Shown in pieces: positions 1 to 64,000 of a stretch of 64,000 nt of DNA. Positions within the stretch are counted from its first letter, which is position 1. Each line of letters begins with the position of its first letter. Under the pieces are notes generated by a model. The model searched no databases. It had not been told where the DNA came from and saw nothing but the letters and a program-made list of their open reading frames with translations. Source of the stretch: Romanomermis culicivorax. Its lineage: Eukaryota; Nematoda; Enoplea; Mermithida; Mermithidae. A program made the position numbers and the translations under genes. The stretch lies in assembly GCA_963922205.1 (NCBI GenBank), contig CAWUHX010000159.1, positions 774,470-838,469 of the forward strand. Direction: 5' to 3'.

Positions 1-3000
1 TTCCAGTGTGGACAAATCGGACACGTAGCTCGTAATTGTAAATCAGTAGGCACCCGAAAATCATGTGCAATCTGTTTCCGTAATAATCACAGTACACGTG
101 ATTGTAAAAGCCCATGCATCCACTGCTCCCAAACAGGACATAGATCAGATAACTGCCCTTCAAAACCCCACTCCAATTTTCAATGTTTTATATGCAAGCA
201 GACAGGTCATACAAGCAGGTATTGTCCAAATCAGCAGAGTCGTAATATTCAAAATTGCATTGAGTACAGGCAACCCCAACCCCTCATGGACATTGATGAT
301 CCCGCATTTTACTCAAAATTACCCGCCATAACTAACGGCCCTCAGACTACTTTAGGAACTATCATGCCCAACACCCACCGCCGCAGTGACGAATACGTCC
401 TCGACCTGGACGTACCCGATTGGTGCGCCATGTCACCACCCCCCACGCCTGAAGCCGAAAAAATCGAAAAATCGCCGCCCACCATCCCCGTAGGCTACAA
501 GATCCCCCGAAAGCAAGACACAACGCCGCCCACCGCCCCTGAAACCCCGTCGAAAACAGGCCGCAACTTATTATCCCTTCTCCATGGCCTGACCCCCGAA
601 CCCTACCAATTTCGCCCCCGCCAAACATTGCTACCGACCCCCACAAGTAAGCAAGTCCAAACCCCATCCCATAACTCAACTTCTAAAGTTTTACAGACCA
701 TTCAGATTTCAAACCGGCCACCCCCCCAGCCCAAAATCGCAAAACGACAACACCAAAAAGCGCCACGCCAAATCGAACAGAGCGAAAAAACACAGTACCC
801 CGCCGCCTCCAATAAAACACTACATTGGCCGATGTTTTGTATTTTTCTTTGTATAATAATCCCCACATCGTGTAGTGCCCAATTTCAGATGTGTGGAACT
901 TCATTGAGCGGTCACTCAGTCAGCATACCAAAACTTGTATCATGCATGCCCCCTTCCACAGTAGACAAACCCGTACAAACATTTGGAAAAATCTATATCC
1001 CCTCCACTAAGCCCCACATTACAGACGCATACAAATGCAGTGTCCGCAAACGCAAAATTTGTACTAATACAGGATTTTTTGGATCAAAAGGTATTGTCTT
1101 CGACCAAACCGAAATGCAAAATCTAACCCCACATGTTTGTAAGGCAATCGTTATAGACAAAGAACACAACGGTCAAAAATTATACGAAACCCAACCAGGA
1201 TTTTGGTCAACAAATAACTCCCTAAGCGTAGAATACACATGGTGTTGTACAGACCATTGTACCTCAGTCACTAACGTCATCATAGAAATAGGACAAATAG
1301 CATCTTGGAATGGAAAATCTATGACAGGTACATTAGGCGACCTAGGGTCATGCAAACCGACATCAGGTCATTGTGTCACAGCCGACGGATCCATTATCTG
1401 GAATGAAACAGCATTTGAAAACTTATGCCCTTTCGAATACAAAAATACACATCCCATCAAACTCACGCAAACACACATGATAATAGAAGAACTACAAGGT
1501 GCATTCTCGGTTAAAAATACAGTTTTTTCGAACCCCAATTGCCCACAAATCCAAGACAGCATTCTAACCGAACAAGGCATTATTGTACAATTAGACAAAA
1601 GCACCCCACATCGTAATGCATTTTTAACCCCAAAAACCAACGAAACTCATACTACATTATACGATTTTGATGATTTTGAACCCATTAATGCAAAACTAAA
1701 CTATCTAGCAGACAAAATACAGGAATTCGAAATTCAAAATTTCAAAAACGTATGGAGCGAATTATGCAGACAGGCACAGCGTCACCTTGATCTCGTATGG
1801 CAAATTCTACGTCTTGATGCAACCCTTGGAGCGCGTGCATTCCTCCAGCGAACCGACATCATAGCAGAATTCACAGGAGAAGCCCTCACAGTCTGGCCCT
1901 GCAAGCAGGTAAACGCATCCAAAATCTTTTACAACCACAAAATCAACCAAACATGCTACAAACTCTTGCCCATCCTCGTAGGAACCGAAATCATGTTTTC
2001 AAATCCAGGAGGCAACGATTTGACCCCTTTTTCACAAACAGTTGACTGCCATCACATGCATGTAGCCCTTTACAAACAGAATAATACATGGGTCAGTGAA
2101 ACAGGATCCCCCCATGTTACAAACTTACCCTTAGAAATTGTCTGGAACCAAAATTTCTCCCTCTTCCATTTTAATACACCCGCCATTTTTCATGATCAAC
2201 TTGCAACTATTTCAACCAACTTACTCTTTTTGAAACAATACATTTACAAAACTCACACACTCGAAAACACTGTCAAAAAACTCGTCAATTATACCGCCCA
2301 AATGTCTCTCAATTCCGATACAGTTTACAACATGATCTCAGGCACTGGCCAAGCACTCGGAAATACACTCTCTGGCGCCGGTCAAGGCATAGAACATGTA
2401 ATAACCGGTACCACCCAAAGTCTCACGGACGGATTAAACAATTTACTCAAAGGACCCCTGCAAATCATTATAAATCTAGCCGTTATTACTGTAGTTATTG
2501 CAGGCGTCTTTTATTCGTTTCTCGCTCTTCGAAAATATTTCCCCTCTTCAAAGCATCATGCCACAAACGAACATGCATACGAAATACCATCAAACAACAG
2601 ACATTTACATGAGACCATTCCCCCATCATTCGGCCATGCTCTCTTAGAATTAGCTAATCGTCGTGGGGCGCAAACACAGCAGAAATACGTCCTTGTCGAT
2701 ATTGATACCCCCCGAACTCCTGCAATCGAACTCATTAATCAAATTCAGCAATCTGCATCAAATAAGCCACCCCAAAACGTGCCTGAAAAACATACCCCTC
2801 ACATCCCGATTACACTTAACGGCAAATTAATGACAAAAGGCATGATTGACACTGGTGCAGTTTACTCACTCATTGATTCCCGAGTCGCTCAACTTTTACA
2901 GTTAGACATGAAACCCCCGCTAGTCCAAGCAAAAGCAGCAAATAATCTCCCGATTCACTTTGTAGGAACCACTTTTGTCACAGTGACAGCCCAAACCATC

Positions 3001-6000
3001 CAGGAAACAATCATGGTCCATGTCCAAAAAGATTGCACAGCAGACATCCTTCTAGGCAAAAACTTTCTCAGTCGATTTTCGGAATACACTATCAACAATC
3101 AAAAATCACAGGTCAAATTTGGCAATGTTATACTACCTTGTGATGGCCTAGAATATAGCCCTCTTTCAACTCGTGGTGGAACTTATTTGGACGAAAAATT
3201 AGAATTACCACCCCGTACCGTAACCGAATTTACTGTCCCCTTGCCCAAATCGTACTTACAGGTCAAACAGCTTGAATTCACCCCAAAACCCAAACAGAAT
3301 CCCAAAGTCCATTTCGCAGCTTGCATCTCTGAAAATCAAAACAGTCGCATACGCATATCCGTCCTAAACACACAAGAAACAGCTCAAATTCTTTACCCTG
3401 GAACATGCATTGGCACAGTCTCTTGTTACATCCCAAAACAAAATGCTCCCGCTAATCTAACCCCTTCAACGCAAAACCAGCCCAACCGTTTTGATACATT
3501 CACATGGTTGAAAGAAAATGTTAATTTAACCTCCAGTGACCTCACAGAAGCAGAAAAAACACAACTCCTACGCGCCCTATCGAAGTATCCCACATTATAT
3601 GCTAAATCCAAAATGGATGTAGGTAGAACCACCCTCGTTTCACATACAATTGACACCAATGGCTCCCAACCAGTACGTAGACAACTTTATCGGACTTCCC
3701 CAAAAGAAAAGCAAATCATACAAGCAGAAGTTGAGCAACTCGCAGCAGCAGGTGTCATAAGCCAAAGCAATTCCCCATGGTGTACCAACACAGTTTTAGT
3801 TCCCAAAAAAGATGGAGGCCATCGTTTATGCATTGATTTTAGAGGCCTCAACAAAGTCACCAAAAAAGATACCTACCCCTTACCCCGTATAGACGAAATT
3901 CTAGACACCCTACGTGGAATGAAATATTTTACGTCCCTTGACCAATCCAATGCATATTATTCCATTCCCATAGCACAGGCAGACAGAGAAAAAACGGCAT
4001 TCAATTGCTCAGCCGGCCAGTATCAATTCAATTACCTCCCTTTTGGACTCACTAATGCCCCAGCCACATTCCAAAGGTTGATGGATGTTATTCTTTCGGG
4101 TCTGCAATGGAACACATGCCTTGTATACCTCGACGATGTTTTAGTATTCGCAGACTCCCATGCCCAAATGCTGGAACGTTTAGACACTATTCTTGCCCGA
4201 TTCTCACAAGCAGGCCTCAAGCTAAACATACAAAAATGCAAATTCTGCCAGCCCCAAGTCCAATACTTAGGCCACGTCATTTCTCAGCAAGGCATTTCAC
4301 CAGACCCCCATAAGGTACAGGCAATCTATGACATACCCACACCCAAAAGCTCAAAAGAAGTTAAGTCATTCCTTGGCCTACCCTCATATTATCGCAGATT
4401 CATCCCAAATTGCTCCCAAGTTTCTAGCCCACTCACATCGCTACTCAAAAAGAACTCAGAATTCGCCTGGGGCCCTGAACAGCAAACTGCATTCACTAAG
4501 CTAAAAGAATTACTCATTCATGCCCCAATACTGCAGCATCCCGATTTCACGAAACCGTTTATTCTGCAAACTGACGCCTCAAAACTCGGAATCGGCGCCA
4601 TTCTCAGTCAGCTAGATAGTAAAGGTCAGGATCGCCCCATTGCTTTTGGGAGCCGCACATTGAAACCCGCCGAACGCAACTACCCGATCACTGAGTTGGA
4701 AACCCTTGCAGTAGTCGAATTTGTCAAGTATTTCCGCCCCTATCTTTTCCAGCAACATGTTATTGTACACACTGACCACACAGCAGTTCAGGCAGTCTTA
4801 CAAAAGGAAAACCCGTCCCCTCGCATTGCCCGTTGGGGATTAGCCCTATCTGGTATTCAACTCGACATTCGACCTAAGAAAGGCACTGCTAACCGTAACG
4901 CAGATGCAGTTTCTCGATTCCCCTCACAGACAGCAAAGCAATCCTTTGATATTGAGCAATTAGAAACCCGCCCCGAAATATCAACCATCAATTCAGTTTT
5001 GGAAGCCGAAGCAACTGAACAAGAAGAGCAACAGAAAAACTTTGCCGAACTCCAACGCACTGATCCAACTGTCAAAAGTATTTTAGCAAAAATTGCCCAA
5101 AAACACCCCCTTACTCTGACCAAATTCGCCGTGCATCAAAACATTCTCTTCCGTATAGTCGACAAACAGGCAAAACTATACATTCCCAAGTCCCAAGTCC
5201 AACATCTCATCGCCTCCCATCATGACAGCAAATTCACAGGTCATTTTGCGGCCAGGAAAACTTTACACTTGCTCAGACAGAAATATTTTTGGCCCCAAAT
5301 GAGCCGTGATATCAAACGTTACTGCAAAACTTGCCACCCATGCCAGACACAGAAAACTCTTAGACACAAAGTGCATGCAAACTTGGTACCAATTCAGCCA
5401 ACTGGCCCATTTGATCGAGTTGGTGTTGATTGCATGGGACCATTACCCCTCACTGAAGACGGCAACCGATTCATTGTCGTTCTCATCGATTATTTCACAA
5501 AGTATGTAGAGGCATTCCCGACCCCTGACATCACTGCAGCCACTATTGCCAAGCTATTCGTAACCAAAATTGTTTGTCGTCATGGGTCCCCAAAAATCAT
5601 CCATTGTGATCGTGGCACCGATTTTGTATCCGATCTCTTCTCACGGATCACCAGTTTATGCAATACTCAGAAAATTCACACTACCCCATATCATCCCATT
5701 GCCAATGGGGAAGTTGAGCGTTGCAACCAAACCCTAGCCACCCGTATCCGCATGTACATCAATTCAAATCACACTGATTGGGATACTTATCTCCCGTATG
5801 CCGTTTTTTCGATCAACATTCATAAAAATGATAGCACTTCGTATCCCCCATTTGAATTACTTCACGGTAGGCAAGCTAATCTGCCGTCAGATGCAGCTTT
5901 AAATTTTTTCCCCACGTCCTACATGGTTGATTTAGATGATTACGCCCTTCGTGTAAAATCGCATTTTACAGAAGCACTCTCAACCGTGCAGAAAAGTTTG

Positions 6001-6300
6001 CAAAAAGCCCAAGCCCACTACACCCGTCAGTATAACAAGCATGCTCAGAACATACATTACAAAGCAGGTGATCTTATTCTTTATAAAAATCATTCGTGTA
6101 AACAAGGGTTGACTCCCAAATTCCTCCCTCGCCAGAACGGGCCCTATACAGTTACAAACTTCATGTACCCCAACGTTACACTCAAACACCCCCATAAGAA
6201 TATTACATTTACGGTGCATGTAAACGAGACAACCCCTTTCTACCCTCGGAAAGCAACTATCGAATCTACCCCCACCCTTCCTCAACCTCGAAAGCCTTGA
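1..6300 (+). CDS. Gag(NC)-Env-like-PR-RT-RNaseH-IN polyprotein, N-terminus outside window
   Basis: One open frame of 2,099 visible residues (numbered from nt 1) encodes a retrovirus-like polyprotein. Residues 1-80 hold CX2CX4HX4C zinc knuckles, three complete and one cut by the window edge, typical of nucleocapsid. A Pro-rich linker with a PTAP motif (nt 529-540) follows, then a signal-peptide-like stretch (nt 832-885), a Cys-rich ectodomain and a membrane span (about nt 2464-2535). Pol follows: retropepsin with DTG at nt 2848-2856 and an ILLGKNF motif; RT with YLDD at 4126-4137; RNase H (about 4550-4860); integrase with an HHCC finger (about 5218-5350) and D, D, E at 5428, 5608 and 5710; and a C-terminal GPY/F-like module. 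The first ATG in the window (286) is internal to the protein, so it is not taken as the start. Pol is secure; the Env assignment is weaker. Confidence 0.93.
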   Translation, partial: FQCGQIGHVARNCKSVGTRKSCAICFRNNHSTRDCKSPCIHCSQTGHRSDNCPSKPHSNFQCFICKQTGHTSRYCPNQQSRNIQNCIEYRQPQPLMDIDDPAFYSKLPAITNGPQTTLGTIMPNTHRRSDEYVLDLDVPDWCAMSPPPTPEAEKIEKSPPTIPVGYKIPRKQDTTPPTAPETPSKTGRNLLSLLHGLTPEPYQFRPRQTLLPTPTSKQVQTPSHNSTSKVLQTIQISNRPPPQPKIAKRQHQKAPRQIEQSEKTQYPAASNKTLHWPMFCIFLCIIIPTSCSAQFQMCGTSLSGHSVSIPKLVSCMPPSTVDKPVQTFGKIYIPSTKPHITDAYKCSVRKRKICTNTGFFGSKGIVFDQTEMQNLTPHVCKAIVIDKEHNGQKLYETQPGFWSTNNSLSVEYTWCCTDHCTSVTNVIIEIGQIASWNGKSMTGTLGDLGSCKPTSGHCVTADGSIIWNETAFENLCPFEYKNTHPIKLTQTHMIIEELQGAFSVKNTVFSNPNCPQIQDSILTEQGIIVQLDKSTPHRNAFLTPKTNETHTTLYDFDDFEPINAKLNYLADKIQEFEIQNFKNVWSELCRQAQRHLDLVWQILRLDATLGARAFLQRTDIIAEFTGEALTVWPCKQVNASKIFYNHKINQTCYKLLPILVGTEIMFSNPGGNDLTPFSQTVDCHHMHVALYKQNNTWVSETGSPHVTNLPLEIVWNQNFSLFHFNTPAIFHDQLATISTNLLFLKQYIYKTHTLENTVKKLVNYTAQMSLNSDTVYNMISGTGQALGNTLSGAGQGIEHVITGTTQSLTDGLNNLLKGPLQIIINLAVITVVIAGVFYSFLALRKYFPSSKHHATNEHAYEIPSNNRHLHETIPPSFGHALLELANRRGAQTQQKYVLVDIDTPRTPAIELINQIQQSASNKPPQNVPEKHTPHIPITLNGKLMTKGMIDTGAVYSLIDSRVAQLLQLDMKPPLVQAKAANNLPIHFVGTTFVTVTAQTIQETIMVHVQKDCTADILLGKNFLSRFSEYTINNQKSQVKFGNVILPCDGLEYSPLSTRGGTYLDEKLELPPRTVTEFTVPLPKSYLQVKQLEFTPKPKQNPKVHFAACISENQNSRIRISVLNTQETAQILYPGTCIGTVSCYIPKQNAPANLTPSTQNQPNRFDTFTWLKENVNLTSSDLTEAEKTQLLRALSKYPTLYAKSKMDVGRTTLVSHTIDTNGSQPVRRQLYRTSPKEKQIIQAEVEQLAAAGVISQSNSPWCTNTVLVPKKDGGHRLCIDFRGLNKVTKKDTYPLPRIDEILDTLRGMKYFTSLDQSNAYYSIPIAQADREKTAFNCSAGQYQFNYLPFGLTNAPATFQRLMDVILSGLQWNTCLVYLDDVLVFADSHAQMLERLDTILARFSQAGLKLNIQKCKFCQPQVQYLGHVISQQGISPDPHKVQAIYDIPTPKSSKEVKSFLGLPSYYRRFIPNCSQVSSPLTSLLKKNSEFAWGPEQQTAFTKLKELLIHAPILQHPDFTKPFILQTDASKLGIGAILSQLDSKGQDRPIAFGSRTLKPAERNYPITELETLAVVEFVKYFRPYLFQQHVIVHTDHTAVQAVLQKENPSPRIARWGLALSGIQLDIRPKKGTANRNADAVSRFPSQTAKQSFDIEQLETRPEISTINSVLEAEATEQEEQQKNFAELQRTDPTVKSILAKIAQKHPLTLTKFAVHQNILFRIVDKQAKLYIPKSQVQHLIASHHDSKFTGHFAARKTLHLLRQKYFWPQMSRDIKRYCKTCHPCQTQKTLRHKVHANLVPIQPTGPFDRVGVDCMGPLPLTEDGNRFIVVLIDYFTKYVEAFPTPDITAATIAKLFVTKIVCRHGSPKIIHCDRGTDFVSDLFSRITSLCNTQKIHTTPYHPIANGEVERCNQTLATRIRMYINSNHTDWDTYLPYAVFSINIHKNDSTSYPPFELLHGRQANLPSDAALNFFPTSYMVDLDDYALRVKSHFTEALSTVQKSLQKAQAHYTRQYNKHAQNIHYKAGDLILYKNHSCKQGLTPKFLPRQNGPYTVTNFMYPNVTLKHPHKNITFTVHVNETTPFYPRKATIESTPTLPQPRKP
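689..696 (+). promoter_or_regulatory. Candidate 3' splice site before Env of element A
   Basis: GTTTACAG-type acceptor (TTTTACAG) in the Pro-rich linker. The next ATG downstream on the strand is 832, which begins the Env signal-peptide-like segment in frame. Confidence 0.35.
832..2541 (+). other. Env-like glycoprotein domain inside the element A polyprotein
   Basis: The segment starts at an in-frame Met followed by a hydrophobic run (FCIFLCIII) and a small-residue end (SCSAQ), which looks like a signal peptide. About 520 residues with many Cys and several N-X-S/T sites follow. A hydrophobic span beginning IIINLAVITVVIAG then leads into a basic LRKYF stop-transfer. The second half carries a C...W...LGARAFLQR...FTGEALTVWPC pattern, shared almost unchanged with element B. 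I associate this Cys/Trp/TG-A-L/C arrangement with class III (gB-like, chuviral) fusion proteins; that is an inference from memory, not a search result. No separate stop codon ends it; the frame continues into protease. Confidence 0.65.
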
Positions 6301-6318
6301 ACGAGGACGTTCAACTCC

Positions 6319-6331
6319 GGAAGGAGGGAAA
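6319..6331 (+). other. Polypurine tract of element A
   Basis: Thirteen purines in a row (GGAAGGAGGGAAA) lie immediately before the LTR TG. This is the expected primer for plus-strand synthesis. The motif ACGAGGACG begins 31 nt before the LTR and recurs at the same distance in element B. Confidence 0.85.
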
Positions 6332-7224
6332 TGTAACGTACCTGCTAAAGCAGTACTGTAAACATGTAGCATACTGTATGTAATAGACATTTATTAGATA
6401 TTATTTTATTTTCACATTTTATCGTCTCAAGGATGTCTGGGATTCACACCCAAACATTCCTACAAAATTACGTGAAGTACTTTATTTTGATCCGTTCACA
6501 CCCCGGTAGCCCAATTAACATGCCCTAATTAATTTGCACAAACGGCAGCTGTTCCCCTAGAACCTACACTAAACTACACATTCCACAGCTACCGTAATCC
6601 CCCGTAAAAATCGTAAACAACACCTGCACACAGTAAAATACGTAGAAGCCCCGCCGTACAGTAGTCTCAAGTGTAACAGTAGCGGCGGCCCCCACAAAAC
6701 ATGTGTATACAGAGAAACCGATACAGGAAGCATGCACAGAAGCACAGAGGTGTGGCCAAGCCCACCGTAGAAAGCAAGCAAAGCACAGAAAGCATACAGT
6801 ACCAGAAAAGCATTAGAGAGGCGTAGTTAAGAAAGCATGAAAAGCGTAGCCGGAAACGACGATTGGCGGAAGAAGATGGACAGAAGCTCGACCTCCCGCA
6901 GCGTCCAGGGAGTGGCCAAAATCGCCGTATAAAAGAAGAAGCAAAGCGTGATTTTGATCATTATATTCTGATTCTTATTCTTGTGTTTTTCCGCGCTCGC
7001 CCCGTCTTTATACATTTGCAAGCGGCCGACTATTCGAAAGCATTTAAACCGAGGCCCCCGTCCGTTATTATTCGAAGCGCGTTTTATTTCGTCGACGTTC
7101 AAGCGACCGTCGATTATCCGTTTTGTGTTGTAACCGTTCGCCCGCATTCCCCGTCCCGTATTTGTCCCGGCCGTATCGACCAATTGGTAGAAGTAAAGTA
7201 CCTCACACAAATCTGGTCGTTACA
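6332..7224 (+). repeat. 3' LTR of element A (893 bp)
   Basis: The LTR runs from TGTAACG to CGTTACA and follows the purine tract. The 5' LTR is outside the window, so the length rests on the inverted-repeat ends. The second half contains a TATA box and is richer in GC than the flanking DNA. ORFs of 120-130 codons that cross its right part have no recognisable domain. Confidence 0.88.
6928..6935 (+). promoter_or_regulatory. TATA box in LTR A
   Basis: TATAAAAG lies about 300 bp before the LTR end, a plausible distance for a U3 promoter. Transcription start was not determined. Confidence 0.5.
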
Positions 7225-7242
7225 CAATTCAATTTCTAGCCA

Positions 7243-7765
7243 AAAAGCGCCGATTTTTTAGATTTTCAAGAAAATCAGTCCATTCCAGCACAAAAATTGT
7301 ACTTCCAGTGAATTCAGCAGTGCCCATTTCATATTTTTAAACTATTTTAGAGTCAGAAAAGTCCTACTTTCGAATTACACGGTTTTTCATATATTTAACA
7401 TGATTTTTGGGCGAAAATCGCATGATCATGTTTTTTGGGTTATAAATTCGTCTGAGCACCACAACGACACCTCTAGTGGAATCAGTAATGCCGATTTCAT
7501 ATTTTTCCATCCTTTCGACGTCATTAAATTCGAAATTTCGAATTACTCAATCTTTTAACTCAAGCTTTAAAAATGGTTTTTGGTCAAAAATCGCCGATTT
7601 TCCTGATTTTTTGGCAGGAGTCATAGTCGTCTGATCACAGAAATAACACTTTCAGCGGAATCATCGGCAATGCCTGCTTCATGATTTTTACTTTTTTGAA
7701 ATTATTATTTCCGTTTTTATTGATAGCATCTTGCATTTAATTCAAAATGTTAAAAACTGTTTCAA
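7243..7765 (+). repeat. Degenerate ~175-bp tandem repeat, three units
   Basis: Three diverged units are marked by GCCGATTTCATATTTTT-like motifs near 7318, 7492 and 7672, each followed by an AT-rich arm and AAAATCG. The same family recurs at 10560-11110 (same strand) and 35870-36640 (opposite strand). No gene is seen. Confidence 0.6.
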
Positions 7766-8539
7766 AAAAATCGATTTTTGGATTTGTGTTTGGCGACCGG
7801 GAGTTTATCTCGTCTCCTATATAAAAGCTTGGAATTTTTTTAGCATCAAGCTTTGGTCGTAAAATGACGTCATGGAGTCTGTCAGATAAGTCAATTCTTT
7901 TGTCTGTGTAGCTTAAATTTGCTTTGTGTAAACTTTTTCAGGACTGTGTTGACCCGGAGACCAATTTTTTTCATTTTATGTATTGCTTATGTTTTTTACA
8001 CATAATAAAATGAACATCAAGTGTAAACATGCAAAATAAATTTACACACTGTGTAAGAGGGATATTCCTAGACACTTGCATTAGTTTGTTGAAGTTTTAT
8101 ATCCACTTTAGAGTTTGCGAATGGAGACAATAGGATGGGTGGTTTGTCAATTGTCTCGATAAGCCTGCAGGAGGCCGCGGTTGTTGAAATAATCTTACTG
8201 CAATATCCCTCCAAGAGTCTACTGTAGTATTCATTCTTCGAGTATTCTTGTTCAGATTTTGCGTTCTTGGTGACTATGTCACAAGAATACGATTTTCCAC
8301 TACCAAAATTTGGATCTTTGCTCCTATCTGTCCAAGAAAAGAATGCACGGAGTCCAATTAAGTAGGACTTACATAATTTTTTCCACATTGAATTTGGGTC
8401 ATTTATGCACATTGGGACAGAGCTATGGGTTGTGTTGTTTTTTGAAGGCAGTGGTTATTCAGTGCCCAGCGCTGAATGACCAAGCATGTTAATTTTTTTT
8501 ATGCAGCTCCGTGCGCTGAATAACATTTTATCATTACCA
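7766..8539. other. Intergenic, no recognised gene
   Basis: A 114-codon reverse ORF at 8068-8412 has no family I recognise and no supporting context. I see no other structure here. Confidence 0.4.
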
Positions 8540-8720
8540 CAGTGTTTTTTTGTGTGCCAAAACATGGTTGTTGGCGCAAAAAAATTTGGAATGGCACAAA
8601 AAATTTTGAGCGTTTGTGTCAACTGGCACAAATTTTTTGGCTGGTCAAACATAAAATTTCCTTGATTTTTGGACGTTTTAGGGGCTGAAAATGCTAGAAT
8701 TTTTCGGCACTTTGTGCCGA
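8540..8720 (+). mobile_element. hAT-like element end with repeated subterminal words
   Basis: The block begins CAGTGTTTTTTT and then repeats a short word (GTGCCA, GGCGCA, GGCACA) between AAAAATTT spacers. It matches, in inverted orientation, a block ending at 49313, and shares its scaffold with the elements at 32929, 39864, 41486 and 47498. The opposite end was not located, so this is treated as a fragment. Confidence 0.5.
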
Positions 8721-9029
8721 GTCAATAAGTATAATAATTCCTATTTGTAGATTCGGCCCAAACACGAACTATTTCTCTTTGAATAGTGTATTGGTATCAT
8801 TGCAGCAAACTGTATAAACTGTCAAGACTGGTGAGTAAAAAGAAATTCTGAATATTCCCTGTTCATTCAGTCAGATTCAGATTTTAAAGTGAAATTCTTA
8901 CTTTTTGTGTTTGATTGATTCAAACAGAAAAATCGATATCGTTGATAATGGTACCATGTTTGGATCAAAAATTTACACTATTTCCGACTTTATTTTCTCT
9001 AGTCTTTACATTGTTGTTGAATAATACAT

Positions 9030-9635
9030 ATATCCCATACGTTTAAGACCTCCGACCAGTTGGTGGGGGGGGGGGGGGGTAAATCGGATATTTTGGGGGA
9101 GGGTAGAAAAAAGTTGAAATTTATCCCAAAAAAGGCTAAAAAACATACACTTTTTTGCAAATTTTTTTAATTTTTTCCAAACTGGGGGGGTTAGGGGGGA
9201 AATGATTTTGGGTACAGGGTTGGCCAGGTTGGGGGGGTCCCCCCCAACCCCCCCACCAAGTACAGGTATGTAGTCGAAAATTGAATCCATTTGAACTTCC
9301 TGAACAATTCAAGACCTAAGGTAAAGTGGGGTGACTTTGATCAGAGGCGACTTTGATCACCCCCCAACCCCTCCCCCAAGTACAGGTATGCGTTTGTCTT
9401 CATTAGGGTTCTATAAGACTGATTTTGGCATACCTGTAAAATCTCCGACCAGTTGGGGGGGGGGGTCAGAAAAAGTCGAAATTTTTCACAAAAAAGCCAA
9501 AAAACATACCCTTTTTTGCAAATTTTTTCAGATTTTCCAAACTGGGGGGTGGGTGGGTTATGTTGGGTACATGGTTGGCCAAGTTGGGGGGGGGAGTCCC
9601 CCTCCCCCAACCCGCCCCAAGTACAGGTATGGATT
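9030..9635 (+). repeat. G-run/C-run repeat, two copies plus a partial
   Basis: Two copies (about 9045-9268 and 9445-9630) share the order CCGACCAGTTGG, a long G run, an AAAAAAGCC-type A-rich block, CCAAACTGGGGGG, GGGTACA..GTTGGCCA, a C run and AAGTACAGGTATG. A partial copy of the C-run end lies at 9358-9390, and a diverged copy lies at 48850-49100. The G runs are compatible with quadruplex formation. No coding role is seen. Confidence 0.7.
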
Positions 9636-9834
9636 TTGGGGGATTGGATCGGACTGGGTTATTTTTGTGCTCAGATAGCAGTCTTAATATATTCTACATT
9701 GCGATTTACCTCTGCTAGTCAGGGCAGCCGTCTCCAAGCAATTTCTGTGTAGAAAAATTGAGATTTTCAATCATAATCATGATGATTCAACTTCATTCAA
9801 TACAAATTTCAAATTTGAAGGATTGGAGAGATTT

Positions 9835-10215
9835 TAAGACTTGGAGGCAGCTCCCAATAAATTTTAGGCCCCTGATTCACCTGGGATGGTCCGGATATCT
9901 TTGAAAAAAGGAATATTGGGCCGAAAAACTTTTGGTTTTTGCTGATAAATTGGAAGCTTTTCCAAACTAACCAAGCAGAATTTTGAAACTCGAGTACTTG
10001 CGAGGCGTTTTTGGACCTAAAGACTTCTCCCAGTAAGTTTGTGGATCTCAATTCACCTGGGAGGGTCGAAATACCTGAGTGAAAATCGGTTTTCTCTATA
10101 AAAAAACTGTAGGCAGAAAACCCCAAACCAGAGGATTTGATATCGGGTTTTTGGGGTGGGAGATTGGAGACAGTTCTTAGTGAATTTGTGACCCCCGATT
10201 TCCTGGGAGGGTCTG
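9835..10215 (+). repeat. Degenerate ~160-bp repeat, three units
   Basis: Three diverged units are anchored by TTCACCTGGGA(T/G)GGTC-like motifs near 9876, 10050 and 10199, each preceded by a GACNNTTCTCCCA-like stretch. I do not recognise the family. Confidence 0.5.
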
Positions 10216-10559
10216 TTTTTACACTGGGATCCTGTTCAGGACATGGGTTTTTGGAATAAATTGAGCCGAAGTTTGTAAATTACTCTGACTTGGAGAAATA
10301 AAAAATTTAGGCAAATTTCTTTAGCTAGGTGAAAATTAGACCCTGAATTTTTACCTATTTTTCAGGCTTTAATATCGACAGACTTTTGTTGAAAGATGAT
10401 TGCCTTCAAAAGGAAAGCCGTTATATCGTTCCCGAAAAAAAAGTGGTTCCGTCATTCCTGAAAATGATATACAAGAATTTATCCGGAAAAGAAATGAATT
10501 TAAGGAAAAGTTGTTGAAGTAAGTGAATTTTTTAGAATAATCTTCGTGAATATTAGTAA

Positions 10560-11110
10560 ATTATAAGATAAAGATAGCTTAACCAATGATTTTAATGGTG
10601 TCGATTTCATATCATTTCACTTTTTCGACTGCTGAACCCTTAAATTCCAGTTTTCGAAACTCTTTTTCATTTATGTTACAAGTGCGCATTAATCAGCCAA
10701 AATTGCCGATTATTCAAATTTTCGAAAAAATCAGTGATTTTTACATTAAGAATAACTTCACCAATGGATTTAGCAGTGCCGATTTACTATTTTTTTCATA
10801 CTTTTGACTGTTAAAAACACAAAATTTAAACATTGGGAACATTTTTTCTCTTACATACCGTGTGTACATTAATTGGCCAGAAAGTATCGATTTTTTTATT
10901 TTTCGAGAAATACGATAAGTTTAAATGTCAAAACAACTTCACCATTAGATTCAGGGGTGCGAAATCTATATTTTCCAACCCTTTTAACAGCTCAAAACTA
11001 AAAATTCGAATTTTCCAAATACTTTTTCATTTATATACTGTGTGTATATTAATCGGGCGTAAATTATTGACTTTTCAGATTTTCGGAAAAAATGTGTAGT
11101 TTATACGTGA
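10560..11110 (+). repeat. ~178-bp tandem repeat, three units
   Basis: Units begin with a CAATGGATTTAGCAGTGCCGATTT-like segment near 10584, 10760 and 10940 and contain a GTGTGTACATTAAT block. This is the family seen at 7243-7765, 31840-32000 (one unit) and, inverted, 35870-36640. It directly precedes the repeat at 11126-11720. Confidence 0.65.
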
Positions 11111-11125
11111 AAAATAATTTCATCA

Positions 11126-11720
11126 ATGATCAAAAGCTGATCTCTACCTTTGAAATTGTGGCATTAAGCATGGCAAACTGAATATCACTTGTTTGAAATT
11201 TTCATTGAATCTTTTTCTCTTGTTTAGGCTGATCCATTGTTTAATCAAACAAGCAAATCGAATGATTCACATCGCTCGCAGTGTGTTAACTGCAGAACGT
11301 GACACCCACACCCCTAGTGAGTTTCATTGACTAGTGTATCTGTTGGACTTTGAAAATTTCGATTTTTTTGTTGTGAGATTTAATTACCAAAAAATTCTTC
11401 CTGTGTCACTTTTCACATTGAGTTTAATGCCAAAACTAGGATCTTGATTTTTCAGAACCAAGTAAGTAAAGCTAGAGCTCTTGATGCTGTCTGAATTGAT
11501 ATTTATTTCACAAGCTAAATTCTGGTTTACATTGAATGTTCAACTTGATACCTTAATTTATAGAAAGTTTTGCTGAGTTCGCCTCAAACAAACACCCGGA
11601 GACCGAATAAAACACACGGTGTAATCAATTTTGATGAATCTGATAAATAAAATGTTGTGATTTTCTATTTGCAATAGTTTCTGTTTCAAATCGTGCTTAC
11701 AAGTATTTTTTGTTGATGAT
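11126..11720 (+). repeat. Dispersed ~600-bp repeat, copy 1 (copy 2 at 37697-38310)
   Basis: Starting at GATCAAAAGCTGATCTCTACC, the sequence aligns almost without gaps to 37697-38310 and ends near ACAAGTATTTTTTGTTG in both. In copy 2 it overlaps the 3' end of a gene fragment, so copy 1 looks like an internally deleted derivative of that element. Confidence 0.75.
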
Positions 11721-12549
11721 AACATCATGTCATAAAATTTTATAAAGCTTGGCATAAGATCATTATAACAAATTATACAGTATTGAATGGTCATGGCAAA
11801 ATTCTATATGGTAGTTAATATGGTCTATTACAAATATTCATAAGATCTTGGACAATCCTACACATTTTTATACTTGACATTATATTATACCTTACGCTTT
11901 TTATAAGAATCCAAAACCCTGGGACTACTGTAAGCTATCTAGAAAAAAGAAAAAGACCTGAGAAGGTAATGTATAAAAGACAAAAATCAATCTAAAGGGA
12001 ACATGTAGTGGACAAAGAAAAAAGAGCATATCTAGTGGACAAAATAAAAAGACGCCGGTAAAATTATTGTCATTTCATAGAGAACATATACTGGCCAGTA
12101 TCAAAAATAATGAGTAATGGGACAAAGGGAAAAGAGCATGCCTAGTGGAAATAAAGAGAAGACCAACAGGAAAAGTGTTATTGATCTAAAAAGAAAACAT
12201 TTTGCCAGCAGTGAAAAAAAGCACCTGTACTTGACAAAGGAGAAACACTACTGAATGACTTTTCAAAAATCCAATGTGTTGTTTGCTTAAATTACAAAAT
12301 AGTCTTATCTAACCCCTGACTGTAGGCTACTGTAAGCTGCCTAGAAAAAAGGAAAAGACCTGAGAAGGTAATGTATGAAAAACAAAAATGGATCTAAAGA
12401 GAACATGTGAACAAAGAAAAAAGAGCGTGTGTAGTGGAAAAAAGGAAAAAGATGCATGTTTAATTTTTCATGGAAGTTAGCTTCACTGTATTTTGTTCTG
12501 TCCAACTATTCATGTTTTACTGTATTGAAATTTTGGTAATTATAAATAG
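11721..12549 (+). repeat. A-rich region with short interspersed repeats
   Basis: From about 11930 to 12470 the segment AGAAAAAGACCTGAGAAGG (and its GGAAAAGACC variant) occurs twice, about 400 bp apart. GGACAAAG-AAAAAGAGC-(N)-CTAGTGGA motifs recur several times between. No gene is recognised. Confidence 0.5.
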
Positions 12550-13239
12550 CATCTCAATGAAATAAAATCATTTGGAAAAAGTGTCCTAATAAAAAAGTGG
12601 TTGGTTTTTCTTGGAATCTCAGACCTTGATAAGTTTCATATATGGAAACATCCATTTAACTGCATAGTTTCTGCTTTAACAAAATCAGGAAAAACACAAT
12701 TTGTTAAAAAACTTGTTATTTTTGCTAAAGAAATGATTCACCCTGCTCCTGTGAAAATTTATTGGTGTTATTCTGAATGGCAAGAAGCTTTTGATGAATT
12801 AGTTCAAAAATGTTCTTATGTAGAATTCATTGAAGGTTCACCTGACTTAGACGAACTTCAAAAAAGTAAGGATACACCTAAACTATTAATTATGGATTAT
12901 ATGATGCAAAAGATGAAGAATGATCAACATTTAACTCAACTTTTTACTAAAGGATCGCATCACTGGAATCTATCAATTACATATATAGTTCAAAATGTGT
13001 TTTTTGATGGAATGCATACAAGTACAATAAATGCGCAATATTTGATTCTTTTAAAAAACCCTAGGGATAGATTACAAGTTTACACACTGGCTCGACAGAT
13101 TTTCCCAACTACTTCAAATTATTTTATAGAAGCATGTGAGGATGCTACCAGTATATCATATGGCTATTTATTATTAGATCTTACACAGACATGTCCTGAA
13201 AAATATCAACTTATTATTTATCGATATGTTATACAGTAA
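12550..13239 (+). pseudogene. Polinton/Maverick packaging ATPase (A32/FtsK-HerA type), fragment
   Basis: The frame is open for about 230 codons and encodes a viral-type genome-packaging ATPase, which in Polintons is thought to pump DNA into the capsid. A Walker A-like stretch (ALTKSGKTQFVKK) lies near 12682-12720 and a Walker B-like LLIMDYM near 12883-12903, followed by a QNVFF segment near 12990. No ATG begins the conserved region; the frame is entered after a TAG at 12547, so the start or an upstream exon is missing. Integrase remains follow on the same strand, and a capsid gene fragment of the same family lies at 42745. I call it a relic because of its neighbours' state, although this ORF itself has no internal stop. 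Confidence 0.8.
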
Positions 13240-13279
13240 ATACACTTCTCTTTATAGTCGTACCGTAATTCTTTTTAAA

Positions 13280-13438
13280 TCTGTTTTTATTGTATGGTTA
13301 CAATATCCTTTTCAAATTTATGAAAATGGAGAAACTGTAAATGTTACCGATTTTATGATACCAAATACAAATAATGGTATAGATCAGGAATTATTATGGG
13401 AAAATTATAAATTGCATATAACACCCTTACTACATTAA
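13280..13438 (+). other. Short ORF fragment between Polinton ATPase and integrase
   Basis: About 50 codons (QYPFQIYENGETVNVTDF...) lie in frame and end at TAA before the integrase segment. They may be the end of another Polinton gene. I do not recognise the family. Confidence 0.3.
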
Positions 13439-13703
13439 ATTTTTGTAGAAAAAATATTTACAATGTCCTCTACTTCCAAGAATGAAGACATAAAACGTTC
13501 AATAGTAGAATGGTTTAATAGAACCTTAAAAACTAAATTGTTTAAATATTTTATAGAGTTTACTACTTATAAATGGATCGATATTTTGTCAACAGTAGTT
13601 TTGAACTATAATCATTCTATTCATGGATCAATTGGTGAAAAACCAGTTAATGTGAATTCTTCGAATGAAAACCTTATAAGGCAGAGACTTTACCCCAAGA
13701 ACG
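13439..13703 (+). pseudogene. Polinton integrase, 5' piece, cut by insertion of element B
   Basis: The frame shows the end of a retroviral-type integrase core: IVEWFNRTLKTKLFKYF, with the Glu matching the catalytic E of DDE, then YKWIDIL and YNHSIHGSIGEKPVNVN. The frame runs into element B's LTR at 13704 and resumes after 29957. The N-terminal finger and first two Asp residues are not found nearby, so the gene was already incomplete before the insertion, or its 5' exon is lost. Confidence 0.85.
13700..13703 (+). repeat. Target-site duplication of element B, left copy (AACG)
   Basis: AACG precedes the 5' LTR and recurs directly after the 3' LTR. Four base pairs is usual for Ty3/Gypsy. Removing the element and one copy brings the two integrase pieces together. 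Confidence 0.92.
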
Positions 13704-13914
13704 TGTCACGTGCCGCTCAATTCTCCAACGTCACGTGATTCCGATCATGCCGACATTTTGTTAATTTTCATGTTTTGTTTATTACTCAATCATGCTTTTG
13801 TTTATTTCATTTTTACACATGCATTTTACGTTCGTTTTTTATATTTTTCATGCATTTCTATGTTTCGTTTTGTTGTATTTTTATTTCTTTACAAACGCGG
13901 GCTACAGTAGGCCC

Positions 13915-14232
13915 TTTAGCTAAAAACTTCCGCCAGTCGTGCTCCACGAGCACATGGCTATTTTTGGTGCGCTCACGCACCTCTTATCATCAAAAATTAG
14001 CGTCGTTTTTGTTACGCAAAACGACTAGCTAAGAAGTTTTAGCTAAAGACGTTCATATGCTTAGCATAGGCACTGCAGCCGGCCTCAGTGCTAAACGCAT
14101 GTGAATGAAAAAATGTCTATGTGCTCATAGGCATCTTCTGCATCGCGTCTAGCTGCAGAAGTTAGCTTGAGCGCCGAGAAACTCCGCCCAAGCTGCAGCT
14201 GTAGCCAAACATGTCCTTAAAAGGACATGTTT
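13915..14232 (+). other. Hairpin cluster in LTR B (copy in 3' LTR at 28700-29017)
   Basis: An outer stem TTTAGCTAAAAACTTC (13915-13930) pairs with GAAGTTTTAGCTAAA (14033-14047). Inside are GTGCTC/GAGCAC (13939-13953), GCTATTTTTG/CAAAAATTAGC (13957-14001) containing GGTGCG/CGCACC (13966-13981), and GTCGTTTT/AAAACGAC (14002-14025). Further hairpins follow, including CACTG/CAGTG near 14071, CTTCTGCA/TGCAGAAG near 14130 and AAACATGTCCTT/AAGGACATGTTT (14207-14232). Most arms pair perfectly. Function is unknown. Confidence 0.8.
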
Positions 14233-14287
14233 CTTTAGTTTTTCGCTCATTCTTGGGTTCACCAAGCTTTCGTCCAGTTGTCACTCC

Positions 14288-14399
14288 GCGTCCGCCGCCT
14301 TCTCGTCAAATTTGCATAATTTTATTATATACCTGTGCGTCCGCCGCGTTACTATCAATAAATTTGCATAAATTTACCCGTGTTCACTGCGTCCGCCGC
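14288..14399 (+). promoter_or_regulatory. Candidate LTR B promoter region
   Basis: CGTCCGCCGC occurs at 14289, 14338 and 14390 (about 50-bp spacing). The octamer ATTTGCAT, a POU-type motif, occurs at 14310 and 14362. TATATA lies at 14326-14331 and AATAAA near 14357. The arrangement suggests promoter and possibly polyadenylation signals. The transcript start is not determined. Confidence 0.4.
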
Positions 14400-14638
14400 T
14401 TAACGTCCACAGTACCCCCGCTGCCCATCAGTGCCAGGTGTCCGACCGCCCCGGTTCGTGAATTAAACGTTGGAGTTTCGCCTCCCGCTCGCTCCCGCTC
14501 CCTCCCGCTCACCGCCGCTCGCCGCCGCTCGCCGCCTAGGACGTTTGAGGATCGCATCCCCCGCTCCCAGTGCCAGAAGACCGAAAGCATCCAGGGACTT
14601 GCCGCCCGTTGCGTCGTAATCGCTTGAGAAACAGGACT

Positions 14639-14646
14639 AGGTGAGT
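14639..14646 (+). promoter_or_regulatory. Candidate 5' splice site in LTR B
   Basis: AG|GTGAGT matches the splice donor consensus. It lies after the putative promoter, so a primary transcript would carry it. Splicing to a site before 18854 would remove the long leader; splicing to 20594 would give a subgenomic RNA. No transcript data support this yet. Confidence 0.45.
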
Positions 14647-15168
14647 CTTCTCAGGGGATTGTTGTTATTTGTGGGTTATTTGTTGGGAAATCCTTCCTGA
14701 GTCGGTTTCCCAAGGTCTCCACAGATAAGTAGGGCCTCCACCACTCAGGTTCGGGCAGAAAGGGGCTGTCTGGTTCATAATCGGGCCCCATAATTTAGGT
14801 CATTTTACGGGTGACCCTGTCCCCACTCTCACTGAGTAGGACTCGGGGATTGTCGCACCTAGCCTGGCAGCGTTGTCCATTACCCTACAGCAAGACCCCA
14901 AGGACAACCCAAGAGAACCAGCTATAGACCTCTCTATAGCCACTAATCGCCAGGTTAGGCCCCCAACGCCATTTAGGGAATCCTGGGGAAAATGCCAGTA
15001 TCCATCAGGAGTCACAGCCTATTACTCACTGTAATAGGATCAATCTGATATGGTTCACCATCAATGTGACGTCTAAAACACGGTATCACCTGATGAGATA
15101 CCCAAACCTCCCCAGCTCTCCCAAATCCACATGTCATACACGTGACATGGATGGCGCAATATGTGACA

Positions 15169-15186
15169 TGGCGAGGCTGGAAAATC
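15169..15186 (+). other. Primer binding site candidate of element B
   Basis: TGGCGAGGCTGG directly follows the LTR end. TGG is complementary to a tRNA 3' CCA. I could not assign the tRNA: the complement beyond about 12 nt does not fit a canonical T-arm at the right distance. Confidence 0.6.
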
Positions 15187-15271
15187 GACCTTAAGTCTGG
15201 CACTCGCCCTTGAGTGTAAAACTTTACCCTTGGGTCGGATCTACCCCCAGGTCGGGTCAACTCCCATTTTT

Positions 15272-15530
15272 AAGTCGGACAAGCCCCCTTAAAATTGGGC
15301 ACTAGCCATCCAATAAGTCGGAGACCCCCCAAATTCGGGTTTACTGCCTAATGGGTCGGGAATGCCCCTTATTTCGGATTAACGCTCCTGTAGGTCGGAT
15401 ACCCCCACCTCACGTCGCGTGTTATTACTGTAAGTCGGAAATTTTTCCCGTGCCACCGAGAGTTATTACTGTAGGTAGGGAATTTATCCCTGAACATCAA
15501 ATTTAATTACTGTAAGACGGGATTTGCCCT
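15272..15530 (+). repeat. Degenerate ~41-bp tandem array in leader B
   Basis: Units share CTGTAAGTCGGA followed by a CCCC block. The GTCGG core lies at 15274, 15317, 15355, 15393 and 15434, with variants at 15475 and 15516. Confidence 0.75.
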
Positions 15531-16177
15531 TACGAGTGATCTAAATGTGATCTATATGTGTAAATAACTATCTCATGCGTGTGTATTACCCCCTATGAGC
15601 AATAAATCCCCTCTGAGTCGAGTTATTTATCCCCAGAGTCGTGTTATTTGTCCCAGAGTTGAGTTATATATCGAGTATTCTGTATTTCTCCTCTGATTCA
15701 TTCTGTACATTCTGCATACTTAATCTGTGTTGTAAACTGCCTTATCTGTTTTCTTTTCCCTTATTCCCCCCCCTCTTCCCCTAATCCTGGGTGGTATACT
15801 GTAGCCCTCCGGGTGGGTGCCATTACAGTACGCCTGTGCCCATTCCCGTACTGTAACTACAGTATACCCATACGCGGGTACTGGTATCACAGCTGTAGGG
15901 GTTTACGGCCTCTCCTGACTGTTGGTGGTCCTTGACCCCATGATACAGTACACCCTCCCCGTATGATTCTGGACGTCATACGTGGCTGCGATTTGTTACT
16001 TGTGTACAGTCTTTTTTGTATGTCGGCGGAAACTGTCGGAACTGCTCACTTTTCCGGCCCCAAACACACTTTTACACCGACTGTTTACACCTTTAACACG
16101 CGTATGCCCAAATCCCGTATTCCCCGTCTTCGGTTCTTTTCCTTTCCCTTTTCCTTTCTCGGTCAGCTGAGCGGTGT

Positions 16178-16178
<1 letters not shown>

Positions 16179-16237
<59 letters not shown>
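16179..16237 (+). repeat. Run of 59 A in leader B
   Basis: An uninterrupted poly-A run is flanked by GCGGTGTC and TTGTTTTTTTCGG. It sits inside an otherwise unique region of the element. The exact length may be affected by sequencing. Confidence 0.9.
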
Positions 16238-16240
<3 letters not shown>

Positions 16241-16378
16241 TTTTTTTCGGATGCCACCGCTACAGTATGACACCCTTACATAAGTTTCTCTTTTCCACAT
16301 TTCTACTTACTGTAAGGTCTGTTTCTTCTACTTTCCGGTTGTTGCATCTAGACCATAGACTTTACGGGTCATGTTCTT

Positions 16379-17417
16379 TGACGTCAGCAACAACAACGTT
16401 ACGGGTTGTTGTTGTTGTGTGGTTCAGCCTCACGGATGCAACCACTAACGTCTGCAACAGCCGCTTCACTTGCTGTTGCTGTAAGGGGTGGGTAGCCCTC
16501 CGGGTTCTACCCCTGACGTCAGCAACCGACACTACGTGTTGTTGTTCAAGTTAACACTCCAGCAGTAATGACTTCTGACGTCTGCAACAGGTGAAGCCAA
16601 CGTTGTTGTGACAGGTTCGGCTGGTTCTCTGCACCCCATCTGTGACGTCAGCAATGGTGACGCACCGTGTCACTATTCGAAGATGTGCAGGTCTTACGGG
16701 TGCCACATCTGACGTCTGCAACAACTGCATCTCATGTCATTGACCAAAGGTATCAGACCCTCGGTTCCACCTTTTTGACGTCAGCAACGGCACCATCACG
16801 TGTTGCCGTATACCGATAGCTGGCTTCAGGGCCCTATTGCTGACGTCAGCAATGACAATGTATCATGCTCTCGCAGCAGGAATTGAGGTTACATGATCCT
16901 ATTTCTGACGTCTGCAACGGTAACATTACGTGCTACTGCAGGGGTTTGCTGGCCTTAGGCACTCACCCCTGGCGTCTGCAACTGCGACGTGATACTTGAA
17001 TACTCTTATCCCAGGCACCTGCAGTCAGCACCAAGGTTGTGTGTTGGTCCATACCCCCTACCTTCTGACGTCCGCACCAGGTTACTGTCGGCCCTATGAG
17101 TATTCCACTTGAGTTGTAGGTGGTCGCTGGCGCATGGTCCCATCACCTACCTCTCTTGTTCAAGGGTTTGTGTGTGTCTGGGGGCTGATGCCTGGGAAAC
17201 ATCAGTCCACATACATACACCACCTGAGATGCTCACTAGCCTACGTACTGATCAGGTTGTCCGCCCGGGTAGCGGCACTGTTGATCAGTATGTGGCTGTT
17301 TTCAAGCTTTAACTGCAGGTTTGAACGAGTTACACTCGGCCTCAGCTGGGTTGGTTGCTTGACTCGTGCAGACGATAGGCATTTGCAGTCGGTACTGCCT
17401 GTGTCTGACGTCTGCAA
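16379..17417 (+). repeat. Array of TGACGTC(A/T)GCAA motifs in leader B
   Basis: Twelve occurrences start at 16379, 16446, 16514, 16576, 16643, 16710, 16776, 16841, 16906, 16970, 17066 and 17406. The first ten are spaced 62-68 bp. The core is a CRE-type bZIP site; 16838-16851 is an exact TGCTGACGTCAGCA palindrome (CRE-type Maf element). Several units also carry inverted arms, such as ACGGCA...TGCCGT after 16785. Confidence 0.85.
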
Positions 17418-18853
17418 GGGTTCGGCAATCTTCTTGTAAATTTCTTATCTAAATTCACTCATTTTCTTTCATCTCATCGAGCTGTCATACATAGATCTTC
17501 TTTAGTGTCCCCGCCGTAGTGGTTCCCAAGGGACCGCGGCACAGCCTCCGGTTGGGCCTAGAGTGTATAGGACCCCCTGTCATATTTCTCTCACTCGAAC
17601 GCCTTTGTTAACTGGCTTAACGATGCCCGCGCTAGAGTCGCCACTGACCCAGAGTCCGCCTCCGCGGTCTACCCTTTATTAGTCATGTAAATAATAGGCA
17701 CCGTTGAGTCCGCCTCAGCGAAGGTATTGAGTACGCCTCGATACATACTTTACACTCATATTCAATCAGGGACACCTTGTACCCGTGATCCCTTAGATGT
17801 TTTCGGGTGCGCCCTCAAAACATCCAGAGATTTCATTTTAACTGACTGAGTGTGTCAGAATAGCACCCTTGGTACCCGTGCTCCTTCCCTCTTCTACTGT
17901 GTGACCTGCGAACCTCACTTCATCTCAGTGATCGGCAAACCCGGCCACCAGCTGTGTATAATACTCCTGGAGAGTGTCCGTTCTGTTCGGAATGCGGGCT
18001 CCCGTTTCGAACACGGCTGTAAGTTATTTGCGAATGTCGTCCAGCACGGAACCTCCTGTATAGTCCATCTCACTATGCAGAGATCGCAATCGCTCCTGGC
18101 GAGTGAGGCCCGTTGCGTAACTGCGCGACCCCTTTGCGTAACTGGGTTTGTAAATTAGTTTTGTCCCTATTTATTGCTCCCTTTTAAGTTCACTTTCAGT
18201 TGACCCCATCCTTTCTACCTTATGCCACTTTATGCGCTACTCCTGGTGAGTAGGATCTTGCCGGCTACGAGTCCGCCTCGCCCCAAGGTTTGTAAACTAG
18301 TACAGCGGTCGAACTTCCAGGAAAAATCCCTCCTGAGCGGGTTTATCCGTCACCTTATTTCTCGGCAGGAAAGCCGCCTCTTCTCTTCTTTCTACATGAT
18401 CTTCTGTCCTCTTCACCTATTCTAATTGCCGGGTCCAGGCCCCAAAACTCTACATTCTGGTCGGGATCGATTCCCCATATCTCAGGCCAACCTCTGTCCA
18501 TCACGGGCGACCAGATAAATTCCCTTCTGCGTCACCCTGATGTACTCTGATCTTACATCTTATAATCCTATTCCATTCTAGCTCCCTTTCCGTGGTCGCT
18601 AGTCTTAAGCTAAGTCAATTTACGTCTTAAACGCCGTCGCACACGCGTTTTCCCGAATTCACGCGCTCTTTCGCCGCGAATTCAAAAGTAGTACTCACTT
18701 TCATTTTACACAATAGAGACACCCCGTCGTTCCTGCCGTCTCAGTACCCAGCCTGTACAGACCAGTGAGCCGCTCTCTATTCAATTTGACTTAATTGCTT
18801 CACGGGCAAGGACGTCTGTTCTAACCACCTTACGGGAAAACGAACCCTCGGAC

Positions 18854-21800
18854 ATGAAGTCGGAAACTGATCTCCCTTCACAGATCGAGAACAAGGTTCA
18901 GGCAGCATTTGAGAATGCCCTTGGACCCCTCAACCAAAAGTTAGAGGCCATGAATGGTCGGAGGCACCCTCCCGTGTCCAGCTTTATGGCCCCTCCCACC
19001 TTCTCCGGTGCTTTTGGTGAGTCTATCACCGATTTTATGTCGCATCTTACTCGTTTCTTTACACTCCAGGGTGTAAGCGAAACGGATCATGCGTATAAAA
19101 TCGCCTTTCTGGAGTCATGCCTCACGGGTCCTGCTCTCGCCTCCTACCGGGACTTTAGCAGCAGCACTCCAATACCTACCCGCTACGAAGAGTTTACGGC
19201 TTTTCTACGGAGAGATTTTCCGGTAGGGCGCGACTCTGATCTGCATCAGCAGCTGATCCAAGATCGACTGCAGAAGCCGACAGAGTCCGCGATAGTCTAC
19301 CTTGAGCACCTCAAGAGACTATCCAGGGTAGCGTATCCAGATCTCGCGACGGATGTCCGAGATTCTATCATCAAACCTATCTTTCTGCGGGGACTGAAGC
19401 CGGTCCTCCGAGATAGTATCAAGTTTAGGGAGTTCACGACTCTTGAAGAGACACTCAAGGCAGCCTGTTACGCAGAATCCCAAATCTTTCGGGACGAGAT
19501 CCGGTACACTGCTCCATCTAACGCCGTTTTCTCTTCAGAACCTAAACACGCCGGATATAATCCCGATATGCCTAACAGAAGCGCAAACGGTCGTCAGAGC
19601 AACGCTCCAACGTCGTCATCCTCCGCCGATGAGGTTCGCCGCTTGAAACAGGAAATGGCCAGGCTCACGGCCCACGTAGTGAAGCTCACGGCCAAGCAAC
19701 GTGCACCCGCGCCAATCCAACAGACGCCGCCTCCACAGCCGTCGACACCAAATCAGTCCGCCGGGCGACGCTCGTCGGGAGCACACCTTCAAACGTGCTC
19801 CTTCCACGGACTGTGTACACATAGCGACGCCGACTGCCGGGCCCAGCGTCCCACCGGTGCCGCTCCCGGTAACAACGCCGCTAACGGTGGTCGCTGTTAT
19901 TTTTGCCGTACACGTGCCCACCCCACGGACCGATGTGACAGGCCATGCCCTCATTGTCGTCAAGTGCGAGTGCACCGATCAACTGCCTGTCCGCAGCGCA
20001 ATCCGGCAAACACGGGTGAGAATGTCTACCAAGATACTGGTTATTCTTCCCAGGGGACAAATGTGTATCATCAAAGAAATGGTTACCACCCTCCCAACGG
20101 GACAGGAAACCACTATCGGCAGCCCATACGCCGCAACAACGCCGTTGGGGCTACCGATAGCCCTCCTCATCCAGATCCTCTTGACCTGGATGATGAGGCA
20201 CTTGCTGAACACCTGACAGATTCTTCACAACAGTGTTATCCTGTCTGCGTAATCAGTATTGAATTTTCAGTGGTCCAAGCAGCCCAGGTACCCGTACCGA
20301 TGAACGTATCGGACATACCGCTGCCACCACCACCACCAAAGTATGCGATGCCGGTCACTCTGGACCCCTCGACGACACCGCAGTTTGTTGGCCACGCTAA
20401 CATCCTCGCATCGTATCGCATTCCTAAACTCAAGACTGCCGAGCCAGCTCCAGCCGCAAATACGACGTCTTCGGCGCCACCGGCCCGCACCGTCCCTCCA
20501 GGACCACCGCCTTCGATCCCCACGGATTCGGCTACGGAAGTCCTCGACCAGGTCGAGCCCATGAATTTGTCAGGTATACTACCTTCTTCTTCAGGTGATC
20601 CTAGAGTAGGAACCAGGAATCTCTCTCAGTCCACGACTCTATTGATTTCTCGTTCACAGCGCCATCGCCCGTCCAAGACGCGATGTTGGCCATCTGGTCA
20701 GTCGACCTGGCCAAGAAATACCCGCATTTGCCGTGGACTCTCCTCAACGAGCCATCAAATGTCGAAGCGCTCACGGCCGCCGACGTCGTGCTTGCAGCAC
20801 CCGTCTCGATGCGCCTATTACGACCCGACGTCGCCCGCCGGGCACTCGAGTTCATTGCCAATGGGACTATCACCATCTCGCCCGTCGAGAAGTTCTTATT
20901 GGACGGGGAGCCATCCTCGCCTTCAGTCGACGCCGTCCGCCGAGCAGTCGAACAGGCCAGTCGGATCCTCCTGCCTGCTGCCGCCGCTACATCACCGGCA
21001 GCAGCACCACCTGTTGCCGCGACATCGCCAACTAAGATGGACATTACTGCTTCCTCGCCCCCGGCCAAGGAACCCGCAAATGATCCTACACCGCCGGCAA
21101 CAGCCCAGGCCAAATCGCCGGCACCAGCCCAAACGACATCTCCGACCGCCGCGACCAAGTCGCCCGTCGTCGAACCCATGGCCGTCGACGAGACCTTACG
21201 TCCAGTTAATGAGGATGTCAGCATTGTCGAAACATCACCGTTCCCAACGGCAGTCAACCCACGGTCGCCGAAAGTCGGTACCCTTCGGGAAATCCTCCCC
21301 AGCGGTGAATTGGTCCTCGATTTCCCCGACCAGGAACCAATCTCGTCCGACAGCGACGAAGAAGAAATCTGACACTGCCCCTCAGGCCAGATTTGTGAAA
21401 TTGAGTGAACACTTACAAATTACGTTTGTACAGTCGTTTTTGACAATAAAATTGACCTTGGTAGCATCACTGTTCCTAGGGGTGAGTTTGTCAGCACCGG
21501 CGGCTCAGTATCAATTTTGCGGTCTCTCAAGAAGCGGACATCCACTTGAGTTACCCCAGCGTGTAGAGTGTAAACCACCGCAATCTTCATGGAGCCCGCG
21601 GCGCATGAATGTTACGGTGTATGTCCCTAGCTCAGACCCGATTACAACCACAGCGTGGAACTGCACATTGCGCTCCCGCAAAGTCTGCACCAACACTGGT
21701 TTCTTCGGCTCTAGGGGCATCACTGCAGACGTCATCACCACTCAGCACTTAGCGCCTGCGGCATGCACGCTAGCACATCGCACTAAAATGTTTGGTTCAC

Positions 21801-24800
21801 AAAAACTTGTCGGCATTCGCCCTGGCTTTTATAGCACAAACCAAACATTGGAAGTGATGTACGAATGGTGCTGCAGCGACGTCTGCAAGACAGTGACTAA
21901 CCTCTTCATCGAGGAGGGACAAGTCGCTTCGTGGGACGGCACTACGGCCCTAAGCACCTTAGGCGATGTAGGTGGATGCAGTCCCACTGCAGGCCAGTGC
22001 ACTACCCTAGACGGGGTCATTGTCTGGCCTGCACAAAACTTCACGGCGCGGTGTCATTATCACCCCAAGGGAAATTACACTGCGTCCATGTCAGGGAACC
22101 ACGTCATCATCGATGATCTGCAGGTTGCCCTCAAGATCCCGGGAAACTCCCGTGTCTTCCAACTGTGCCCAGAACTACGTTCCACCACAGTCCGGACGGA
22201 TCAGGGTCTTCTCCTTCGCATCCACGGGAGATACAATTTGACCCAAAACATGTTCAGAGTGGCAACGGACAGCCGTCCCGATCCTGTCAATGCCAAACTG
22301 AACTATCTGGCTCAGCAGATCAAGGAGTCGGAAATTAACGGTTTCCGGTTCACGTGGCTTGAGCTTTGCTCTCACGCTCAACGCTATCTTGATCTGACTT
22401 GGCAGTTGCTTCGCTTCGACCCTACCCTGGGTGCCCGGGCATTCCTCCAAAGGAATGACCTGACGGCGGAATTCACAGGCGATGCACTGACTATATGGCC
22501 GTGTCAGAAGGTCAACGCCACCTACGTCTACCACTCGTACCGGGTGGGGAACGTTTGCTACAAGTACTTACCTGTACAGGTTGGCGGCACCATCTACTTC
22601 GCCACCCCCGGTGGCCCGGATCTCATTAAATCTAGCCCAATTGTGCCGTGTCATCACCACTTTACGGGGATTTTCCGAAATCGCTCGGGCTGGTTTACTG
22701 AGTCTGGCGCGGTCCATGTGAGCCACATCCCACTGGAACTCTTCTGGAAGCAGCGCTTCAACATCACTCACTTTGAGGCACCGGCGCTCTTCCATGACCA
22801 GTTGGCGATGACCCCTTCAAACTTTGCCTTTTTTAAACAGTACGTTTACAAGACTGAGCAAATTGAAGCGGTACTCAACCGGCTGGTGAACTTTACCGCT
22901 GGTCTATCCCTGCAACCAGACGCCATCTACCAGGCCTTTGCAGGGGTAGGAACCGACATCAAGGCCTCTCTGGAAGGTGTCGGTTTGGCAGCAAACCATG
23001 TTATTACGGGTCAAGAGCACACCCTCGCCCAGGGCTTGCATGCTGTCCTGAGCGGGCCGGTCCAGTTGATCTTTAACATCCTAATCACCCTGACAGTGCT
23101 GATCGGTGCAGGATACCTTGCCTATCTTGGTGTATCTTATTATCTCAGTTACCGTCTGCGGAGCAAACAGGTCAGGTTTGTTAGCCGTTTCTCCCCGTTG
23201 GGTCTTTACCGCAAAGTCCAACGCTGGATCGGTTTTCACTACGTGCAAAACGATGTACCCTCCCAGCTTGACCGAATCACACCGTGTTTTGTCGTGCTGC
23301 TGGACACCAAGGAAACTCCTGCTTTCCTTGATACGGGTTGCCCACGCACTATCATTAGCCAACGCCTTCATAAAGCCTTGGCTAAAGAAAGTCCGAAGGC
23401 GGTCATGGCGTTCCAGCAACATCACGACTTTAACCCATTGATGAGCATCAATGGTAAAGCCGTTCATACCATCCTTTCGGGACCATATGAAATCATGTTG
23501 CCCGGAAACCGCCAGCCGAACACACGGATCGATGTACATCTCCATGTGTGCAAGACTACGTCTCCCTTCTGGGCACCTGTTGACCTCATACTCGGACTGG
23601 ACTTCTTAGAACAGTTCAAGAACATTATGTTTGACTACCAACGTAATGTTTGTCGGCTGGACGCGGTAGAATTACCCCTCCTGCTGACCACGCCGGAGAT
23701 TGACCAGATCGACCCCTGGTGGGAGAACACCCGTGCTCTCTCACGAAACTCACACAGGTCGGGATCACGATCGCGGTCCAGGGCTTCGTCCATCTCTCGG
23801 CCACACTCACGGGCCTCCTCAGTTGCCTCATCACGTGGGTCAACTAGGGGATCCCGGGCCTCTTCTAGACGGGCAAGTCGTCATCTGTCGACCTTGCACG
23901 GGTCAGGTTGCCCTCGACCTCCGCCTGGAACCTCTCCAGTTACGCTAGAGAAGGGCCGATACCGTGAGCCCAGTGATTCAGATGCTCCGACATCACCCGT
24001 GCCAAACGCGCCTCCGCTATCGGACACCGAGGTTGAATCACTAGGAGCTACTCAGAGTCCGAAGGATCACTCAGACCACATACTAACGGTACAGGATGAG
24101 TCCACCCTTCTGAATGACCCGGAACCCTCCGTCGGATACGCTCTAGTAGGCCTCCTACGTCGTACGGGACTGCCGATTCCAAAGCGGTCCGGTAAGACCA
24201 AACATGTTAGTGGTGCCACCACACCTGATTCCGGTCATGTGGTCACGGCTTTTTACCCAAATGATATTCGGACACCCCATATCAAAGTTCTCCTCAACAA
24301 CTGGGTAGAAGCCAAGGCACTGGTCGACACAGGAGCTGTTTTCTCACTCTTGGACCACAAGTTAGCGGCCCAGCTGCCCAACTTGTCACTATCACCAACC
24401 AGGGCACGCCCTATCGCAGCCAACGGGTCCCCGATCCCACTGCTAGGAGCAGCCTACATCACAGTTACAGTGGCTGATGTCTCTGAACGGATTCAGGTCC
24501 AAATACAGGAGAACTGTTCAGCTGAACTGGTCCTCGGAACCAATTTCCTCGGCCGGTTCAATTGTGTCAGTTTGAACTGGGAGAAATCTTTCCTCCAGTT
24601 CAAAGAGAGTAGAATCCCCTGTGACGGTCTCATCCACAGCCCACCTTCTGCCCGCGGCGCTTTGCCCCTGAAGGACTTGGTGATTCTAGAGCCTCGCTCC
24701 ATGACACGATTCACTGTACCTGTCCCACCAATCTATACGAACGTGCCTGAGGTGGCCCTCTTTCCGAAGAACCTCACCGGGTCTCAACGACATGTATATT

Positions 24801-27800
24801 TTGCAGGAAGCGTCAGTACCGTGACCAACGGTCACATACCGCTTCAGGTGGTTAACCCGAGTACTCACTCCGTGGTTCTCTACCCGCACACGACCATCGG
24901 TCATGTGCAAATGCATAGTGAGCCCTCACGGGAATCACCGGTCGACTCAGACACCGTCCTCGACCGTCAGTGGGTCGAGGCCAATGCTGTGATCTCACCG
25001 GACATCTCCCCCCGGGACCGGGCAGCCTTACTCGATCTACTGGTTGCATACACCGACCTTTATGCTCTTGATGAAAAGGACACAGGTTCCACTGATCTCG
25101 TCCAGCACGAAATCAGCACGGGTGATGCCCGCCCAGTCCGCCGTTTTCCTTACCGGTCCTCACCTAAGGAAAAGGATCTCATCATGCAAGAGGTCAAGGC
25201 GCTCCAGGAGAAAGGTATTATTCGGCCCAGCACGTCTCCGTGGGCTACTAATACTGTCCTGGTGCGCAAGAAAAACGGTTCTCACCGTATGTGTGTTGAC
25301 TTTCGTGGTCTTAACGAGGTCACGAAAAAGGATGTCTACCCTCTCCCACGGATAGATGACATCCTCGACACACTCAAGGGTATGAAGTATTTCACTACCC
25401 TTGACCAGGCTAACGCTTATTGGTCAATCCCGATTGCCGAGGCCGATAAGGAAAAGACGGCTTTTAATACGCCTATTGGACTATTCGAATTCAATTATTT
25501 ACCTTTCGGTTTATGCAACGCGCCAGGGACATTTCAACGCCTTATGGACCTCCTCCTTACTGGAATCCAATGGCGCACGGTTCTGACTTATCTCGACGAC
25601 ATTTTGGTGTTCGGGAACTCTCACACCCAAATGCTTGAGCGCCTGGCAGATGTGTTCGCCCGTCTTCGCCGGGGTGGAATGAAGCTCAGACTGAGCAAGT
25701 GCAAATTTTCGCACTCGGAGGTAGAGTACCTAGGCTATCGCATCTCACAGAGCGGCCTAGAACCTGACCAAGCCAAGCTGGCCGCCGTCCAAAACCTACC
25801 CATTCCACAAAACGCCAAAGACATCAAGTCCTTCCTAGGCCTCGTGTCTTACTACAGGCGTTTCATCCCTGGTTGTGCCCGGCTCAGCGAGCCACTCACC
25901 AAGCTCTTACGGAAGGAAACTACTTTCCAGTGGTCAAAACCTCAGCAGGAGGCGTTCGATGAACTCCGCCGCCTGCTGACCAACCCTCCTATCCTGCGCC
26001 ATCCGGACTTTTCGAAATCCTTTATCCTTCAAACTGATGCGAGTATTTCGGGGATAGGAGCGGTTCTTAGCCAGTTAGACGAAAATGGATACGACCATCC
26101 TGTCGCGTACGCCAGCCGAGGGTTAACAGCGGCCGAGAAAAACTACTCCATTACAGAACTGGAGACTCTCGCTGTTGTCCATTTCGTCAAGCACTTTCGA
26201 CCATACCTCTTCCAGCACGAGGTGGTCGTTCAGACTGACCATACCGCGGTCAAAGCAGTGTTGGAGAAGCCTAACCCCTCTGCTCGGATCGCTCGGTGGG
26301 GACTCGCGCTCGCCGAATTCAAACTGACAATTCGGCCGCGAAAAGGTCAGTCTAATGGTAATGCTGACGCATTATCACGCCTGCCGGATCCTAACTCCCT
26401 CACCGGTCAGAGTATTGATGATACTCCCCTTTACAGACCTGAGGGGCACGTTATGATGATCACCGATGGTGCGCAGCACCTGGCGAGATCAAGGACCTTG
26501 ACCGATGGTGTGCAGCACCTGGCGCGTTCAAGTAATTCAGCACCGATCGCTGTTGGCGCGGAGCGCCTGGTACGATCAGAGTCTTATGCCGAGATATCCG
26601 TCGGTGCGCAGCACCCCGACCTTTTCGCTGCTCAGCTGGAGGATCCGGAATTAGCCGACATCATTCGCTCTCTTAAGCCTCTGGGCGACCAGAATGATGT
26701 GCGAGGCTACCATCTGTTGGATAACGTCCTTCAGAAATGGACAGGCGAGTCCAATAAGATCGTCATACCCAGGTCCATGGTTACTACCATTATCCGGGCT
26801 CATCACGATGACATCTTAGCCGGACATTTCGGTGCTAAACGTACTGCGCGGCTCATTGCTCGCAGATACCACTGGCCCTCCCTCAGTCGGGATGTCAAGT
26901 CCTTCTGTCAGCGGTGTGATCTTTGCCAACGGAATAAGCCCGCTCGACAGAAAACCACTGCGACCCTGAAACCTATCACCATCACGGGACCGTTTCACCG
27001 GGTAGGTGTCGACTGCATGGGACCAATGACCACTAGCGAAGCTGGCAACCGTTTCATCGTAGTCTTTATCGACTACTTTACGAAATGGGTCGAGGCTTTC
27101 GCTACTCCGGACATCACTGCGAACACCATAGCCCGGCTGTTTGTAACGCAAATTGTCTGCCGGCACGGGGCACCGCAGATCCTTCAGTCAGATCGTGGCA
27201 CTGATTTCACATCAAAACTGATGACTGAAATCACTGCGATCTGCGCAACGAAGAAAATCCACTCTACCGCCTATCACCCGATGACCAACGGCGAAGTGGA
27301 AAGAGCTAATCAGACGCTAGCCACACGGCTACGTATGTATGTTCATCAAGGACATACTGATTGGGATGAACACCTACCATACGCTGTGTTTGCCGTCAAT
27401 ATCAGCATGAATGAGTCAACAGGGTACTCGCCCTTTGAACTCATGTACGGTCGCACACCCATGCTCCCTGTTGACGCCGCGCTCTCATTCAACCCTCCGG
27501 CCCATATCATTAATGTTTCCTCATATGATATGGAGGTCAAACGTCATTTCACGAATGCGTTAACCTTAATCCAGAGTCGGATTGAGAAAGCACAGGAAGC
27601 CTATGCACGGTCGTACGACCGGAGGGCACATGATGTCTCCTACAAAGTAGGGGATCAGGTGCTTAAACTGCGCACCTCCAGCAAACGTGGACTCACTCCT
27701 AAATTGCTGCCCATCTACGATGGACCCTACCTTGTAACAAGTGTGGCATATCCCAATGTCACACTTCGTCTCGAGATGGATCAGGAAGACACTGTACATG

Positions 27801-27970
27801 TCAACCAGCTTCGACTTTACGTGTCCCCTGAACAAACGAGTGAAGCAGAGGATACACCTCCCACTTCACAGGCAACGGATTCGGCACCCTTATTGTATCC
27901 ATCAATAAGCCGGGACTTTACACCGAATCTAATTGACCCACATCTTGATGCAGAGGTCCCCGACCCGTAA
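18854..27970 (+). CDS. Gag-Env-like-PR-PR-RT-RNaseH-IN polyprotein, 3,038 aa
   Basis: The frame starts at ATG 18854 after a leader without competing long ORFs. Residues about 50-215 are a Ty3/Gypsy capsid domain (PPTFSG...FLRRDFP...LKRLSR). Zinc-finger motifs follow at 19780-19995 ([14 protein letters not shown] and a CX2CX5HX4C variant). A Pro-rich linker with PPKY (20333-20344) leads to a low-complexity Arg/Ser/Pro stretch overlapped by another ORF, then the Env-like domain (about 21430-23160). Two retropepsin-like domains follow, with DTG at 23330 and 24326, separated by an SR-rich stretch (23730-23890). RT has YLDD at 25589-25600, then RNase H (about 26020-26290), a peptide repeat (26450-26630), and integrase with an HHCC finger and D, D, E at 27011, 27191 and 27293. 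The whole is open and the LTRs nearly identical, so the element is probably competent. Confidence 0.94.
20583..20594 (+). promoter_or_regulatory. Candidate 3' splice site before the overlapping ORF
   Basis: CTTCTTCTTCAG is a good pyrimidine-tract acceptor. The first ATG downstream of it is 20683, the start of the 229-aa ORF. Use would need a donor such as 14641. Confidence 0.35.
20683..21372 (+). CDS. Overlapping 229-aa ORF between Gag and Env of element B
   Basis: This ORF lies in a different frame from the polyprotein (-1 relative to Gag). It starts at ATG 20683, though the frame is open from 20605, and ends just before the Env signal peptide. Its sequence looks protein-like: an N-terminal part ([29 protein letters not shown]), an Ala/Pro/Thr-rich middle and an acidic end (SDSDEEE). 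The main frame here reads as Arg/Ser/Pro/His-rich low complexity, as expected of a shifted reading. It may be an accessory gene read from a spliced RNA, a product of frameshifting, or a segment displaced by two compensating indels. I recognise no family. Confidence 0.5.
21430..23160 (+). other. Env-like glycoprotein domain inside the element B polyprotein
   Basis: A hydrophobic signal-like run ([19 protein letters not shown]) precedes a Cys-rich ectodomain that aligns throughout with element A's: [44 protein letters not shown], and C..YLP. Several N-X-S/T sites are present. A span around [20 protein letters not shown] and a basic tail follow. The preserved Cys pattern in two diverged families argues for selection on a folded exoplasmic domain. 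The class III fusion protein reading is an inference. Confidence 0.68.
23290..23665 (+). other. Extra retropepsin-like domain of element B
   Basis: The domain has [12 protein letters not shown] (DTG at 23330-23338) and, about 85 residues later, [13 protein letters not shown], the two hallmark segments of a retroviral aspartic protease. Cys replaces the usual Ala or Ser after DTG. The canonical protease of Pol follows at about 24290-24560 ([22 protein letters not shown]). Element A has only the second. The extra one may be catalytic, or act as partner or inhibitor in a heterodimer. Confidence 0.75.
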
Positions 27971-28488
27971 CTCAGGATGCACTCTCTTCATTGTCCCCGC
28001 TTACGGACGAGGACGTCCTTTTTCGAAGGACCGCCGTGCCCCTCACGAAGTATCCACTCTTGTCCATGCTGGATCTTAGTGGATAGAAGAGAGCGTTCAG
28101 CAACCTAAGCGTCACGCCTTAGGCGCATCCTCACGCGATAGCCTACACCTCTCAGGGTGCATCCCCTGCGATAGCCCGACAATCTGTACCTCACTGGGCG
28201 CATCCTCTGCGATAGCCTACATCTTGCCCTGAAAATTTTTCTTTTCTGTGTTCTAGACCTTCGCACAGGATATTCAATGTCGGCAACTCCACGCATCAAC
28301 GACCCCCGGTCACCATACCACCGGACAAATTACGATCAAAGAAGGCCTCATCCACCGACAACCCAACGGACCTATTCGACCACTCTCGCCGTCACACCTT
28401 GGAATGCCCTACGACCACGGACACGCCGCATAAAACCTCACTACTGACCACTGCAAGGACGAGGACGCCCTTTTTCGAAGGACCGCCG
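27971..28488 (+). other. 3' untranslated region of element B with internal repeats
   Basis: A 34-bp segment starting GGACGAGGACG occurs at 28005-28038 and again at 28457-28490, with one mismatch. The second copy overlaps the LTR start. ACGAGGACG lies 30 nt before the LTR, as in element A. Between the copies are three GCGCATCCTC-GCGATAGCC units (about 28122-28220). No purine tract adjoins the LTR, only GAAGGACCGCCG. Confidence 0.75.
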
Positions 28489-29953
28489 TGTCACGTGCCG
28501 CTCAATTCTCCAACGTCACGTGATTCCGATCATGCCGACATTTTGTTAATTTTCATGTTTTGTTTATTACTCGATCATGCTTTTGTTTATTTCATTTTTA
28601 CACATGCATTTTACGTTCGTTTTTTATATTTTTCATGCATTTCTATGTTTCGTTTTGTTGTATTTTTATTTCTTTACAAACGCGGGCTACAGTAGGCCCT
28701 TTAGCTAAAAACTTCCGCCAGTCGTGCTCCACGAGCACATGGCTATTTTTGGTGCGCTCACGCACCTCTTATCATCAAAAATTAGCGTCGTTTTTGTTAC
28801 GCAAAACGACTAGCTAAGAAGTTTTAGCTAAAGACGTTCATATGCTTAGCATAGGCACTGCAGCCGGCCTCAGTGCTAAACGCATGTGAATGAAAAAATG
28901 TCTATGTGCTCATAGGCATCTTCTGCATCGCGTCTAGCTGCAGAAGTTAGCTTGAGCGCCGAGAAACTCCGCCCAAGCTGCAGCTGTAGCCAAACATGTC
29001 CTTAAAAGGACATGTTTCTTTAGTTTTTCGCTCATTCTTGGGTTCACCAAGCTTTCGTCCAGTTGTCACTCCGCGTCCGCCGCCTTCTCGTCAAATTTGC
29101 ATAATTTTATTATATACCTGTGCGTCCGCCGCGTTACTATCAATAAATTTGCATAAATTTACCCGTGTTCACTGCGTCCGCCGCTTAACGTCCACAGTAC
29201 CCCCGCTGCCCATCAGTGCCAGGTGTCCGACCGCCCCGGTTCGTGAATTAAACGTTGGAGTTTCGCCTCCCGCTCGCTCCCGCTCCCTCCCGCTCACCGC
29301 CGCTCGCCGCCGCTCGCCGCCTAGGACGTTTGAGGATCGCATCCCCCGCTCCCAGTGCCAGAAGACCGAAAGCATCCAGGGACTTGCCGCCCGTTGCGTC
29401 GTAATCGCTTGAGAAACAGGACTAGGTGAGTCTTCTCAGGGGATTGTTGTTATTTGTGGGTTATTTGTTGGGAAATCCTTCCTGAGTCGGTTTCCCAAGG
29501 TCTCCACAGATAAGTAGGGCCTCCACCACTCAGGTTCGGGCAGAAAGGGGCTGTCTGGTTCATAATCGGGCCCCATAATTTAGGTCATTTTACGGGTGAC
29601 CCTGTCCCCACTCTCACTGAGTAGGACTCGGGGATTGTCGCACCTAGCCTGGCAGCGTTGTCCATTACCCTACAGCAAGACCCCAAGGACAACCCAAGAG
29701 AACCAGCTATAGACCTCTCTATAGCCACTAATCGCCAGGTTAGGCCCCCAACGCCATTTAGGGAATCCTGGGGAAAATGCCAGTATCCATCAGGAGTCAC
29801 AGCCTATTACTCACTGTAATAGGATCAATCTGATATGGTTCACCATCAATGTGACGTCTAAAACACGGTATCACCTGATGAGATACCCAAACCTCCCCAG
29901 CTCTCCCAAATCCACATGTCATACACGTGACATGGATGGCGCAATATGTGACA
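28489..29953 (+). repeat. 3' LTR of element B (1465 bp)
   Basis: Same length as the 5' LTR, with one noticed substitution, and followed by the AACG target duplication. The nucleotides directly before it are not purine-rich (see the 3' untranslated entry). Confidence 0.97.
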
Positions 29954-29957
29954 AACG
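29954..29957 (+). repeat. Target-site duplication of element B, right copy (AACG)
   Basis: Right partner of 13700-13703. Confidence 0.92.
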
Positions 29958-30290
29958 CATACACTAGAAAACTCAAGATTACGTGCGAATTAGCAAGCAT
30001 AGAGGTGTGTTCGACAAAGGTTATTTACCTCAATAGAGTGAGGAAGTTTTTACGGTAAAACAAACTGTAAAGACTAGAAACCAAATACTTTATAGAATTC
30101 AGGATTTGGAAGGCGAGGATATAGAAGGACGTTTTTATGAAAAAGAGTACAGAAAATTGATTTTAACCCTGATATCAAAGGATATAGAATTGAAAAGGTT
30201 TTAAAAACATCGTGGGGTTATCCTGAAAAATTCAACAGCTGGATTTCAGAAAATGAAATAAAGAACAACAATTACGATGAACAACTTTGA
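29954..30290 (+). pseudogene. Polinton integrase, 3' piece with chromodomain
   Basis: After the second target-site copy the integrase resumes: VRISKHRGVFDKGYLP, then a YRIQDLEGEDIEGRFYEKE segment typical of Polinton integrase C-termini, then a chromodomain-like YRIEKVLK...GYPEKFNSWI ending at TGA 30288. Decay marks are a frameshift near 29980, an in-frame TAG near 30019, another frame change near 30160 and a shortened chromodomain middle. Confidence 0.85.
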
Positions 30291-31740
30291 ATTGACATAC
30301 TATGTTAAACAAGATACAATTTTATCAAGAATTTTTCTCGGAGTTCACCTCAATATATACCCATTCAATTGAAAGAAATTATGGTACTTAAAATAAATAT
30401 AAAAAGCATTCCAATTTGGGAATGTTGTAGTTAAATTACATTTCAGGCGATGTACTCCTTCATTCTTATAATACTATTGAATTTATCACAATCATTCATT
30501 CATTTGCTTTTGAACACATTGTGGTCAGATTGAATTTTCGCAAGCACTCTTAATTTATCTATTTATTTATTTAATTTTTATCTACAAAGCAAAATTAGCA
30601 TACAGTATATATTCCCAAAACTGTTGATTACTGCCTGTTGATTACTGTTGATTACTTACTTATCTCATGTTTTAATTGGTAATCTTCAATATTTCATCTT
30701 GATATTTAATGAAGATTCACATTTTTTGAGAAAGATCAATACGTCAAGTCTGTAAACTTTTTTAAGCGATTATTCCTTTCTTAACGTAAATTCAATCCAA
30801 ACGCTTCATGGAAGTAGTTTTAGGAAATTTCTACTCTTCTTACTCATATCTTTTCTGCCAAGTTCATGAGAGTTTGTGGATAAATTAATGGTTTTAAAAT
30901 TTTTCAAACATGAAATTCCAGAAATTACGACCTTTGAACAGAAAATTCGAATCTAATTCTTCAAACAAGTGGTTGGAATATTGATTTTCCAGTATCGCAG
31001 AATGTCAATACCCAAAAAAGTTTTCCGGCGTTCCAGGCAGGAAAGATTAATAGCTTTTTTGGGCTCTCACTTGTGATCATAGACGACTTAACCGTCGATT
31101 TCTCAGATAATTCAAAGTCATTATGTTCTTGGATAGTTTGCTGGAAAATCTTTTCCTCAATGCTAGTAGATTAGACTTCAACCAAACTCAAAAATTTCAA
31201 ATGTTTCCTAAATTTTAATGAATTAGTGGCTCTAAAATTTTATTGAATAAATGTTGAATGACATCTCTTTTTTGATCAATTGCCGTGATGCTCAATATAT
31301 ACATTTCTTTAAAAAATAACCTAGCATTGGAATTTATTCACGTATACTGATATTATAAAATAGGCTTGCAAAAATTTGGAATGGCTTGTAAAATTTAAGG
31401 TCAACAAGCCACTTGGCTTGTGACTCATAGGTCAAAAAAAAACCTGGAGGTGTGCAAATTTTGCTTTATCCTGTCAATAATATTGAGCTATCGTGATGTG
31501 ATGTGTAGTATTTTGCAGCATAGGTGCGTCAATGATGTGTATCAATCATTATCTCTAACATTATATTCGCACTATAGCTACCTATGCAGCCTATTGTATA
31601 CAACAATACAACCAGTGTTTCAACACAAGTGTTTGAAAAATATTATGTAGTAGGGACTACGGAGTGTGTGTAATGCATCATTCTATTTTCACAGTGTATC
31701 TGTCTAATATTATATATGTACATTAACATTACAACTCAGT
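30291..31740 (+). mobile_element. Decayed hAT-like element remnant within AT-rich DNA
   Basis: From about 30650 to 31260 the sequence aligns with parts of the elements at 41486-41890 plus 44755-45237 and at 47498-48378. Shared landmarks are TTTAATGAAGATTCACATTTT, CTACTCTTCTTACTCAT, CAATACCCAAAAAA and GGGCTCTCACTTGT. Ends were not found. The rest has no recognised content. Confidence 0.55.
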
Positions 31741-31744
31741 TTAA

Positions 31745-31825
31745 CATGTACCCGGGTATACCCGGGTAATTCAGGTACCCGGGTACCCAGGTAATGGATA
31801 AACGGGTACCTGGGTACGAAATTGT
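31745..31825 (+). repeat. Short ACCCGGGT palindrome repeat
   Basis: The palindromic word TACCCGGGTA and variants (TACCCAGGTA, TACCTGGGTA) recur about six times in 80 bp. Confidence 0.8.
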
Positions 31826-32024
31826 TGTAGTGTGAAGCTCTATTCTCCATACCGTGTGTGCATTTTGGCTATGCTGAACTCGTATTTTTTTACTTCATTC
31901 ACTGTTGAAAACTGAAAATTTGAATAATTGATTAATTTTTCTCATATACATGCAACATGTGCATTAACTTGCCCAGTATAAAAAATTTTTCAAAAACTGA
32001 GATCATAAAGAATGTCACAAAAAT

Positions 32025-32862
32025 TTGTCTGACAATTTGATTTCATCGTCAGAAAGTCCTATTTCATCCTCTTCCCCCAAGTCAGAATCGGACATGACGG
32101 ATAAAGAAACCAAATGGGTGGACATTTTAAAAAAAGTGGTTTTAACAAAAAAGAGGACATATCAGCATCGATTTCATCCTTGCCCGCTGTGTGAAAAAGA
32201 TTTAAATAGTGATTTTGAACTGCACTTTGATAAATTTCACAAGGATGCGAATTACAAAAAATATGTAATGATATTCTTCTTCCAAAAAAATTTTAATATG
32301 AAGATGACATTGAAATGTTCGACTGGACCATCATTGATGATATAGAAAAAAATGGAGCCATATCGATTAAAAAAATTGGAGCAAATCAGATTTTATGACA
32401 ATATAAAAAAGGAATGGCTGCTGCCAGACTCGCCTCTCATGAACTTTTCACGATATTTAGAACATCTTGTTCATGTTGAGTTGGGAAATATTGTGAAGTA
32501 TTGTCGGTACCCCGGCCGCATTTTCAAATTTTGTTGCCTGAATGTAGAAGTGCTTTCGATGGAGATAGTCGCTGAAGGTGAAAAAGCTGATTTTGCATTT
32601 CACATTTTACACTCCTATTTTTACACTCCTGGCCTTAAATGTCACAAGTTTTTTCGCCATTCTAATGAAGGTTGGATCCTTTTCATTAGCAAATGGCTAT
32701 ACCAGTAAATTGATTCATTTTCTACATTATGCGATTGATAATTCATACCAGTCCAAGGACCCCGACAGGCAACGAACGAAACAAAAATTTATGGACATGC
32801 TAATGAATGGTTTAAGCATTCAAAAGATTTTTTCAAAGAAGAGTCGAATCCAAAAAGCATGA
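32025..32862 (+). pseudogene. Unrecognised gene fragments with a C2H2-like finger
   Basis: A 106-codon ORF has a Ser-rich start and a CPLCEKDLNSDFELHFDKFH finger (CX2CX10HX4H). After a stop at 32343, further ORFs continue to 32862 in changing frames. A hAT element begins at 32929, and similar-looking gene pieces resume near 36780. I read these as two parts of one older mobile gene. The family is not recognised. Confidence 0.45.
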
Positions 32863-32928
32863 GTTTCAGATTGAAAATTGAACATCTTATCCATATATCT
32901 TATGTTTTTGACCAATGTTAATTCTGAA

Positions 32929-35700
32929 CAGTGTTTTTTTTGCACAGTGCAAAAAAAATTGGCTGTGCAGAAACTTTTTTCGAACTTTTTTGCATGGTGC
33001 AAAAAAATTTTTTACTGTTGTTATCTTTTGACTGTGCGACCGTTCTACTTGATATTCTGATTTCTGATGCATTTCTCAACTTATACATTATGTGCGTAAC
33101 ATGTCAACTTGTCTTAACAAACATATCCATCTTAATTCTAGCAAATATTTATATTTACAGATGTCTATTCTTAATTTCTTTAAAAAAGTTGATAAATTAA
33201 CTTCGCTAGAAGATGTTTCCGAGCCAAATCCAACTGAACATGAAATGGACGTTGAGTCTCTACTCAACTATGAAGACAATAGCTCAATGACAGATGACAA
33301 TTAGTCTGCAGAAGAAGATATGGTTCAAGAAGAACCGTCTGAGCCAATTCTGAAAAAAAGGGAAGCCGAAACTTTGAAGTCTCGAAATCATACTCATTCC
33401 AACAGTCATAGCTGAAATAGTTTCCTTGACTCAAAATAATCGACTCTCGCAACAAAATTGTATCTTGCAAATTGTGTAGTCAAGAAAAAATGAAAAGAGC
33501 ATGGGCAAAGGAAAAGATACTACCAAACTGGCGGGTAGATTTTTTCAAATACCACGAAATAAGAGACAAAGGGCATGTAAAATCAGTGGAAAATATCAAG
33601 GCAAGACCGAAACAAATTATTGAAAAAGCATCCAACGTGGCCAGGGAAAAAATGTTTGGGCAAATAATGCGTTGTTTGCAGAAAGTTCTTTTTGTTGCGC
33701 AGAAAAATTTGCCAATCTCAATGTCAAATGATCTTCATGACTTGGTGCTCGAGTTTCCTGATCAAGTAAATATCAAATCAATACTGTCAGCACACCATCA
33801 GTCATATTTTTAAACATATCAATTCATCAAAGCAATTAATCAAGATGTTTTCGAAGGTGAAATTAAGAAGTTGAAAGAGTCAGTTGGTTTCATCTTGCAT
33901 ATTGATGAGTGGACTGACATCACTAAAGAGAAGCAGATGATGGTCTATATTACGAATTGGGATCAAAGTTCCCTTTCCTCTAAGACGTCATTCCTTACAC
34001 TGCTGCCAGTTACAGAAGCAAAAGCTGTTTCATTAGCCAAACTACTCGTGGATTTTTTGGAGATCAACAAAATCCCACTGACAAAAATTTTGCACTTTAC
34101 CAGCGATGGAGCTGCAGTAATGTTGGGTAAACATGGTGGAGTTGCAGCATTGCTGAAGAACAGTTATGGCCTAGATCATTTGACCGATTTTCACTGTGTA
34201 GCACATCGCGAGGCCCTGGCGATGAAAGATCTCCTGCAGGCAAGTATTCATCATATTTCTCATTTTGTCATGATCAACTATTTACAAGTACATACTAATT
34301 TATCATGGCCATATTATTATAAAAATAGAGATGAGACTACTTTTCAGCCCGACAGAAATAATTTCTTCTGGAAAGTCGAACTGGTGACTCAAGAGCTGAT
34401 TGGATTCTTGTCGTTGCAGTCAACAAGAGGCGAAATGAAGGAGCTCTGTAACATTTTGGGAGAAGTTTACTTGTCACCAACATGAATTTTTGAAATTCGG
34501 TGAGCATATAATTGTTTAACAAGTCAATTTTTCTCATTCATTTCAATGTACAAGTATTTTGCTGAAATGTTACCTACAGGTGGCTCTCCTGTTATAAAGT
34601 TGTGCATTATCTGACAAGAATGATTCGCCCGTTGCTGATGCATTTAGCATCAAAAGATGAATTGATGTTGACTCAACTAAAAGTAATATATTTCAAGTCG
34701 CATAAATTTATATATGAGGAAATTATCTATTTTTTAATTTAGGGCCTCAAAAAATGAGTGTGGATTACGAATATTTTCTCGGACTGCACATGATGAAGGA
34801 TATGCTCGAACCAATCAACAAACTTCTGCTACGCTTGCAAGCTGATAATGTTCATCTTTTCAATTTGCCGGTAGCCTGTTTCAGCATCATATGAAAATAA
34901 TGTTTGTCTAATTTTTACATCCATTTTTCAGAAAATAGTCTCCAACTCCCTTTCCATCCTGGAAGACTTGTATCTATCAGAAAATTTCCGCCTCGGCGCT
35001 TCTGCTGCTCAATTCGAAAGTGATTCCGCTAATTTCGTTTCGAATGGGCTCATACGTGAATCTACTTTCACAGAAGAAAAACGCGAAAAAGTTTTCAGTG
35101 CGACCAAAAGTTCATCAACTGCTCATGCACACTAGTTGTTTTGTTTTGTTGAATTTCCAACTCTTTTCTTTACAGTCTTTGTCAAAGCTGTAGTCAAACA
35201 GACGAAAAAGCGCTTGATGACAGATGAAGACCTTCTAGCAGCTTTTGCCACTTTCATCCCCCAGTAGAAAATGCAACATTTTGATGCTGATGAAAGGTTA
35301 GATTATGGTTGCAAAGAAATCAAGAAGTTGATAGGCCATTATGAGCACTTTCGATTGGACGAATCAGACACTATGAATGAATGGGAAAACTTCAAAGTAA
35401 GTTTATTGTTGACTGTTGGGTGTCGAGTGCTTTAAGTTGAAGATCAACATTATACTTTTCAGGTAATTATGAATTTTCAATTTTTTCAAGCCTTTCATCC
35501 TCTTCGAATTGGCAAGGAAATCAAACTGTGATTTGTTGTCGATGAATGGTGCTATTTCATGCAGCTCCAAAAGTGAAGTCTATCTAAACCTAAGCAAGCT
35601 CACCAAAGCTCTGCTGGTTATGAACATTCAAAATGCCAGCATTGAGAGAGGTTTCAGGTAAAATGTTGAACTAATTTAATTTTTATATTTCAAGAACCAT
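32929..35700 (+). mobile_element. hAT element, 5' end and transposase region
   Basis: The left end CAGTGTTTTTTTTGCAC resembles hAT termini and matches, inverted, the end at 45237. Subterminal words GCACAGTGC, CTGTGCAG and GCATGGTGC follow. A disrupted transposase gene lies inside. No right terminus was found before the minisatellite at 35870, so the element is probably truncated or broken up. Confidence 0.55.
33161..35660 (+). pseudogene. hAT-type transposase with TTF/BED-like zinc finger, disrupted
   Basis: After TTTACAG, an ATG at 33161 begins MSILNFFKK; a stop follows at 33302. A finger region (CKLC...YHEIRDKGHVKSV) lies around 33460-33590. An RNase H-like transposase core at 33860-34240 shows HIDEWTDI, TSDGAAVMLGKHGGVAALLK and HCVAHREALAMKDLL. 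Later exon-like pieces bounded by TTTTCAG-type acceptors (34570-35400) end with a hAT dimerisation motif NASIERGF near 35633-35656. Frameshifts and stops show that it is inactive. The family resembles domesticated C17orf113/ZMYM-like hAT proteins. Confidence 0.65.
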
Positions 35701-35869
35701 CAAATTTAGCTGAACATATTAATAATTATGAAGATAGCCAATTCATTTTACAGCTTCGTTCATTCATACAAGCATTTTCATCTCCAGTGCTAGGCAAATC
35801 AGAGATATTTGCCTGCACAAATGCATATAAATCGAGAGACACTCCCAAAATTAGAATTTTAGTATCCTG

Positions 35870-36640
35870 ATTTACTAAAGGTAGAAAAATATGAAATCAG
35901 CATCACTGAAGTTTTTGGTGAAATTAGTTTTATGCTGAAGTGTACCGATTTTTCACAAATTGAAAAAAATCGGCAATTTTCGGCCCAAAAATGCATGTTA
36001 TATATGGAACTGAAAAAACTCATAAAAATTCGAATTTTCATTTTCTGTTGTCTTTAGGGTAGAAAAATATGAAATCGGCATCACTGAATTCATTAATGAA
36101 ATTAGTTTTATGCTGAAGTGTACCGATTTTTCACAAATTGAAAAAAATCAGCAATTTTGGGCCTAAAAATGCATGTTATGAATGAAAGTGAAAAATAATC
36201 ATAAAGATTGGAATTTTCATTTTATGTTGTCCTAAAGGTAGAAAAATATGAAATCGGCATCGCTGAATTCATTGGTGGAATTAGTTTCATCCTGAAATGT
36301 TTTGATTTTTCACAAATTGAAAAAAAATCGGCACTTTTTGGCCCAAAAATGCATGTCATATATGGAACTGAAAAAATTCTTAAAAATTAGAATTTTCATT
36401 TTCTGTTGTCCTGAAGGTAGAAAAATATGAAATCGGCATCGCTGAATTCATTGGTGAAATTAGTTTCATCCTGAAGTGTACCGATTTTTCACAAATTGAA
36501 AAAAATCGGCAATTTTGGCCCAAAAACTGAAAACTGAAATTTTCGGCCCAGAAACTGAAAAAAATTCATAAAAATTCGAATTTTCATTCTCTGTTGTCCT
36601 AAGGGTAGAAAAATATGAAATCGATACTTATTAATCCATT
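35870..36640 (-). repeat. ~179-bp minisatellite, four units
   Basis: GGTAGAAAAATATGAAATCGGCAT recurs near 35879, 36058, 36237, 36416 and 36604. Units contain ACCGATTTTTCACAAATTG and GGCCCAAAAATGCATG. It is the reverse-strand form of the repeats at 7243 and 10560. Confidence 0.85.
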
Positions 36641-36779
36641 GATGAAGTCAGCTTTATTTTAAATTCTGATTTTTTTAAAATGTGTGTATAGGTGAAGAAA
36701 GCAGTCAAGAACTTTAAATTTTTTGGAAGTGAAGAAATTATATTAATTTTAAGTTATGTATCATGACTAACTAGAAGAA

Positions 36780-37753
36780 ATTTAAAATTTCAAAAATGAT
36801 TTTGTTCAGAACGAAGTTTGAAGAACTGGCCATCAAATCGTACAAAATATTGTAACAAGTCGAGAACAGCAATGAACCAAGTTTGGCCGAAATTTTTGAA
36901 AGACCCAAAAATCAGGGCGAAGCATTAGATATTGTTAATGCTCTATCGGAAGATGTTAACATTAATTCCAGTATTTTGTCCCAGGAAGACGATGAGAGCC
37001 CGCTCTCAGCTTCATCAAAGATTTCATAACTGGCTCAAAACACCCATCATTGATAAAAATTGAGTGAGCCATTGAAATCTGCATTCCATTTCAAAATTTT
37101 TTGCAAGTTCAAATGAGAACAAAAGAAAAGTAGAACAAAAGTCTTCCGTGGAAAACTGATCTTAAATCTGGACAACCATCTTGGTAATATATTTATATAG
37201 ATGTATTTCCAATAATTCGGAATGAGGTAGTGAACTTTACATTTTTCAGTTACTTCACAGATGGTTGGCTGCGGGCAGCCAAAAAATTCCTTGAACATAA
37301 AACAAAATTTGCGGCAGTTTCCAACAGTTTGTCCGTTTGTGATGAGTTAATTCCGGTAAGCAAATTTCAATTACACTCATCACCCTACTTATTTATTCAT
37401 TTTCCAGGATGTTGAAATTGCAAACGCCTCAACAGGTGAAAGATCATCGAAAAAGAGGTTATCTCAAGTGATACAGGAATCTGGTGGAAAGCCAGAAAAA
37501 TGAAGCGAAAAGACCAACACTCATTGTATTGCGAAAATTGGTGTATGCAAATTTAAAGCATTATTTAGCAAGAATTCAATCAGTGGCGTTATTCATATTT
37601 TTGCATTACGAATTCGACTTTGCGAAATTGGTGGATGATAGATGTTTGAAAATTTTACGAATGACAGCTAGACAATTGGACTTGGAATTCAGCAAACCTG
37701 ATCAAAAGCTGATCTCTACCTTTAAAATCGCGGCATTAGGCATAGTAAACTGA
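36780..37753 (+). pseudogene. Unrecognised gene fragments, probable 3' part of the 32-kb gene
   Basis: Exon-like pieces include KFEELAIKSYKIL (near 36815), a Ser/Glu-rich piece to 37030, YFTDGWLRAAKKFLEHKTKF (near 37250-37315) followed by a GTAAGC donor and TTTTCCAG acceptor about 50 bp apart, and a final 89-codon ORF (37484-37753) shifted by a stop. The short intron is nematode-like. Function is not recognised. Confidence 0.4.
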
Positions 37754-38310
37754 ATATAACTTGTTTGAAATTTTCATTGAACCTTTTTCTCTTGTTTCCG
37801 CTGATCCATTGTTTGATCAATCAAGCAAATCGAATGATTCACATTGCTCGCAGTCTGTTGAACTGCAGAATGTGACACTCACACCGGTAGTGAGTTTCAT
37901 TGACTAGTGTACCTGTTGGACTTTGAAAATTTTGAATTTTTTGTTGTGAGATTTAATTACCGAAAAATTCTTTCTGTGTCACTTTTCACATTGAGTTTAA
38001 TGCCAAAACTAGGATCTTGATTTTTCAGAATCAAGCAAGTAAAGCTAGAGCTCTTGATGCTGTCTGAATTGATATTTATTTCACAAGCTAAATTCTTGTT
38101 TACATTGAATGTTCAACTTGATACCTTAATTTATAGAAAGTTTTGCCAAGTTCGCCTCAAACCAAAAACCTCAAACCTCAAACACGCTTAGACTGAATAA
38201 ATCATGCCATGTAATCAATTTTGATGAATCTGATAAATAAAATGTTGTGATTTTCTATTTGCAATATTTTCTGTTTCAAATCGGGCTTACAAGTATTTTT
38301 TGTTGTGATT
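37697..38310 (+). repeat. Dispersed ~600-bp repeat, copy 2
   Basis: Aligns to 11126-11720. It overlaps the end of the last ORF of the gene above and continues into its 3' flank, so it is probably the terminal part of that mobile element. Confidence 0.75.
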
Positions 38311-38617
38311 CATTTTTGCAATGGGATTTCCCACGAAAACAGGTGCCTCATTTTTTTACTGTGCCATTTGTCCCTGCCTACATATATTTGGTAATAAATA
38401 TTTTGTGAAAATCTCTGCTGGTTAAGATTAACTGTTTGATTCAAATATTTGTTTTGTATTTAGCATTAAAAAATGCATCAGAAGGCGAGAAACTTTGTTT
38501 TGTTTTGAATATAAGCAATTTGTTACTAATGCAGCTAACATGATCCTTTGCTGAAAATCAACGATTTGTCCGGTTTTCTGAAAATTTGGTTCATCTGAGC
38601 ATGGAATAAACATAACC

Positions 38618-39064
38618 ACACCTATGGACTTAACCACACCTATGTGCTTCCATATGCTTCAGTATTTATTACGCGTGTGTATACGTGTTTTTGTAGGGAC
38701 CGCAGCTACTGTTCCACTTGAGATTGGTGTCTGGGTTGGGGCTTCTACTTTCTATCACAGGCAGGTGTGTTTACGGTTTTCGGGGAGAATTAATATAGCA
38801 ATGGAATGTGTATTTTTGTGTGGATTCTGGGGGCCAGGTGCCGATGTGCAAATTAATTAGAGCGTCTTTAATTGGATCAATAATGGCTACTGGGGTGTAG
38901 GATGGTCAAAACAGAACACTTCACATAAATTTATATGAATGTCTAGATATGAAATCCAGACACCCTTCAGATGATAGATTATAAAATGAATTTATATGTA
39001 ATAAATAACATAACATATAGTGTACATTATGTATTTACAATGATGCGCTAGCATCTACATTACA
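38618..39064 (-). mobile_element. Decayed LTR of the element A family, reverse strand
   Basis: On the reverse strand the sequence aligns with the first ~440 bp of LTR A (6332-6775). Shared blocks include GCAAATTAATTAG, GGAATGTGTA, CTACTGTTCCACTTGAGA and CCACACCTATGTGCTTC. It ends in TTACA at 39064, matching the LTR start. The remaining half of the LTR is missing. Confidence 0.8.
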
Positions 39065-39863
39065 ATTGTCCCACAAATTTTTTTCCGGTCTTTACAAGAA
39101 TTTTGACTCTTGTGTGATTAAAACATTTTTAGTAAAAGTCGAAATTTTTGGTAGTTGAAGGATTAAAATTTTTGGTAGCTTTCCCGGTTTTTAATTTGTA
39201 GTTTGCCTGACTGGAAATTCATCAAACTTTACTGAAAAATTAAACCTTCTGCCTAGGAAATAAAAAGTGAAAAGATTTATTTTCCAGCATTTAAAATCAA
39301 CCTTTTTCATTTTCTCTCCAAAATTCAGAAACTTGGGTTTTGAAAGTTGAAGACCAACATGAACTGAATGAAGTACCAGAAAGCTATTGCTCCTGATTTT
39401 TTTTGGATGAATATAAGCTAAATTATTGATTTTAGAGCGAGCAAACTAACTGAAAATAAGTCATTTTTACTGCTTAAATGATTTTTCTTTATTCAGTAAA
39501 ATTTTGTGAAATTCCTCCCCCCTTTTTTGAAAATCCTGGATATGGGTATGGATATTACTTACTTTGATTTGTCTAAAATCTGAGAGTATTCGAATAGTAT
39601 ATTTGTATGATCACAACAGACTTTGAGTTTGTCAATGACTGAAAAATGAATAGAAATGATTAACTTCCACTGTTTACTTAGCGTGATTGAAAACCAAGAT
39701 TTTTATTTTTGGTGTTTAATTCAAACAGAAAAATTGACTTTGTTGGCACAATTTTTTGACCAAAAATTTACCCCACATGACTTTTAGCTCAGTTTTCTTT
39801 CAAGAGAAAGCAATTATGGACATCAGGTGTTGAGAAGAAATCTGTAGCTGAAATGTCTCCTTG
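39065..39863. other. AT-rich, no recognised gene
   Basis: Only 39700-39770 (TTCAAACAGAAAAATTGA, then GACCAAAAATTTA) resembles another place, about 8905-8975. No ORF of note. Confidence 0.4.
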
Positions 39864-40918
39864 CAGGGTTTTTTTTCCGCACAATATGGACTTTTTTTGG
39901 GCTGTGTGGAAAATTTTTTGAGCATTTTCCGCACAGAACGGAAATTTTTTTGGGCGTTTCTACTACTGGCATTGGTGAAAATGCATTTTAGTGCAATTTA
40001 GATGGTCAAAATCTCAAATTTTTTCGGCGCTGGGTGCTGGCAAAGAGAATAATTTATAGTATTAACTACAATTCAGCTGAAGCGCAGCCAAAAGGAAGTT
40101 TACTTTGATTTTCCGGTTGTCCCTGATTGTTTCCATCAATCTCATAATGTCTCTGCTAGAGTGAGTAAAACTCGTCACTCTGTAGTGTGAATTGGAATTT
40201 TCATATGAATTTGCTGATTTTTCCCACATTTCTCCACACATTTATTTAATATCATCATTTTTCTAGGAAAAAATCTAAACTGAAAGTATTACAAATTATC
40301 TCTAGAATACATTTTCCAACATTTCAGTAGCTCCTTTGTTCAAAAATTCTCTGATGTGATGCATCAGAAGTTGAGTGTGCATGGTCTTCATGATTTGAAG
40401 TTCCTCATCCCATTCATCAATTAGTAATCTTCAGTATTAGGTTCGGATTTTGTTGAAAATTGAGATTTAATATATATCTTCATGAATTCTTTCTCTCACT
40501 TGAAGTTTTCTGAACTTTGTGAACACAAATTTTGTGATTGGGAAACTACACAATTTTTGACTGAAAATGCAAACCTTTTACTTTAGAGATAAAGGTTGAA
40601 AATGCTAATTTTCCAGCATTCTAGAATATCAAAATGTAGAAATTGAATCAATTGGAAAATCGATTGAAATCCATAAATCATCAGCTCTAATCACAGAAAT
40701 GACAGCAGCAACTAATTATTTTGTTTAGTCAAGCTAAAATAATGTTTTTGAGCTAGAAAAACAGATACTTCACATTATTTTCTTGGCAATGTATAATGTT
40801 CGTTCATTTCACACATTTTTCAAATGATCTGAACTTCGAACAGAAAAAATTTTCATGTGCGGAAAAAATTTTGGGTCATTTCCGCATGGTGCGGATGGAC
40901 GTGCAGAAAAAAACCCTG
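39864..40918 (+). mobile_element. Non-autonomous hAT element (1,055 bp) with inverted ends
   Basis: It begins CAGGGTTTTTTTTCCGCAC and ends GTGCAGAAAAAAACCCTG. The flanks TCTCCTTG (39856-39863) and TTTCCTTG (40919-40926) match at 7 of 8 positions, as for the 8-bp target duplication of hAT elements. The word CCGCACA recurs near both ends (39877, 39925, 40881). There is no coding capacity. Confidence 0.8.
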
Positions 40919-41485
40919 TTTCCTTGTCCCATTTTTTAATCATTAAAAGTCAGGTGCTGGGGGTCAAACACTCCCCAAACCCCCTGCATATGCATGTATG
41001 GTAGCCACATTATACATGTTTTTAAAATGTGGAAAATTTTTGGAAAATGAGGAAAAAATTTTGGGTTCAGTTCCATGTGGAATAAGTCTTAGAAGAAAAA
41101 AATGGTGAGTAGGATGTGGATATATCATCAAATTTTTTTTTAAAATGTAACCCATCCATCATGATCTTGAGAAGCTTATGATTAGGATGACATCTCATGA
41201 ACCCAAAATTTCTGTTTTCATGAAGAAAACCTTTGATGTACTGCATAGGTCCCCATGGTCAAATTTCCCAGGTAGGGGTAAAGTTGAAAATTTTTGGGGC
41301 AGTGTAGCTAAATGTTCACTAAACACTTCATCTTTTCTTAAAAATAGGCAATCAGTGATCAATTTTTAGGACTTTAGGTAGGGGTAATACCCTCTCATAC
41401 CCCTACCTATGGGGTGGTCTGATGTACTGTAGCAGAATATCAATTATATTTTTTGGGCATGTATTACTCTCACTCTACGTACCAC
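40919..41485. other. AT-rich spacer, no recognised gene
   Basis: It holds short repeated phrases (GTAGGGGTAAAGT and GTAGGGGTAATAC near 41274 and 41377). No domain-bearing ORF is seen. Confidence 0.35.
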
Positions 41486-41890
41486 CACTGTTTCTTCCCC
41501 AAATCATGCTTTTTTGGAAAAAAAATTTGGAAAAGGGAAACAAATTTTAAGCTCTTTCCCCATTTGGGAAAGAAAATTTTGGAGATCAGATACAGAAAAG
41601 ATGCATTTTGGTGCATTTTACAAGGTCATAATCTCAAAATTTTTCCAGTGCTTCATGCCAGTTATAACTTTAATTGTCATTATTATGTATTACATAGCTC
41701 AGGCACAGCTTTTAGCATGTCTACCTTCATTTATCACTTAATCCATAATAGTTTTCATCATCTCAAACATATTATTTCATGTTTTAATTGATAATCTTCG
41801 ATATTTTATCATGATATCTAATGAAGATTCACATTTTTTCCTTTTTGAGAAAGATCAATGCGTCAAGTTTCTAAGCTCAAAACTGAGTTG
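41486..41890 (+). mobile_element. hAT-like element, left part
   Basis: It begins CACTGTTTCTTCCCCAAATC, resembling the inverted right end at 48378. Words TTCCCC, GGGAAAC and TTTCCCC...GGGAAAG alternate with AATTTTGG spacers. It then carries the family core (GATGCATTTTGGTGCATTTTA, ATTTCATGTTTTAATTG). A possible right part lies at 44755-45237. Confidence 0.6.
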
Positions 41891-42744
41891 TTTTCTCCCT
41901 ATCTTCAAAATCAATTGAGTCAGTGTTTTCTTGAAACATTATGCTGTACACCATACCAAAGTGTGGACCATAGAACAAATTTGAACACTGTACAATTCTC
42001 ATGAAAACGTTTTTACAAGCATGCATCAGCCATTCAACCTGTTGAATCATAGTATTTTTCAGACAAATTTTCCTTGATGATACTTTGTTTTATAAATACG
42101 CCATTGGTAAACAAATGAAACTGAGCGTCAAATTTATGGAACTGATATATGATGAGGTAATAATACTCTTGTTTACCGAAATAGTTGTACAAGTTAAAAA
42201 ATTTGTAAATATTTCAGCTGAGCACAATGCTGGATAGCTTTCAGATAAAAAAAGACGCCTACAAAGAAAAAAAATGTCACATTCAATAACAAAAGCAGAG
42301 CGTACCCGCAATTTCTACATGATTGTTGCCACTTTTTTAAAGTAAGGGTTTGTTTTATCGTAATGCTTCACCTTCACCATTAATGATTTATTATTCGTAC
42401 ATACGGGTGATTTGTGCAATTTATGACTTACTAATAATTTTATTCATTGTAAAATGTCTTGATTCTGTTTCATTGTTGAATGCTTTACTTTTTGTCATTG
42501 ATGTTCACTATTCCCCTTTACAAGAAGATTTCGTGCAATTTATGATCTGTATCATTCTATTCATTGTTGATTATATAGATTTGTTTTATTTGTTGTTACG
42601 CCTCTGTGATGTAAAATTTATTATCAATTTAGTTACTAGGGCGAAAAGAATATTGTAAAATTGAGTAAGGTAGCTAAAACAACATTCCTCATTCTTAAAA
42701 AAGACTCCACGTAGAATAGTCGGTTTTAAGGATATCTATTAGAA
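41891..42744. other. Spacer before the Polinton capsid remnant
   Basis: ORFs here (for example 42350-42658) are hydrophobic and repetitive, with GTGCAATTTATGA occurring twice, and look like chance frames. Other Polinton genes may be decayed here, but none is recognisable. Confidence 0.35.
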
Positions 42745-43684
42745 ATGAGTAAACATATTGATGCTGCATCATCTCCTAGTAGTAAAACGGAATTAGATTT
42801 ATTTACTGTACCTCCAACTCAAGTAGCTATTCATAGAAGTTTTTGGTCTGAAATACAACTCCAGAATCCTTGTACTAATGAAACACCGTATGAGTTTGTT
42901 GTTTCACCAGATTCATATATGCTAGATTCATCAAAAAATTTTATATATTTTACTATTCCAATTACGGAAGCTGATGGTGGTGTTTGCACTTTAGCATCCA
43001 ATGTCAACAATAACCCTACTGGAAATGTTGTAGCACCAATCAATCTGATTGGTAAAACATTTTTCAAACAGATAAAAATTTATTTAAATGGAAAATTAAT
43101 ATCTGACAGGTAAGTTTTATGATAACTGTATGTATGTGCACATATTTTTTACAGTTTAAAATTTTAGCGGAGATAAATAGGCTTACAGATGTTATTTGGA
43201 AACTGAATTGAACTAAGGTGGTGGTGCTAAATCAACACACGTTACAGCTGCTGGATATACTTTTGAAAATGACGATATTCTTGATATAAAGAAAAAATAG
43301 CATGCTTTGGAAAGAGTGTGAATGTTAAAAAACAGTACTGTTGTTGAATTAATGGCCCTTATACACGCTGATCTATTTATGCGAGAACGCTTTTTATTGA
43401 ATCAATGTACCTTGAAAATTGATTTATACAGACATATAGATGATTTTTGTTTGCAGAAATTTATATCTACTGACACAGAGGCATACAAAATCGAAGTTAA
43501 AACCATGTCTTTATTTGTTAAAAAAGTAGAAGTTGCAGATAATATTAATTTAGGTATTGAACTTATGCTACAAAATGGCTGCAAAATACCCTATTCATCG
43601 ATGTCATGTTACAAGTGTATACATAACAGCTAGTCATCGATCAGCACCTCTAAACTCATTGTTCACAGGACCATTGCCTCATTG
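42745..43684 (+). pseudogene. Polinton major capsid protein (double jelly-roll), broken
   Basis: A 121-codon start (ELDLFTVPPTQVAIHRSFW ... IGKTFFKQIKIYLNGKLI) matches the N-terminal jelly roll of Polinton capsids. A 58-nt intron-like gap with GTAAG and TTTTAG ends (43110-43167) follows. The coding frame then resumes with the family's alanine-tyrosine-rich segment, interrupted by TAG (43178) and TAA (43214), and continues past two more stops to VELMALIHADLFMRERFLLN and onward. A frameshift near 43580-43600 moves the end (ending FTGPLPH) to another frame, and no more is seen. It builds the icosahedral shell in intact Polintons. Confidence 0.82.
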
Positions 43685-44058
43685 ACTCATTGTCACACTT
43701 GTTGATGGTGCACATGTTTAAAAAGAGTTTAAACATCTAACTGTGAAAAAATATCAGCTCGATCTTAAAAAGTGACTCTGCTACTATCAATCAAATTTTC
43801 TGTGATCATGTTTTACTGGCAATGGTTTTCTGGCAGAATATGCTGCCAGATCGGCTCAAATTCAATGGAGAACGAAATAAAAGTCGCGAATCAGATCAGA
43901 CATGATTTTTGTAGTGTACGCACTTGGTTTAGTAGTATATTACACACACAGCATGATCAGGCTAGCATTCAACATGTGAAAGTGAGTAGAAGACAAAAGT
44001 GAGTGAGACACCCTGTTGCATGAGAATTCTGAAAGACGTGTCGAAGATGGCTTAAATG

Positions 44059-44745
44059 TTGCACGTGTTTAAAAAAAACAGAACCAGAATCGGTTCGACT
44101 GGCATTTTAAAACATGCTTTCTGGTATTGGTCACTTGCCTACTGTGGAAACAAGGAGCACACACTTCGACGCTCAATAACTAAAAACTGAAAGCACGCCG
44201 ACCATGAGCTTCACTTTGCTGGATAGACCATTGAAAACTACACTAGTGATAAAAAATCGGGATCGGAATCGCTCGAATTGGTCAGTTAAAACAGCGTTTC
44301 TTGTACTAATGCAACTTGAGTGCAAAAAAAATGAAAAAGACGTCGCAAAATTTGCTCTCTTATAACTTCCCAACTAACGATCGTAGAACAAATTTGTTTA
44401 CATCGCCGAATAGAACTCAAAAAACTGCACATGTTTAAAAAAAAGAAAACCGGAATCGGTTCGACAGGCATTTTGAAACATGCTTTCTGCTATTGATCAC
44501 TAGCCTACTGTAAAAAACATAGAGCGCGCACTTCGACGCTCAATAACTAAAAAACTAAAAGTACGCCGACCATGAGTTTTACTTTGCTGGATAGAGCATT
44601 GAAAACTACACTAGTGATAAAAAATCGGGATCGGAATTGCTCGGATTGATCAGTTAAAACAGCGTTTCTTGTACTAATGCAACTTGAGTGCAAAACTATA
44701 AACATGAAAAAGACGTCGCAAACTTTGCTCCCTAATAACTTTTCG
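44059..44745 (+). repeat. Tandem duplication, two ~330-bp copies
   Basis: Copies start GCACGTGTTTAAAAAA (44059) and GCACATGTTTAAAAAA (44428). They share GAATCGGTTCGAC, CACTTCGACGCTCAATAACTA, GATAAAAAATCGGGATCGGAA and GTACTAATGCAACTTGAGTGC. A related GCACATGTTTAAA lies at 43709. No gene. Confidence 0.85.
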
Positions 44746-44754
44746 ACTAATGAA

Positions 44755-45237
44755 TTCTAGAAATTACGACTTTTGAACACGAAATTCGAATCCAATTCTT
44801 GAAATAAATGTTCAGAAAATTGATTTTCTAGCGTCGCAGAGTGCCAATACCCAAAAAAATTTTCCGGCGCTTTGAGCCAGAGAGATTAATATTTTTTTGG
44901 GGCTCTCACTTGTCATCATAGAGGACTTGACCGCCGATTTCTCATGTTATTCAAAGTCATTATGCTTTTAGATAGTTTGCTGGAAAATTTGTTCCACAAT
45001 GCTTGTAAATTAGAACTCGATCAAACTCAAAAATTTCGATTGATCCCTCAATTTTAATGAATTAACAGCTCTAAAAAACAGCAGAAAGTTTGGACAAGCT
45101 CAAAAATACATAAATAAAGCATGTATGAGCATTTTTAAGCGAAAAACGACTTCGAGAAAATTGGAAACAAATCTCAACCTCTTCCCCATTTGGGGAAAAA
45201 GCCCGGGGAAAAAAACTGCAGTGCAGAAAAAACACTG
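44755..45237 (+). mobile_element. hAT-like element, right part, with two adjoining ends
   Basis: The core (CAATACCCAAAAAAA, GGGGCTCTCACTTGTCATCAT, CATTTTTAAGCGAAAAACGAC) matches 47990-48260. TTCCCCATTTGGGGAA words follow. The end GTGCAGAAAAAACACTG at 45237 pairs with the inverted left end of the hAT at 32929, so two different termini lie back to back. Confidence 0.6.
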
Positions 45238-47497
45238 TTTCAAAATGACATTTTTTCTTAATTTTTGATGTGCAAATTCAATTCAACTATAATGAATATT
45301 TCCCAACTGTCAGGAAAACCAAAATCATCGAAAAAAATAATTTCTCAAACATGTAAATTTCCAGCTTTTTCCAGTTGTTTTAACTGATGAAACCAGCACA
45401 ACTAAGACTTGTTTTATAACCCCCAAAAAATTAATTTTCGTGTTGGAAAAACGTTTCTCTGAAACTGCATTTTTTGGAACTCGTATAATTTTTGAAATTT
45501 GGTTATTTAAAATTTTGAAGAATGATTTCAGTTAACGATGTAACTGATGGTGTTAAAAATTTTAAAGATCAATCAGAACCTGACTTGCATAATATAAACA
45601 TAAATTGAAAAACATAAAAACCGCTTGCGCACAGAATATAGATATAGTATATCAATCGAGCATTCTTGGCATTCAGCCAATTGCAATTCAACATTCAACA
45701 GGAGGAGAAAATTCGGTTGCATATATAAATTTAGTTCCACACACCAAAACTGGAAAATTTTTTCGTTTTTACGAAAACAGACATTTGTTACAAGCATAGC
45801 CTATAACTAGGATTTTTCTCAAGGAAAAAGTGATTGTAACTCGATCAAAAATCAGGTTAGAGCACTAGAAATGCTATTGTTGGGCTTTTTTGGGCGATAT
45901 TTGGTATTTTTCCGTCTATTTGGTTCAGAGAAAATGAAAAATTAATGTCAGGAATGTATGAACTTGTTTTTTGAAAATGCATAGAAATGCTTATGCATCT
46001 CTGAACCGGAACTTCTACAGCTTCATCCAGAAAATTGATCAGTCTTAAGCTGTATTATTATGTAACTATAGGCCAAAAAATTTGGCTGCACACACGTCAA
46101 AATTTAGTATAGCAAAATGCAGAAATGAAAATTTGATCTGAACTTGAGAAAATATGGGTGGTAATCACTATTTTTTCACATGAACTTTTTAGAGGCCAAA
46201 ATTCTTTGAGTCATTTTTGCCGAGCTGTTTTTTGGCTTAAAAACATCTGCATTTGCTTCATTTATACTTTTTGGAGCCTGTTTGAATGTTTTTGCAGTCA
46301 CTAATTTACGACAAATGAAAAAAATAGAATTCTCAAGTGATGAATAACAAAAAATTACAAAACTGCAGCAAAAAACCCAAATAGTCTAGAAATTAGTGAC
46401 CATTTTAGCTGAGGTGAACAGACTGTTCAGTGATCATTTTGGCTGATGAGGTGAACAGACTGCACAGGACCTACATACCCTCTCTTCTGGCATGAAGCGC
46501 GGGAAGAATTTTCAGATTTACTCAACATAATAACAACATTGGAAAATAAATCTTTCCAACACACTTTCCATGATTCAAGGTTGAATTTTTCAGCCTAGAA
46601 TGATGCTAAGACTTGAGAAATGAGCTGATATTTTGAGTCAGTAACCAGCTAGAAAATTAGTTTGAAGTTAATGCTGTCTCAAAGTTTAGAACAAAAAAGT
46701 GAGAATCATAGAAATGATTTTGGCGTGGAGTAAAATTTTTTTAGATATTTTAGGACGCAGGAAAAATGAATTATTTTGACATTTATTTTCTAGACAGCAT
46801 AATTTTTTAGTCAATTCAATCATTTTCCATACTGACTCAAAATGAAAAAATCATATATGAAGCATACAACTAAAATTCGAAAGCAACAAATATTTTGATT
46901 CCTTCAACATAGCTGTAATTGAGGGATTGGAGGGATTGCAAGATTGGCCCGACCTAATGCCCAAATTTTGGGACTATCTCCTCAACTTGGACAATCGGGC
47001 AAAAAATAGTTTTTTGGCTTTTTTCGGTAAAATTTTCAAAATTTTGGGCTTTTTCACTTCTTTAAGACCCCAGGATTTAGGGAAAAACATGTAGCCTAAC
47101 CCCATAAATTTAAGTTTACCTCGTAAATGATGTCTTCCAAGTGGCAAAAACATCAGCCAATGGTCACATACAAGGATGTTTTGATCATTTTCCAAATGTA
47201 AAGTTTATGTTCACAAAATTCAAAAATTATGAGACCACAAAAAGATTTTTTTTAAATTCTAGATGGCATCAACTATTAAATGCTAAATATTGGGTATTGT
47301 GGACATGCTAACAGTCGCGCCTCGGCTGCATTAAAGCAAAAAGATCAATTATAATAATAATTATTGACACTAGATAATATATAAGTTTTGACCTTCCAAA
47401 ATGTTACTTTTTAAATTCTAACTGCCAACTTTTTTTTGCCATTTAGCGAAAAAGCTCAACATTTTTTTCTGCATTTCCGATTTTTTTAAATTAGAAA
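45238..47497. other. AT-rich, no recognised gene
   Basis: Overlapping 60-70 codon ORFs around 45573-45810 on both strands show no domain. 46960-47100 has phrases related to the A-rich block of the G-run repeats. Nothing else is supported. Confidence 0.35.
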
Positions 47498-48378
47498 CAC
47501 TGTTTTCCCCAATTGGAGCAAGAAAATTTCAGAGACTGAATAAAAGAATTGCATTTTGGTGCATTTTAGAGGGACCGAATCTCGAAATTTTTGATGTGGT
47601 TATCCCCTTAATAATCATTGTTATCTATTACCTGGCTGAGGCCTGACTTTTGACATGTCTACCTTCATTTACCATTAATCTTTAGTTTTAATCATTCTCT
47701 CCTGTTTTTAGTAATCTTCTCTTTATATATCTCATCTTCATGTTTATATTTAATTTTTATTTTATTTTTACATTTAATGAAGATCCGCAGATTCTCCGTG
47801 CTACATTTCTTAGCGACATCAACAAATCAACTTTCTAAACTTTTTGAAGCGATCACTCCTTTCTCAACGTTAATTGAATTCATAAGTTTCATGAAAGTAT
47901 TTTTGGAAAATTTCTACTCTTCTTACTCATAGTCTTTGGGTAGAATTTAAGAAAGTTTAAGGGATGAAAAAATTTTCTTGCGCTTCGCGTCGCGCTGGAA
48001 AAATCAACATTTTTTTGGAATCTCACTTGTCATCGTAGAGGCCTTAAGGCTCAATTTCTCATATAACTCTAAGTCATTTCACTAATGAATAGTTTGCCGG
48101 AGGATTTTTCCGACAATACTTGTAAATTATAGACTTCATACTCGAAAATATCCATTTTTTCTTCAATTTTACTGAACTGTTCTAGCAATATCAGAATGTC
48201 TTTAAAAGCTGAAAAACACTTGAATAAAGCATCTATGATCATTTTTAAGCAAAAAAAACGACTTCAGAGGTTTAGGAGAAAAATATTGACCCCTCCTCCA
48301 TTTGGGTAAAAGACAGGCAAGGGAAAAAACGATGATTTGCGATTAGAATTTAGAAACGATTTGGGCAAGAAAACAGTG
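47498..48378 (+). mobile_element. Non-autonomous hAT-like element (~880 bp)
   Basis: It starts CACTGTTTTCCCCAATTGG and ends GGGCAAGAAAACAGTG, imperfect inverted ends. The interior follows the family order seen at 41486/44755. I found no convincing 8-bp duplication. No coding capacity. Confidence 0.6.
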
Positions 48379-48849
48379 GTGGGATGGGAATTTTAAAAAA
48401 CTTCGTTTCATTTGGTTCATGACTCATCACCATGAACTCGCGAAGATCTTATACATTCTAATCTGAATAAAATAGCAGTTTAACAATGACATAAAAATAT
48501 TTACAAATACAATGTCTTACATGAGGAAATGAGAAAAACAAATGGCGCTGGCGCTGGAAAAAAGGAACCTCAGTGAATTACAGTAATTTTTGCCCCAGCG
48601 TGGAGTTCAACAGCCAGAACTCCATCTGCAGTTTGATAAGGGAGACAATATTCTCAAACAGAATTTCGTTCAATTCTGTTCTGTTACAATTGTAGAGCAT
48701 CACGAGAGCTTTCGATTGATGTATTTTTATCAAAACTGTACTGACAGTTATCGAGAAAATTCTCATGAAAGAAAGTTATATGTTTTCCGTTAGATGACAT
48801 CAAACACATGGATGGTCGCGTATAGCACAGAGTGGGAATGCCGTGTGGT

Positions 48850-49100
48850 GGTCCAACATTTCCAAAGTTTTTTGGGGGTGGGTCGAAAAGCTCCAAAAAA
48901 GTCAAAAAAATTTCGAAAATTTCCCCAAAAAGGCCAAATAAGCCACTGTTTCCTTCATTTTTTCCAATTTCTCCAAGTTTGGGGGGTTAGGTATAGGGTT
49001 GACCAAGTTGGGGCTGGGGGTCCCACCATTTGGGTATAGGGTTCTACCATGTTAAGGGTGGGGGTCCCCACTACAACCTCCCCCTCAATTACAGGTATGC
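48850..49100 (+). repeat. Diverged copy of the G-run/C-run repeat
   Basis: The order CCAAAGTTTTTTGGGGG, an A-rich AAAAAGGCC block, CAAGTTTGGGGGGTTAGG, GGTTGACCAAGTTGGGG, a C-rich stretch and ATTACAGGTATGC parallels 9045-9268. Confidence 0.7.
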
Positions 49101-49109
49101 AAGTAATTA

Positions 49110-49313
49110 AAATTCTTATATTAACTTGGAGGGAAGCGACAATATTTTTTGCATTTTCAGCCCCTCCCTAATCTAAAATGTCTAAAAATCAGGGAAATTT
49201 GATGTTTGACCAGCCAAAAAATTTTGTCTCAATTGTCACAGCCACTCAAAATTTTTTGTGCCATTCCAAATTTCTTTGCACCGAAAAACATGTTTTGGCA
49301 CAGAAAAACACTT
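49110..49313 (-). mobile_element. hAT-like element end, inverted relative to 8540
   Basis: The reverse strand reads AAGTGTTTTTCTGTGCCAAAACATG and continues in parallel with 8540-8690, including the GGCACAAAAAATTTTG and GGCTGGTCAAACAT stretches. Confidence 0.65.
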
Positions 49314-49429
49314 AATTCCCAACAATTTTTCAATACAGTATATTCTAAAAATGATCCAAAGGGATTAACAAGGGTGAAAATTTATCGATTTTCCGGCAGG
49401 CAGTGTTGTCAAGCCCAAAAAAAAGAAGA

Positions 49430-52400
49430 AAATCTTCACACTATTAGATAGAGCTAGAAAAACTGGACATACTGGAAACAGAGAGATCTGGAGATAAATG
49501 AACCAAATCCCATGATCATCAAATGGCTCATTCAAGTACCATATCGAATAAGAGCTCAACACGTGAATCAAGAATAACTCTTAACCTAATGCCGCTTGAG
49601 AACTCTTCTTTATACCATTAGATAGAGCGTAAAAAACTCTACATAATGAAAATGAAAAAACTAGACTCACTTCAATCAGACTCTAAGAACAAGGCTCCTT
49701 GAGATGGTTAAAATTCTAGTGTCAAGGCCAAAATTCGACTTTTTAGCCTCTGTTAGCTAGTTAACCCCTCATCCTATAGACAAAATCTTCATACTATTAG
49801 ATAGAGCTAGAAAAACTGCACATACTGGAAATAGACTGATCTGGAGATAAATGAACCAAATCCCATAATCATCAAATGGCCCATTCAAGTACCATATCGA
49901 ATAAGAGCTCAACACATGAATCAAGAATAACTCTTAACCTAATGCCGCTTGAGAACTCTTCTTTATACCATTAGATAGAGCCTAAAAAACTCTACATAAT
50001 GAAAATGAACAAAACTTCACTTCAATCAGACTCTAAGAACAAGGCTCCTTGAGATGGTTAAGATTCTAGTGTCAAGGCCAAAATTTGACTTTTTAGCCTC
50101 TGTTAGCTAGTTAACCCCTCATCCTATAGACAAAATCTTCATACTATTAGATAGAGCTAGAAAAACTGCACATACTGGAAATAGACTGATCTGAAGATAA
50201 ATGAACCAAATCCCATAATCATCAAATGGCCCATTCAAGTACCATATGGAATAAGAGCTCAACACGTGAATCAAGATTAACTCTTAACCTAACACAGCTT
50301 GAGAACTCTTCTTTATACCATTAGATAGAGCATAAAAACCTCTACATAATGAAAATTAACAAAACTTGACTCACTTCAATCAGACTCTAAGAACAAAGCT
50401 CCTTAAGATGGTTAAAATTCTAGTGTCAAGGCCAAAATTGGACTTTTTAGCCTCTGTTAGCTAGTTAACCCCTCATCCTATAGACAAAATCTTCATACTA
50501 TTAGATAGAGCTAGAAAAACTGGACATACTGGAAATAGACTGATCTGGAGATAAATGAACCAAATCCCATAATCATCAAATGGCGGATTCAAGTACCATA
50601 TCGAATAAGAGCTCAACATGTGAATCAAGAATAACTCTTAACGTAATGCTGTTTGAGAACTTTTCTTTATACCATTAGATAGAGCATAAAAAACTATATA
50701 TATACAAATTAACAAAACTTGACTCACTCCAATCGGACTCAGGAACAAGGTACCTTAGGATGGTCAAAATTCTAATGTCAAGGCAATAATTGGACTATTT
50801 AGTCTCTGATAGCTGGTTAACCCTACATCCTGTAGAGAAAATCTTCATACTATTAGATAGAGCTAGAAAAACTGGACATACTGGAAATAGACTGATCTGG
50901 AGATAAATGAACCAAATCCCATAATCATCAAATGGCCCATTCAAGTACCATATCGAATAAGAGCTCAACACGTGAATCAAGAATAACTCTTAACCTAATG
51001 CTGCTTGAGAACTTTTCTTTATACCATTAGATAGAGCATAAAAAACTATATATATAGAAAATTAACAAAACTTGACTCACTTCAATCGGACTCTAGGAAC
51101 AAGGTACCTTAGGATGGTCAAAATTCTAATGTCAAGGCAATAATTGGACTATTCAGTCTCTGATAGCTGGTTAACCCTACATCCTGTAGAGAAAATCTTC
51201 ATACTATTAGATAAAGCTAGAAAAACTGGACATACTGGAAATAGACTGATCTGGAGATGAATGAACCAAATCCCATAATCATCAAATGGCCCATTCAAGT
51301 ACCATATCGAATAAGAGCTCAACATGTGAATCAAGAATAACTCTTAACGTAATGCTGTTTGAGAACTTTTCTTTATATCATTAGATAGAGCATAAAAAAC
51401 TATATATATAGAAAATTAACAAAACTTGACTCACTTCAATCAGACTCTAGGAACAAGGTACCTTGGGATGGCCAAAATTCTAATGTCAAGGCAATAATTG
51501 AACTTTTTAGCCTCTGATAGCTGGTTAACCCGACATCCTGTAGAGAAAATCTTCACACTATTAGATAGAGCTAGAAAAACTGGACATACTGGAAACAGAG
51601 GGATCTGGAGATAAATGAACCAAATCCCATGATCATCAAATGGCTCATTCAAGTACCATATCGAATAAGAGCTCAACACGTGAATCAAGAATAACTCTTA
51701 ACCTAATGCCGCTTGAGAACTCTTCTTTATACCATTAGATAGAGCCTAAAAAACTCTACATAATGAAAATGAAAAAACTTGACTCACTTCAATCAGACTC
51801 TAAGAACAAGGCTCCTTGAGATGGTTAAAATTCTAGTTTCAAGGCCAAAATTTGACTTTTTAGCCTCTGTTAGCTAGTTAACCCCTCATCCTATAGACAA
51901 AATCTGCATACTATTAGATAGAGCTAGAAAAACTGCACATACTGGAAATAGACTGATCTGAAGATAAATGAACCAAATCCCATAATCATCAAATGGCCCA
52001 TTCAAGTACCATATGGAATAAGAGCTCAACATGTGAATCAAGAATAACTCTTAACGTAATGCTGTTTGAGAACTTTTCTTTATACCATTAGATAGAGCAT
52101 AAAAAACTATATATATACAAATTAACAAAACTTGACTCACTCCAATCGGACTCTAGGAACAAGGTACCTTAGGATGGTCAAAATTCTAATGTCAAGGCAA
52201 TAATTGGACTATTTAGTCTCTGATAGCTGGTTAACCCTACATCCTGTAGAGAAAATCTTCATACTATTAGATAGAGCTAGAAAAACTGGACATACTGGAA
52301 ATAGACTGATCTGGAGATAAATGAACCAAATCCCATAATCATCAAATGGCGGATTCAAGTACCATATCGAATAAGAGCTCAACATGTGAATCAAGAATAA

Positions 52401-55400
52401 CTCTTAACGTAATGCTGTTTGAGAACTTTTCTTTATACCATTAGATAGAGCATAAAAAACTATATATATAGAAAATTAACAAAACTTGACTCACTCCAAT
52501 CAGACTCTAGGAACAAGGTACCTTAGGATGGTCAAAATTCTAATGTCAAGGCAATAATTGGACTATTTAGTCTCTGATAGCTGGTTAACCCTACATCCTG
52601 TAGAGAAAATCTTCATACTATTAGATAAAGCTAGAAAAACTGGACATACTGGAAATAGACTGATCTGGAGATGAATGAACCAAATCCCATAATCATCAAA
52701 TGGCCCATTCAAGTACCATATCGAATAAGAGCTCAACATGTGAATCAAGAATAACTCTTAACGTAATGCTGTTTGAGAACTTTTCTTTATACCATTAGAT
52801 AGAGCATAAAAAACTATATATATAGAAAATTAACAAAACTTGACTCACTTAAATCGGACTCTAGGAACAAGGTACCTTAGGATGGTCAAAATTCTAATGT
52901 CAAGGCAATAATTGGACTATTTAGTCTCTGATAGCTGGTTAACCCTACATCCTGTAGAGAAAATCTTCATACCATTAGATAGAGCTAGAAAAACTGGACA
53001 TACTGGAAATAGACTGATCTGGAGATAAATGAACCAAATCCCATAATCATCAAATGGCCCATTCAAGTACCATATCAAATAAGAGCTCAACACGTGAATC
53101 AAGAATAACTCTTAACTTAATGCGGCTTGAGAACTCTTCTTTATACCATTAGATAGAGCGTAAAAAACTCTACATAATGAAAATGAAAAAACTTGACTCA
53201 CTTCAATCAGACTCTAAGAACAAGGCTCCTTGAGATGGTTAAAATTCTAGTGTCAAGGCCAAAATTTGACTTTTTAGCCTCTGTTAGCTAGTTAACCCCT
53301 CATCCTATAGACAAAATCTTCATACTATTAGATAGAGCTAGAAAAACTGCACATACTGGAAATAGACTGATCTGAAGATAAATGAACCAAATCCCATAAT
53401 CATCAAATGGCCCATTCAAGTACCATATCGAATAAGAGCTCAACACGTGAATCAAGAATAACTCTTAACCTAATGCTGCTTGAGAACTTTTCTTTATACC
53501 ATTAGATAGAGCATAAAAAACTCTACATAATTAAAATTAACAAAACTTGACTCACTTCAATTGGACTCTAGGAACAAGGTACCTTAGGATGGTCAAAATT
53601 CTAATGTCAAGGCAATAATTGGACTTTTTAGTCTCTGATAGCTGGTCAACCCTACATCCTGTAGAGAAAATCTTCATACTATTAGATAGAGCTAGAAAAA
53701 CTGGACATACTGGAAATAGACTGATCTGGAGATGAATGAACCAAATCCCATAATCATCAAATGGCCCATTCAAGTACCATATCGAATAAGAGCTCAATAC
53801 GTGAATCAAGAATAACTCTTAACATAATGCTGCTTGAGAACTTTTCTTTATACCATTAGATAGAGCATAAAAAACTCTACATAATTAAAATTAACAAAAC
53901 TTGACTCACTTCAATCAGACTCTAGGAACTAGGTACTTGGGATGGCCAAAATTCTAATGTCAAGGCAATAATTGAACTTTTTAGCCTCTGATAGCTGGTT
54001 AACCCGACATCCTGTAGAGAAAATCTATACACTATTAGATAGAGCTAGAAAAACTGGACATACTGGAAACAGAGGGATCTGGAGATAAATGAACCAAATC
54101 CCATGATCATCAAATGGCTCATTCAAGTACCATATCGAATAAGAGCTCAACACGTGAATCAAGAATAACTCTTAACCTAATGCCGCTTGAGAACTCTTCT
54201 TTATACCATTAGATAGAGCGTAAAAAACTCTACATAATGAAAATGAAAAAACTTGACTCACTTCAATCAGACTCTAAGAACAATTCTCCTTGAGATGGTT
54301 AAAATTCTAGTGTCAAGGCCAAAATTCGACTTTTTAGCCTCTGTTAGCTAGTTAACCCCTCATCCTATAGACAAAATCTTCATACTATTAGATAGAGCTA
54401 GAAAAACTGCACATACTGGAAATAGACTGATCTGGAGATAAATGAACCAAATCCCATAATCATCAAATGGCCCATTCAAGTACCATATCGAATAAGAGCT
54501 CAACACATGAATCAAGAATAACTCTTAACCTAATGCCGCTTGAGAACTCTTCTTTATACCATTAGATAGAGCCTAAAAAACTCTACATAATGAAAATGAA
54601 CAAAACTTCACTTCAATCAGACTCTAAGAACAAGGCTCCTTGAGATGGTTAAAATTCTAGTGTCAAGGCCAAAATTTGACTTTTTAGCCTCTGTTAGCTA
54701 GTTAACCCCTCATCCTATAGACAAAATCTTCATACTATTAGATAGAGCTAGAAAAACTGCACATACTGGAAATAGACTGATCTGAAGATAAATGAACCAA
54801 ATCCCATAATCATCAAATGGCCCATTCAAGTACCATATGGAATAAGAGCTCAACACGTGAATCAAGAATAACTCTTAACCTAACACTGCTTGAGAACTTT
54901 TCTTTATACCATTAGATAGAGCATAAAAACTTCTACATAATGAAAATTAACAAAACTTGACTCACTTCAATCAGACTCTAAGAACAAGGCTCCTTAAGAT
55001 GGTTAAAATTCTAGTGTCAAGGCCAAAATGGGACTTTTTAGCCTCTGTTACCTAGTTAACCCCTCATCCTATAGACAAAATCTTCATACTATTAGATAGA
55101 GCTAGAAAAACTGGACATACTGGAAACAGACTGATCTGGAGATAAATGAACCAAATCCCATAATCATCAAATTGCCCATTCAAGTACCATATCGAATAAG
55201 AGCTCAACATGTGAATCAAGAATAACTCTTAAGGTAATGCTGTTTGAGAACTCTTCTTTATACCATTAGATAGAGCATAAAAAACTATATATATAGAAAA
55301 TTAACAAAACTTGACTCACTTCAATCGGACTCTAGGAACAAGGTACCTTAGGATGGTCAAAATTCTAATGTCAAGGCAATAATTGGACTATTTAGTCTCT

Positions 55401-58400
55401 GATAGCTGGTTGACCCTACATCCTGTAGAGAAAATCTTCATACTATTAGATAGAGCTAGAAAAACTGGACATACTGGAAATAGACTGATCTGGAGATAAA
55501 TGAACCAAATCCCATAATCATCAAATGGCCCATTCAAGTACCATATCGAATAAGAGCTCAACACGTGAATCAAGAATAACTCTTAACCTAATGCTGCTTG
55601 AGAACTTTTCTTTATACCATTAGATAGAGCATAAAAAACTATATATATAGAAAATTAACAAAACTTGACTCACTTCAATCGGACTCTAGGAACAAGGTAC
55701 CTTAGGATGGTCAAAATTCTAATGTCAAGGCAATAATTGGACTATTTAGTCTCTAATAGCTGGTTAACCCTACATCCTGTAGAGAAAATCTTCATACTAT
55801 TAGATAAAGCTAGAAAAACTGGACATACTGGAAATAGACTGATCTGGAGATGAATGAACCAAATCCCATAATCATCAAATGGCCCATTCAAGTACCATAT
55901 CGAATAAGAGCTCAACATGTGAATCAAGAATAACTCTTAACGTAATGCTGTTTGAGAACTTTTCTTTATACCATTAGATAGAGCATAAAAAACTATATAT
56001 ATAGAAAATTAACAAAACTTGACTCACTTCAATCAGACTCTAGGAACAAGGTACCTTGGGATGGCCAAAATTCTAATGTCAAGGCAATAATTGAACTTTT
56101 TAGCCTCTGATAGCTGGTTAACCCGACATCCTGTGGAGAAAATCTTCACACTATTAGATAGAGCTAGAAAAACTGGACATACTGGAAACAGAGGGATCTG
56201 GAGATAAATGAACCAAATCCCATGATCATCAAATGGCTCATTCAAGTACCATATCGAATAAGAGCTCAACACGTGAATCAAGAATAACTCTTAACCTAAC
56301 ACTGCTTGAGAACTTTTCTTTATACCATTAGATAGAGCATAAAAACCTCTACATAATGAAAATTAACAAAACTTGACTCACTTCAATCAGACTCTAAGAA
56401 CAAGGCTCCTTGAGGTGGTCAAAATTCTAGTGTAAAGGCCAAAATTGGACTTTTTAGCCTCTGTTAGCTAGTTAACCCCTCATCCTATAGACAAAATCTT
56501 CATACTTTTTGATAAAGCTAGAAAAACTGGACATAATGGAAATAGACTGATCTGGAGATAAATGAACCAAATCTCATAATCATCAAATGGCCCATTCAAG
56601 TACCATATCGAATAAGAGCTCAACATGTGAATCAAGAATAACTCTTAACCTAATGCCGCTTGAGAACTCTTCTTTATACCATTAGATAGAGCATAAAAAC
56701 CTCTACATAATGAAAATTAACAAAACTTGACTCACTTCAATCAGACTCTAAGAACAAGGCTCCTTGAGGTGGTCAAAATTCTAGTGTAAAGGCCAAAATT
56801 GGACTTTTTAGCCTCTGTTAGCTAGTTAACCCCTCATCCTATAGACAAAATCTTCATACTATTAGATAGAGCTAGAAAAACTGGACATACTGGAAATAGA
56901 CTGATCTGGAGATAAATGAACCAAATCCCATAATCATCAAATGGCCCATTCAAGTACCATATCGAATAAGAGCTCAACATGTGAATCAAGAATAACTCTT
57001 AAGGTAATGCTGTTTGAGAACTTTTCTTTATACCATTAGATAGAGCATAAAAAACTATATATATAGAAAATTAACAAAACTTGACTCACTTCAATCCGAC
57101 TCTAGGAACAAGGTACCTTAGGATGGTCAAAATTCTAATGTCAAGGCAATAATTGGACTATTTAGTCTCTGATAGCTGGTTAACCCTACATCCTGTAGAG
57201 AAAATCTTCATACTATTAGATAGAGCTAGAAAAACTTGACATACTGGAAATAGACTGATCTGGAGATAAATGAACCAAATCCCATAATCATCAAATGGCC
57301 CATTCAAGTACCATATCGAATAAGAGCTCAACAAGTGAATCAAGAATAACTCTTAACCTAATGCTGCTTGAGAACTTTTCTTTATACCATTAGATAGAGC
57401 ATAAAAAACTATATATATAGAAAATTAACAAAACTTGACTCACTTCAATCGGACTCTAGGAACAAGGTACCTTAGGATGGTCAAAATTCTAATGTCAAGG
57501 CAATAATTGGACTTTTTAGTCACTGATAGCTGGTCAACCCTACATCCTGTAGAGAAAATCTTCATACTATTAGATAGAGCTAGAAAAACTGGACATACTG
57601 GAAATAGACTGATCTGGAGATAAATGAACCAAATCCCATAATCATCAAATGGCCCATTCAAGTACCATATCGAATAAGAGCTCAACACGTGAATCAAGAA
57701 TAACTCTTAACCTAATGCCGCTTGAGAACTCTTCTTTATACCATTAGATAGAGCGTAAAAAACTATACATAATGAAAATGAACAAAACTTGACTCACTTC
57801 AATCAGACTCTAAGAACAAGGCTCCTTGAGATGGTTAAAATTCTAGTGTCAAGGCCAAAATTGGACTTTTTAGCCTCTGTTAGCTAGTTAACCCCTCATC
57901 CTATAGACAAAATCTTCATACTATTAGATAGAGCTAGAAAAACTGGACATACTGGAAATAGACTGATCTGGAGATAAATGAACCAAATCCCAAAATCATC
58001 AAATGGCCCATTCAAGTACCATATCGAATAAGAGCTCAACACGTGAATCAAGAATAACTCTTAACGTAATGCTGTTTGAGAACTTTTCTTTATACCATTA
58101 GATAGAGCATAAAAAACTATATATATAGAAAATTAACAAAACTTGACTCACTTCAATTGGACTCTAGGAACAAGGTACCTTAGGATGGTCAAAATATTAA
58201 TGTCAAGGCAATAATTGGACTTTTTAGTCTCTGATAGCTGGTCAACCCTACATCCTGTAGAGAAAATCTCCATACTATTAGATAGAGCTAGAAAAACTGG
58301 ACATACTGGAAATAGACTGATCTGGAGATAAATGAACCAAATCCCATAATCATCAAATGGCTTATTCAAGTACCATATCGAATAAGAGCTCAACACGTGA

Positions 58401-61400
58401 ATCAAGAATAACTCTTAACCTAATGCTGCTTGAGAACTTTTCTTTATACCATTAGATAGAGCATAAAAAACTCTACATAATTAAAATTAACAAAACTTGA
58501 CTCACTTCAATCAGACTCTAGGAACAAGGTACCTTAGGATGGTCAAAATTCTAGTGTCAAGGTATTAATTGGACTTTTTAGCCTCTGTTAGCTAGTTAAC
58601 CCCTTATCCTATAGACAAAATCTTCATACTTTTAGATAGAGCTAGAAAAACTGGACATACTGGAAATAGACTGATCTGGAGATAAATGAACCAAATCCCA
58701 TAATCATCAAATGGCCCATTCAAGTACCATATCGAATAAGAGCTCAACACGTGAATCAAGAATAACTCTTAACTTAATGCTGCTTGGGAACTCTTCTTTA
58801 TACCATTAGATAGAGCATAAAACTATGCATAATGAAAATTAACAAAACTTGACTCACTTCAATCGGTTTCTAGGAACAAGGTACCTTGGGATGGTCAAAA
58901 TTCTAATGTCAAGGCAATAATTGGACTCTTTAGCCTCTGATAGCTGGTTAACCGGACATCCTGTAGAGAAAATCTTCACACTATCAGATAGAGCTAGAAA
59001 AACTGGACATACTGGAAACAGACGGATCTGGAGATAAATGAACCAAATCCCATAATCATCAAATGGCAAATTCATGTACCATATCGAATAAGAGCTCAAC
59101 AGGTGAATCAAGAATAACTCTTAACCCAATGCCGCTTGAGAACTCTCCTTTATACCATTGGATTGAGCGTTAAAAACTATACATAATGAAAATTAACAAA
59201 ACTTGACTCACTTCAATCAGACTCTAGGAACAAGGCTCCTTGAGATGGTTAAAATCCTAGTGTCGAGGCCAAAATTGGACTTTTTAGCCTCTGTTAGCTA
59301 GTTAACCCCTCATCCTATAGACAAAATCTTCATACTTTTAGATAGAGCTAGAAAAACTGGACATACTGGAAATAGACTGATCTGGAGATAAATGAACCAA
59401 ATCCCATAATCATCAAATGGCCCATTCAAGTACCATATCGAATAAGAGCTCAACACGTGAATCAAGAATAACTCTTAACTTAATGCTGCTTGGGAACTCT
59501 TCTTTATACCATTAGATAGAGCATAAAACTATGCATAATGAAAATTAACAAAACTTGACTCAGTTCAATCAGACTCTAGGAACAAGGTACCTTCGAATGG
59601 TCAAAATTCTAGTGTCAAGGCAATAATTGGACTTTTTAGCCTCTGATAGCTGGTTAACCCGACATCCTGTAGAGAAAGTCTTCACACTATTAGATAGAGC
59701 TAGAAAAACTGGACATACTGGAAATAGACTGATCTGGAGATAAATGAACCAAATCCCATAATCATCAAATGGCCCATTCAGGCACCATATTGAATAAGAG
59801 CTCAACACGTGAATCAAGAATAACTCTTAACCAAATGCTGCTTGGGAACTCTTCTTTATACCATTAGATAATGCATAAAAAACTATGCATAATGAAAATT
59901 AACAAAACTTGACTCACTTCAATCGGACTCTAGGAACAAGGTACCTTGGGATGGTCAAAATTCTAATGTCAAGGCAATAATTGAACTTTTTAGCCTCTGA
60001 TAGCTGGTTAACCCGACATCCTGTAGAAAAAATCTTCACCATATTAGATAGAGCTAGAAAAACTTGGCATACTGGAAACAGACGGATCTGGAGATAAATG
60101 AACCAAATCTCATGATCATCAAATGGCCCATTCAAGTACCATATCGAATAAGAGCTCAACACGTGAATCAAGAATAACTCTTAACCTAATGCCGCTTGAG
60201 AACTCTTCTTTATACCATTAGATAGAGCGTAAAAAACTATATATAATGAAAATTAACAAAACTTGACTCACTTCAATCAGACTCTTAGAACAAGGCTCCT
60301 TGAGGTGGTCAAAATTCTAGTGTAAAGGCAAAATTGGACTTTTTAGCCTCTGTTACCTAGTTAACCCCTCATCCTATAGACAAAATCTTCATACAATTAG
60401 ATAGAGCTAGAAAAACTGGACATACTGGAAATAGACTGATCTGGAGATAAATGAACCAAATCCTATAATCATCAAATGGCCCATTCAAGTACCATATAGA
60501 ATAAGAGCTCAACACGTGAATCAAGAATAACTCTTAACCTAATGCTGCTTGAGAACTCTTCTTTATACCATTAGATAGAGCATAAAAAACTCTACATAAT
60601 GAAAATTAACAAAACTTGACTCACTTCAATCAGACTCTTAGAACAAGGCTCCTTGAGGTGGTCAAAATTCTAGTGTAAAGGCAAAATTGGACTTTTTAGC
60701 CTCTGTTACCTAGTTAACCCCTCATCCTATAGACAAAATCTACATACTTTTAGATAGAGCTAGAAAAACTGGACATAATGGAAATAGACTGATCTGGAGA
60801 TAAATGAACCAAATCCCATAATCATCAAATGGCCCATTCAAGTACCATATCGAATAAGAGCTCAAGACGTGAATCAAGAATAACTCTTAACCTAATGCCG
60901 CTTGAGAACTCTTCTTTATACCATTAGATAGAGCGTAAAAAACTCTACATAATGAAAATGAACAAAACTTGACTCACTTCAATCAGACTCTAAGAACAAG
61001 GCTCCTTGAGATGGTTAAAATTCTAGTGTCGAGGCCAAAATTGGACTTTTTAGCCTCTGTTAGCTAGTTAACCCCTTATCCTATAGACAAAATCTTCATA
61101 CTTTTAGATAGAGCTAGAAAAACTGGACATACTGGAAATAGACTGATCTGGAGATAAATGAACCAAATCCCATAATCATCAAATGGCCCATTCAAGTACC
61201 ATATCGAATAAGAGCTCAACACGTGAATCAAGAATAACTCTTAACTTAATGCTGCTTGGGAACTCTTCTTTATACCATTAGATAGAGCATAAAACTATGC
61301 ATAATGAAAATTAACAAAACTTGACTCACTTCAATCGGTTTCTAGGAACAAGGTACCTTGGGATGGTCAAAATTCTAATGTCAAGGCAATAATTGGACTC

Positions 61401-64000
61401 TTTAGCCTCTGATAGCTGGTTAACCGGACATCCTGTAGAGAAAATCTTCACACTATCAGATAGAGCTAGAAAAACTGGACATACTGGAAACAGACGGATC
61501 TGGAGATAAATGAACCAAATCCCATAATCATCAAATGGCAAATTCATGTACCATATCGAATAAGAGCTCAACACGTGAATCAAGAATAACTCTTAACCCA
61601 ATGCCGCTTGAGAACTCTCCTTTATACCATTGGATTGAGCGTTAAAAACTCTACATAATGAAAATTAACAAAACTTGACTCACTTCAATCGGACTCTAGG
61701 AACAAGGCTCCTTGAGATGGTCAAAATTCTAGTGTCGAGGCCAAAATTGGACTTTTTAGCCTCTGTTAGCTAGTTAACCCCTCATCCTATAGACAAAATC
61801 TTCATACTTTTAGATAGAGCTAGAAAAACTGGACATACTGGAAATAGACTGATCTGGAGATAAATGAACCAAATCCCATAATCATCAAATGGCCCATTCA
61901 AGTACCATATCCAATAAGAGCTCAACACGTGAATCAAGAATAACTCTTAACTTAATGCTGCTTGGGAACTCTTCTTTATACCATTAGATAGAGCATAAAA
62001 CTATGCATAATGAAATCTAACAAAACTTGACTCAGTTCAATCAGACTCTAGGAACAAGGTACCTTCGAATGGTCAAAATTCTAGTGTCAAGGCAATAATT
62101 GGACTTTTTACCCTCTGATAGCTGGTTAACCCGACATCCTGTAGAGAAAGTCTTCACACTATTAGATAGAGCTAGAAAAACTGGACATACTGGAAATAGA
62201 CTGATCTGGAGATAAATGAACCAAATCCCATAATCATCAAATGGCCCATTCAAGTACCATATTGAATAAGAGCTCAACACGTGAATCAAGAATAACTCTT
62301 AACCAAATGCTGCTTGGGAACTCTTCTTTATACCATTAGATAGAGCATAAAAAACTATGCATAATGAAAATTAACAAAACTTGACTCACTTCAATCGGAC
62401 TCTAGGAACAAGGTACCTTGGGATGGTCAAAATTCTAATGTCAAGGCAATAATTGAACTTTTTAGCCTCTGTAGCTGGTTAACCCGACATCCTGTAGAGA
62501 AAATCTTCACCATATTAGATAGAGCTAGAAAAACTTGGCATACTGGAAACAGACGGATCTGGAGATAAATGAACCAAATCTCATGATCATCAAATGGCCC
62601 ATTCAAGTACCATATCGGATAAGAGCTCAACACGTGAATCAAGAATAACTCTTAACCTAATGCCGCTTGAGAACTCTTCTTTATACCATTAGATAGAGCG
62701 TAAAAAACTATATATAATGAAAATGAACAAAACTTGACTCACTTCAATCAGACTCTAAAAACAAGGCTCTTTGAGATGGTTAAAATTCTAGTGTCGAGGC
62801 CAAAATTGGACTTTTTAGCCTCTGTTAGCTAGTTAACCCCTCATCCTATAGACAAAATCTTCATACAATTAGATAGCGCTAGAAAAACTGGACATACTGG
62901 AAATAGACTGATCTGGAGATAAATGAACCAAATCCTATAATCATCAAATGGCCCATTCAAGTACCATATAGAATAAGAGCTCAACACGTGAATCAAGGAT
63001 AACTCTTAACCTAACGCTGCTTGAGAACTTTTCTTTATACCATTAGATAGAGCATAAAAAACTCTACATAATTAAAATTAACAAAACTTGACTCACTTCA
63101 ATCAGACTCTTAGAACAAGGCTCCTTGAGGTGGTCAAAATTCTAGTGTCAAGGCAAAATTGGACTTTTTAGCCTCTGTTAGCTAGTTAACCCCTCATCCT
63201 ATAGACAAAATCTTCATACTTTTAGATAGAGCTAGAAAAACTGGACATACTGGAAATAGACTGATCTGGAGATAAATGAACCAAATCCCATAATCATCAA
63301 ATGGCCCATTCAAGTACCATATCGAATAAGAGCTCAAGACGTGAATCAAGAATAACTCTTAACCTAATGCCGCTTGAGAACTCTTCTTTATACCATTAGA
63401 TAGAGCATAAAAAACTCTACATAATGAAAATGAACAAAACTTGACTCACTTCAATCAGACTCTAAGAACAAGGCTCCTTGAGATGGTTAAAATTCTAGTG
63501 TCAAGGCCAAAATTGGACTTTTTAGCCTCTGTTAGCTAGTTAACCCCTCATCCTATAGACAAAATCTTCATACTATTAGATAGAGCTAGAAAAACTGGAC
63601 ATACTGGAAATAGACTGATCTGGAGATAAATGAACCAAATCCCATAATCATCAAATGGCCCATTCAAGTACCATATCGAATAAGAGCTCAACACGTGAAT
63701 CAAGAATAACTCTTAACGTAATGCTGTTTGAGAACTTTTCTTTATACCATTAGATAGAGCATAAAAAACTATATATATAGAAAATTAACAAAACTTGACT
63801 CACTTCAATCGGACTCTAGGAACAAGGTACCTTAGGATGGTCAAAATTCTAATGTCAAGGCAATAATTGGACTTTTTAGTCTCTGATAGCTGGTCAACCC
63901 TACATCCTGTAGAGAAAATCTTCATACTATTAGATAGAGCTAGAAAAACTGGACATACTGGAAATAGACTGATCTGGAGATAAATGAACCAAATCCCATA
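49430..64000 (+). repeat. Satellite array, ~353-bp unit, about 42 copies, runs off the window
   Basis: The phrase GAGCTAGAAAAACT (with few variants) recurs from about 49451 to 63938 at ~353-bp intervals. Each unit also has a second related phrase, ATTAGATAGAGCATAAAAAACT, about 174-176 bp away, so the unit is probably an old dimer. Two main variant types differ at CTCTGTTAGCTAGTTAACCC versus CTCTGATAGCTGGTTAACCC. A 7-unit block (about 58570-61041) is repeated directly after itself, and 49430-51700 recurs at about 54022-56290. Reverse-strand ORFs of 61-85 codons in many units are by-products. Confidence 0.97.

What the first reader, a model, noticed from the sequence alone, without database searches (positions are those of the whole stretch)
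18854..27970. Complete, young Gypsy element encoding Gag-Env-Pol as one frame
The polyprotein has a signal-like run, Cys-rich ectodomain and membrane span between nucleocapsid and protease, in one frame. Known retroviruses and errantiviruses place env 3' of pol, usually as a spliced separate ORF. Here Gag and Pol would be cytosolic and Env lumenal, so a two-pass polyprotein could assemble directly at membranes. LTRs differ at one noticed site and the frame is intact, so it may be active.
Basis: partly seen in the sequence, partly recalled or inferred. Interest (0 to 1): 0.92.

Follow-up and report, generated by a model that had tools for sequence, protein, structure and literature searches.

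The report
Retroelement with envelope inside Gag-Pol

Summary
Confirmed and extended. The 3038-codon frame at 18854-27970 lies in a Ty3/gypsy-type element at 13704-29953 (1465-bp LTRs, one difference, 4-bp target duplication). Between nucleocapsid and protease it encodes a class III, gB/chuvirus-type fusion glycoprotein with signal and anchor (PF24664; all 50 PDB rows shown are herpesvirus gB, best E 5e-18). A second element (B, window 1-6300) and three metagenome proteins (2490-2604 aa) have the same order in one frame; with partial relatives they group on the RT tree (99/91). At least 104 copies of each element are in the host genome; 68 of 104 (A) keep the whole frame open. Variation among copies shows purifying selection on Gag, Env and two tandem protease-like domains. 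New: 690 nt of A's Gag-Env linker hold an overlapping gene (20683-21372) under selection; polyprotein-frame stops there are only weakly depleted (P about 0.03). In B, where no such overlap was found, the linker itself is constrained. So the fused frame is probably translated; whether as one membrane-threaded polyprotein, or partly from spliced mRNA, is not shown. A directly relevant 2025 survey (Chary & Hayashi) could not be read, so novelty is provisional.

The parts
13704..15168 (+). 5' LTR (TG...CA, 1465 bp) of element A
   Evidence: one difference (13788) from 28489-29953
28489..29953 (+). 3' LTR of element A
13700..13703 (+). target site duplication AACG (other copy 29954-29957)
15169..15180 (+). 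putative primer binding site directly after the 5' LTR (starts TGG; tRNA not identified)
   Evidence: sequence
15169..18853 (+). 3.7-kb leader without clear coding signal, 37 ATGs, 59-A run at 16179-16237
18854..27970 (+). single frame Gag-linker-Env-PR1-PR2-RT-RH-IN, 3038 aa
19022..19468 (+). Gag capsid domain (PF19259)
   Evidence: N/S 0.11 for 18854-19453
19796..19990 (+). nucleocapsid zinc-knuckle-like motifs
20577..20594 (+). best splice-acceptor-like site of the element (cut before 20595); within the range of chance maxima
   Evidence: AG present in 89 of 92 copies covered
20683..21372 (+). overlapping gene P0003 in the -1 frame, 229 aa, no relative found
   Evidence: codon preference; frame-2 N/S 0.31 over 104 copies; ATG in 102/102 and stop in 103/103 copies covered
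21434..21502 (+). signal-peptide-like segment before Env
   Evidence: hydropathy, position
21503..23122 (+). Env: class III fusion glycoprotein ectodomain and membrane anchor (anchor 23066-23122)
   Evidence: PF24664; gB fold; 16 Cys invariant in 7 full Env rows; N/S 0.11
23252..23753 (+). PR1: first retropepsin-like domain (DTG in 23324-23347, ILGLDFL in 23585-23617)
   Evidence: weak Pfam match 0.018, below cut-off; PR1 vs PR2 20%, E 9e-4; N/S 0.09 for 23354-23753 on 12 variants
24287..24556 (+). PR2: retroviral-type aspartic protease (DTG in 24317-24340)
   Evidence: N/S 0.03 for 24251-24853
25262..26320 (+). reverse transcriptase and RNase H
26765..27280 (+). integrase (H2C2 and core)
1..6300 (+). 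element B, left-cut: CCHC knuckles (three full, one cut by the window edge) - linker - signal-like run (826-879) - Env - anchor (2464-2520) - PR - RT - RH - IN in one frame
   Evidence: open frame 2486 aa in the genome

Best explanation
Element A is a young, recently mobile, envelope-carrying Ty3/gypsy-type retroelement of a clade that long ago placed a class III (chuvirus/gB-type) fusion glycoprotein between Gag and protease and has kept it in one frame. Shown: anatomy, fold, grouping, copy number, selection on the frame. Inferred: ribosomes read Gag-linker-Env-Pol; the internal signal sends the Env part into the ER lumen, signal peptidase frees its N end, the anchor stops transfer, and the element's protease(s) in the cytosol cut Env from Pol, so Gag and Pol stay cytosolic beside a membrane studded with their own Env, as with the capsid-signal-envelope polyprotein of hepatitis C virus. 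In A an overlapping gene, probably started at its own AUG on a spliced mRNA, adds an accessory protein; the same mRNA could yield Env-Pol without Gag by leaky scanning (first AUG 20683 = P0003, next AUG 20759 in the polyprotein frame).
Against: In A the polyprotein-frame amino acids of 20683-21369 are unconstrained (N/S 2.5-3.0), and the stop depletion there is weak (P 0.034 once the other frame is allowed for; 0.22 for variants in at least 2 copies). Just upstream, 20454-20682, the polyprotein frame is only weakly constrained with 104 copies (N/S 0.60-0.83). P0007, as predicted, ends after Env. P0016 does without the ectodomain. In A two splice-like sites of equal phase (21482 and 22841) could remove 453 codons of ectodomain in frame. 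No transcript or protein evidence. The structure model is moderate (mean pLDDT 64.7, residues 409-535 mostly below 50).
Confidence: 0.67

Rival explanations
1. The continuous frame is mostly a packing device: Gag comes from full-length RNA by some termination or shift, and Env-Pol is made from a spliced mRNA (acceptor near 20595) by scanning past the P0003 start to AUG 20759; Gag-Env-Pol itself is a minor product or none.
For: P0003 is constrained from its own AUG on (N/S 0.03 for 20683-20850, 13 synonymous and 1 nonsynonymous shared variants, against 0.80 on 11 variants in 20601-20682); acceptor-like AG kept in 89 of 92 copies covered; AUG 20759 in 102 of 102 covered copies; 37 leader ATGs suggest that the leader is spliced.
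Against: The stretch from nucleocapsid to P0003 (20131-20682) shows some constraint in the polyprotein frame (N/S 0.54-0.56 with 20 copies; 0.60-0.83 for its second part with 104 copies); in B no overlapping gene was seen and the linker is constrained; the acceptor score lies within the range of chance maxima.
Confidence: 0.22
2. Env, or most of its ectodomain, is spliced out to make a Gag-Pol (or Gag-signal-anchor-Pol), i.e. it acts as an intron with coding content.
For: Solves the topology problem; P0016 shows that a version without the ectodomain can exist. In A the top donor-like site of the region (21482) and the second acceptor-like site (22841) have the same phase and would remove 453 codons; in B weak donors (1091, 647) share the phase of acceptors at 2504 and 2966.
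Against: All these sites score within the range of chance maxima, the B donors well below it (weights recalled, top 8 sites looked at); Env is constrained as protein and so is B's linker.
Confidence: 0.09
3. Chance fusion or assembly artefact in one copy, or a domesticated host gene.
For: None found.
Against: At least 104 copies of A and of B, five diverged single-frame examples, LTR pairs and TSDs in independent copies.
Confidence: 0.01

Closest known systems
Anakin (BEL/Pao element with chuvirus-type glycoprotein, mosquitoes; PMC7642597, passages read)
   Same: LTR element that carries a chuvirus-type envelope glycoprotein
   Different: BEL/Pao, not Ty3/gypsy type; I saw no passage that places its glycoprotein between Gag and Pol in one frame (figures not held)
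Errantivirus and metazoan env-carrying gypsy elements (PMC13172572, passages read; Chary & Hayashi 2025 eLife 108449, not held)
   Same: Ty3/gypsy with envelope; some have type III fusion glycoproteins (PMC13172572)
   Different: Classical members have Env 3' of Pol from a spliced mRNA (recalled); gene order of the type III members could not be checked
Jingchuvirales glycoproteins in arthropod genomes (PMC10084718, passages read)
   Same: glycoprotein family; Gypsy fragments nearby
   Different: its authors found no clear evidence of capture by Gypsy or Copia elements
Cer1 of C. elegans (PMC10309623, outline and passages read)
   Same: Gypsy/Ty3 without a stop between Gag and Pol and with a spliced accessory protein (CERV), one exon of which uses another reading frame
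   [quoted passage not shown] no internal Env
Hepatitis C virus capsid-signal-envelope polyprotein (PMC5402940, abstract start seen)
   Same: capsid followed by internal signal and envelope in one frame, cut by signal peptidase
   Different: unrelated virus; analogy only

Membership tests
Ty3/gypsy (Metaviridae) LTR retroelement | LTRs with TG...CA ends and short TSD | tested here: met
   4-bp TSD also in 5 of 9 further LTR pairs
Ty3/gypsy (Metaviridae) LTR retroelement | Ty3-type capsid and order PR-RT-RH-IN | tested here: met
Ty3/gypsy (Metaviridae) LTR retroelement | RT nested among named Ty3/gypsy families | not tested
   the tree has no named reference families
Errantivirus-type genome | Env 3' of Pol as a separate ORF | tested here: not met
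   Env lies between NC and PR; no ORF of 120 aa or more listed between 27971 and 28486
BEL/Pao (Anakin) | Pao-type Pol | tested here: inconclusive
   Ty3_capsid matched and no Pao-specific family listed at E<=0.1, but no Pao reference was compared
Class III viral fusion glycoprotein | gB/VSV-G-type fold | tested here: met
   model pLDDT 64.7
Class III viral fusion glycoprotein | bipartite fusion loops and fusion activity | not tested
   needs finer modelling and an assay
Monjiviricetes (chuvirus-like) glycoprotein | curated family profile | tested here: met
   PF24664 52.7 and 52.9 bits against a cut-off of 27
Monjiviricetes (chuvirus-like) glycoprotein | nested within Chuviridae in a tree | not tested
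   searches returned no protein named as a chuvirus glycoprotein
Infectious retrovirus | enveloped infectious particles | not testable with these tools
   sequence data only

The most novel reading that the evidence does not exclude
A clade of retrovirus-like elements builds enveloped particles from one membrane-threaded Gag-Env-Pol polyprotein, so each Gag-Pol molecule brings its own envelope spike: a convergent reinvention, in a reverse-transcribing element, of the capsid-signal-envelope polyprotein of positive-strand RNA viruses, with an added overlapping accessory gene and a second protease in family A.
Probability: 0.45. Interest if true: 0.93.

Novelty: new variant of a known kind. Interest (0 to 1): 0.86.

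Why it matters
Gag-Pol-Env is treated as the standard order of retroviruses and their relatives, with Env on its own mRNA. A group that keeps a class III Env inside the Gag-Pol frame, with at least 104 copies of each of two families in one genome and measurable selection, shows another workable plan, bears on how elements gain and lose infectivity (P0016 appears to have lost the ectodomain but kept two hydrophobic segments), and offers a natural system in which envelope incorporation need not depend on separate recruitment by Gag.

Tried and rejected
Viral and prokaryote collections: three scans (A Env in viral contigs; Env alignment A3 in viral contigs, and in genome contigs) gave no confirmed relative. 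Rfam (gathering threshold) and tRNA scans of the window: nothing. First structure model (6 rows, pLDDT 46.7) was too poor; a second with 9 rows was used. P0003: no Pfam, no PHROGs, only weak PDB hits (best E 0.006 over 23 residues), no relative among the 123 fetched proteins (one hit at E 0.63) or in B. A -1 frameshift origin of P0003 was considered and thought less likely: constraint starts at its own AUG and I saw no classical slippery site by eye. Splice sites were scored with recalled weights. Host species: not determined, genome unnamed. A search of the host genome with P0009 did not complete.

Literature: ten searches, of which I saw the listings and passages of some papers, showed me no Gag-Env-Pol single-frame LTR element; 'gag-env-pol' with 'retrotransposon' held no paper. 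Chary & Hayashi 2025 is not held, so novelty is not proven. On rechecking I found the equal-phase splice-like sites in A and B and raised that rival from 0.07 to 0.09, the best explanation going from 0.68 to 0.67.

Full report
What is there. The frame at 18854-27970 is open for 3038 codons and sits in an LTR element at 13704-29953: LTRs of 1465 bp with one difference, TG...CA ends, TSD AACG. Pieces of the frame match, in order, Ty3 capsid, a Monjiviricetes fusion glycoprotein, aspartic protease, RT, RNase H and integrase. A second retropepsin-like domain (PR1) lies between the membrane span and the usual protease (PR2); it is a weak Pfam match (0.018) but aligns with PR2 (20%, E 9e-4).

Not a single case. 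At window 1-6300 a second element, B, runs in one frame from CCHC knuckles (three full, one cut by the window edge) through Env, protease, RT and integrase; its Env is 42% and its RT 57% identical to A's. Protein searches gave P0006 and P0007, P0008 and P0009, and P0017, P0025 and P0047 (PF24664 in 4 of the 120 rows listed, out of 5133 hits). By comparison of pieces, P0008, P0025 and P0047 are full Gag-Env-PR-RT-RH-IN frames of 2490, 2604 and 2499 aa. P0007 is Gag-Env in one predicted frame that ends after Env; its contig was not seen. P0016 keeps two hydrophobic segments before its protease but no ectodomain; P0018 starts shortly before a membrane span. On an RT-RNase H tree of 62 rows (A, B, 5 Env carriers and the 55 most similar of 114 other pieces; 59 dropped) the 7 Env carriers with P0016 and P0018 form one group, 99/91. 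The tree is rooted at the midpoint for drawing only, and with P0016 and P0018 counted as lacking Env the label needs two changes. Env and RT trees agree on the two close pairs. One old gain with a later loss of the ectodomain is the simplest account; the hosts of the metagenome proteins are unknown.

Copies. The window lies in a 359-Mb genome of 595 contigs. At least 104 copies of A's Env piece (104 scored of 3428 candidates) are 99-100% identical in protein, none with a stop inside; 68 of 104 have a stop-to-stop frame of at least 3038 codons. B likewise has 104 scored of 3722 candidates at 98-100%, 67 of 104 with 2450 or more. Of 10 LTR pairs fetched, 9 could be measured: 1, 2, 1, 30, 47, 1, 7, 2 and 18 differences in 1432-1466 columns; 5 of the 9 have a matching 4-bp TSD; the three most diverged pairs and one with a single difference do not. 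Two copies with close LTR pairs (7 and 2 differences) have LTRs about 6% away from the window's, so more than one subfamily moved recently. The copies were ranked by Env similarity, so older copies are under-sampled.

Selection. For the 20 lowest-ranked of the 104 A copies, against the window copy and for variants with minor count 2 or more, the nonsynonymous/synonymous ratio (observed over expected) in the polyprotein frame is 0.11 in Gag capsid, 0.27 in the next stretch, 0.44 in nucleocapsid, 0.56 and 0.54 in the first parts of the linker, 0.11 in the Env ectodomain, 0.15 in anchor and tail, 0.09 in PR1, 0.31 in the spacer and 0.03 in PR2 and beyond. Several of these rest on 9 to 17 variants, and the signal region had only 2. 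With all variants, singletons included, the ratios are higher (0.18-0.60 outside the overlap, 0.73 in the signal region on 9 variants).

Overlapping gene. Codon preference switches to the -1 frame at about 20650-21370. Over 104 copies that frame (P0003, 229 aa) has N/S 0.31 (58 synonymous, 40 nonsynonymous shared variants) and the polyprotein frame 2.5. The constraint begins at the ATG and is uneven: 0.03 in 20683-20850, 0.16, 0.73 and 0.45 in the next three parts, against 0.80 in 20601-20682; the ATG is kept in 102 of 102 and the stop in 103 of 103 copies covered. So P0003 is very probably a protein with its own start. The polyprotein frame stays open there: stops 5 against 11.5 expected (P 0.028), or 11.2 (P 0.034) after allowing for the other frame; for shared variants the depletion is weaker (2 against 4.1, P 0.22; 0 against 2.9 at minor count 3, P 0.053); the third frame has 11 against 14.7 (P 0.20) on the same basis. 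Given P0003, 305 of 20000 synonymous shuffles leave the polyprotein frame open; in reverse 143 of 20000 leave P0003 open. Of 102 copies, 2 have a frame-breaking net indel inside 20683-21369, and three single-copy deletions of 1 or 5 bases lie just upstream. With 104 copies the polyprotein frame at 20454-20682 is only weakly constrained (0.60-0.83). In B, for 10 low-ranked copies, the linker has N/S 0.50 and 0 stops against 3.9 expected, the other two frames 1 against 2.8 and 5 against 2.8; 1 of the 10 has a 2-base insertion. That is the best support here that a Gag-Env junction is translated.

How it may work. The best reading is a membrane-threaded polyprotein: Gag in the cytosol, Env in the lumen via its internal signal, Pol back in the cytosol. 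In A a spliced RNA into 20595 would present the P0003 AUG first and AUG 20759 of the polyprotein frame second, both kept in all covered copies, so the accessory protein and a Gag-less Env-Pol could come from one RNA; the splice site is a guess, within the range of chance maxima. Splicing that removes the ectodomain in frame is not excluded: donor-like 21482 and acceptor-like 22841 in A have the same phase. Nothing here shows RNA, protein, particles or infectivity.

Known or new. Env-carrying gypsy elements and chuvirus-type Env in a BEL/Pao element are known (PMC13172572, PMC7642597, passages read); a survey found no clear Gypsy capture of such glycoproteins (PMC10084718, passage read). The internal position was not found in ten searches (listed under Tried and rejected); a 2025 survey of env-carrying elements across animals could not be read, so the claim of a new gene order is provisional.

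Noticed in passing
window 20683-21372: Overlapping -1-frame gene under purifying selection inside the Gag-Env linker; first part most constrained, P/A/T-rich middle, acidic end; function unknown.
   Followed up: yes
window 23252-24556: Two tandem retropepsin-like domains in A, both constrained; Pfam showed one in B.
   Followed up: partly
window 21094: 24-nt in-frame length polymorphism in the linker; the two commonest open-frame lengths of A are 3092 and 3100 codons.
   Followed up: partly
window 49427-64000: Satellite array with a unit of about 354 bp running to the window's end (self-comparison).
   Followed up: no
window 12550-13239: 229-codon stretch that reads like a viral-type packaging ATPase (recalled resemblance; no Pfam match).
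   Followed up: no
window 42730-43113: Short ORF that recalls a virus-like protein family of animal genomes (recalled; Pfam only 0.06).
   Followed up: no
window 33814-34485: Transposase-like fragment (DUF4371, E 0.014, below cut-off).
   Followed up: no
window 15169-18853: 3.7-kb leader without clear coding signal, with 37 ATGs and a 59-A run; perhaps spliced or otherwise bypassed.
   Followed up: no
window 1-6000: Element B is strongly G-poor (GC skew about -0.28), and A is about 53% G+C in surroundings of about 33%.
   Followed up: no
BFVD A0A894KNI7: Best viral structure hit is a 955-aa 'Keturi virus' glycoprotein; possibly a retroelement read as a virus (guess).
   Followed up: no
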